Shown piece after piece: positions 1-53,233 of a stretch of 53,233 nucleotides of DNA. Location: the NCBI RefSeq assembly GCF_000003605.2, contig NW_003144289.1:134835-188067 (forward strand), given 5' to 3'. The notes under the pieces are model-generated. The model saw nothing but the letters and a program-made list of their open reading frames with translations, searched no databases and was not told the DNA's origin. Positions within the stretch are counted from its first letter, which is position 1; every line of letters starts with the position of its first letter. This stretch comes from Saccoglossus kowalevskii (taxonomy: Eukaryota > Hemichordata > Enteropneusta > Harrimaniidae). Made by a program: the position numbers and the translations under genes.

Positions 1-128
1 CCAAACGGCGGAAACAAAATCGTCACTCCCAGAATAACTATGCAAAATAACGATCTAAAGTCGAACCATTCGAGCCACAATATTAACATAAAAATGACTT
101 TCGTTGCATTTGACAATGATAAACTTAC

Positions 129-300
129 CGAAAAGCCATGTTATTCTCGGTCGCTAACGTCGGGATAATCCGCCATTTTATTTGAGTGTGTTTTCCACCC
201 GACTCCGCCCGGTGACGTCATCATGTGCGCTATAGAAGGAGGTATGTGATTCCTTGACTAAAATCGTCGATAGTGGGTCTCGTTGAAATCTCGTTACATA
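129..300 (-). promoter_or_regulatory. Possible promoter and first exon of a gene leaving the window to the left
   Basis: A perfect CRE palindrome (TGACGTCA, 213-220) sits beside a GC-rich stretch with CCGCCC. On the minus strand an ATGGCGG start (176) opens a 12-codon frame that ends in TAA at 141, and a second ATG (139) runs into a good splice donor (GTAAG from 128). This looks like a first exon with a short upstream ORF, followed by a coding start in another frame; the remaining exons would lie beyond position 1. On the plus strand an ATG near 223 also reaches a gtatgt donor, so the promoter could be bidirectional. No product can be named. Confidence 0.35.
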
Positions 301-1330
301 GGCGTCGGATCAGATGTAGGTAGGGCGGAATTAAAAAAATCACAAAATCAAAATCAAAGTAAAATAATAAAATAAAATAAAATAAAAGGGCATTAATAAC
401 AAAAGTAATAAAAAATAAAATTAAAATAAGTTTATAGCCAAAATAATTAAAGCCCGTACACTACATCAGATTTTAATCAGATTGGAAAATATGTAGCCAT
501 CTGTTAGAAGATTTCAGTATTATCCAGAATTCCATCTTGATCACATGCATTGGGTGTAATATCAGTCCAAAAGTACCCAGTTGCAGGTTGCCAGTTTCGG
601 TTAAGACCACTTCCCGAATTGTAACTACTAGTGTCTAAACCACCTATTTTGTAATTCTTTGTTTTTAGCCATAACATAGTGGAGGCTTTAAGAGGTAGTA
701 CGGCAACATTGTTGGTTGATGGCATGTGAGCAACTGTCCGTTGTCTGTCCGTTGTCCGTCCGTTTGTGTGTCACTGAACTTTATTTGTAGTAAAACTACA
801 GAACTTTTTTCTGAATAAATACAGCTCCTGAACGGCTTATCTGCCAAAATTATGCAAATAACATTGTTTATACATGTACTTGAAATATATGTGTAATCAT
901 TCCAAACAATTTAATTATTTGGGCTGCAATAACTCCCTTGTTGAATTCTTAAGTGCACAATAATATAGAAATACAGTCCGTTATATGACATTTGATTATT
1001 ATGATATAAATTGCCAACACGATTGCCATTATTATGTGTTTGTCTTATTCAGACTAATGATTTAAAGTTAAACGTACTAGATCATATGCGATATGGGTCC
1101 CATGCCGTCATATCAATTGCATGTAAAATACCAAATGGACATTTTATTCACAAAAACTTTATACGCACATGACACAACATATGGGGTGCTCAGATTAGCA
1201 CACCCACGTATTTCAACATTCCAATGTCCCGAATATATGCACATACATTTATAAATTATAGATAGACGCAGTCACTTTATCAGCTCATATACAAGAGTCA
1301 AAACTGACCTTTATTTACAATAAAATTAAA
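300..1330. other. AT-rich non-coding stretch, one unrecognised minus-strand ORF
   Basis: An A-rich low-complexity block lies at 330-440. A minus-strand frame of 73 codons (725-504) ends in a peptide rich in Gly, Asn, Asp and aromatic residues (GSGLNRNWQPATGYFWTD); I do not recognise it and see no convincing splice acceptor in front of it. A TTTATT at 1310-1315 is AATAAA on the minus strand and suits the poly(A) signal of the gene ending at 1331. I see nothing else. Confidence 0.4.
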
Positions 1331-2965
1331 TTAAACTATTATTTCCAGGTTTCCATTCTTCATGTTATCCTGTAATGTGTAAGAGTATACTGCCTCCACT
1401 TTGTCACCTTCATAAACTATATTATACCATTTCAGGAATCCAGGCACCTGAAATACATAGTAAAGTACTATAATTATTGAGGTGCCAAAGACAACTGCCA
1501 TAGGAAAAAATATTACCACATAATGATTCAATGACATTACCAATGAATTACAATGTAAATGCAATGAATAAAATATAAATTTGGTGACTTAATTTTAGCT
1601 GGAATGGAGCGGAATGAATGGTACAATATATGCCAATGAAAATAATCTAAATTCATGATATATGTACTAGTAGGATACTTGCAAAGTGCTCGTTAACTTA
1701 AAAAAATATCAAATTTACACATATCTTACATTTACACATTATTTATTTTTACTTTTATTTTTTCATTTGTTTATTTATCTATTTTTATTTATTATGTTCA
1801 TTATGTTTATCTGGAAGACTGATCATGTCGCAGCCTGTTTTGACCATACCCGCTAAAGAACTGTGCCTCTGTAGTTTACCAATTTCCCACCTTTTGATTT
1901 TGAAATTGATTCCCAGCAGTGAGCAATGCCATTGTCATTGTTACTAAGATACTACTCTATTTGTCCCATTGTTTCAAATGAATAGCGAGACGCCATTCTG
2001 TGAAAACATTGTCGCACGTGTTTTCCTTGCAAAGGGTCAGTACTTCCGGCTTTAGAAAACTGCGTGGCGCTTGTTTGCGCTGATATCATACATAAATCGA
2101 ACACAAGAATTCATTTTAAAAGACAGTCTATCTTGCTCTTATCAAGTGGGTATAAGCGGCAGGCTCTGTAATAGCTAGTAATAACTCTCACAATAAATGG
2201 TTTCAAAAAATCACCTATTTTTTCAGGAAAATTAAAAAAATAAACGTAATAACGTCGGTACTCACCTTTCAGATGTAGCGAAGCCTTGCACTGTACGAAA
2301 ATGATGTCATATCCGGTGCTTGATCACGCGTGTGAAGAGGTCGCGTATAGCTCAAAAATCTCCAAGATGGCTAGCCCTGAGTACCGAATGATCAGCGGAA
2401 GAAGGCCAACCTACAGGACTGTACTCATGGCTACCAGATGGCATAACAGTCGCTGAAATGTTAACTAGGTGGGCAACAATTTACCACTTTTTGAAGTGGA
2501 AAAAACGTTCTCAGAAGACAGATGACTTAAACAAAAATAAATTTAGATATTTTGCTATGAATATCGACCAGTTTTACAACTTTTAGTTTTGAGAGATTTA
2601 TAATTTATGCTTAGAAACATAAAAATTAATAATATTTATGTATCAATGGATAATTTTAGGTGTGAAAATAGCAGCCATTTCACAGGCACTTTAAGCACAA
2701 TTTTAATTCGGCCTATGTTTCCTGTGGTAGTGGAATCGGGCTCGGCCAGTCAGTTATCGCTATAAACACACTCATTATTGAAAGTGTATGCATGCTGTAA
2801 AACTGGTGAAAATCTTGTGGTGTACTCACCCCTTGGGGGTGGTTATTCCTTGAATATCTGTTTGCTTTTGATGACATTTGTAAAGTAAGTATAGCTGCTG
2901 CAGCACTGGTTGAAATTGGTGGTGAATAAACATTCTGTTTACCAAGCAATTTAAAAATAGCAGTT

Positions 2966-3000
<35 letters not shown>

Positions 3001-4806
3001 CTTTATGAAACCGTATCCCGGAGTGGGATCTTAGTTGAAAATACAATGAAGTAATACAAAAAGATAGCAAAAAAAAAAAAACACAAGACAGTCATAGACG
3101 ATTGAAAAGAAGAAAAAAATTTTTAATTATTTGGTGGTCTGGCTTTTTAAGATTTTTTCTTGTCGTAATTTGAAACAAGTGTGGATGAATTTTCCAAGTT
3201 CAATGATTGTTTTGTCATTTTTAATTTTTAGTATATTTGTAAGTTTTTCGTCATCCGTCCCCAAGTTGCTTATATTGTATTTAATATTGTTGATCATGAT
3301 TTCTCGTTCCTTCTTGTATAAATTACAATTGAGAAGAAAATGTTTTTTGGTTTCAATTTCCTGTATGTCACAAACTGGGCAAATTCGGTTCTCCGCTAAA
3401 ATGTTATTATATCTGCCCGTTTCGATTTGAAGGGTATGAGCACTTATTCTTGAGTTTTGTCATAGCTGCTCTATGATTTGGATTTTTTTTTTTTTTTTTT
3501 TTTTTTGTTTGTATTTATAAACTTTTATTGGAGTTTGCACTGAAATTAACATCTTACATACCTGGTTTGTACATTACAAATTGCAATTAATCTACATATT
3601 GTGAAGTGGATTGGGTAACATTTTTCATAAAATATCCCCATTTCTTGTTATGAGAAGTCAACTTATTCCGTCGGACAGCAATGAAGTACTCTATCTCCAG
3701 GAAATATTTTACATATCTTTTGTATGCCATGAAGTCTGGCTTTTGATTTTTATGTCTACACAAGTAAATATATTTTTTTGCTACCAGAAAGAGGAAGTTG
3801 ACTAAACATGTAAAGTTTTCATCCCCAAAAAGGATTTGTTGTGCATTCGGGAATGCCCTCAGGCCAAGCTTACCCCCCCCAAAGCATATACAGTGTTTCC
3901 CAAAAATCTTGGGTGCATTGACATTGGTAAAACAAATGGATAAGAGATTCAGAGCATGATGAACAGAAAGTACACAGATCAGACTCCACAATGGGAGGGT
4001 TCACGATTTGGATTTTTGATTGTGGTGAGATATTTTTCATATGCAAATTCTGTTTTAATTTTCCTATAGGTTTGCAACTTGTTTTTGTGGTTTTTACCTT
4101 TATTGTCATCGTGTAATGTTTCTGTGCTATGTGTTTCAAAGGATTGTTCTAGTTTGCGCGTTACTGTTTCAGTGATTTGTTTGTCATCAAGAGATTTATG
4201 GTTTTCCCAAATATTTCCCATATTTAAATTTTCTAAAAATTGTTTTATGTCTGTTACCCAGTTGTCTTTTCCTTTTTTATCAAGATGTATTCCAAGATTG
4301 TAAGCTTCATGTACTAGCGAATTTGGGTTAGAATTATTTATTTTGATCCAATATTTGATCATATATTTTAAGCTTGTTGCTAGGAGAGAATATCTTCCCA
4401 ACTCTAGTATGCTTGCCAAATTACTTGCTTTGCTATTTACTTTTAAAAGGTATTTGCAGAATTGTATACCTGTATAATGATAATAGTTTTTTTTCTAAAT
4501 TTATAAAGCTTTGAAGGCCATAATACTACAGGAAAATGTAAGGGGTGATCAGAATACAATGCGAAGGTTTTCTATCGGAAACGGTATTGTGTTATACACA
4601 CTATTGGGCAATTGTTAGACGACCACCCCCACGTTTTAAACGGCTCTTCCTTACACTTTTGAAATCAGTCATACAAAACCAATATCACTACAATTGTACT
4701 TACCTGTGACGGTCTTACGAAAAGTTGTTGTTTTTCTGACGTATTCGCCCTTCTCAGAGACGGAAGACGTCCATGAATTAGTCATGTCACCGTTGTTAGA
4801 CGTCAT
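1331..4806 (-). CDS. Short protein ending in a Spindlin-like (Spin/Ssty) segment, three-exon model
   Basis: The model joins exon 1 (4806-4704, ATG to a CACAG/gtaagt donor, phase 1), exon 2 (2897-2830, ending CAAGGG/gtgagt) and exon 3 (1447-1331, after a TTTCAG acceptor, ending TAA). Phases agree and give 95 residues. The last exon reads VPGFLKWYNIVYEGD and then a YSYTLQD...NGNLEI stretch, which matches the WY-I-Y-E-D, Y-Y-L-D, G-L-I pattern of a Spin/Ssty repeat, the Tudor-like fold that in Spindlin reads methylated histone H3. Only about half a repeat is visible, and the upstream part of the repeat is not encoded by exon 2, so an exon may be missing or the gene may be degenerate. Exon 1 has normal coding composition, with Ser/Thr/Lys-rich text. 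AATAAA follows the stop. The intron between exons 1 and 2 hosts nested LINEs. The exon 2 acceptor (2898) is one of two adjacent choices. Confidence 0.42.
1452..2829. other. Intron of the Spindlin-like gene model
   Basis: Mostly AT-rich. The 2260-2480 part is GC-richer, with CpGs and several ATG and donor-like sites on both strands (for example ATGGCTAGC at 2367 on plus, 28 codons to TGA). It might be an alternative promoter or first exon, but no open frame joins in phase with the neighbouring exons. Confidence 0.3.
2966..4495 (-). mobile_element. 5'-truncated non-LTR retrotransposon (LINE), C-terminal part, interrupted
   Basis: Reading on the minus strand, two blocks (about 4495-4010 and 3480-3130) translate into the C-terminal region typical of CR1/L2-like LINE polyproteins: an ELGRYSL...KYMIKYW block, then a zinc-knuckle-like C-x2-C-x8-H-x4-C (RICPVC..HFLLNC), ending in TAA near 3131. 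The 3' end is a (TAA)n tail (about 2968-2999), usual for such elements. The copy is dead: it is 5'-truncated, has a frameshift near 3450, and is split by a second retroelement. It lies in the intron of the Spindlin-like gene on the same strand. Confidence 0.85.
3487..4008 (-). mobile_element. Second LINE fragment inserted into the first, with target-site duplication
   Basis: A run of about 25 T (3482-3506) is the poly(A) tail of a minus-strand element. Its body (4005-3590) translates to a LINE C-terminal domain of another family: CTFCSSCSESLIHLF, then a KYFLEIEYFIA...HNKKWG block ending in a stop near 3590. A C8 run around 3875 causes a frameshift. The 13-base sequence GATTTGGATTTTT occurs at both edges (3474-3486 and 4009-4021), the expected target-site duplication, and removing the insert rejoins the host element's reading frame. 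The element is 5'-truncated to about 0.5 kb. Confidence 0.87.
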
Positions 4807-5214
4807 TTTTATCACTGCTTGATTTGACTTGCTTTGAAGTCCAAGTACAGGGAACAGTGGTGCCAGAGTGTGTATGTAGGACGTCTTTAATAGCGATCGG
4901 TGAACAGAAAGGCAGTACATTCACACATGAATTCGACGTAACTACCAACTGACGAAACTAAAGCAGAAACTCAATGTATCGAAAGTGCGCCCTCAAGCAC
5001 ATTACTCAGGAAATGTCTTAGGAAAAAGTGACCTACATGTGCCCAATAATGACAAAAATAAGTATTTAAATAAATATATAACAAACAACAAAGCAGATCG
5101 CATGGCTCGTATGTATGTTTATTTGGCAATAATTAACTCAGCATATATTCGCGTCCGGACAAGTCCAGACTCCGAATACTGTAAACGCGTTAATTATTCC
5201 GTAACTTTTTCGGT

Positions 5215-5335
5215 AAATTAAATCCACGTGAACATGTGGAATGACAATAGAACTCAATGTTTTCCTGCCAAGTTCACGAACTTAAAACCCAGTGAATTTG
5301 CTCAAAATAGTGAAATTAATTAAATGTCATTAATT
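5215..5335. repeat. Dispersed repeat block, second copy near 29.07 kb
   Basis: The stretch from TAAATTAAATCCACGTGAAC through GCCAAGTTC and CCCAGTGAA to TAGTGAAATTAA recurs with few changes at 29067-29180. It is a non-coding interspersed element without clear terminal repeats in these copies. Confidence 0.65.
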
Positions 5336-5373
5336 ACTACTTTCGTCAATACTCCATTTCAGGTTTTTATTGG

Positions 5374-5506
5374 TTAAAGCGTGGTGGTTGTCGCACAGCG
5401 CTTGTTCGAATTTCATGTAAATAAACAATGTATTTTACAGGCGTTGTATACGTCGCTATGAGTCCCATATCGAACAGGACACGGCACGACGACCACCGCC
5501 CTTTAA
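5374..5506. mobile_element. MITE-like element with 20-bp terminal inverted repeats, copy 1
   Basis: The left end TTAAAGCGTGGTGGTTGTCG is the inverse of the right end CGACGACCACCGCCCTTTAA with three mismatches. The 133-bp non-coding body is related to 28217-28330. The TTAA at both edges could be target-site duplication or part of the terminus. Confidence 0.75.
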
Positions 5507-7845
5507 TATTCAAGTTTCTCACAAACAACACAAAATCCAAAGCCCTTATGATTTATCCGAATATTAGTGAAAGGTAGTTATAGATCATGCGAGTGATAAT
5601 ACAACTCTAACGAATTTCTTATATTTTCAATATTGTTCTATTTTCTCTTTATAATTCTTTTCGTTTAATTATAAAGTTTGCCATGAGTGTTTTTTTTTTT
5701 TTTTTTTTTTTTTTACAAGCTGCACCTGGATACTACAAGCCACACCCGGATTTTTGAAATGATTCAGGACAACAGAAAGTACCAATACCAATATAGGATT
5801 TTTCTATATAGCGTACAATAATTAAGATCACAACCATAATGAATGAATTCTGAGTATTTTTTTATTTATGAGTAATCTTCTCAAGCTATTGTGACGTCAC
5901 AAAATGTATTGGTTTACATTTGAAATTTATGCAAGTTTTTGTTACTAGAGCGCTGGTTGATAGACCCAGTCAGCTGGCGCACACGTGATAATAAAATAAA
6001 TACGATATTTACTATATGGGGGCCGTCATCTTGAATGACCTGACGCATAAAACTAAATAAGAGACAAGTTGTAAAACGCGTTTTTCAGATTCCTACAAAT
6101 CAGGACAAAAATACCAATCTTTCACAAAAATACGGTCCGTTGGGGTTATATTAAGCCAACCGATAACAAAATTCGGCCGAATTCGTCGTTTTTGTGTGGA
6201 AAAATCCCTTGCATACGAACACCTAATTACGCGAAGAACCAAGAACACTAAGCCGGGGTATTTGAAACTTAAAAATTGGCATTCCAGCACAGCAGCCAAT
6301 CAGCGACGGCCTAACGCTTAGATGACAATTTCGGTTTCGAACAGCATATATTTCTACTTTGGAATTACCCCAGGGGTATTTCCTTGGGTATTTTACATGG
6401 GAATCAACAACACTTTCCATGTAGTCAACATTAACTCCAGACTAACATGGTACACATTTACTAACCCATAGATAAGAGATCGACCAAATGCACACTACAC
6501 TATAATATATAGATTATTTCAGTGATAATTATTTTCATAAACCTATATGCATCATTGTTTGGTTTGCTCATTCCATCAGAAGTCGCCAGGAAGGTGGAAT
6601 ACCATATTTTCAGTGCAATACGGCAAATGAATAATAAGTTGGCACTGTAATGTGATCCAGAGGTGGGATTGGCGAGTAAATAAAATATATGATTCCAAAA
6701 AATTCTATATCTACGCCACAATGGCAAGTGATCATCGGTCTTGCAAACTTTGGGCGTCAACGCAGCTGCCTGAATAGCAGACGTATACTTTTAGTTCCAC
6801 GGGGTCTTTCTTTTTCAACGGTTGGTTAATGATTTAATTGTCAACCAGGACAATTGGGCTATAATTATGGGTATACAGGACATATTTAAACTTTACATTG
6901 TTTATTTTTATGCCAGACGTTCACACAGATTGACCCCAGGTAAATACGTTGTTTTCAAAAGGATTTCCTTCTTCTCCTGGAGCATTTGTTCAGAGATTAC
7001 ATGATAAAATATCATGATGTAGGTTTGAAGAATAATGAAGGTGAAGATTGTGTAAACTGATGTGAAGCATGAATGAATAAATGAAATACAAAAGAGCAAA
7101 TACAATGACGCTACAGACTATGTGCAAAAACATTCTGATTGGTAGGCTAATACAAAATTGCAAACGTGATTGCAGCACAGAAAACTGCCAGAATGGACTG
7201 AAAGCTCCGTGTTTTCACAAACCTCTTCTATGACTTCACAGATCAATCATATAACCAACAAATTATATCAGTTCCATTGTTAATCATTGGGAATATATAT
7301 GAACAAAAGGAAAAGTAAGCTATACATATATATGAAAGACGAGTAGTTTTATTACTGTGACCAGCAGCTCGTAGAGTTGTCCAACCCAATAAGTTTATAA
7401 GACACCATAAAAAATACGTATGAAAATACTAATGAGGTAACTAATAAATACACTTGTACTAGTCAATTGCAAATGATAAATAAAAAATAATTCTACTTAT
7501 ACGATAGGGATTATCTGTAAAAAAATAATAATGGTTTTACTTGACTTGACAAAAACAATACCAATCTCAATGATTGATAATTCATACAAATCGGCCAAAA
7601 TTGTAATAGAAAGCATCACACTAAGTACTGAACACGTCATATCTTTTGATTAATCGTTCACTACATTAATAACTACGAATACCAACTGTCAGAAATAGTA
7701 GTCCGAATAGAGACGATTATCTCGTAATTAGTTCTAAATCACTGAGTCGAGTTCCGTCCAGAACCTCAAATGGGCCGAAACGATGACAGACATAACACAG
7801 CCATTCGCTAATAATCAGATTAACAGATACGCAAAAACAAATTCA
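5507..7845. other. No supported gene; non-coding
   Basis: Holds a T30 homopolymer (about 5691-5714 and around it) and scattered short frames of 60-86 codons on the minus strand at 6093-6760. These have no recognisable domain, and the only donor-like sites near their ATGs (around 6370) are weak. I see no RNA gene. Confidence 0.4.
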
Positions 7846-8700
7846 TCACAATAGTCTATGCACCCAGGAAAAAAATATTCTTTTCTGAATCATTTTACAT
7901 TTATTAACCTTTTCGTAATCCCAAACAGTTCTCAGGAATTGACACGACACCTGCTTTGTATATATTTGTGTAAGTAGAAAGACCCATATTACGTAACGCT
8001 TTAAAATTTGACTTATAATGTACCCAGAGCTCTGCCAGTGGACAAGACCCGAGTATTTATATTCTCTAACATAATTTAAATTCTCATTCCCGATGTGGGG
8101 GCGGCGATTACTGGTACTTCTCATTACTGAGTATAATAGTGTACAATATTTTTATTTTGAGGTATTTACATGAATGCGACATTTTATATCCCAAATATTT
8201 AGATGTTTCAACATGATTGTCTATCAAATTCATTGTTTGCTAAAACACAATATGATCAGCATATAGTAGAATTTTTATATCATTATTATCAACACTAATG
8301 CCTTTTTTTCATATCTCTAACTTCCACTGCCAAATCGTTAATAAATATACAGAACAAAGTCGGAAACAAATTGCCACCCTGCGTTACACCTTTGTCAGTG
8401 GCGAAACCATTCAGCATAAACACCATTTAGCAGTAGCACGGGTTATCGTTGTACATTGGTTTTATACTGCTATACATGTTCCTACCGACTGGAGTTCATT
8501 GATAAACAGTTTATATATTTAATCATTATGGTCAACAATACCAAAGGCTTTACGTAAATCAATAAATGCAAAAGTTGACAGTCCACAATTTTCCGAGCAA
8601 TAGACGTGAAGGAATAAATATGATCTAGACATTTTCTACTCGAAATCCGCGTTGATCACCAAACAATACAGTGTTATTTTCTAGAAAACCCAAAGGTACA
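7846..8700 (-). mobile_element. Degenerate LINE reverse-transcriptase fragment
   Basis: Minus-strand translation in shifting frames gives several RT landmarks in order: FGDQRGFR (finger region), a CLDHIYSFTSI helix, FIDLRKAFGIVDHN (motif A, FxDLxKAFD with G in place of the catalytic Asp), GVTQGGNLFPTLFCIFIND (motif B) and LLYADHIVF (motif C, YADD changed to YADH). A thumb-like stretch, IGNENLNYVREYKY, follows. Many stops and frameshifts, plus loss of both catalytic Asp positions, show a long-dead copy of a CR1/Jockey/RTE-like element. Confidence 0.85.
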
Positions 8701-9149
8701 GTGCCATACAACTTTGCTATGACTATATACAGTTAACACAATAAATGTTTGATGAATGCTACAGATACTATAGCAATGAGATTTATTTTCTTATTTGCTT
8801 TTTTCCTACATATAAATTGGTTAAAGTACTCCTTGTAGCATAATATACTTATGTTTCTCAATGAAAAACATTTAATTTTAGAATTTTGTGGTTCTTTCCA
8901 ATCATTTTGCGACCATGCGGAGCGTCAAAGACAAGATCAGGACTAACAATGCCACTAGGATTCTTTTGACTTTGCTGGAAAACAGGAAAGAAACAACTAG
9001 TTTGTCACAAATTATTCAATTGTTGGGAGGGTCATAAATATCTTTTATTACTGAAAAACACCAGCCCCTCTGTAACCGTGTTCGTATAATGTTTATACGT
9101 GTTGCACACATATTCTCTATTCATCAAGTGATTATTGCGATGGTGCATT

Positions 9150-9258
9150 TTAAAGAGGGTGGGTCGTCCATGAGCCTTTGCGATTTTAGCGTGTTGTTAT
9201 CGTCGTTTGGGACTCAATTCCCGCGCGTGCGCAGGTGTCGACCCTCCCGCTTTAACTA
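9150..9258. mobile_element. Short MITE-like element with inverted ends
   Basis: The left end TTTTAAAGAGGGTGGGTCG and the right end TCGACCCTCCCGCTTTAA form terminal inverted repeats around a GC-richer body, unlike its AT-rich surroundings. Confidence 0.6.
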
Positions 9259-9479
9259 ACGTTAAAAAAATATGTCCTTAAAATGTGGGTGCAAATGCAT
9301 ATAATCTAACTATAAAATACAATATGATTATTATTCCTCCAATTTAGAAAAAAAACAAACTTTTTTCTTATTTTGGTATAACATTCAATAAATGTTGGTA
9401 CGTGAAAGTTTATTGAAGTAAATATTTCATAAATGTTTTATACATTTTCACTTGAAACGTTCATGCTTGAATGAAATTA

Positions 9480-10110
9480 AGTGTATACGATAATTTGAAT
9501 ACTTCTATGGGATTCAAGAATACTTCCTAAAAGGAATTCAATAAATTCTACTAGTCAAAACTTTTTATTGGACACAACTCTTATGGGATTTAACACTTTC
9601 TACCAGTCAGCACTTCCAATTGTATTTAAAACATTTTATGGGGTTTAAAAATACTTCCTATTCAGTTTAACACTTTCTATGCGAGTCAGCATTTTCTATG
9701 GAACTTGCTTTATACTATCCACTACTTTCTATTGGATCTAACAATTTCTATGAGATTCAAGAATTGCTATGCGAGTCAACACTTCCTATTGGACCTAACA
9801 ATTCCTTTGGGATTTTAACACTTTTTACTAGTCAGCACTTCCTATGGCATTTAAAAAATGTTATGGGATGCAACAATACTTTCTATGCGAAATGATTTAA
9901 CAATTCTTATGGGAGTCAACATTTACCATGGCATTAAATACTTTCTATGGGATTAAACATTTATGGGATTTAACACTTCTTATAGTATATTTGCCTTGAA
10001 TTCAACAGGTACTATGGGAGTCAACATTTCCCAAACACTTCTGTTGGATGCACCAACAATTCCTATGTAGTTAGCATTTACTATATAATTTGAATAACAT
10101 ATACATGTAC
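9480..10110. repeat. Degenerate tandem repeat, CTATGGGATTYAACA units
   Basis: About twenty imperfect units of 20-45 bp built on (A)CTTCCTATGGGATTTAACA and CTATGGGAGTCAACATTT. The array is diverged and non-coding. Confidence 0.75.
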
Positions 10111-10189
10111 TATGGGAGTCGATCGTGAATAATTTGCATTTTGTAAACTGTTTAGTAAGTAAGCAGGGGTTTGAACAGAAAGGCACTAA

Positions 10190-11930
10190 ACTAGCTCACT
10201 AGTAAACTAGAATTGAATTGAGATGGATTCCAATCTTGGTACATGTTGAAATTTTTGTGAGAGTGGTCGGTCCCTATAAAAACAATAAAGATTACCTCTA
10301 TCTGGATCCGGATCGAGTTTGCCATTTGGCTACTGTTACGAAGCACAGACATGATTTAAGACATTTAATTAGCATTTATATACATCAAATACTTTAATTG
10401 TATACTTTGGACATTACAGACATGATTACATAAATTACTTAAAAAAATATCTACTTTGAATGAATGAATAATTCCTAGAATGCCCATCAAAACTAATATG
10501 GAAGTATGTTTGCTATGAACCAATCATGGCATCTGTTCTATGAACTATCTCATGTTACAACATCTGTGATTGGCCATAAGAAAGAAAAGGCATGATTTGA
10601 TTGGGTTAGAATTGTATTGGCTAGAATAACAGATGACAAGTATAAGTATATTGGCTAGTACAACAAGAATTAACATCCAATTAAGAAGAAAAATAAAGTT
10701 CTAAAAACAGTTCTTCTATATAAAATATCAAGCTAATTTTAATTTGGTTCAGTCTGCATGAAAAAAATACTGGAATCCAGTTTCTATATACTGGGATGAA
10801 CTATAAAAACAATGAAAATGAAAAAAAAATTACAATTTCAATAATCAAACTATCGGATAGTTTCACCTTTCCACAGCATACATTGTTATTAGTTTGTCAT
10901 TGACTTCTACCTATATATAAACCTACAGACGTTGTTTCCAAAAAATAACACTCAACTGATCCTTTGTACATTATACTGGCCTTGTAATTGTACATTTCCA
11001 TTGTACACTGGTTGGATGTTATTTTTCATGACAATCAGCTATGTGATGTAGTTTACGTAGCCTGATTGATAGAATAGCTAGTTACAAGTTCATTTATTGT
11101 ATTGCAAATGCTGTATCACTTTCAAGAAATGCCCACATTAGAGGTTGACTACATAAAAGTTGTGGAATTTTGAAAAAAAATAATCAGCTAAGTCACAAAA
11201 AACAAAAACGATAAAAAGAGTCTTGCATATAAAATAAGTTGAAATGTAATATAGAAATAATTAACACAGTAACCAAACTTTTAATAGGAAGTTACAAGGA
11301 GTTTATATCCCAGGTTTGTGACCAGGTACTGATTATCATCTGCATCACAGTAAATCACTTCAAAATTTCATCAGTTTTCAGTGCAATTCAATCAATATGA
11401 GCTGATATACAGAAAGGGGAGGGGCTCATGCATGAGTGGGAGGGGGATTATACTATGACAAGTGCAAGAATGGATTACTGCTACCTCTACATACATACAT
11501 ACATACAGACTGCTTAACTCCTTCCGCTTTAAATCTGGAAATGAAATAAACTTAATTTATTTAGTTTTTTGTGATTAGATGGTTTAGATTATCTTAAAAT
11601 AATTTTATTTTTGATGAATGAACTTGGGAAGACAAGTAGATTAGCAAAATATTCTTTGAAAAAATACAGAAAATTCTCAGATGTTAATATTAGCTTAAGT
11701 CATTGTGACCACCTGTACTACTGACCTTTGTGAAAAAATTATTTATGACAAAATGCCACTACAGGCACATTAAATTACAAAATGCTTTCTCACACATAAG
11801 TCAAATACATGTACTGCCAAAGTTATGTTATAGTCAAATAGTTTTTAACCCTAAAAATTATAAATGATGAGAAATATATAATTTACTATACCACTGTTTG
11901 CCATGTTGCAAATTAGGAATAAATCCAGTC
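10190..11930. other. No gene seen
   Basis: AT-rich intergenic sequence with a (TACA)n microsatellite at about 11489-11508. No open frames or RNA genes that I can support. Confidence 0.4.
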
Positions 11931-11964
11931 CAATTTCTCGTTATACCGATACTCAAATTAGGTT

Positions 11965-12530
11965 ACATGATTTGCATATATGTTACATGATAAAATTTGC
12001 ATACATGTTACCTTGAATAATTTGCATACATGTCACAGGATCTATTTTGCATACATGTCATGTGATGCAATTTGCATACATGTCACAGGATGTAATTCGC
12101 ATACATGTCTGGGGATGTAATTTGCATACATGTTACAGGATTTAATTTGCATACATGTCATGTGACAAATTTGCATAGATGTCACAGGATGTAATTTGCA
12201 TACATGTTATGTGATAAATGTTAATACATTTGAATTGTTCAAATATAAATCATTTGCATAGATGTCACAGGATGTAATTTGCATACATGTTATGTGATAA
12301 ATGTTAATACATTTGAATTGTTCAAATATAAATCATTTGCATAGATGTCACAGGATGTAATTTGCATACATGTTATGTGATAAATGTTAATACATTTGAA
12401 TTGTTCAAATATAAATCATTTGCATAGATGTTACCTTGAATAATTTGCATGTCACAGGATCTAATTTGCATACATGTCACAGGATCTAATTTGCATACAT
12501 GTTCATACATTTGAATGGTTCAAATATAAA
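11965..12530. repeat. Minisatellite of ATTTGCATACATGT units with an 83-bp higher-order repeat
   Basis: The basic unit is roughly 25-30 bp: (T)AATTTGCATACATGT followed by CACAGGAT. The middle part repeats an 83-bp period three times (unit starts at 12169, 12252, 12335 and again at 12418), nearly identical. The array contains about 16 exact copies of ATTTGCAT, the POU/octamer element. Confidence 0.9.
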
Positions 12531-14604
12531 TCATTATATCACAATACAAGTAACTATATAGTATTACTGAGTTACAAACATGATTATTGTCACAGTTTTC
12601 ATTTTCCCTAAAAACAAACAATTTATAGAAACTAATACCGTAGATACATGTAAATTTCAAAATAAAACAATATTTAAAAAAAGTACCCAATATTTCATTG
12701 ATTAAATTTAAAACAACCGATCAAAATTTAGAATATGATTAAAAGGCGCTATCAATAAACAGCTAAAGAGTTTATGTTTTTCCATTTTGAAATTTGTTAA
12801 ATGGTCATACTAAGCCAAAAAAGCAGTAACTAAAAACCATGGTTTCATGGCTTGCTTTAATAAAAATGTTTTAATATAAAAAATGGTATAGATCTTTATT
12901 TTTGGAACAAAGATTTTGATTTGTCAAAACAACACTAGTCAAATCTGGTGGCAGCATCATGGGGGTTGGGGTGACTAAGTAATCTATACTGGTACGCTCT
13001 AAAGTAAAGTGCTTTTTTTCAGTACTACCGGTAGTAATATTCACTGGCAGTCAAGTTATAATGTTTTTGCTTGCCAAGAAATAGACACAACAAATTAGGT
13101 CAATTAATGGTCAATTGCTACGTTTGTATCAATAATAACTGAAAAATCAATATAAAAATCCAGAAGTAAGTATCTAGGTATATATTGTGGATCAAAAAAT
13201 AGATCAAGTTTCACTTTGAAAGGTGGCACACCCCTCAGGCAGTAAAATGCTATGATCTATATAGGCACAACAGTGAAGATGTATGCATGCTCCTGCATTA
13301 TTGAAAAGATTTAATAGATAATTTGTAAACACAATAAAGATCTTATAAAGATTATAAAATACTAATGTCCACATTTTGTTTACAAAGACAGTAACAAATG
13401 TGTTACAAGGCACACATTTCTAAGATATTCTTATCAGAGCCACCGACCAAACTTACTACACAAAAAGTTCTATGTAAGGTATACAACAAACTTCGTATAA
13501 TAACGAGAAGCAATAAGATCTTCACACCTATTTTACAGTGATAGCACTATCTAGGTCCAGGCCTATCTGCACTATCATTAAAAAGAAATAATTTTAAGAA
13601 TCTAAAATGGATTATCTATGAAAATGGAGTTCCTGAAAATCATGATTGGGAAGTTGATATCTTCCCAATTGTTAAAGCTTAATGTAATATTACATTCTAT
13701 AAATAACTGTAGCACTATTACAATGTAAATAAATATTATATCTATATCTATATGAAAAAGTGAACAATGTAAAAATAGCACCAATGATTGTCTAATCTAA
13801 TTTTTTTTATGGCATTATAAATTCTTATTAGAGTAAAATCCATCAATGATGTCAAACAGGCTGTTGCTGAGGAGTTTGTGAGTGGGCCCTCAACAGGTGG
13901 GTAGTAGAAGCATGAGAGTGCCCTCACTGGTAAGGAGTTTAAACAGTGTGTGTGTTCCTTAGCATGTAATTGCTATTGCCTGTTTCAGTACATTGATGGA
14001 TTACATCACAAATAAATGTTCTTACAATCAAATTTCTTTCCAAAAAAATAATACACAAAGTACAGCTATGAAAAAAAATATTTTTTATCAAGTTTTCGCA
14101 ATATTTTTCATTTTTTTTGGTCGAAAAACAAAATAACGTAATAACCATCTTTTAATACTTTTAAGATTGATCTTTAGGTTGTGCGAATTAATGTTTATAT
14201 TGAAAGCCACAGTTGAAATATAAAGTTTCTGGCAAATTTTGTTTTCTAAAATTATCATCATGATTAAAGTTGTGCTTTCAAATTTAACAAAAACCTAAGT
14301 GACGAGAGTAATGACAATTATTCAGTCTTTTGATACTTTGTGCACACAAAGTATCCCTAGACCAATATAATCTATGTTGTTAGAAGTGCACTGAATCCAA
14401 ACATTTAATGAAGACTGCCCTCTATATTCTTAGTACATAACTGGAACAGGAACTGCTCTCCTTCAGAATCCTACAAATTATTCAAGAGGTGCCATGGTAA
14501 CAGATCTTACATTCACATAGTGGTACCATGATACAGATAAATTGTAGATGATGTTCACCAGTCGATGAAGATCATGTAATCGCCATTATGACAGATTAAA
14601 TGAT
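12530..14604. other. Downstream region and presumed 3'UTR of the eIF4E2-like gene
   Basis: This follows the stop codon of the eIF4E2-like gene on the minus strand. It is AT-rich, with several TTTATT (AATAAA on minus) candidates, and I cannot choose the poly(A) site. A 24-bp near-perfect palindrome (GATACTTTGTG / CACAAAGTATC) lies at 14332-14355. Confidence 0.4.
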
Positions 14605-17600
14605 TCACCTGAATTCCTTGATTAAATCCTGAAGAAAATGTAAAAAAAAATCCACATAAGAACGGATTGTGATAATTTAGCCCATCCATCACAACAGCCA
14701 AGTAGATGAATTTTTAATTTAGCTTTCATATTTATCACTCAAATTCGGAATCCCTATCAAACCAATTGAAGTGTCACAGTTGATGCGTTTAATGTTGTCA
14801 GGATGCATTACAACATGTCTAATTTATTTGTTTACATGAGATTCAAGCACATGCAAGCATCCATATTGTCTATATGGGTCCCATGCAACGAATACAATGT
14901 GTCTACAAACATGATTTTTGTGCATGTGTAGCATGGCAAATGCTGAACAATTTGATTTGTTTCGTACCTCAATCACATTCTCCAGCGTCATATGAGCAGT
15001 ATTAGCATAGGAATTACCAGACTTCAACGAGTCAACATGATGCAGATATTCTAAACTTATCTTCTCTCGTTTGCTGTTAAAATTCTTCAAGTATGTCAGC
15101 ATACCGTTAGGTGGAACGTTCTTAGCATACGCCCAAGCTGTTATTATTCCTTTACTGCAAAAAATAAAATAAAATGTGAACTTTTATGGGCTCAGACAGC
15201 AGTAGATTATTTGCCCAACATCAAAAGGGGACTTGTTGTGTAATGAAACATATCTGGTCGGTAATATTTTTATTACATGTCTGTAGGATATTAAAATTTA
15301 ATTCTCCAAACTATTCACATACAACACAGGCTGAACTTTTATGGTAACCATCTTAGATAATATTTGATGTGTAGCAATGGTCAATATAAGCTGAACCACA
15401 AATACCCCCGATCTTATGTGTTGAAAATGCATGGAAGTGAAGATATACATAATCAAAATATCAATAATACCACTTTTTATGTTTATATGCAGATTGTAAA
15501 TCTCTATGATTAGATTCATATGCAGACTGTAAATGTCTATGATTGTATTTATATGCAGATTGTAAATCTCTGTGGTTGTATTCATATGCAGATTTTAAAT
15601 CTCTATGATTGTATTCATATGCAGATTGTAAATCTCTGATTGGATTCATATGCAGATTGTAAATCACTATGGTTGTATTCATACGCTGATTGTAAATCAC
15701 TATGGTTGTATTCATATGCAGATTGTAAATCTCTGATTGGATTCATATGCAGATTGCAAATCAGTATGGTTGTATTCATATGCAGATTGTAAATCACTAT
15801 GGTTGTATTCATATGCAGATTGTAAATCTCTGATTGGATTCATATGCAGATTGTAAATCACTATGGTTGTATTCATATGCAGATTGTAAATCTCTGATTG
15901 GATTCATATGCAGGTTGCAAATCACTATGGTATTCATATGCAGATTGTAAATCACTATGGTTGTATTCATATGCAGATTGTAAATCACTATGGTTGTATT
16001 CATATGCAGATTGTAAATCTCTGATTGGATTCATATGCAGATTGCAAATCACTATGGTTGTATTCATATGCAGATTGTAAATCACTATGGTTGTATTCAT
16101 ATGCAGATTGTGAATCTCTGATTGGATTCATATGCAGATTGTAAATCACTATGGTTGTATTCATATGCAGATTGTAAATCTCTGATTGGATTCATATGCA
16201 GATTGCAAATCACTATGGTTGTATTCATATGCAGATTGTAAATCTCTGACTGGATTCATATGCAGATTGTAAATCCTCATGGTTGTATTCATATGCAGAT
16301 TATAAACTACTACATTGTATTAATATTCAACCTATAGTGTTTTATGTCAACCATATTTAGACATCACTTTGCAACTCAGCTAGAGGCTATATAATTCACA
16401 GACTCATTCAGCTGAACAACATCATGACATCAACAATTTTAGAAAAATTTGCCACATAAACCATTAACAGATTTCTAATATTAGTAGAACAAAACAATTT
16501 CAGAACTTAACAAAAACAATTCAATATGAGAACACCAGAGATAAAATATTAGTGGCATGAATTACCAGTACTCACCATATAGCAATATTAGCTTGAAAGT
16601 TCTGTCTATTCTTTGTCCAGAGAGCAATCCTATCTCCTCTACGACGCCTTGACACGACAGCACCAGACACTTCCCATGAGAAATCAATCTGTTCACCAAC
16701 CAAAGCAAGTAGTAACTCTAACCAGGTACGATGAAGTAGTTCTGGCTCATTCTTAATTGTGAGAACCCATTTACCACCAGCTTTATTTGAGATATCCTCC
16801 CACATAGGCATTATACCAAGCTGTAAAAAAAGAGTACAAACAAATTTGATATTGATCAAATTCCAATTTTCCATTTGTTTTGGGTTGGAACTATTTGACA
16901 TCTAGTAAATGAATCACTTGATTCATTCAATATCACTTTTTCACTATTCCACTATGTCTCTCATTCAATATTACTTTCTCATTATTTCACTTTCACTATG
17001 TCTCTCATTCAATCTAATTTTCTCACTTTTTCACTTTCACTATCTTTCATTCAATCTCGATTTTTCTCATTATTTCACTTTCAGTATGTCTCTCATTCAA
17101 TTTCACTTTCTCATTATTTCACTTTCACTATGTCTGTCATTCAATCTCACTTTCACTACCTCTCATTCAATCTCACTTTCTCATTATTTTACTTTCACTA
17201 TGTCTCTCATTCAATCTCACTATATCACTTTCACTATCTCTCATTCAATCTCACTTTCTCATTATTTCACTTTCACTGTCTCCCATTCAATCTCACTTTC
17301 TCACTATATCACTTTCAATATCTCTCATTCAATCCCACTATTTCACTTCCACTATCTCTCTCATTCAACCTCATTTTCTCACTATTTCACTTTCACTATC
17401 CCTCTCATTCAATCTCCCTTTCTCATTTCACTTTCATTATGTCTCTCATTCAATCTCACTTTCTCACTATATCACTTTCAATATCTCTCATTCAATCTCA
17501 CTATTTCACTTCCACTTTTCTCTTTCATTCAACCTCATTTTCTCTCTATTTCACTTTCACTATCTCTCTCATTCAATATCACTTTCACTATCTCCCATTC

Positions 17601-20600
17601 AACCTCACTATTTCACTTTCAATATCTCTCATTCAATCTCACTATTTCACACCCACTATCTCTCTCATTCAACCTCATTCAACCTCATTTTCTCACTATT
17701 TCACTTTTACTATCTCTCATTCAATCTCACTTTCTCATTATTTCACTTTCTCTATTTCTCTCATTCAGTATCACTTTCTCACTATCTCTTTCATTCAATT
17801 TCACTTTCTCTACTTCTCTCATTCAGTATCACTAACACACTGACATGCTCACTTACTCATTTTCAGTAATCAGTCATCATGATAACTTACTTTGAAAAAA
17901 TGGTAATTAGCATTGGAGTCCAAGTCACTAGTAGGTGCCAAGAAATTAAATATTCTCCAAAAACCTTCAATCTGAAACAAACAACACTTTTTTTAATGAT
18001 CACCAAACAATGGGTACTGATAAAGTCATAATACAATTTCTAAAACCCCAGATATAATCTGAGACAAGACTGTTTCTACAACCCCAGGATACTGATTTCT
18101 ATAATCCAAGATACTCTATTTCTACAACTTCAGATATTTAGTGATAAGGTAACAATACTGTTTCTACAACTCTAGATAAAGATAAATTGAAAATACTTAC
18201 TGTTTCAACAACTCCTAACTCTATCAGATTGCTACCATAATTCATGTAATCAGTACGAGTACGGCTGGTTTTATTTTCTCTGCTATCATACCAAAACTTC
18301 CTATAAAGAAAGAAGAAAATCAAAACTAACATTAACTTACACTAATACAACCAAGAATGTATAATGCCAAGTTACATCATACATCTTCAACACGCAATGC
18401 CTTCGACCTTTGCTGCAGTTTCCTATCCCTCTGGTCTATGATTGTTCACAATGACAAGACATAACAATATACATAAATAAGCATGTTGTTTGTCATTACA
18501 TTGATCTATGATAGCTTGGAGGCTACCTTTGTTAATATTCTCAAAATACACCAACTATTTTGCAGGTATTCCAGCTTGACAATAACATCACAGACATGGT
18601 ACCCAGAGATCACAGTTGTTCAAATTTAGTACAAAGGCAAGGTACTTTCATTTTCCTATTCATGTCAATTTGTTTCAATGAAATTTTCTTGACTATGTTA
18701 TCAACAATGTCTTGTTACCACACTCTTAGCTTTTATCCATACAATTCCTCTCTGAATGCTCTATCGTGTCATGCACACCTTCAAATTTGAAAATCTGTTC
18801 AAAAACTGTCCTTATGGGGCTCCTCATTTTTTTGAGAAGCCCCCCTGGCTCCCAGAAATTTCACATTTTATTTCTACCTAACAAATGTTGATCTCGACCT
18901 GGCTTAATCTTTACATAATTTATGTGTATTGTTAAACAAGCAGCATCTCGGCTGAGATAGCTCCACTGTTACCAATGCACATTTCAATTAAAGAACAGAA
19001 GATATCATTAGAAAATGAACAATATGTAGACTTCAAAAATATCACTTTTCACCAAAAATAACCATCAAAATTAGATAATTGAAGATATCACCACGAAATT
19101 AACAAATCTGAGAGAGGTCCACATGTAGTACCTATATATGTAATATCAAAGCAATTGGACTGGCGGTTTTCAACAAGAAGTCAAAAATATCACTTTTTAC
19201 CAAAGAATTACAAAAATATTCATCAAAATTAGAGCATTGAAGATATCATCATGAAATGTACAAATCTGAGAGAGGACCACATGTAGTACCTATGTATGTA
19301 ATATCAAAGCAATTGGACTTGTGGTTTTTAACAAGAAGTCGAAAATATCACTTTTTACCAAAAATGACAAAAATATTCATCAAAATCAGAGAATTGAAGA
19401 TATCATTACAAAATGAACAAATCTGAGAGAGGTCCACATGTAGTACCTATATATGTAATATCAAAGCAAGTGGACTTGCGTTTTTTAACAAGAAGTCGAA
19501 AATATCACTTTTTACCAAAAATGAAAAAAATATTCATCAAAATCAGAGAATTGAAGATATCATCATGAAATGAACAACTCTAGGAGAGGTATACCTAAGG
19601 TACATATACACCAAGTATCAAAGCATTCAGGCTTATAGTTTTCAAGAAGAAGTTGAAAAAGTAAAACATTGACTTGGACGACGGACAATCACTCAAAGTC
19701 GACAGCGGAGCTAAAAACACATCTGGGTAGACCTACCATTTGTACTGTAACGGATGGCCGACTACATTAGCGTTCCCAAACTGTGAGCTGACGACTGAGA
19801 ATTCTGGAATAGTTAACATCGATATATTGGCAAAAACATCATCTTCCACTGTGGTGTCACTACCAATACTCGCCAATGAACGACCAGAACCACAATAACT
19901 GCTCTCACTAAAATAGTAAAGACAAACATTAACGTTGTTATTAACATATATATCATAGATAATCATATATATCTTCATGATTTGATATATTTGCATTTTG
20001 TTTATTTAAATATTTTTTTATTGATGTTCATTATTAATAACAAAATTATAGCTTTATATATTTCATTTTCACATTGGTTTTGTTGTAAGTCCCCTAGTTA
20101 TGTTTATATGCTTGAACTGTGTTACAGAAAAGTCATTTGTTAATAAATCATGCTGTAACTATCAAATTTTAGAACTGTCTGACAAAACATTGAACACTCA
20201 GTCCTAAAACTTAAATAGAAACAGCTGTTTGTCAGTTGTTGGTTCTGAATAGCATAGAAACCCGGACAGAAAATAAACATATTGGCTTCGGCTCTATGTT
20301 TATTTTCCACCAGGTTTCTATCATCGTGTCCACTGTTCCAAATACCATTTTGATATAGATCAGGGGAACAATGGATGTGATAAACAGAAGAAAATGGAAC
20401 AATGCTTGAGGGGCAAAAACAAGTTGCATATTTCTCCCGCTCTCATCAAGATATCTGCGGCCATTTGTGTACAAGCGTGTTCTGGAGAGCACAAGTTGCA
20501 AAGCTTAAATTATGTTGATTTCGATATATTTAATTATTTTACATCGGTCACTGTAACGCCGTAATTTTGTGGTATTGCAGTGGGTATTTGCATCCTACCA

Positions 20601-23600
20601 TATTAGGAAATCCAAATTCCAAATATGGAACGATTACACATGTTTAACTGGCCCCACACAAAGAGTTCGCTAAATCTGTAAAATCGATAAGAGAATTTCA
20701 GACCAGACTGCTCACATCAAGTAAAAACATTAACCCACAATAGCGCCCACTCAAAGTTTATTTTGTGCATTATTATTTACTGTAAGCTTCAAGCACCACA
20801 GTCATAATGTAAATAATGAATGTATAACTTGAATGGGACCAATATTGAAACCAACATAATTCAATGACTTTAAGTAGGGGTTGTTACAAACTTCCCTTGC
20901 ACAGTGGTAGAACTATGCCACTGGCATATCTAGACCCTTTTTTTCAAAACCTAAATGTCCTTTTACAAAATGTTGTGAAAATACTGTATATAGATTAAAC
21001 TAATCTAAGACTTTTTTTTCTGTACAGCATGGGTAACCAGAAATAGCAACAGTTCCATGCAGTCACTGAGACATGTCTATTGTTTACATATTATAATAGT
21101 CTGTTGATGTTATTGTGTATTATATCTGTTAATTATTCAATCATTACTGTTATACAAATAAAGATCACCAGTAGTGTAATAGCTGTTACATGTGATTGGT
21201 AGCAAAGGTCTCACAGCTCAAATCCCAGCTAGTGTTACATATACAAAAGGGGTCAATACAAACCCTGGGCGAGTCTGTCACAGAGGCCATCCACTGGTCA
21301 AGTTTCATTCACAAACAAAGTGACACTATATAACTTTTCACAAAGAATACTGAAAGGCTAAAATGATACCCGAAACCCATATCATAAAAACTTTATATAA
21401 CCTGTAAACAAAGTTTAAATTATAGATGTTTGGTCCAGAATTACAGAAAAGAGTCATAAAAACCTGAATATTTATAGAAATTGTGTATTTAGTATTTGAT
21501 TGGAAAAAGTTAAAAGACAGTACAATCACAGTCCCTAGGAACTGTGGTACAATGTACAACAAAAATTCCCTTTGATTAGAAAAAATAAAAAACAAGTACC
21601 GGGTAAACTGATTAGGATTTGAAAAAAATTACCTCATGCTTTTATCTAGCTCCTTCATACTGTGTGTTAGTTTTTAGCAGAGCAATGAAGTCAACAGTCA
21701 ACACAAATTACATACATGTGTCCAGCAAAAAATTACCATGTAGTGTGTTGTTATTGTGTTAGCTAATTGTGAGTGGGTGTGTATACATGACACAGCAGTG
21801 CTAACTGGAAGTCATACAGACATAGTGAGCTGCAATCAGACATACTTAAATAACAGTTTGTTGAGTTCTTGGAAAGCTGCCATGGTAACAAATCATTTAA
21901 TACTGTAAATATGATTACCATTTCTACCATAGTGACAAAGGAATTCATAGTAGGTTGACTTCCACTAAGTAGTGGTATATAATAATAATAATAACCTTTA
22001 TTATAACAGTAAAGAAGTTACAATTCTTTTTTGGTTTGTAAATAATAATTTAAAAGTATTTTTTGTTGTTGATATAGTGTATATAAACACCAACTTAACT
22101 ACTAATTAATGCTAGTCTTTTAGTAAAAGCATTGTTTAAGTATCTGATAACATGTCTAAGCAGAGATGGCTCTGTCGTGTTTAAAATCATTTTGAATTTG
22201 TCTATGTAATTCTGTGTTGAGAAATTATTGTATATTCTGTTAAATTGTTCATAAAGTTCTTGTCTTTCATTTGTATATATTTGACAGTGTATTATGAAAT
22301 GTATTTCGTCTTCTGTTGTTTTACATATTTTGCAAATTCTTTTATCAGCTGGTGTTTTAGGACGTGTATTTCTCCCAAACTTTAATTTCTAGGCTATGGC
22401 AGCTTATTTTTAGTTTGGCTAGTGTATATAACAAATAGTACTTCTTAATCTACATTGTACGCACCACATACATTTGTACACATACACATAGTTCAAAATA
22501 TAAACATTGTTCACGACAGTAGTTCATAGTTGTAACATTATGTTATCATTACTAAAAACTATAACTAATCACAACACATAAATATGACAATTATTTGAAT
22601 TCATCAGTGTGCCCGAAAATGCGCTTTTATCAGATCTCTAAAAACTGGACGGTTATATATGTAAAAATTCATTGTTGTGTGAGCCTGTATGCACAGTTCG
22701 AAATAAAACAAGCAATTTTGTATGAGGCTTGCCCTGGCCAGGAAATATCCAGAATTTTCACCATTCACAAGTAGTTCTTTTATCACACTCCTAATGGTTC
22801 ATTTGTATTTGTATATTTAATTTTCATAATCCCTTCTAAATAAATATATAAATCAATTAAATAAACAAACAAACAAATAAAAAATATTAACTCAACTAAA
22901 TAAACAAAGAAGTAAGTCACTCTTTTCCAATTTTTAATTGAGGGTACAATAGTTCTTGAAAGAAAAAGAAAAAACTCATTGGCACTTTGTGTAGGTTTGC
23001 ATTGCTGTCTATAGAAACATTGTAGTTCAAGATCAAAAAGACCATATGATATGGTGCATATAACTTTCCCACCAGTAGTCCAAGGCCAACACAGGTGAAG
23101 GCTATGCCATTAATTAATCCAGCACCAAGGCTATCTGACATATCACCCAAGAGTATCACATTCCTTAATACTTGAATAAAACAAATACATATTTGATTTC
23201 AATTTTTCAGACATACACAATGCAGGTCACATTTTACACTTATAACTTATTTTCTCAGTGGGTTTGAACTTTAATGTCAGTTTATTTGTTACAGTAGCTA
23301 GTTTAGAAACAGAATGAACTGTCATACGTCTTAGCTGTTTTACCTTGTCCTTGTTGGGATATGCTTCATGCATTCTGAGAACAAACATTTTTTTCTTTTC
23401 TTCTTTTCTAAATTTTGCTGAATAATATGATGTTTTGCTAATGGTAGTACCGGTAGCAATTTTTGCCAATAGTATGCCAAAGTAAGTTTACAACTATATT
23501 AAATAATTTTTAGGTATACAAAGTTATTCCTCAGCACCTGGTTGTGTCTTTGAATGAATGAAACAAAGAAATCTGCATGTTAGCTGGCAGGTGATGAGGG

Positions 23601-26600
23601 CGAGTAATTATATTGCTGATTACATTTCCTGAAGATTGACACTTCTATAAAAGGCCTTTCATAATAAGGTTTTAGAAACGAGCAGCCTCTCGGCTCAGAT
23701 AGCTCTGCTGTTGGCAATGCACATTTCAATTAAAGAATTGAAGATACTAGAATATGAACAAATCTAAGAGAGGTCAATCTGTAGTACCTATATGTATAAT
23801 ATCAAAGCAATAGGCCTTGCTGTTTTCAACAAGAAATCAAAAATATCACTTATCAAGATATCATCATGAAATGAACACATTAAGGTGAGGTCTACCCAAG
23901 GTACATATACACAAAGTATCAAAGCAATCAGGCTTGTAGTTTTCAAGAAGGCGACGATAAAGTAAAACATAGACATGGCTGACAGACTAAAAATGAATGA
24001 CCAATAGTACAAATCATAGAGAATTACAGGTAATTTGTAAGTGTCTTGCACCATCTCACACAGGTGAATCATACGCAAAGATAGTGTATGGGACAACGAT
24101 TCTAAATTCATGGTCATCGATGAACCAGCTCCACCAGCTATATCTGGCCCTCCCAAAATTTACCTCGAGATATAAATGATCAAAATCCCAATGAGAATAA
24201 GAGTTCAATACAGATTGTTATTATTATGAGTTAATATGTGTACAGTTGTATAATAATGCTTATTGATCACATGACATGTGTCATTGGTGTGTTAATACTG
24301 CATTGAGTTACACAAACACACACATAAAAATCAGTTATTTTAATAACGCTTATTGATCACATGACATGTGTCATTGGTGTGTTAATACTGCATTGAGTTA
24401 CACAAACACACACATAAAAATCAGTCAGTATATGAATATAAGGCTGCAAATTACCTCATACTTGCTGTATTATAATTGCTAACAGAGGCCGATCAGCGTG
24501 GGTGACAGTTTGAAAGATGTTTGTCATTATTTTATTTTTGGTCAAATTCTGCTTATACACAAGAAAAAAAAAGTTCCATGGCAAAAAAAAAACAAGCTAC
24601 TGAGAATGTCACAGAACTCACTTTTTGTACTGCAAAATGAATGTTCCAGTAATAAACTGTGAACATTTGAGTCCATATAATGTCTATGATTGCAAAAATG
24701 TTAAAACAAAATGGCTGCCAGCTGTATTGGATTGGATCATGTCACATATCAACTTTCCTTTATGTAGTAAAACACAATTGATTGTGTATCATATCTGAAT
24801 AAAAGTGAACAATTTGAGATATAAACAGAATTATGCAACAACAAAAAATGCAGATTTTCGTAAACAAAATTGGTTGTCACAGATTCTTGATTAGCATTTA
24901 TGTGAAACAATACATTGCATCTGTAGCAAGATGACTTAATGACTGCATCCTCAGGCTGATCAAAACACCAAAAATAAGTACTTTAGACAGACAAAATGTG
25001 GGCGGGTATCGAACAAATTCAGAAAAGTAATGGAACTAAGTGACTCAGTAAATCAACTTTTTACAAGTTTGAACCTAATCGGAGTATGGACTTGGAGATA
25101 ATGCTCTTCACATATTTAATACAAGTTTTTAGGTCTTTTGGGATTTAATATGTCTGCCAGTTGCTCTCAAGAGCATATGTATAAATATGTATATGTATAC
25201 ATACCACCATAAAATTCTGAGAAAATGTGAAGGTAAAAACAACAGACTCAACCCAACCGAATCCATAATCACCTGGGCCAGTCAAGACAGGGCTTAAAGA
25301 AATAAAAAAAACAAGGTGCCTATCACCACACCATGTATCAAAATATCCTAAGACCAGAGACAAATCATTCTTTGGGTCTTACCTGTGAATATAATTCAAT
25401 CACAAGCAGCTGTAACAATTAAGTGGGTCATCATTTCATTAAGAGTCCATCAAATCAAGGTCTATTAATAGCCTGCATGATATTATCATTCCATTACTCC
25501 AAATTCCATACTCATAAGTCATAAGACGTACACATGGTATTATCCCATACTGACATCATTGTGTATGCAATTATAACCAAGACGTAGTGACCTGTGAATG
25601 TATCTATACTAATTATTTTCCTGCCCAAGGCTGCAATCTGCTCTTAATGACCTTCACAGACTGAAAACGGCTTAAGTCATTTCTCATGAATTCGTATTAT
25701 TCATCTTCATCAAATCTGACTGTATAAATTTGTCTAAGTGCCATTAATATCGGAATTGCACTGCCATTACATGTAATTATCTCTTTATAAAGCTCCCTGA
25801 TACTGGGCAGAATATGCCACACATCAAGTTACATCAAATAGTATTCTCAGTGCTTGGGTTATATAATTTATGATAACAAGAAATACTATTGTGTACATGT
25901 AGACATTGTACCATACATGTAGCTGAGCTGTTATCAATATCCATTTAAACTAATTTTTTAGTTAAGTTCTGTTAAATCATTTAATTCAAAGTTAAAACAG
26001 ATTGACAACCAGTCATAGGATATGAATACTGAGACCTGTTGTCGGACTTCTGTGTGACCTTTGTACAGGATCATCATATGATGAAATTTGTTGCGACAGT
26101 CTATGTTTTAGGATAACAATAAGTTGTATTGGTACAGTTTTTATTAAATACCGTAAAAAATCATAATTTATTAGCTTCTAGAATTTTGACATATCACAGA
26201 ATTATGCTGTTTTTTGTTCTCCAAAATGATGTTCACCTCAGATTTAACTTCTTGGAGTAATGGTTCAACTCTAATTTAGTCTTTAATTAATGAAAACTAA
26301 AACAGTTGAACTGACAGTACCTGGTATTATGGACACTGAAGAATCAAAACATCTCACAAACAATCATTTATGTGTACTACCATAGACGTACACAAATGAA
26401 CAAACACACACACACACATACTTACTATTCTGAGTTCTATTATTCAGTCCTGGTTCGCTACAAAAAATGTCTTTACTTCATCAAGAAATGAATGTAAACT
26501 TCAAGCATAGACCCTCTAACAGAGGGATAGGAAACTGCAGTATTTCCTGTGATCTATGTTACTTGTAATCCCTTAACTAAATTTAACTAACAACTAACTA

Positions 26601-29600
26601 ACTAAACTCAACAAACTCTCGCCATTTGTGAGACGGTCTTATGCAAATTACCCAACAACTCGTACATCGCGAGATGTGATTATGCAAATTACAGCTGATC
26701 ACTCATTTTAAGATGATGGACGATTTCGAGGCATGTTTTAGCGACGTTGATGAGTTTCTTGAAGTTTTTAGTGACTACGATGCAACTGACAGCGATTTTA
26801 TCGAAGAAGACGAACAAATTAACAATGAACATTATATACCAGAGAAATCTACTGGGCGACGCAACTTGAGTTTCTTGGATGTTAGAGGGTCTATGCTTCA
26901 AGCTTGTATTGTATTATTATGAACGAATACATTTCGGATTTTCCTGTATTCCCCAAAAGACAAGGTTTTTAGATATACAAACTTGAAAATGAAAGAACCC
27001 TTGCCTAGATTAAAGTTCACAAGCCATCTATCCTGTGTTTACTATTTGTTATTATAGCACAGCCTGTCAACCAATCAAAACTATGTATTCATATTCATTG
27101 ATTAGAGTTACATCATTGTCGCTTCATGAATCTGCATGAGGTCTTTTAATTCGGACAAATGAATTAGTAACCAAAAGCCAGAATGGCATTGAAATAATTT
27201 TGCAATCACTTCGTTTAGGTATTAAAATGTCCTGTGGTTCATAACAAGTCATTAAAAAGCTGCAACAAAGTAACACAGTTGGAGTTGAACATATCTTTAA
27301 CATCTACACATGGTGTCAGCCCTTAATATATTTCATGCAATGAACAACTTAGCCGATTAGGTCAGATCTATTTATAGTACCATCTATAGTATTTGTTTAC
27401 CATTGACATATTTTTTATGTATTTTTTCCATAATTTTCTATTTTCAACATTTTGGGAAAAAAGTAAAGAAAAATGTTATGAAAGTGTGGTTGATAGAAGT
27501 TGAGTTGGACATTCAAAAGGTAGAATTCCTTTGCAGTGTATGACAAATGTAAACCTGCTTCAAGGGGAAATAAATCAAAGATAATATATTGCAAACAGCT
27601 GTGATGATAATGACATGCATAAAATCTAGGATATTCCGGGTATTTAAGTTAGTACTATTAGAAAAAGACTTGCATACTGACCTGAATAGTATGTTAACTT
27701 GGTAATTAGCCCTTTGAATATCATATTCTTACCAACAAAGTTTTGCTGCAATAATTTGCATAATTTCATTTCTCTATACTTTTTCATAATTATGAATCAA
27801 AATAATACCTTATTGGCTAGGGGTCTTGATCAAAATCCTTGACAAAGTATGGACAAATTGGGCAAGTTTATTTGAGGAATGATAACAAAAATTGACTGTT
27901 GATTTTATACATTAAAATCATTCAATTCTAACAAATTATTTGTGATGAATTACTAAAGAACATAGTAAAACAATTGAAACCTTGCCCTTATTATATATAA
28001 TGTTACTGTTATCAAATTATTTCAAAGAAGAAATATAGTTTTATTTCACAGCATGGTTTGTGAAAGGAAATAATATATTATACTCCTAGATTTGAATATT
28101 CAATGAGACCTACTTTATCGCTTTTATATATATTATAATCAGAAAAAACATAACATAACTAATAATTGAGCCCATACAGTAAGTATTATTATACCAACAA
28201 CATACCAAAATTACTATTAAAGGACGGTGGTCATCGCGTAGTGCGCGTTTCATGTAAACATGCATTTTACCATCGTTGTGTATGAGCCGCATATTGAACA
28301 GGACATTCTGCGAAGACCACTGCCCTTTCACAAGGAACCAGTTATACTGAATGTATATGACACCATAAAATAATATAACATCTATCAGTTGCCTAATTTT
28401 CTTAACCAGATGACTTTTTCTTGGATCTACTGAACTCAGAGTAACCACACAATACTTATTGGGATCAATAGTTAAACCATCATTTCCAATTTATCTTGGC
28501 TTCAAAGTCAAATTCCTGACCTCATTTCTCCAACAAATATTCTCTATTTAAAATGCAATGCCAATGCTGCAATTAATTACTTTCCTTTAAAGATAATTTT
28601 AAGTTGACTCAAAGCATATATACAAGGCAGAATATATGTTGAAAAAACCTGTCAACACGCAAACTGCTTGCAAAAGCAAATTGAGCCAAACTACTATTAA
28701 GTGTGTTACTGCACATATGCTGCAGTGCATTATGGGAGAGAAGGAAAACTAGTATTACACTGGAAACTGACTCAATTAAATGACAATTTTTAGAAAATGT
28801 TAATAATATTAGGATTCATATCAACAGCAATACATGACTTTGAGATAAGAAGAAATAATTTCAACATGGAAACCAATGCAAAAAAGCAAATTGTACCATT
28901 TATCAAAGAGTGGCATTTAATAACTTATAATAATGAAAGCAAGAAGACGATGAAGAAGAAATATATACCCTTCAATTCAACTGGAACCTTCATGTACCAT
29001 AGGTCCCATGCGAAATACTATTTGCTGGGTTTTAATTTCACTATTTTCGTTGAAAGTAAAACTCTTTAAATTAAATCCACACGAACATGTAGAATAACAG
29101 GAGGACTCATACTTTTTTCTGCCAAGTTCGCAAACTTACCCCCAGTGAAATTACTCAAAATATCAAAATAGTGAAATTAAATGCCCATTTATAGTATACA
29201 ACACGTGTAAAACACAATTTGAAAACACACTAAATGACGACAATTGTCTGAATTACTATTTTATTAAAATACATACAAATGTTGATCTTAATAAATTGAA
29301 ATTAAATCTTACCTAAGTGAATCATCCCAGGTATTGTCTGACTGATAATTGTATCCTCTTTCTCTGCTGCCAGACCTTGAAAAAAGAAGAAACATCGTAA
29401 AAAGGGGAAAATCCAGCTGATAACAGCTGGCCAGGAACATTCAAGATGTTACAATTTTAGGAAATAAATTCATATTAATTCTTATCTTAAGACTAAATGA
29501 TTTTTTCCTTAATTGTATTATCAGCTCCATGTTCACTCTTGAAAAGCCATGGTCATGGTCATGCATTATAATTTTTCACAAATCAAAGTTTCATATAAAT

Positions 29601-32600
29601 ATGACCACATTACAGACATTTTTATTAAACTTCATTGGTTACCAGTTGTACAAAGAATCAATTTCAAATTACTTTTACTAGTGTATAAATCTTTGTATGG
29701 TTTTGCCCCAAATTATCTATGTGAATTAATCGAATTTTATGTACCGAGTCGTAGTTTAAGATCTGAATCGAAGTTTCTTATTAAAACTCGTCAGATGTGT
29801 AGTAAAAAGTCCAAGGTGTTATACAAAGACCGTGCTTTTGAAAATTTAGGTCCTAAACTTTTTAATGAATTACCTCTGTCTGTTCGTTCTAGTCCTTCAG
29901 TAGACATTTTTAAATCCAGACTGAAAACGCACTTATTTAAATGTGCTTTTAATATTTGACTGATTGTTTATTGTATCAGCGCCTTTGATCTTCATATGTT
30001 GGAATTGTTGCGCTTAATTAAATAGAGTTATTATTTCATTATTTTTCTAGAATTTTTCCAAATTTTGACCAATACTTTAGCCAATGTGAAATTAGATCCA
30101 TATAGAATCATAATTAATTAACAAATAAATTGTAGAAAAATAAATATATATGTGCAGACCCAACAATCTGTTTTGTTGAATTTCAGATGGAGGAAATGAA
30201 CCCCTTGTAGAAACCAGATAGACAAATAAGCAGAATGGTGTTACGGTAAGTATTCAGTTCACCAGTCAGTCTGATTATTGCGCATGATATCATATGGCAT
30301 GCTTAGATAAATAGTGTAATACATGGTAGCCCAAAGTTGCAATGCATTATAGGCTATATAGTGTTATACATAATGCGGAGATACTCTAAATTATAGTATT
30401 CTGAAACTCCATAGGGCAGTAGACCTTAGACAGTAGAAGGCAGTACAGCAATCTCATTGACCAATGAGTGCATACTTTGCAGTATTCTTGTGATAACCTT
30501 ATTATTATATTTCTTATTATTATACATCTGTCACTTTTGCGGTATTGTACTGGGTATTTTCATTCTACCATATTAGAAAAAGCAAATTCCAAATAAGGAA
30601 CGATTACGCGTGTAAGCGTCCTCCAATAATAAAAAAACAAACATGGCTGCCCCCAGGGTTTGACTGGACCCCACGCAAAGAAGATATGTTCTAAATGTTT
30701 TGGATTTTGGCATTGCAATGATGTATTCCTGGTAGGAAAAGATGTATAATAATAAGGTTATTACAAGGATACTGCAAAGTATGCACTCAGACAGTACGCG
30801 ATCGTATCAACCTCTGCTGCATGTCGGTTGATACTCCCGCTGTACTGTCTCCGTGCATACTTGCAGTATACTCATAATAACCTCATATTATTATACATAC
30901 ATGTATATTTTCCTGCTTGCAATATAAATCTGTTGCAAGACTATTACCAAAATGGGAATCAAAAATGTTTTTGGGAGTGTGAATATTTGCGTTCCGTGTC
31001 GTGCACTATAGTACTTCTGCATCTAATGCAACAAAAAGAAGTGTTTAAATGTGATGTCAATAACACATAACGTGTCAATGTCAGTGACATATTTACTTTT
31101 TTCAAGAGAAAATTTGAACAAGTGCTGACAAGTTTTCGAAAAAAAGTTCTGATACAGCTTTTTACGGAATGACAATTCTACTGTTTTTAGTGCCCAGATG
31201 TATAACAATAATATCATGGACAAGTTACAACTACAAAACAAAAGTTCTCCCAGATAAAATGAAAGAGTCAGTTACAATATAATATAAACAAGTAATGCAT
31301 ATACCTATTTCTATTACTCCGATTTCTTTTCTTCTGCCTTCGTTTCTTAGTCCCTGTTGACATTGAAAGACTAGATAAAGAACTTTGAGATGAAGACAGA
31401 TCTCCACCTCGTAAGGCACCATAGTTGAAATCCTCTGACGTAACTGATGGGGTTCTGAAAGTTCAAAAAAAAAATGAAGTAAACCCCAAAACTGTAAACC
31501 CCTAATTATTTGCTATTACATGCATCAATTACGGCAATAGACAAGTTTTGAGTTTCCTGGGTACTATGTTACTTTGTTACTGATCTTTTTTTTCTCTCAT
31601 AATTATCACAGTTCCAAACCATTAACTGTGCTGCCCCTAAAATCACTCATGTTAACTGTATTTAGGCGACCAGATATTGCTTTTTAAGACGAGTGATCAC
31701 TCGCCTATCACTGAAACCAAGACCCACAAGAGGTACATGTACATTTTATTATCACTCTCCAAATTCATACCATTTTGAAGAGATCTTAATTGCCCCCCCC
31801 CCCCACAAATCAGTTGCATAAAGTGTTCAGGGAAGCCATTTTAATCTCACTGTGATAGTTATAGACTTGTTAAGTTGCTGAGAGAATGCAAGTGACACAG
31901 AATTCTTTTGAGTGAATTATTGAATTGTATCAATGTCCTTTCACTTAAAAGCCTGTAGATCACATCAACACACTGTCTGCTGGCACCGCTTTTTCCATTT
32001 AATTATAATATGTCAGGAGGTTGTCAGCAGACAATGCATTAAGACGATCCAACAAGTGTGATATGCAATGAAAATCTAATTTGAAATTGCTGAATTACTA
32101 ATGCAAATAAGTTTCACAGGATTTATATCTTTGTAGTGCATATTAGTCAAAAATAAAATGAAGTGCATCAAGGCCCCCTTATAATCAATGTATGCAGCAA
32201 GTTTGAAAAGAATCTGTCCGTGCACGACTGAGATCTGGAATGGTGAATATGTGTTATTTTGATACATATTCAATATTCATTAAATATGGCTAACCTGGCT
32301 AATTTATTTTCACACAATAATACATTTCCAATTGGTCATTACATTCTGTGATGTCATTGGTCAGGAGTGAGTTTGATTGACATGTGCATGAAACTTGCAT
32401 AGAGTAGAATCTATATCACATATCACTGCGCATGGATATCAAATTTGCATATCCTTATATTATACATCCTTGATCACATAAAATCAAATGTTAATTACAG
32501 AAAACATTACCTAGATCGAGGTCCACCAGGGATTCTTTCCATACTCCTTGTATTTCTATAGTATATACCACTATCACTCCAGTTTTCACGTTTTGAGTTT

Positions 32601-34063
32601 ATCTGTCTAGGGGGTCTACTATATATGTCATCCCACTGTCCTGCAAACAGACATGGTCCATTCTCATCCCATCGGCGATTATGTTGTCTACTGTCAGAAT
32701 CTATTAGAGTACTTTCGACCCACTTTCCCGTATTGCGTCTACTATAGATGCCATCATGTGGGCCATCATTTATTGGCTGGTATCTTCTACTAGAATGTCT
32801 TTGTGCAGACGATGATCTAGACGGGGCTTTCCAGCTGCTCGGAGAAGAATCCCTGCTGCCACCACTGGTGCCACGATAACATGAATCACCAGTGGCATGC
32901 CAGTATGCTGGGGATGTTCTCCCGCTTTGTCGGTGATGGCCATCTTGTCGTCCTGACGGTGACTGTCTCCTCTCATGGTGGGGTGTGTAATTGTCTCTAT
33001 GACCAGCTGATGATGATCGTGTTCGCTCGTTCGGCTGTGGATACTTGTATTTTGAATTCCCATGATAACCCGAACTTTTTCTACTTGTATCATGTTCTTC
33101 AGAGTAAGATCTATTTTCGTGGTAATTCTTCGAAGACCTGCGTTCATGATGTGCATGTTTTCTGGTATCATTCCCATGAACATACGGTGATTGTTTCTCT
33201 TCTTGGTACCCAGATGTTGATCCTCTGTCATGACGACTGCTTTGAGAACTTCTCTGTGACTTCTTTCTACGTGAAGTACTACGCTCCTTTGATCGATCAC
33301 TGGTTGATCCTTTAGGTGGCAACTGTTCTCTCTGGTGAGGTCTTCCTATTGGTTCCATGTCTGCTTTTTTATGCGGCACTTTCTCAGTTTTTGATGTGAA
33401 TTCTAGAGTTGGAATTTCCGTTGGTAGCGTCAGTGGGGAAAAATCGGGCTCTTGTAAATCACCCCAGTTTGTTGTTTCAGTGTTATTTTCCTCTGGAAAT
33501 GTTTCTTTTTTAGCAGCATTAGTTTTTAAAGTAATAGCAAATTTGGAAACTTTAACTTCACGCTGTCGTGAACTCCTGGCAGTATTAGTCTTTTTAACAG
33601 ATTGTTTGTTATTATTTGCTCCTTCCCCAGATTGGGCATTGTTTTTTATTTTTGTGATTTTCGGGCTGTTGTGCGGAAACACAGATTGTCTTGTATCAGC
33701 AGGCTTCATCTCATTATTATTTTGTTTCAGAGTAATAGTCTTTCGAGATGTTTTGACTTCGGATTTTTTTCTATAATCTTGCAATGTGGAGTCATTCATG
33801 GTTTGCCTATCACTGGTAACAGGAAACCGTGGGATTCTGGACTCTATTTCAATACTCGGCAATGTATTTTGATCTGAAATCGCATCACCATTCATAACAG
33901 CGCTATTGTTGAAATGTATCATTGTGTGATCAGTAACTGATGTGCTACCTTTTCCTATTTTATTGTTCTGCTCATTAGTGCGCCGAAACACACGTTGACG
34001 TTGCTTCTGATAAAACGTTTGTGTGGTCTCTCTAGGGGTAGCAACACTGTTGCCCTTTGCCAT
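14605..34063 (-). CDS. eIF4E class II (4EHP/eIF4E2-like) cap-binding protein with long N-terminal extension
   Basis: Nine coding exons with consistent phases: 34063-32511, 31454-31305, 29375-29313, 19907-19737, 18300-18201, 17971-17891, 16820-16576, 15154-14968 and 14628-14605 (ending GAATTCAGGTGA). They give 857 residues. The eIF4E fold covers about residues 640-857: HPLQYKW and FWY at the start, FW at 683-684 (the dorsal Trp that binds 4E-BP/GIGYF-type partners), MPMWED at 711-715 (cap-stacking Trp713 and Glu714), GGKW, a GAVVS strand, and IALWTKN. The first cap-stacking position aligns to Tyr667, not Trp. That is the signature of class II 4EHP, a translational repressor that binds m7G-capped mRNA without recruiting eIF4G. 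The domain has a roughly 15-residue insertion after VPPN compared with 4EHP (recalled alignment). If the donor at 14967 is not used, the frame runs on to a stop at 14824. About 640 residues precede the domain, whereas typical 4EHP has about 50. Long introns hold minisatellites and transposons. Confidence 0.9.
15475..16310. repeat. 31/33-bp minisatellite in an eIF4E2-like intron
   Basis: Twenty-odd units of two interleaved types share CATATGCAGATTGTAAATC. One type is 33 bp (continuing ACTATGGTTGTATT), the other 31 bp (continuing TCTGATTGGATT). They alternate in a higher-order pattern. Because 33 is a multiple of three, runs of that type stay open and give spurious 11-residue peptide repeats on the minus strand. 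The array lies between the exons ending at 15154 and 16576. Confidence 0.92.
16905..17850. repeat. Polypyrimidine minisatellite (TCACTTTC / TCTCATTCAATC units)
   Basis: About twenty imperfect units of roughly 35-50 bp contain CTCATTCAATCTCACTTTCTC and ATTTCACTTTCACTATC. The plus strand is almost pure pyrimidine plus A, so the gene's transcript is purine-rich here. The 300-codon open frames across it reflect low complexity, not a gene. It fills the intron between the exons starting at 16820 and ending at 17891. Confidence 0.92.
18305..18937. other. Intron sequence without further features
   Basis: Intron of the eIF4E2-like gene. I see nothing supportable besides short AT-rich frames. Confidence 0.4.
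18938..19717. mobile_element. Inverted-end element, copy with internal tandem amplification
   Basis: It starts with AGCAGCATCTCGGCTGAGAT, then TAGCTCCACTGTTACC, and ends with GTCGACAGCGGAGCTAAAAA, so a TAGCTCCGCTGT-type end is inverted at the other side. The interior repeats a block of about 150-158 bp nearly four times (starting around 19035, 19193, 19341, 19498), each with AAAATATCACTTTTTACC and GAGAGAGGTCCACATGTAGT. Related copies lie at 23680 and 34190. No protein is encoded; this is a non-autonomous element. Confidence 0.8.
20255..20385. repeat. Imperfect hairpins from a palindromic element
   Basis: GAAAATAAACATA and TATGTTTATTTTC face each other across a 12-bp loop, flanked by AGAAACC and GGTTTCT. 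A second, weaker inverted pair (CACTGTTCC / GGAACAATG) follows. Probably a remnant of a foldback MITE in an eIF4E2-like intron. Confidence 0.6.
20386..21975. other. Intron, no gene seen
   Basis: Contains a block at 20560-20665 (CCATATTAGG...CAAATTCCAAATA...GGAACGATTAC) that recurs inside the element at 30466-30788. Otherwise AT-rich intron. Confidence 0.45.
21976..22400 (-). mobile_element. 5'-truncated LINE 3' end
   Basis: A (TAA)n tail on the plus-strand left side precedes a minus-strand frame with a C-x2-C-x8-H-x4-C knuckle (RICKICKTTEDEIHFIIHC) followed by a short helical end and stop. This is the C-terminus of a CR1/L2-like ORF2, like the one at 2966-4495. The 5' truncation is near 22400. 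Confidence 0.8.
22401..23679. other. Intron, two unexplained minus-strand frames
   Basis: Frames at 23159-22917 and 23469-23227 (80 codons each) show no known domain and lack paired splice sites in phase with the surrounding gene. I see nothing else. Confidence 0.35.
23680..23985. mobile_element. Inverted-end element, copy 2
   Basis: Begins AGCAGCCTCTCGGCTCAGAT and carries the same interior (ATGCACATTTCAATTAAAGA, GAGAGGTC, AATATCAAAGCAAT) as the element at 18938. The right end is decayed (GCTGACAGACTAAAAATG). Confidence 0.75.
24251..24425. repeat. Direct tandem duplication, 90-bp period, two copies
   Basis: A segment of about 84 bp (CTTATTGATCACATGACATG ... CACACATAAAAATCAGT) is repeated at a 90-bp spacing, nearly identical, which indicates a recent event. 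Confidence 0.9.
24430..26690. other. Intron, no gene seen
   Basis: AT-rich intron of the eIF4E2-like gene with a short (CA)n run near 26406. At 26650-26692 the sequence ATGCAAATTAC occurs twice. Confidence 0.4.
26713..26922 (+). CDS. Small acidic ORF, possible transposase N-terminus remnant
   Basis: A plus-strand ATG opens 69 codons, the first 50 strongly acidic with evenly spaced Asp/Glu and aromatics (MMDDFEACFSDVDEFLEVF, then SDFIEEDE), then STGRRN. Composition looks more coding-like than its surroundings. Acidic, Asp/Ser-rich N-termini like this are common in piggyBac-type transposases, but no catalytic domain follows, so this is inference only. It lies antisense within an intron of the eIF4E2-like gene. 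It may also be a first exon of an unrecognised gene. Confidence 0.35.
   Translation: MMDDFEACFSDVDEFLEVFSDYDATDSDFIEEDEQINNEHYIPEKSTGRRNLSFLDVRGSMLQACIVLL
26925..28216. other. Intron, no gene seen
   Basis: AT-rich, without supported genes or repeats. Confidence 0.4.
28217..28330. mobile_element. MITE-like element with terminal inverted repeats, copy 2
   Basis: TTAAAGGACGGTGGTCATCG at the left is inverted as CGAAGACCACTGCCCTTTCA at the right. The interior (TTTCATGTAAA, GAACAGGACA) matches the copy at 5374-5506. Confidence 0.78.
29067..29180. repeat. Dispersed repeat block, second copy of that at 5215
   Basis: TAAATTAAATCCACACGAAC through GCCAAGTTC and CCCAGTGAA to TAGTGAAATTAA matches the 5215-5335 block. 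Confidence 0.65.
29560..30030 (+). mobile_element. LINE reverse-transcriptase C-terminal fragment
   Basis: A plus-strand frame (to the TGA at 29957) reads the widespread non-LTR retrotransposon C-terminus: LHWLPVVQRINFKLLLLVYK, GFAPNYLCEL, RAFENLGPKLFNELPLSVR, then FKSRLKTHLFKCAF. It is 5'-truncated before the RT catalytic motifs and lies antisense in an intron of the eIF4E2-like gene, just beyond the exon at 29375-29313. Confidence 0.92.
30466..30788. mobile_element. MITE-like element with inverted ends of about 40 bp, plus a nearby third end
   Basis: GTGCATACTTTGCAGTATTC followed by ATAACCTTATTATTATA is inverted at 30740-30786 (AATAAGGTTATTACAAGGAT, CTGCAAAGTATGCAC). A third, shorter version of the end lies at 30850-30898. 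The interior shares the CCATATTAG...CAAATTCCAAATA block with 20560-20665. Confidence 0.78.
31460..32500. other. Intron of the eIF4E2-like gene
   Basis: AT-rich with a C14 homopolymer near 31794-31804. No gene seen. Confidence 0.4.
32511..34063 (-). CDS. First coding exon of the eIF4E2-like gene: disordered RS/HR-rich extension
   Basis: This 1553-bp exon encodes residues 1-517. ATG at 34063 has a good context (ACCATCATGG); the exon itself begins at 34092 after a CTGTAG acceptor. The text is low in hydrophobics and has no known fold. Residues 254-440 are rich in Ser, Arg, His and Gly, with SR and RS dipeptides (SKERSTSRRKKSQRSSQSSR at 258-277), resembling RS domains of RNA-processing factors. 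An internal duplication is visible: KTSRKTITLKQNN (104-116) and KVSKFAITLKTNA (171-183). Near the exon end the motif GIY/DIY-x-R occurs three times (438, 479, 499). The frame stays open upstream of the ATG through the putative 5' exon for about 40 codons without another ATG, so the start is likely but not proven. Plus-strand open frames across this exon are shadows. Confidence 0.85.
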
Positions 34064-34189
34064 GATGGTAGCCAGTTTGACTGGTAGTGTTTCTACAGAT
34101 GAAAAAAAATAATAAAATGTTATCAAATGCATAGTATTGTGAATATCATTCAGAAACTGTTCAAAAATTAAATAAGAATAATTACATAC

Positions 34190-34470
34190 AAGCAGCCTGT
34201 CGGCTGAGATAGCTCCGCTGTTACCAATGCACATTTCAATTAAAGAACAGAAGATATCATTAGAAAATGAACAATATGTAGACTTGCTGTTTTTAACAAG
34301 AATTCAAAAATATAATTTTTCACCAAAAAATGACAAAAATATTCACCAAAATTAGAGAATTGAAGATATCATCATGAAATGAACAAATCTAAGAGAGGTC
34401 TACCCAAGGTACATATGCAATCACTCATATGATAAGCTCAGCTCGACAAAGTCGACAGCGGAGCTAAAAA
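34190..34470. mobile_element. Inverted-end element, copy 3
   Basis: Starts AGCAGCCTGTCGGCTGAGAT with TAGCTCCGCTGTTACC and ends GTCGACAGCGGAGCTAAAAA; the termini TAGCTCCGCTGT / ACAGCGGAGCTA are exact inverse. It is the best-preserved short form of the family at 18938 and 23680 and lies in the first intron of the eIF4E2-like gene. Confidence 0.82.
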
Positions 34471-34474
34471 GTAA

Positions 34475-37215
34475 AAGTAATTGCATTCAGTCTCCCTTGA
34501 GTTGTGAGGTTTACTGAGACATGAGAAATATACATACATACAAACACACAGGCTAACTGCAAAAACTCAAATTTTTTGCTTTGCACACAGGATTCAAAAA
34601 TAAAATGGTGTACATCAAGGTTATAATCAAGTTTGAAAAGAATCCATTTATGCACAACTGAGATCTAGTTCCGGAATGGTGAAAATGTATTAAATGTGTG
34701 AGGGTTCGACATTCGTGAGAAAGTCATAGCTGTCACTTCCACTGCATTTTGACATTTTTATCTGGCGTGTGATGAAATAACTTGCGCATGAGAAATTCTC
34801 AATTCATTTAAATAATTTTATACTTGATAAATTGAATGATTCACACTGCTGAAAGTAACATTTACTATGTATTTCGTAGCTTTTTTCCAGCAAACAATGT
34901 ATGTACATGTATGTATGTGATTGAGTAATGTGCAAATATAAGTGTTGTTATTTTGTTGGAGAGAGGGTGTGAAAGATGTTTGTTAGGGATAGTTGTGCAT
35001 GGTGGATTTATTTTTGATGTGATAAAATAAATAACACATGGTCATTCGGGCAATATCACAATTTGTTTAGGCTGTTGGTCATGACAATAATATTATTGAT
35101 GTCCTCTCCTTTGGGATCTGGCATCAACAATAGTATTGTCATGACCACCATCCCATCCCCGGGAACTGGCCCAGGTGATTACGATTATGGTTCCTTTACA
35201 AATCTCTAATAAAATAAGTAAAATAGAATAATGCATTATTCTAAAGTTCAGATACTATTTCTAAACTATATTTAAAACAACTATTATGACAAGATATTGA
35301 CATCCAATATTTTATTTCAATCCCGAATATGTACATGCATATATTGATGCCAGGAAAACATCTGATTACGCCGTCAAATTCAGCATAACTACATCAGAAA
35401 ATTTAATTGAAAAGAGGGTGGGAGTGAGTCCTAGTAGATTATCAAAGTCAGGACTTCAAATTCTCCATTTTTTTCACAAAATAACTGCCTTACTTAGCTA
35501 GTTTAGAGTCTAAGCAATGGGGTGGGATACATCATAAGAAATCTATAAATAGAAAGGTCATAGGTCAACTGTACTCCATTGAATACTCAATCAATATCAT
35601 GATATCTCATTAATCAATCAATGACAACCCCTAGATATCATGCCACTGTCAAGTGATCAAAACTTAGGACAATGACAACCCCAGATATTAAGCCAATGTC
35701 AAGTGAACTTGTGACATGACACTCTAGCAATATTTTTTTTAGTGGTTTTGGACACTTATTTACATGCAAGTAGGCGACATGGTAAAGATACCACCCCCCC
35801 CCTTCCCCTTCAGCATTTTGTGGCACATAGTCCTTTTTTTATAAAAAGTATTAATAAGTATAGCTGAAATTACATGTAACTAACAAAAATAATACTGTCT
35901 GGAAATGAGTATACAATTTGTTTTTTCAACTCCCAAAGTAAATCTAAAATAATACATAACACAGTATAATTATGTACAAGACTCATGTTTGTATTACATT
36001 ATTAAACAACTTTATTTTAACGAAAAAAGACCATGACAAGCTTAATATTATTGTATTTACTTCAAATTCATAAATGATATTGGTACTGAAAATATATATT
36101 TAAGAAGCTTATATGAAAAACCTGAGTATATTGATCATTCAGAGTTTTGTTGATTACCGGTTCACACTGGTTTCTATTGTTTACCCTAAACTTTTCACAG
36201 CACACAAGATAGTATTCCATCCTTTTGCAGGCCTTAATTTTTGCAGCAGAAATTTTGTTATGCATTTTTTAGAATTTTTTTCATTAAGTTTTGGACCAAA
36301 TAAACAACATCTTCCATTCTACTTTCTGGTCCTCCTCAACCGCCTACGCCAGTCTCGCTACAGCACTTCGCACTGCCTAGAGCCTTTTTATTTTTTTTAT
36401 TTTATCCTGTTGTTACAAGATGATGGCCTGCTATTAAATGCTTCTGAAACCCTTGCCTTAACAGGTTTAATTGATGAAAAGTTAACAAAAGTCGTCTTTG
36501 ACATTCAAAGTAAAATACTAGTAATTGAAAATGCAAATGAACATCTATTTTGAATTAACAAGTAATGAGTATCTACCAGTAAATAAGAATTGTATTTGTA
36601 TAATACACATTTTTTATCAAATCAACAATACTTTTGTTCTCTTGTTTTCCGCAAATAACTATTATTTTTCTATGTTGACTTGCATGAAAGTTAGGAAGTT
36701 ATCTATCTCTGGGCTAGACATTATGCCTCTTTTTAGGTATTTTGTCACTTGCACAAAATTATTCAAAAACTCATTTGTAGCAATCTCATCTAATTAATAT
36801 ACTAATTTAAATAATGAAATAAAATTAATTTGAGTAATAAAATTAACGCAGCAATAACTTAAAACAGTCTCGTGTTTCAAAGATTACTCATACAGTCTAC
36901 GACAACAAGACCGTGAATCGAGAATAAAATGGGCCTCTTTGGCCATTCAAATTACTTCACTATTCAAGGTCCTGATACCAACACTTAATGTGTTAGAGGC
37001 GATATCATCAAAGTTAGTTTGCAAAAGTTAGTTTGCAAAAGTTTGCGGTTAAGACTGATCAGACATAACGCCTGGCAGTTGCAGACTAAAAGCGGTTCAG
37101 CAGAAGGCTATCACTAAGAATATCAAATGTCAACACATAAATTCCAAAAAAATTCGGTCGCCGAGACTGTAGACACACGGCAAAAAGTCGATGAAAGTTT
37201 CATTGAAGTACTTAC
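34475..37215. other. First intron of the eIF4E2-like gene, mostly featureless
   Basis: Contains a foldback element (35076), a duplicated TGACAACCCC...AGATAT block at about 35621-35700, and a C10 run near 35793. The 146-codon plus-strand frame at 36113 has no recognisable domain. Confidence 0.4.
35076..35147. repeat. 72-bp foldback with 27-bp arms
   Basis: GGTCATGACAATAATATTAT (continuing TGATGTC) pairs with GGCATCAACAATAGTATTGT (continuing CATGACC) with three mismatches around an 18-bp loop. It is either a very small MITE or a pre-miRNA-like hairpin in the intron. Confidence 0.75.
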
Positions 37216-37316
37216 CACTGAGTATTTTGAATGGCAGTTTTCCAACGCGCGTGTTTTCGAGTCGACTTTCAGTCCCAAAGTCGGCCAAACTTTCTAGACC
37301 ATCTACAGGTCAGAGA
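37216..37316 (-). other. Putative 5' exon of the eIF4E2-like gene
   Basis: A strong donor (CAGTG/gtaagt, intron from 37215) ends a GC-richer segment that would splice to the acceptor before 34092. Read in phase it is open but has no ATG, so it is probably 5'UTR. Its upstream edge is uncertain: it could be the transcription start region or an acceptor near 37316 (CTGACCTGTAG). Confidence 0.45.
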
Positions 37317-37943
37317 TTTAAATTAAATCTTTTTACAGCTGAACTTTTCTGAATGGCAAAAATTCTTTCGGAATATCTCAGGGTTGCAACTTCTTTTTCG
37401 GTGTGCAGCGATGTCCAACATTAAACTAGCAATAACATCTATGATGACGTGTGGCAGTGAAGTAAACAACACATGAACGTAAATAAAAACTTTGATCTTG
37501 TTTGTATGTAAATATGTAGTTCCAAAGATCACGAACAAAAAAGTATTAAAAGAATGGCGTGACCTCCCCCGACCTCGTATACAATGTCCCAGGATTCATT
37601 GTTTGATTGCGACCTCGTACTCACGACGTATTTTCAAATGTTTCAATTATGTCATTGGTCTGAGTAAAAACTGATGAAAAATACAAAAAAAATTCGCAAT
37701 AATTTCAATAGATGTAATTATTGTGATAGAATCAATTATTTCTCTGGAATTTGTTCTATTTTTTTGAAGTTACTTATAAAAACTTCTTGCTTCTGTTTTG
37801 ACTGTTTACAAAATGGCGGCCTCCACGAATTCCTAATCCGAACATCGTATCAAATGCTCCAAATCAAATAGCTAATTCCATGTGAATATCCCGAATAATC
37901 GGTTCTCCTGACTGAACACAAATACCATCATAGATCGGAGAAA
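37317..37943. promoter_or_regulatory. Likely bidirectional promoter between eIF4E2-like and CCDC174
   Basis: The two genes are transcribed away from each other here. AAAATGGCGGC (37810-37820) matches the YY1 site (AANATGGCGGC) often found just at or after the start of housekeeping transcripts, about 125 bp before the CCDC174 ATG. No TATA box is evident, unlike the IL-1-like genes. The region has more CpG than its flanks. Confidence 0.5.
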
Positions 37944-40900
37944 ATGTCTGGCAAGAAGACAAGAGGTGCAGTCAGTGCATCTTCGGTGAGTAAAACTACT
38001 TGAACGTAACTGCATCATACATGTACACTAAAAACACAGTCCGCCGTAGAGGGACGACAAGGGTCTTCCATGATTGAGCACTGAAGTTGAAGAGCGATTT
38101 GTTGTTGTTATTAAGGCAAAGTTAATATGTTAACGAGTTTTAAATACAGGTTAGCTAGTGGGCCCTTTGGGAGGTCAGTGATTTAAACGTCTAATCTGCA
38201 TATCCAGACAATATTATCATTATTTAACATAGCCTGACAAGTTGGGGATCGCGGCAGTCCAGGGCGCCACCTACGCCAACTTGTCAGGCCATATTTAACA
38301 GTGCAGTGAACTGTTCTTGATGAGGCAGGTTGTGAAAGGAGTCAATCAAATCAGCAGCTGTATCAAACATAACACTGTATCTATTACTGTATTTGGAACA
38401 TTCCACCATAGAATGAAATTTATTTTCAATGGTACCTTGGTTACACATGTCACAAACCCTGCTATTGAGTGGAGTACAATTGTGTCAGCCAGTTATCATG
38501 ATATTTGAAAAAAATAGATGTTTGGCCAATAATTCAAAGTAGTCAAGACAATTTTGGGTCAAAATATCTCAAAATCTGTTTTCCAATTGAACATTCTTGT
38601 GAGCACTTTGCATGAGGTTTGTGAAACATTCATATTATTTAATTTTTGCATTAAGTACATTTGTATTTTCGTAATTTTCTTCCCTTGATCAGTCAATTCA
38701 CTTTCCTCTGCCATATTTTTTCATAATTAAAGCTATAGTATTCTGGTCCATCGCCTGGTGTTTTAACCATGTGTTACTAACCTGCTGGCTTGGTTTCTTT
38801 AATTCCCAAGAGGAAAGGAGATTTGGGTTCATTAAAGTTGGAGATGTGTATTAATTTGTATTGTTATATAGATAGATGGCATCTATCTTAAATTTGAAGA
38901 TTTACGAGGTGTGCATCATTTATATACATCCGTTACTAGAAATTCTCTCCCATTTTCATAGCTTTTCTGTTGAAGCAGAGAGAAGGATGTTCTTTTACAG
39001 CTCTCACTCCAAAATGTAGCATATTATTTATCCAAAGGTTATTTATTAAAGATTGTGGAGTATGTATGCCTATTAAACTAAAGATGGTTCATGTTGTCAT
39101 CAACCATAATGTCTGTCTTGTTCAGGAGATTGTGGGATGTATGGCTGAACTTACTTCCAACATTTCAAACTTTATGGTATAAGGGTGACTATAAGAAAAT
39201 AACTTCAGTTTTTTGGTGGATAATTAAAGTTAATGTACATGTATCACAGCTGCAATGCTATGTTTTGTAGACTTCTCACTTTTGCATGCACATGTCCAAT
39301 GTTATATCAAAAGTTGTTGACAGTGATTACCACATTCTTGAAAAAGCAACATGATTGACCAATCACATCGATGTTCTCACACTTACAGTGGTCAGGAATG
39401 TGAAAGTGTGAGTTTGAAAAGTTGTAATATAAAAATGATTGATTTTGATCACATGACCATTAAATCTGTACTAAATCACTTAGTTTCTATAAGTATAATT
39501 CGATCATAACTGACTACATGTAATACTATAGTAGTTGAAATATAACCTTGTAAATATCATACATGACGTCTACAAACAATGAAATAAAATATACCTTTCC
39601 AAACTTTATGTATATTTTCATGTCTGGTTAATTTGTGGATAGTCATATTAACAGTTTGATGCTTTAGATTATGATTCATTACTTATGTCAATATACATTC
39701 CACTGAGTGACCACTGCACCATTACTGAAATAGCAACTGCCTATGGATTTTTCCTGGAAAAATTTGCACCCTGTCTATGTTCTTTGCTGGTTGTCACTTG
39801 AACACTTGTTTTAAACTGAAAATATTGTGCTATGTTATAGAATTGTGTGTCAACTATAATGTATAACTTGATTGTGTTATTCATGTTGTGATTATGAACA
39901 CTATTGGAGAATCTTAAAGAAAGCTTTTATATTGACCGTGTGGGGTTGTTCATACAGGTGTTCCAGGGTTTGTTACTATGGATACCGGCAGCACTTGTAT
40001 CGCAACAATTTTCCTAAAGGGAANNNNNNNNNNNNNNNNNNNNNNNNNNNNNNNNNNNNNNNNNNNNNNNNNNNNNNNNNNNNNNNNNNNNNNNNNNNNN
40101 NNNNNNNNNNNNNNNNNNNNNNNNNNNNNNNNNNNNNNNNNNNNNNNNNNNNNNNNNNNNNNNNNNNNNNNNNNNNNNNNNNNNNNNNNNNNNNNNNNNN
40201 NNNNNNNNNNNNNNNNNNNNNNNNNNNNNNNNNNNNNNNNNNNNNNNNNNNNNNNNNNNNNNNNNNNNNNNNNNNNNNNNNNNNNNNNNNNNNNNNNNNN
40301 NNNNNNNNNNNNNNNNNNNNNNNNNNNNNNNNNNNNNNNNNNNNNNNNNNNNNNNNNNNNNNNNNNNNNNNNNNNNNNNNNNNNNNNNNNNNNNNNNNNN
40401 NNNNNNNNNNNNNNNNNNNNNNNNNNNNNNNNNNNNNNNNNNNNNNNNNNNNNNNNNNNNNNNNNNNNNNNNNNNNNNNNNNNNNNNNNNNNNNNNNNNN
40501 NNNNNNNNNNNNNNNNNNNNNNNNNNNNNNNNNNNNNNNNNNNNNNNNNNNNNNNNNNNNNNNNNNNNNNNNNNNNNNNNNNNNNNNNNNNNNNNNNNNN
40601 NNNNNNNNNNNNNNNNNNNNNNNNNNNNNNNNNNNNNNNNNNNNNNNNNNNNNNNNNNNNNNNNNNNNNNNNNNNNNNNNNNNNNNNNNNNNNNNNNNNN
40701 NNNNNNNNNNNNNNNNNNNNNNNNNNNNNNNNNNNNNNNNNNNNNNNNNNNNNNNNNNNNNNNNNNNNNNNNNNNNNNNNNNNNNNNNNNNNNNNNNNNN
40801 NNNNNNNNNNNNNNNNNNNNNNNNNNNNNNNNNNNNNNNNNNNNNNNNNNNNNNNNNNNNNNNNNNNNNNNNNNNNNNNNNNNNNNNNNNNNNNNNNNNN

Positions 40901-43900
40901 NNNNNNNNNNNNNNNNNNNNNNNNNNNNNNNNNNNNNNNNNNNNNNNCAGACGATAATGACATTTCAACACTATCCGTATTACTTTGCTCTGACTTGTCT
41001 ATGATTTATTGTGAATCCCAAGAAAGTTAATAATACTGTCTGAACAAAAATCGCACAACAGTTATATATATATTTATTCAGTACCATTGGCCATAGGCCA
41101 TAATGTACACGCTTAAATGTAACACAAATAAATAAATAGATCGTTTGACAAGAATAATCGCTGCTACTGCTTGTCTGAATATTACAAACTTATACTTCAC
41201 CTATGAATACCAAATTAAATTTATATTTCAGTTAAATTTCCCTCCAACAAACTATGACGTTTTTGTAAAGAGTAGAATGCGTATTTTGCAAGATTTTGTA
41301 TTGTATGTGTATTTTCAGATTGCAGTAGCAAAATAAATTTCTTTCAATCGCACAACAGTTATAATTACGTCGATTGGTTTTTAAGGGCAAGGTTTAATGA
41401 GGGAAATATGTCTGTCTACATTGTTGTTCAATCATCTTTGATCACCCTTACCGGTAATAAATCACTAAGTGAAGTGCACCACTTATGGCCAAACATTGTC
41501 TTTGTTGTTTACTTACCTCAACCATTGCTACAACTGGCATTATAAATAGTGCAAAATGAAATGAGTTTAGAGTAAATAAATTTTAAATGATGATTTTCAG
41601 TAAGAATAGACAAGCTCCTGGGTGTGTTCTCTAGTTGCTAGGTTCTTGAGCTCGCAAGTGAAGGGGAGGGGTTTACAGCTAGTCGTTGCTAGGTTCTTGA
41701 GCTCACAAGTGAAGGGGAGGGGTTTACAGCTAGTCGTTGCTAGGTTCTTGAGCTCACAAGTGAGGGGGAGGGGTTTACAGCTAGTCTTCTGACAGCCAGT
41801 TTATCTTACAAAGATATATACTGATACCAAAAGGATATAAATTATATTTTGTCCAACTTCATTGTGTGTGTGTATGAATGTAAAACATGTTTTCTATTTT
41901 TCGTGAGAAGTTTGTAAACTTTCAAAGGTAATGTGGGGGACTAAAATACAGTATTAACATGCTCGGAACAAAATGGAATCCAGTATGGTAAAATATCTGC
42001 CCAATACTGTGTACCGGGGGTATTTTTGCTGGCCCAGAGTGTTGATTTCCACCCTTTGTTTTGTACACAGGGAAGCTAAGCAATCAGGAAACTCAAAACT
42101 TGTCTATTGTATGTCAGATGAATGAGTATATCCACTTTTTATTTCTTCCTCTCAATGTTTATTACTGGGGCTTCCCCTATTTTATTTTTATATAAACTTA
42201 CTTTTACACAACCAAGTTTTCTTAGTTGTCTTGGCAACCAGTCATCGGACCTGACATTACTTTGCATCATGGCATTCATGTTTTTCAACAGAGTGGTGAG
42301 TATTTCAATATCATCTATAAATCTACTACTATTTCTTGTATGATGTGTTTTTATGTTTTTATTTTTGTGTTAATTTTAATCCTAGTGATACATGTAGTCT
42401 TATAGTTATACTCCGTCAAAAAAAGTGTGTACATTATAAATACAAAGTTACATAAATCTTTTGAGCAAGACTGATTTCAACTGAGACTGGTTTTTAAATT
42501 ATAATCATGTCATTCCTGACTGTGGTGGATATTATTATTAATCTATTAGAAGCGCATATACCAAAAAATGCATTTGTTATGGAATGAGTTCACCAAAATA
42601 ACTTTGACCTTAGAAACACCTCAGTCTGTGATTCCCGAAAGCACATGCGCTCCCAATGTAGTAAAGATGTTATTTATTTCTTTGTTCAGTTGTTATTCGT
42701 TGGAAATTGAAAATAAGTGCTTTCATTGTTTGGTTTTCTGTATGTGGAGGTAAAAGCATGGAGAGCATAAATATCTGTTGGTGCGTACCAGGTATACATT
42801 ATATAATCCTATTATGTACTAGTACGTGTTCAGTATTGAGGTTTTTTTTTATTCATAGAAAGTTATCTTACAATACATATTAGCTTATCTCCATGGGCTA
42901 GTTGAAGAAATCAAGAATGATAAAAAAGATGATATCAAAATTCCTTAAGAAGAAAATATCTCAGCAAGGCAGGAAATGCTGTCATATCATGCTAGGGACG
43001 CTACGTTGTCATATGGTGGTGTTGCATCAATAACGGTTCAAGCAAGATCTGGTAATTTTCTAGCTCCAGCTGATGATAGAAAAGTTACGACCAGACAGGA
43101 AAAATGTACGTATACATACTAATATTTAGTTCATTTCGTGTTCAGATATAATCACACTTTCGCATGTATGAAATGGCGAAACGTTATGTAGCGGGATACC
43201 ACTTTACGTCAATACAACGATGGGGATGCAAGCGTACCTGATGTGAACCATTTTATACTAGTAACTGTACCCTCACAGAAACAAAATGGAAGCCAGTTCA
43301 GATGAAACCAGTTAACGCAAATGTATTTCTTGTGTAGTAAATTTACAATGTATCTGAATTTATACATAATACTAACTATTTAGTAATAAACTCCTTTTAA
43401 ATTTCAAACAGCAGCTTATTTAGGCGAGATGTTTTTAAAACTCAAAAGGATGTCATTAATATGTAACAGTGAAGATAAACTTAGATTCTAAAGTTGCTGC
43501 AATTTTTGTATGAAATTTTAGAAATTGATTATAAGATCGTTCGTTTCAAATTTAGAAATCTAAACTGGTGGCTAAAATTTTACTCAGTCTATATAGCAAG
43601 GTGATAATGAAAATTATTAAAATGATAGATATGTTATTCATATAGCTGCAAATGAGCCCAAACTTTTGGCAATACAGCGGAGGAGAAGAACACAATACAT
43701 GTGTGCTTTACTCTAATGTGTAGTTCACTCACATGAAAGGTTTGAATCGCATTATTAAAAATTTAATATGATGTGTACACTACTAATCAATATACAACTA
43801 ATCTTCTCTTATAGGCAAAATTTTGCGCCATACTTATTATGATAGCCAAGGAAAAGGAAAAGTTGTGGTAATGTTTGAGTTTGAAGGCTGTGGTTTTATC

Positions 43901-46900
43901 AAGGCTTATACAAGGAAAGCTGTTCAAAGAATAAAAATTCACAAATCAAATCAAAAGAAAGGCAAAACAAGCGTGAGTTTTTGAAAGTCGTAAACCAGAA
44001 GACTTGCAGACCCGAGGGGATGGCAGACTGTTCTATCAGATAAAAATCAGAGAAGGAAAATACAAATATGAATCTGTGCACTTTCCTAATTATTATATGA
44101 GATGTAACAAACAAGGCAGAATAACCTTGAAATTAGTCAATGGCAAACTAACAAATAGTAGTATGAACTTCATCGTGAAAGATAATGATGAAATGAAGAA
44201 TGATTATTGTGATGCTAGTGATAACTGTGATGGTGTTGCTGCCATGCCTGATGACGATGACGACGACGACAACGACGATGACAGTAGAAGCGATAATGAC
44301 ACTGATGAAGATCCTGAATAACACTGTCAAAATTATGCTCTAGCATGATGTAATTTAGCTGTGAATTATTCTCAGTGTCAATTTCATTTGTTTCCAATGG
44401 AAAATTTCTACAATTTAGAAAAACAAGCAAAAACACTAAGATGAAGTACCAGTTGCGACATTTTTAATGATGATGATATGGGATTTCAGTTGTCAAGTAT
44501 TATAAATATATATTATAAATATACTGTATTCCATATTGGCTTTAATTTGTATGAAAACAAGTTTCAAAAATTTAAATTAGCCTGTAGACTCTGCTTTTTA
44601 CAGAAATGCACAAAATTAGTACCCCACATATTCACAACAATACAAAAGCATATGGAAAATGCAATGATATGGCACTACTGCTTTTATTTTCACTGCTAGG
44701 AATTGTAAGTAGTGGATATTATAACACTTGGAAAGACAAAACTTTGTCAAAGTCCTGACACTCTGTATCGAAGGACTCCAGAGAATTTGTCACTGCTATA
44801 GAATTTTGTAATTTTTACTGTAATTCAAGAAAATATGTCTATCATAAAATGAAAGTATATGGTGTATTAAAAACATGCACATTCATACTTGAATGCCTGC
44901 CTAGCACAAAATCATAAATTTCTTGTTCAATTTAAATGGGTAGTCAGTCTTGTTTCCATAGAAACAGGAATTTTAGTTTACCATTGAGTTATTGCGAAAC
45001 TGGGTAAAATTTTGAATTAGGTGATTCCTTTAGTTTTATTGGGTATATTGGTATTTATTGCTGTCACAGTTTTTTTTCTGATTTTCAGAAAATTCTACAA
45101 TTAACTTTATCACCATCTTTTCGATTATTTATTATTTAGAAGAATGTGGGTTCTTTCCCGGCACCTCACAGTCCAAATATGCCACTGTCATCTTCCAATT
45201 TGGTAGACAGCTTGATTCCTATAAGGCCAAAAAAAAAAAAAACTTATGTTGCCCTCAAGTGGAAAATTGGGTCGGTTGGTCGTCTTTTTTTTTTTCATTG
45301 AAATACAGATCAACCCGAGGTTAAAAGTCCCCACTTATTCCCCCGTGACCCCGGGGATCAAACAACGGTTCGGGATCGTTAACGCGACCCGATATTTCAT
45401 ATTTTTCGGTCGGCGCTGAGGGCAACAAAACAATTTTTTTTTTGGCCTAATTGTGTTACAAAAACCTCTCTACTACCTACATGTAATTCAACAATCCGAT
45501 AAAATGTAATGTAAATTTTTCATCTAAGGATTCAATGCCAACTCCAAAAATAATTATTTGTTCAAATGGATGTAATAGAAGGGTACGGTAATCATTGTCT
45601 TCAATGTTTTGATGGTACTTGGCAGACATAGTCTGTGATGCAGGCAGTGCAATAAGCATGTATGTTTTTAAAAACTGTTCAAATATATAACCCATAGTTT
45701 ACAACAAAAATCAATGTATTTTTCTCAAAAAATGTTTTGCTTAAATATTTGATGGTACACAAATTGTACAGTGTTAATCAATTCGTCAAAGAGGGCGCTG
45801 TGCAGTAGTGAAACAAGTGAAAAAAAAGGTCGACCCTACATGCTGACCAGAAACATTATTTAATTTTTTAGGCCTAATAAATATAGCCCTCTTTAAAGCA
45901 ATTAAAATAATTTTAGAAGCTTTTGCTTACATAATACCATACTAGAGATACATTTATGTTTTTATTTCTATGTTTATAATTTTGATAAAAATTATTGAGT
46001 GAAACCTTTACATAATGTTACAAATGTTTTTCTCTGACTTTATAATACACATTTCAAAATTTTTTTTTTTTTGAAGATTCCTGTATGCATTTGTGTTATA
46101 GAATGAAATAAACATGCTTTTCTCAAAAAAAAGGATGTCAATGACCATCTTGTTTTACTTTTGAAAATATTAATGTGTTTTCCTCTTCACAGAGAAGATG
46201 ATTGTCTCAATGTCCAAGGAGTTTGTCTTATTTAGTATACCTTTGACAAATTTGTTTTTTGTCTCTCTACTATATTATTTTACACCAAGGCAATTTTATC
46301 ATACTTTGTCTTGAAAGTGAGTGTCCTCTCAACTTCAAAGTTCAAACCGTTTCATCATGTCTAATTTGCATAAGAATATAATGTGTTAATTACCGCTAAT
46401 GATGTTGTTCATGCTGATTACTGTAAAATGACTAATTTTCAGTGGGTTTAAATTTCGCTAATTTACCATTTCAGGCATATTCAGTGGGTTTTAAATTCAC
46501 GGTTTTATCATTTAGATAATGTGTTCTATGCTAAATTTGACATATTCACTGGGTTTTAATTTAGCGCATTTTCCAGTCAGAGAAATAAGCAAAATTAAAA
46601 CCCAGTGAATAATTAATCCCTTTACAGTAGTACATGCTGGACTTTCTCCTCAACAGGTACTAATCACGGTTACTAAAAACCGTAGGCTTAGGCCAAAAAA
46701 AAGAATTGTTTTGTTGTACTCAGCGACCGACCGAAAAATATGAAATATCGGTACCTCGGCTATTTACAATACCCTTAGTTTTCACGAGTTTAAAAAAAAA
46801 AAAAAAATTCGACCGACCGACCCAATATTTCAATGTTCCGACTTGAGGGCAACATAAGTTGTTGTTTTTTTTGGCCTTATGCATGTAGATTAGTCAATTT

Positions 46901-49900
46901 GTATGTCAGTCTGTTGTCATTATGGGACGTACATTCAGTGACCAATTTTAGGAACATGGAAAATCAGAACTTAGCATAATCTCTCCATTTAAGGTTAACC
47001 CCCTCCTCCAACCCCCAAATTAAAATTTTGTGCAAAGAAAGGGCAACTAAAAAGCCATGGCTATTATACTCATAAATGCAGTAACCACAATAACATTTGC
47101 ATATCGTAATACTATTAATGACTTGGAAAAAATACTGGGACTTCCCCTTATTTATTTATTTATATAAACTCACTAGTACCAATACAGTTTCCTTTGTCGT
47201 CTCGGCAACCAGTCATCGTAACTGTGCATCATGGCTTTCATATTTGTCAACAACGTGGTAAGTATCTTTAAAAATGTCTTTTCTTGTCTGAAGTTGAATC
47301 TTTTTATTTATCTGATCCATTTGATTGTGTTAGCCTGATGTAATAACGTCATTTTCAGCTTTGATAATGCATTCCAAAGTAAGTTTAGGAGTGATTGAAC
47401 TACTTCAAAGATGGGCCGTCGAGGCAATCAGACTTTTTCCATCTTAGCCGTTTAGACTATATACCATATGCATAAGTTTATTCCTTTTTCTCCGAGAGAT
47501 GTTGTGTGATTCAACCCTATTTACTTGAAACTGTTTTAATTTGTCAAATTTGTTTGAATTTTGTGAGTTATGGAAATCATGAATTTTTCTAACTGAAAAT
47601 TTTACTGGGGTCATTTAGACATTAAATTTTGTTATTAGGGACCCCCTAATTAAATTATGACTATATGTATGAAATTTCATTGGTTAAAGTGGTCTTTCAT
47701 TATCCAAGTTGTGCTTTTCTTTTCTACACAGAAAGGCATCAAACAATATATGTTTGCAGAAATTGGTGGAAAAATCAGTGAAACCAGGAACAGTGAAAAA
47801 AATGACGTCAAAATTCCTTCAGATGAAAATATCCAGACATGCAAAGAGATACTGTCCTATAGTGCTAAAGATGCTACAATACGGTATAATGGTGTTGCAA
47901 CAATAACCATCCAGACAAGATCTGATCTCTATCTAGCTCCAGCTGACGATCGAAAGGTTAGAACAAGACAGAAAAAATGTACGTACTTATTATATGTATC
48001 TATCAAATTTGTCAAATGATTAAAGACCTGAAAATACATGAATCACATCAGCGGGAAGTATACGATTATCGCAGTAGTGAAACGTTCGTATCCATTCGTC
48101 TTTGGATCTAAACGATTTTGTCTGTGTCGGTGTACATTTTGGTCCATTCAATGCAAGAACTGTTATTTTTATATTGAAAATATGTAATACATGTCATATT
48201 TAAACTTACAATGCTAGAAACTACTTGTAAATTGTTAAAATTCAACAATAAACTGCAATACAGAAAAAAAAAACAATAAAAAAAATTAAAATACCCATCT
48301 TTTATATTATGGCAAACCAAAATACTCATGACAAATGTATTTTTTCTCTTATTTTACTAGGCAAGATCTTGCGCCATACATTCAATGATATCCAAAAAGG
48401 AGTTGTGGTAATGTTTGAGTTTGAAGGCACTGGATTTATTAATGCTTATAAAAGGAACAATGTTCCCAGACTAAAAATTAATAAATCAAACCAAAAGAAA
48501 GGCAAACAGGCCAGAGTTACAGGAAATCGTGCACTAGAGAGTCTGCAGACATGGAAGGATCCAAGACTGTTTCATCAGATTAATATCAAGAAAAGCAAAT
48601 ACACATATGCATCGGTGCATGTAGAGGGTTACTATTTAAGAGTTACCAGGAAAGGCAGAGTAACGTTAACTTCAGTAAACGCAGACAAAACAAAATCTAA
48701 TATGATTTTTAATGTGAATGAGGGTAATAGAAATGATAGTGAGTGTGATGGGGATGATGAATGTGATGGTGGTGCTGAGATTTCTACGGAAGATGATGAT
48801 GATGACGAAGATGATGTCAAAGATGTCGAAGATGATGATGATGATGACAGTGAAGATGATGACGATGTCGATGTCGATGACAGTACAATGGTGATGACAG
48901 TTATTATGACAATAATGATGGTGATCATGATCATGACAGTGCAATGGTAGTGACATTGATTGCAATGATGATGACACCTATACTGTATTTAATGTACTTA
49001 TTCAAGACTGTAGAATAGCTGTAGAAAATTTAGCTTTTCATTTAGTATAATGACATAATAAAATATTTTAATAGGGTAAAAAAAAATGTTTTGCTCCTCG
49101 TTCTGTAAAAAACTGGAAAACAACACAGTGATGAATTTTCAATATTCTTTGTATTGAGATTATTCAATACCATTACCACAAGATATGTATTCACTGTTTA
49201 GCATTTATTAAATACCGTTTTTGAATACATGCATTAATTGTTGATTTGGATCAACAAGTCATTCTCTGAAACAGAAAACAAGTATTTCGCCAGTGTACCA
49301 TATATGGCACTCTTTACCAGTGTGAGGCTCATGTTTCAAACTGACGAGCATGATGACGAGAGGCAAAACCTAATTTGAGTTTGTGGGGCGGGGGCTAAAG
49401 CATAACTTTCTATAAACAAATTTGTTTATTGTAAGCCTCATATAAAATTTGTTGTCTGTAGTTGTAGTCTACTGAAAGCGTGTAGCTATAGTTCTGTTAA
49501 ATTATTTGGAATATTTACAGCATACCATATAAACTATTTATTCGTGTTAGTTTGATCGGTTTACATCGTTTATAGCTTTATTTAATATATACTAATACTT
49601 TGTTTTGAGACAATGTTGCTGTTTAACTTTTTCACTACCATTCACAAGAGAACATGGCGTGTACATTTCTGATTCAAACCTTGTAGCCCAATTGATCTGT
49701 TTCATATTTAGAACGTTTAATTTAAAACCCAGTTTGTAATTAACGTAAAACTTACATATTTTGTACTACAGAACAATAACATTTGCATGTTTTTGTGCGT
49801 CAGTGTGCGAGGATCAGAGGAATTTGCATCATATGTTTATTTAATTATCTCTTTTATCAGGGCATTTTAAAGAACAATATTAGTAATTGACATTTTTTCA

Positions 49901-52900
49901 GATTTAATACAAGTACAATAAAAGTGTTTTTGTCGCAGTTTAGAACACAAAAAAACATGTTTACTAAAAATGAACTATCATAATCTCGTACATGTATAAC
50001 TCGCCTTACACACCCCTTCACTTTCACTTAAATTTGATACATGGTTTAGAACAGAAACATCTCAAAGGGGAAGGTGCTTTGCTAAAGTGCAAACACACAT
50101 GTTCAGGTTGTAATGTACAAGCTTTGAGTATTGCTGCTTCTGCATGATGTGGACTGTACCATTGATCTCTAGGGGTAGCTGCTCTAAATTGGTATGGTAA
50201 TGTTCCTATCAGTTCAATTTGTTTCATGTATAACTGTTTTTTTTTTTAAATGAAACCCAAATGATCTTGAATTAGATGTCAAACTAAATAAAAATAAATA
50301 TAAACAATGCACTGCTATTAAAGATTACATTTGGGTATATGCAGGAATTGTTAGTATTTAAATACAGGGCAGAGAATTAGACATTACATGAGCAATTTTA
50401 ATGAAGGTATGAAGTTTTTTCCCAAGTAATTCAATAATAAGATAAAAACTGGTACTACTGTGGGATACTTTATTTTCACTGGAATTAATTTTTGCTGAAA
50501 AGCTTTTTGAGTGTTCGAATTTATTTTGATGAGTTGAATGTGAAATATAGGAAAAAAAGTATATTCACTAAGTTTTATTTTCACAGAATCATCCCTTCAG
50601 CGAAAATAGCGAAAACAAATTCCAAGCGAAAATAAAGTATTCTACAGTATTTCAATTTCTAAAATCACTATGCATGTGTTTATTTGATTTGTCTGTAATT
50701 TCTAATTATCTTTATTATTAATTATCCTTATTATTAATTATCCTCCACATAGAAAGATTACAATCACATACATGTATACCAGTAGATTTGTTGAAATGCT
50801 ATGATCATTATTATTCAATAAAACCTTTTGCTACTATTGAGTTATTCTCTTATTTATGTATACCAGTGTCACTCATCCATGATAATTAGGAAGTTATAAA
50901 CACTTCCACATCCAATTGTGTATTGTAGTTACTTCCTTGTAGAGAGCTACTTTCAGGCAGTTTATCGTCTTAGTTTCCTCCTTGCCTAGCTTCCTGCTTT
51001 CCTGGTATTGCTTCCAATTTTTTTTTAATCTTTTCACCACCAGTTCTCTATTTCCATCAAAATTAATTCACAAAATAGTTCTGTTTATAGTCTGCACTTT
51101 CCTTCAGAAGATTGGGACAAAAATTGACTCAAATTGTGTTTGTTGGCTCCAAAATTAGGGTTCATTTCCAGAAATATTGAAAAATATTAGAAAATAGTGC
51201 AGAAAAAATTGGGCAAGAAGGTCTGGTGGTGAAAAGGTTAATGATGAATGATTTGATATCTGCTGTTATAATCAAAATATTTAAAACAAAATATTTCTTT
51301 CCTGTTGATGACAATGAATGACACTTTTGTATACCTATCCTGTTTGTTTTTATGTGTGAAAATGATCAGCACAAATGCCTACGGTAGTACTGTAAATCAT
51401 TTACTTTCTCAAAAGACAATTTTTCGTGAGTTTGTAAAAAATCTTATCCTAAGACCCTGAGTGTCAGTGAGTTTCACAAAATGTTGTTGTCACAAATGTC
51501 ATAAAATACTAAAATCACAAAAAATTCTGGCAGTGAAAATTAAAAAGTTTACTCGTACATTGGTGTGTTTGCTCATATTCACTATGTGACTGCACTATAA
51601 TGGCAATTTGATGTGCTGTCTATATAATTCAAATCAGCATGGTCGAATATCCATTTAGTTTACCACGGTGACATTTATAATCAGCCAATCCAAATGTATG
51701 TTAAATATGTTTGTACATTCATTAAATTGTCATTATCATCGGTGCCATGCATTTACTGTAGAGAATTGGAATACATATAATATACACTAATTTGGGTTTA
51801 TCACGCCAGTCATAAACTCATCTGACATCTAATGTATAATGCTTTCCTGTCTTTTTCAAGTACTGGTACCATTATACTTATTTATGAATGAATGAATGAA
51901 CTTTATTGTTCCCGTGTAAAAAAGAGTAGGTTACATAGGGTGTTTGCAACAATAAAGAATTTTTGTTAACAAGATAATATTTTGAAAATAACTAGAATGA
52001 ATGTACTTAAAATTCACAAATAAATAAATATGTATAAAAAATAAATACACAAATAAATTATTAAAGAAATCTAATCTCTAATTTTGGTCTCAGCTAAAAT
52101 AAAGTTTGATATCTCTTGTTGAACTAATTTATCTTGATGTGAAAGTAAATATGTGAAACGAGAAATGCTATTGTCAGCCGAAACTTCAATTTTATGTAAC
52201 AGTTGAGATCTCTGCTGTTCATATTTTTGACAGTCTAAAAGGAAATTGATCTCATCTTCAATGCAATTATTACAAAATTGACAAAGTCTGTTATTTATTG
52301 GTACTTTAGGGATAGAATGTCTGCCTTTTTCAATAGCTAAACTATGATCGCTAACCCTGAATTTAGTGAACATTTTTCTATTTTCACCATTCAAATTTAC
52401 TCAAATTACACAAACATTATGACACAAACAATTCAAATTACAGTCTATATTTTATATGAATACACACTGTGCATGGTGAACACCCCAGGCATGAAAATGT
52501 AGGAAAACACAATGTAAAATAAATAAATATTTAATGAAACTATAGCATGTGAAAACAACATTGTTCAAAGGTATTTGTAATTACTAATTCTCCCGAAATG
52601 ATATTGTTAAAATTAGTAGATGCAGGTATGTAGAAGCAGCGTGACTGCTGATGCAGTTGAGTAACTGTGATCACACTAAATACCATGAGAGCTCACGCGA
52701 ACACGACTAGGAGCGAATGGTGGAGAATAAAGTGACAACTGCAGTGACCCCCAGCACATATTTTTTTCAACAAGAATAATTTTTCATGATGGGGGTGCAT
52801 GGGGTGTGTTTCCTTACTTATAAGGAGATTGACATATTATTTACAAATTTAATTTTGAATATGATTTTTATTTTTTCGGTTTTTGCAGATTGTTGACTTG

Positions 52901-52984
52901 AAGGCTGAACTTTTTAGGAAACAAGAAGAATTCAAGAGAGAAAAATTTGAGAATCAAAATTATGTCAAACCCAAGTCAAGCAAG
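37944..52984 (+). CDS. CCDC174: CCDC174, first two coding exons (gene continues beyond the window)
   Basis: Exon 1 (37944-37985) encodes MSGKKTRGAVSASS and ends at a perfect TCG/gtgagt donor. Exon 2 (52889-52984) follows a TTTTTGCAG acceptor, encodes IVDLKAELFRKQEEFKREKF and a Lys-rich end, and stops at AAG/gtatgt. Both junctions are phase 0. Joined, they match the start of animal CCDC174, where a 14-residue leader ending ASS is followed by (L/I)VDLKAELFRKQEEFK; this is recalled, not searched. CCDC174 is a conserved coiled-coil nuclear protein associated with the exon junction complex and linked to neurodevelopment in humans. The charged E/K/R helix seen here begins the coiled coil. The intron between the exons is 14.9 kb, contains two IL-1-like genes on the same strand and includes the assembly gap. 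The last exons are not in the window. Confidence 0.9.
38221..38300. mobile_element. Tiny palindromic MITE with 9-bp target duplication
   Basis: TAGCCTGACAAGTTGG and CCAACTTGTCAGGCCA are 16-bp inverted ends with one mismatch around a 30-bp GC-rich centre. TATTTAACA flanks both sides (38221-38229 and 38292-38300), as expected of a target-site duplication. Confidence 0.8.
38301..40023. other. CCDC174 intron 1, left part; no supported gene
   Basis: AT-rich. Just before the gap, an acceptor-like CATACAG (39958) precedes an open frame that runs into unsequenced bases, so an exon there cannot be ruled out. Confidence 0.35.
40024..40947. other. Assembly gap (N)
   Basis: 924 unknown bases in CCDC174 intron 1, about 1.3 kb upstream of the first IL-1-like promoter. 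Open frames across it are artefacts. A further copy of the IL-1-like gene or an exon could be hidden here. To the right of the gap the first bases stay open to a stop at 41030. Confidence 0.98.
41067..41345 (-). mobile_element. Truncated retroelement with 18-bp target-site duplication
   Basis: AATCGCACAACAGTTATA occurs exactly at 41049-41066 and 41346-41363. The 279-bp insert reads on the minus strand towards GGCCTATGGCCAATGGTACT, then GAATAAATATATATA, i.e. a 3' end with AATAAA and a (TA)n tail, as in 5'-truncated LINE copies. The 63-codon plus-strand frame here is a shadow. Confidence 0.85.
41634..41786. repeat. Three tandem copies of a 51-bp unit
   Basis: Units starting at 41634, 41685 and 41736 each read GTTGCTAGGTTCTTGAGCTC, then ACAAGTGA and GGGGAGGGGTTTACAGCTAG, with only one or two differences. 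The array lies 380 bp upstream of the first IL-1-like promoter. Confidence 0.93.
42167..42268 (+). promoter_or_regulatory. Promoter of IL-1-like gene copy 1: NF-kB site, TATA box, RFX-like site
   Basis: GGGGCTTCCC (42167-42176) fits the kB consensus GGGRNWYYCC in full. TATATAAA follows at 42189-42196, so transcription should start near 42220. GTTGTCTTGGCAAC (42225-42238) resembles an RFX X-box with two mismatches. The ATG is at 42269. The same order and spacing recurs before copy 2. Confidence 0.75.
42269..44321 (+). pseudogene. IL-1-like beta-trefoil gene, copy 1, disrupted
   Basis: The three-exon structure matches copy 2: exon 1 42269-42295 (MAFMFFNRV, donor gtgagt), exon 2 42859-43105 (247 bp in both copies), exon 3 43815-44321. 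Two lesions break it. In exon 2 a TAA stands at 42946-42948, codon 39, where copy 2 has TCA. In exon 3 the frame ends at TGA 43982-43984 and resumes shifted (+1) from about 44004. The remaining text is well conserved: a repeat 2 with MFEFEGCGFIKAY, and a repeat 3 with YESVHFPNYYMRCNKQGRI that is strikingly like the IL-1beta FES..FPNWYIS segment. It ends in C-D-x4-C-D-G, then an Asp tract and TAA. A 37-bp GTGAGT...CAG stretch spans the frameshift but is too short to be a normal intron. An internal in-frame ATG in exon 2 could restart after the first stop, but not past the second. Sequencing error cannot be excluded. Confidence 0.75.
44330..45220. other. 3' flank of IL-1-like copy 1
   Basis: AT-rich and presumably 3'UTR in part; no canonical AATAAA stands out close to the stop. 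No other gene seen. Confidence 0.4.
45222..45449. mobile_element. MITE-like element with poly-purine inverted ends, copy 1
   Basis: TAAGGCC, an A14 run, then CTTATGTTGCCCTCA at the left is inverted at the right (TGAGGGCAACAAAACAATT, T10, GGCCTAA). The GC-rich interior carries CATATTTTTCGGTCGG. A second copy, in opposite orientation, is at 46688-46879, so both lie between the two IL-1-like genes. Confidence 0.82.
45787..45897. mobile_element. Short MITE-like element
   Basis: AAAGAGGGCGCT at the left faces AGCCCTCTTTAAAG at the right around a body of about 90 bp. Confidence 0.55.
46418..46630. mobile_element. MITE-like element with ACTGTAAA / TTTACAGT ends
   Basis: TTACTGTAAAATGACTAATT with CAGTGGGTTTAAATTTCGC is inverted as AAATTAAAACCCAGTGAA and CCCTTTACAGTAG. 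The interior repeats the CAGTGGGTTT/AAACCCA motif several times. Confidence 0.75.
46688..46879. mobile_element. MITE-like element with poly-purine inverted ends, copy 2
   Basis: TTAGGCC plus A8 and TTGTTTTGTTG at the left, TTGAGGGCAACATAAGTTG and GGCCTTAT at the right. It is the same family as 45222-45449 in reverse, about 260 bp upstream of the copy 2 promoter. Confidence 0.82.
47137..47230 (+). promoter_or_regulatory. Promoter of IL-1-like gene copy 2: NF-kB site, TATA box, RFX-like site
   Basis: GGGACTTCCC (47137-47146) is a textbook kB site. TATATAAA is at 47161-47168, and GTCGTCTCGGCAAC at 47196-47209 corresponds to the X-box-like site of copy 1. Spacings are 14 bp (kB to TATA) and 35 bp (TATA to X-box start), against 12 and 36 bp in copy 1. 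GGCAACCAGTCATCG is identical in both. The ATG is at 47231, giving a 5'UTR of about 35-45 bases. Confidence 0.8.
47231..48950 (+). CDS. Leaderless IL-1-like beta-trefoil protein with acidic tail, copy 2 (intact)
   Basis: Exons 47231-47257 (MAFIFVNNV, donor gtaagt), 47732-47978 and 48361-48950 splice in phase to 287 residues. There is no signal peptide, as in IL-1 and FGF1/2. Three internal repeats, each with a turn before a [FY]-[LI] pair and then a basic hairpin, lie at about 64-91 (TIQTRSDLYLAPADDRKV), 106-133 (MFEFEGTGFINAYKRNNV) and 171-198 (YASVHVEGYYLRVTRKGRV): the three-fold symmetry of a beta-trefoil. The third, preceded by LFHQINIKKSK and followed by NMIFNV, matches the order of the IL-1 C-terminus (F-x-I-x-I, F-x-S, G-Y-Y-L, M-x-F). 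Family knowledge: IL-1 cytokines signal through Ig/TIR receptors and NF-kB. Here the family is inferred from pattern only; an FGF or another trefoil remains possible. Residues 217-265 are almost all Asp/Glu, with CD-x4-CDG conserved in copy 1; residues 268-287 are abruptly hydrophobic. AATAAA follows at 49057. Confidence 0.8.
49057..49062 (+). terminator. Poly(A) signal of IL-1-like copy 2
   Basis: AATAAA lies 107 bp after the stop codon and is followed within 20 bp by an A-rich then TTTT/GCTCC stretch suitable for cleavage. Confidence 0.6.
49080..50450. other. CCDC174 intron 1, right part; no gene seen
   Basis: AT-rich. The minus-strand 67-codon frame at 50227-50024 has no recognisable domain. 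Confidence 0.4.
50454..50650. mobile_element. MITE-like element with TACTGT / ACAGTA ends
   Basis: TACTGTGGGATACTTTATTT with TCACTGGAATTAATTTTTGC is inverted at the right (GCGAAAACAAATTCCAAGCG, AAAATAAAGTATTCTACAGTA). Confidence 0.78.
51010..51243. mobile_element. MITE-like element with CTTTTCACCACCAG ends
   Basis: TAATCTTTTCACCACCAG (51026-51043) is inverted as CTGGTGGTGAAAAGGTTA (51223-51240). Inside, CTTCCAATTTTTT faces AAAAAATTGGGCAAGAAG. Confidence 0.72.
51886..52400 (-). mobile_element. 5'-truncated LINE C-terminal fragment
   Basis: A minus-strand frame (52394-52071) reads KFRVSDHSLAIEKGRHSIPK, then a C-x2-C-x8-[N]-x4-C knuckle (LCQFCNNCIEDEINFLLDC, with Asn in place of the usual His), and an acidic helical end with a stop. 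The (TGAA)n tail at 51887-51900 marks its 3' end. It lies antisense in CCDC174 intron 1, 490 bp from exon 2. Confidence 0.88.
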
Positions 52985-53233
52985 GTATGTTTTCAGAGTA
53001 AGAGTGTATCAAGAAATTGACAATGTTTGACAATGTTTGTATTCATTTTTAGTATGGGGTGTGTTATTGAGCATGCTGTATATATGATTTAATTTAATTT
53101 AATTTAAAAAGAAAGCAATAAAACATGGTTTATGGTAAGGTGTAACTAGTTTTATTTCATCTCTTGTCAATTAGAAACATGAAGTTAAATATATGGCATG
53201 TGAATGTAGTCAATTGATATAGCAAAATATTGT

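Follow-up and report, generated by a model that had tools for sequence, protein, structure and literature searches.

A candidate IL-1/IL-18 superfamily gene with a probable tandem pseudogene in the hemichordate Saccoglossus kowalevskii

The window analyzed here is a 53,233-nucleotide stretch of the Saccoglossus kowalevskii genome (NW_003144289.1, positions 134,835 to 188,067). The mitochondrial contig of the assembly argues for a hemichordate such as Saccoglossus, and the mitochondrial rearrangements described for the lancelet Asymmetron (PMC2034537) differ. The window carries two genes arranged in tandem on the plus strand, copy 1 and copy 2, both with a 27-bp exon 1 starting with ATG, a 247-bp exon 2 and GT/AG borders. 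In copy 2, the reading frame is open over 287 codons in three exons: exon 1 is located at 47231–47257, exon 2, whose end falls after the first base of a codon (phase 1), at 47732–47978, and exon 3, of 590 bp including the stop, at 48361–48950. The remainder of the putative beta-trefoil occupies positions 48363–48734 of exon 3, and an acidic C-terminal tail, the last ~20 residues of which are hydrophobic, occupies 48732–48947. The end of the gene looks like a GAT-type repeat that has eroded, and it includes a hydrophobic run. By eye, copy 2 shows no hydrophobic leader. A possible polyadenylation signal of this gene, AATAAA, lies at 49057–49062, and a box-like stretch conserved between the copies, TATATAAACT, is present 5' of both copy 1 (42189–42198) and copy 2 (47161–47170).

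Two three-exon genes had been described here in the first-pass annotation. The tandem arrangement, the 27- and 247-bp exons and the splice borders were confirmed, but copy 1 proved to be disrupted. Its exon 1 (42269–42295) is followed by an exon 2 (42859–43105) in which codon 39 is an in-frame TAA (42946–42948), and by an exon 3 (43815–44321) in which the frame is lost near 43964–43984; according to the alignment with copy 2, the shifted frame reads into a TGA at 43982–43984. Because of the stop in exon 2 and the frameshift in exon 3, copy 1 is probably a pseudogene. An open piece of its exon 3 (43977–44318) holds an IL-1-like motif and an acidic tail. The frameshift is spanned by a 37-nt GT...AG stretch (43973–44009), which would make a very short intron.

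Comparison of the two copies revealed 69.6% identity in exon 2, 70.4% in the trefoil part of exon 3 and 76.5% in the 5' flank with exon 1; the introns are 48.3% and 48.8% identical and the 3' flank 47.5%. The dN/dS ratio between the copies was 0.42 (200 codon pairs; bootstrap 0.26–0.64), and for exon 2 alone it was 0.40 in the right frame, the two wrong frames giving 0.74 and 1.77. This ratio indicates that purifying selection acted on the pair in the past. It may be supposed that the whole locus is now dead and that copy 2 is non-working as well, given that copy 1 is broken and copy 2 ends in the eroded repeat with its hydrophobic run. We consider this improbable, as copy 2 has kept its 287 codons open, its GT/AG borders and the conserved upstream stretch.

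A possible assignment of the pair to the IL-1 family was initially suggested by three internal repeats and a C-terminal motif. The repeats found no statistical support in a BLOSUM62 shuffle test: at the proposed offsets the ungapped sum was −26, which 5 of 200 shuffles equaled or exceeded with the offsets kept, and the best triple at any position scored 18, with 175 of 200 shuffles as high, so that the repeat argument fails. The motif of the IL-1 superfamily (F/Y-E-S ... P-N/G-W/Y-F/Y) is present, in the form YESVHFPNYY in copy 1 and YASVHVEGYY in copy 2. The former parallels FES..FPNWY of IL-1 beta; the latter is nearer to FESSSYEGYF of IL-18.

It is this motif that underlies the match of the copy 1 C-terminal piece to Pfam IL1 (PF00340; 17.2 bits, E 0.0043; E 0.0015 for a trimmed piece), the sole Pfam match of copy 1 with E below 0.1. 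In the profile search that the annotation had proposed, neither window copy passed the curated IL1 cut-off of 25 bits, and copy 2 without its tail matched nothing in Pfam, NCBIfam (0 matches) or PDB. Full-length copy 2 did give TFIIA and similar Pfam matches; since they vanish when the acidic tail is omitted, we attribute them to composition.

Elsewhere in this genome, a further gene (L009, on contig C4267, in the region 600–1962) matched Pfam IL1 above the cut-off (26.9 bits, E 4e-6), and this was its only Pfam match. Its first exon is uncertain and no signal peptide is visible by eye; the C-terminal motif reads FQSASCPNMF. An intron of phase 1 occupies the same alignment column in this gene, copy 1 and copy 2. 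Direct similarity between the window pair and the C4267 gene is low (3.9 bits, equaled by 45 of 10000 shuffles; BLASTP 0.14). Another candidate, L008 (C2343:172146-172340; IL1 19.9 bits, E 0.196), contains a stop and an apparent tandem duplication and was read as a chance match.

When the three genes were combined in a joint profile (A3) and compared with PDB, IL-18 took the top 15 rows (E 2.6e-6 to 3e-4), and 34 of 37 matches were IL-18 or IL-1 beta, although these rows are not independent because many are near-identical variants. IL-1 beta accounted for 19 of the 37, with a best E of 0.048, and was thus matched more weakly than IL-18. Comparison by hhalign of the three genes jointly with the IL-1 family gave P 4.4e-9, and 5.2e-8 on repetition, with residues 44–215 of copy 2 aligning colinearly. 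With a profile built from six human IL-1-family proteins, the C4267 gene scored 24.6 bits and copy 1 18.8 bits (0 of 5000 shuffles each), and copy 2 10.6 bits (1 of 5000 shuffles as good). The three loci also headed an IL-1 profile ranking of 2385 ORFs, in which copy 2 had 8.8 bits and the next, unrelated ORF 8.4. The hhalign probability was 14.1% for the pair alone and 6.3% for copy 2 alone, and the signal of copy 2 by itself is marginal.

The annotation had also allowed for an FGF-like protein. An FGF that has diverged, or a different trefoil family, IL-1-like mainly in its last strands, would share the trefoil fold, provided that the fold is as proposed, and the FGF profile gave 4.4 bits for copy 2, a score matched by 90 of 5000 shuffles, and 2.6 bits for copy 1 (269 of 5000). 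In addition, two of the three non-interleukin PDB rows of profile A3 were 3kmv and 9fnk (E 0.14 and 1), which we take to be bacterial CBM42 trefoil domains. Against this, neither copy nor the C4267 gene matched FGF (PF00167) in Pfam, the IL-1 profiles outscored FGF by far for all three genes, and hhalign of the genes against FGF gave P 0.22–0.79. The 16 FGF matches of this genome are all on other contigs and end near profile positions 33 and 70. An FGF-type origin is therefore disfavoured and improbable, and the profile comparisons show that the three genes are jointly related to IL-18 and IL-1 beta and not to FGF.

A somewhat less improbable, though still unlikely, alternative is that the C4267 gene is genuinely related to IL-1, the window pair being an unrelated lineage-specific family with a chance resemblance. 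The pair-only signal is indeed marginal (14.1% in hhalign; best PDB match IL-18 at E 0.29), and the direct link to the C4267 gene is weak. However, IL-18 made up seven of the eight PDB matches of the pair profile, and the lone Pfam match of copy 1, the rarity of equal IL-1 scores among shuffles of either copy and the common intron column and phase also speak against chance. Contamination of the assembly with vertebrate DNA is extremely improbable: no evidence for it was found, solved IL-1 structures have no close match to these genes, and the window lies within a 398-kb contig; an element of 220 bp, 91% identical, recurs in the window and in the C4267 gene's intron.

With a probability of roughly 0.7, copy 2 belongs to the IL-1/IL-18 superfamily as a hemichordate representative, copy 1 being its decayed tandem duplicate and the C4267 gene a shorter, tail-less relative. 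The annotation's invertebrate IL-1 relative is the best-supported reading, aided by the C4267 gene, but its pair is reduced to one open gene, marginal by itself, and one probable pseudogene, without the repeats; the IL-1 assignment is supported, not proven. The pair resembles vertebrate IL-18 in the last strands, in showing no leader by eye and in the top PDB rank of both profiles, and differs from it in the hemichordate host, the acidic tail, low identity and the failure of copy 2 to pass the Pfam cut-off. Vertebrate IL-1 beta genes have more exons than the window genes.

PMC9020223 and PMC9382457 (both 2022) and PMC11508797 (2024) describe IL-1 or IL-18 homologues as absent from invertebrates, PMC9020223 also holding that receptors arose before ligands. 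No invertebrate IL-1/IL-18 gene was reported in the portions covered of the open-licence PMC literature searched, including PMC12108812 and PMC3121625. If the proposed kinship is true, the family would be older than vertebrates and date back at least to the chordate/ambulacrarian split, and, with its acidic tail, the form present in the window would add a new architecture to it. The IL-1 and IL-18 branches would then have one ancestor, contrary to the separate origins argued for in PMC5861070, and hemichordate sequences matching both would allow their disputed common origin to be tested. Such a relative would also provide the Ig/TIR receptors of invertebrates with a candidate ligand.

The copy 2 protein would consist of an N-terminal extension of ~45–60 residues, a beta-trefoil of ~155–170 residues and the acidic tail. 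With no visible signal peptide, it would most plausibly stay inside cells and leave them upon damage or infection, perhaps after losing the extension; its partner would then be a membrane receptor that combines extracellular domains with a TIR domain on the cytoplasmic side. Binding of histones or other basic proteins by the tail is a guess. The existence of a working ligand–TIR-receptor axis of this type in hemichordates is tentative, its chances being slightly below even. Two negative results count against the IL-1 reading: an exon-by-exon search for gasdermin gave no matches at E<=1, and for Ig_6 (PF18452), presumably a mark of IL-1 receptors, three matches were found in the genome, none above the cut-off or sharing a contig with a TIR match. 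SDHD, which we take to be a neighbour of the IL18 locus, is on contig C1752, neither on C3528 nor on C4267. In favour of the IL-1 reading, TIR proteins, as candidate receptor genes, are encoded in this genome, among them Ig/HYR-TIR proteins on C2738 and C3066, some with weak immunoglobulin-like matches below the cut-off; that the Ig-type TIR domain examined was closest to TLR1 speaks against it.

The two tandem IL-1-like genes, copy 1 and copy 2, sit within a 398-kb contig of the assembly searched (572 Mb, 4830 contigs). The three exons of copy 2 (47231–47257, 47732–47978 and 48361–48950) give 287 codons without interruption, and an AATAAA signal is present at 49057–49062. The first-pass annotation proposed a tandem gene pair; both copies and the common sizes of their first two exons were recovered, but copy 1 carries TAA at codon 39 and has lost the frame of exon 3. 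These defects may be an assembly error; copy 1 is probably a dead member of a once-constrained pair. Identity between the copies is ~70% in exons and ~48% in introns, and dN/dS is 0.42 (0.26–0.64; 200 codon pairs); both descend from a constrained coding gene. All five matches of copy 2 in a whole-genome search fell within copy 1 or copy 2. Internal repeats, suggested earlier for the copy 2 protein, found no support on testing, and no leader was visible in it by eye. Both copies have an acidic tail. In copy 2 (48792–48950) it is a GAT-type repeat, and the frame finishes with ~20 hydrophobic residues that could be an accidental tail anchor.

A whole-genome search with the PF00340 profile pointed to two places, on contigs C4267 and C2343, the latter being read as a chance match. 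The C4267 gene (L009; 600–1962, minus strand) has at least two exons, with a candidate upstream first exon at 2213–2159. Read from an internal ATG, its 170-aa protein exceeds the Pfam IL1 cut-off (26.9 bits against 25; E 4e-6) and has no other Pfam match and no acidic tail. As a genome query it matched only itself. In the alignment, its phase-1 intron shares a column with intron 2 of both window genes, which backs common ancestry; since a phase-1 intron close to this position also occurs in IL1B and FGF genes, the intron alone cannot part IL-1 from FGF. A 220-bp element, 91% identical between window positions 46416–46629 and L009 positions 1333–1552, sits close to each of the two groups of IL-1-like genes; it has an inverted-repeat look and is perhaps a small transposon.

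A joint profile was built from the C4267 exon, copy 2 exon 3 and the open C-terminal piece of copy 1 exon 3. Among 177635 distinct PDB sequences (E ≤ 10) it gave 37 matches, mostly variants of two proteins, so that their count is not independent evidence: the top 15 were IL-18 (2.6e-6 to 3e-4), 19 were IL-1beta (0.048 to 1.2), three were not interleukins (3kmv, 4iiw and 9fnk; 0.14 to 1) and none was an FGF. Two of these three are presumably bacterial CBM42 trefoils. When C4267 was omitted, IL-18 accounted for seven of eight matches (best 0.29). Six human IL-1-family proteins, their sequences entered by hand, made up a second profile, which scored C4267 at 24.6 bits and the copy 1 piece at 18.8 bits (0/5000 shuffles for each), and copy 2 at 10.6 bits (1/5000). 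A three-FGF profile gave 4.4 bits for copy 2 (90/5000), 2.6 bits for copy 1 (269/5000) and no score for C4267. Scored with the IL-1 profile, C4267 (23.7 bits), copy 1 (17.0) and copy 2 (8.8) also led a ranking of 2385 ORFs (339.9 kb) in which overlapping loci were counted repeatedly and loci were partly picked for IL-1 likeness; copy 2 is not set apart from background there, because an unrelated ORF followed at 8.4.

With hhalign, the three genes together matched the IL-1 set at P 4.4e-9 (5.2e-8 in a second run), C4267 at 3.4e-7, the window pair at 4.5e-4 (probability 14.1%) and copy 2 alone at 1.6e-3 (6.3%), against P 0.22–0.79 for FGF. Residues 44–215 of copy 2 align colinearly with the IL-1 set. 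A Pfam check of the copy 2 protein, proposed earlier and run with the tail removed, returned nothing at E ≤ 10, and this query had no match in PDB or NCBIfam. The copy 1 piece reached E 0.0043 against Pfam IL1 (0.0015 when trimmed), under the cut-off, and 27 of its 29 PDB matches were IL-1beta or IL-18, all at E 0.25–1. The weakest link in the chain is that between the window pair and C4267 (3.9 bits; 45/10000 shuffles equally good; BLASTP 0.14).

According to PMC9020223, invertebrates have yielded no homologous sequence of the IL-1 type, and PMC11508797 states that no IL-1beta or IL-18 homologue was found in invertebrate genomes; IL-1 is described as a vertebrate innovation (PMC9382457), the family is traced to the earliest vertebrates (PMC12108812), and IL-18 and IL-33 are argued to lack a demonstrable sequence relation to IL-1 (PMC5861070). 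In the portions of the open-licence literature covered, we found no contrary report of an invertebrate IL-1/IL-18 gene. Judged from sequence, the best explanation of the three genes is that they form an invertebrate branch of the IL-1/IL-18 superfamily; that C4267 belongs to it is well supported, and that the window pair does is probable. The invertebrate IL-1 relative first suggested is supported by the joint profile tests of the three genes, which do not favour FGF, but copy 2 alone is marginal.

IL-1 cytokines are leaderless trefoils released by damaged or inflamed cells, and their receptors carry Ig domains with TIR tails. The search for TIR-type genes recommended at first pass yielded 23 matches in this genome (E ≤ 0.001), four of which (L022, L025, L027, L028) begin at profile position 43–44, as if split there. 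When 14 regions surrounding TIR matches were scanned for Ig-like motifs, frames were flagged in L041, which is doubtful, L044 (C2738:26600–36599) and L046 (C3066:2100–12099). Pfam scans of 10 frames from the latter two identified sure TIR (1.6e-15, 3.7e-14) and upstream HYR domains (4.2e-15, 7.1e-15), with weak matches under the cut-offs to Ig (best 0.0064, 0.0068) and EGF (best 0.0029, 0.02); a hydrophobic segment was seen by eye. The L044 TIR, as a query joined by eye, had its closest match in TLR1 (3.6e-23); IL-1 receptor accessory protein was matched at 4.4e-18. This predicted layout would be unusual for a receptor; L044 and L046 are possible candidate receptors for IL-1-like ligands. No gasdermin was found in the genome search, so ligand release from cells would need a route other than gasdermin.

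In the mitochondrial contig (17,037 bases; genes by eye from open frames, tRNAs by ARAGORN) the order is cox2-atp8-atp6-cox3-G-nad3-R-nad4L-nad4-H-S-nad5-cob, with cox1 on the opposite strand and nad2 preceding nad1. The tRNA-Lys anticodon is TTT, the sole AAA of cox1 stands at a lysine, and the 12 genes counted contain four AGA codons but no AGG. For S. kowalevskii mtDNA, PMC3121625 describes an inverted cox1, a transposed nad1 or nad2, a UUU anticodon and AAA read as Lys. The mitochondrial contig thus points to a hemichordate close to Saccoglossus as the most likely host.

Elsewhere in the window, frames resembling LINE-type reverse transcriptase ends were recognized by eye at 3127–3459 (minus), 29543–29959 (plus) and 52071–52400 (minus), only the first with a zf-RVT match (weak, E 0.067). 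A Ser/Arg/His-rich open frame of 598 codons (32507–34303, minus) matched no Pfam family below E 0.09. The region 16899–17869, strongly C-rich on one strand (GC skew -0.48), consists of degenerate CACTTTC/CTCATTCAATC-type repeats with all three forward frames open for ~280–310 codons. Upstream of copy 1, a run of N (~40.0–40.95 kb) may be an assembly gap or a stretch that was withheld. Tandem arrays occupy 11970–12502 (25–83 bp units), 15485–16326 (33 bp), 19053–19590 (157 bp) and, ~400 bases upstream of copy 1, 41634–41786 (51 bp).
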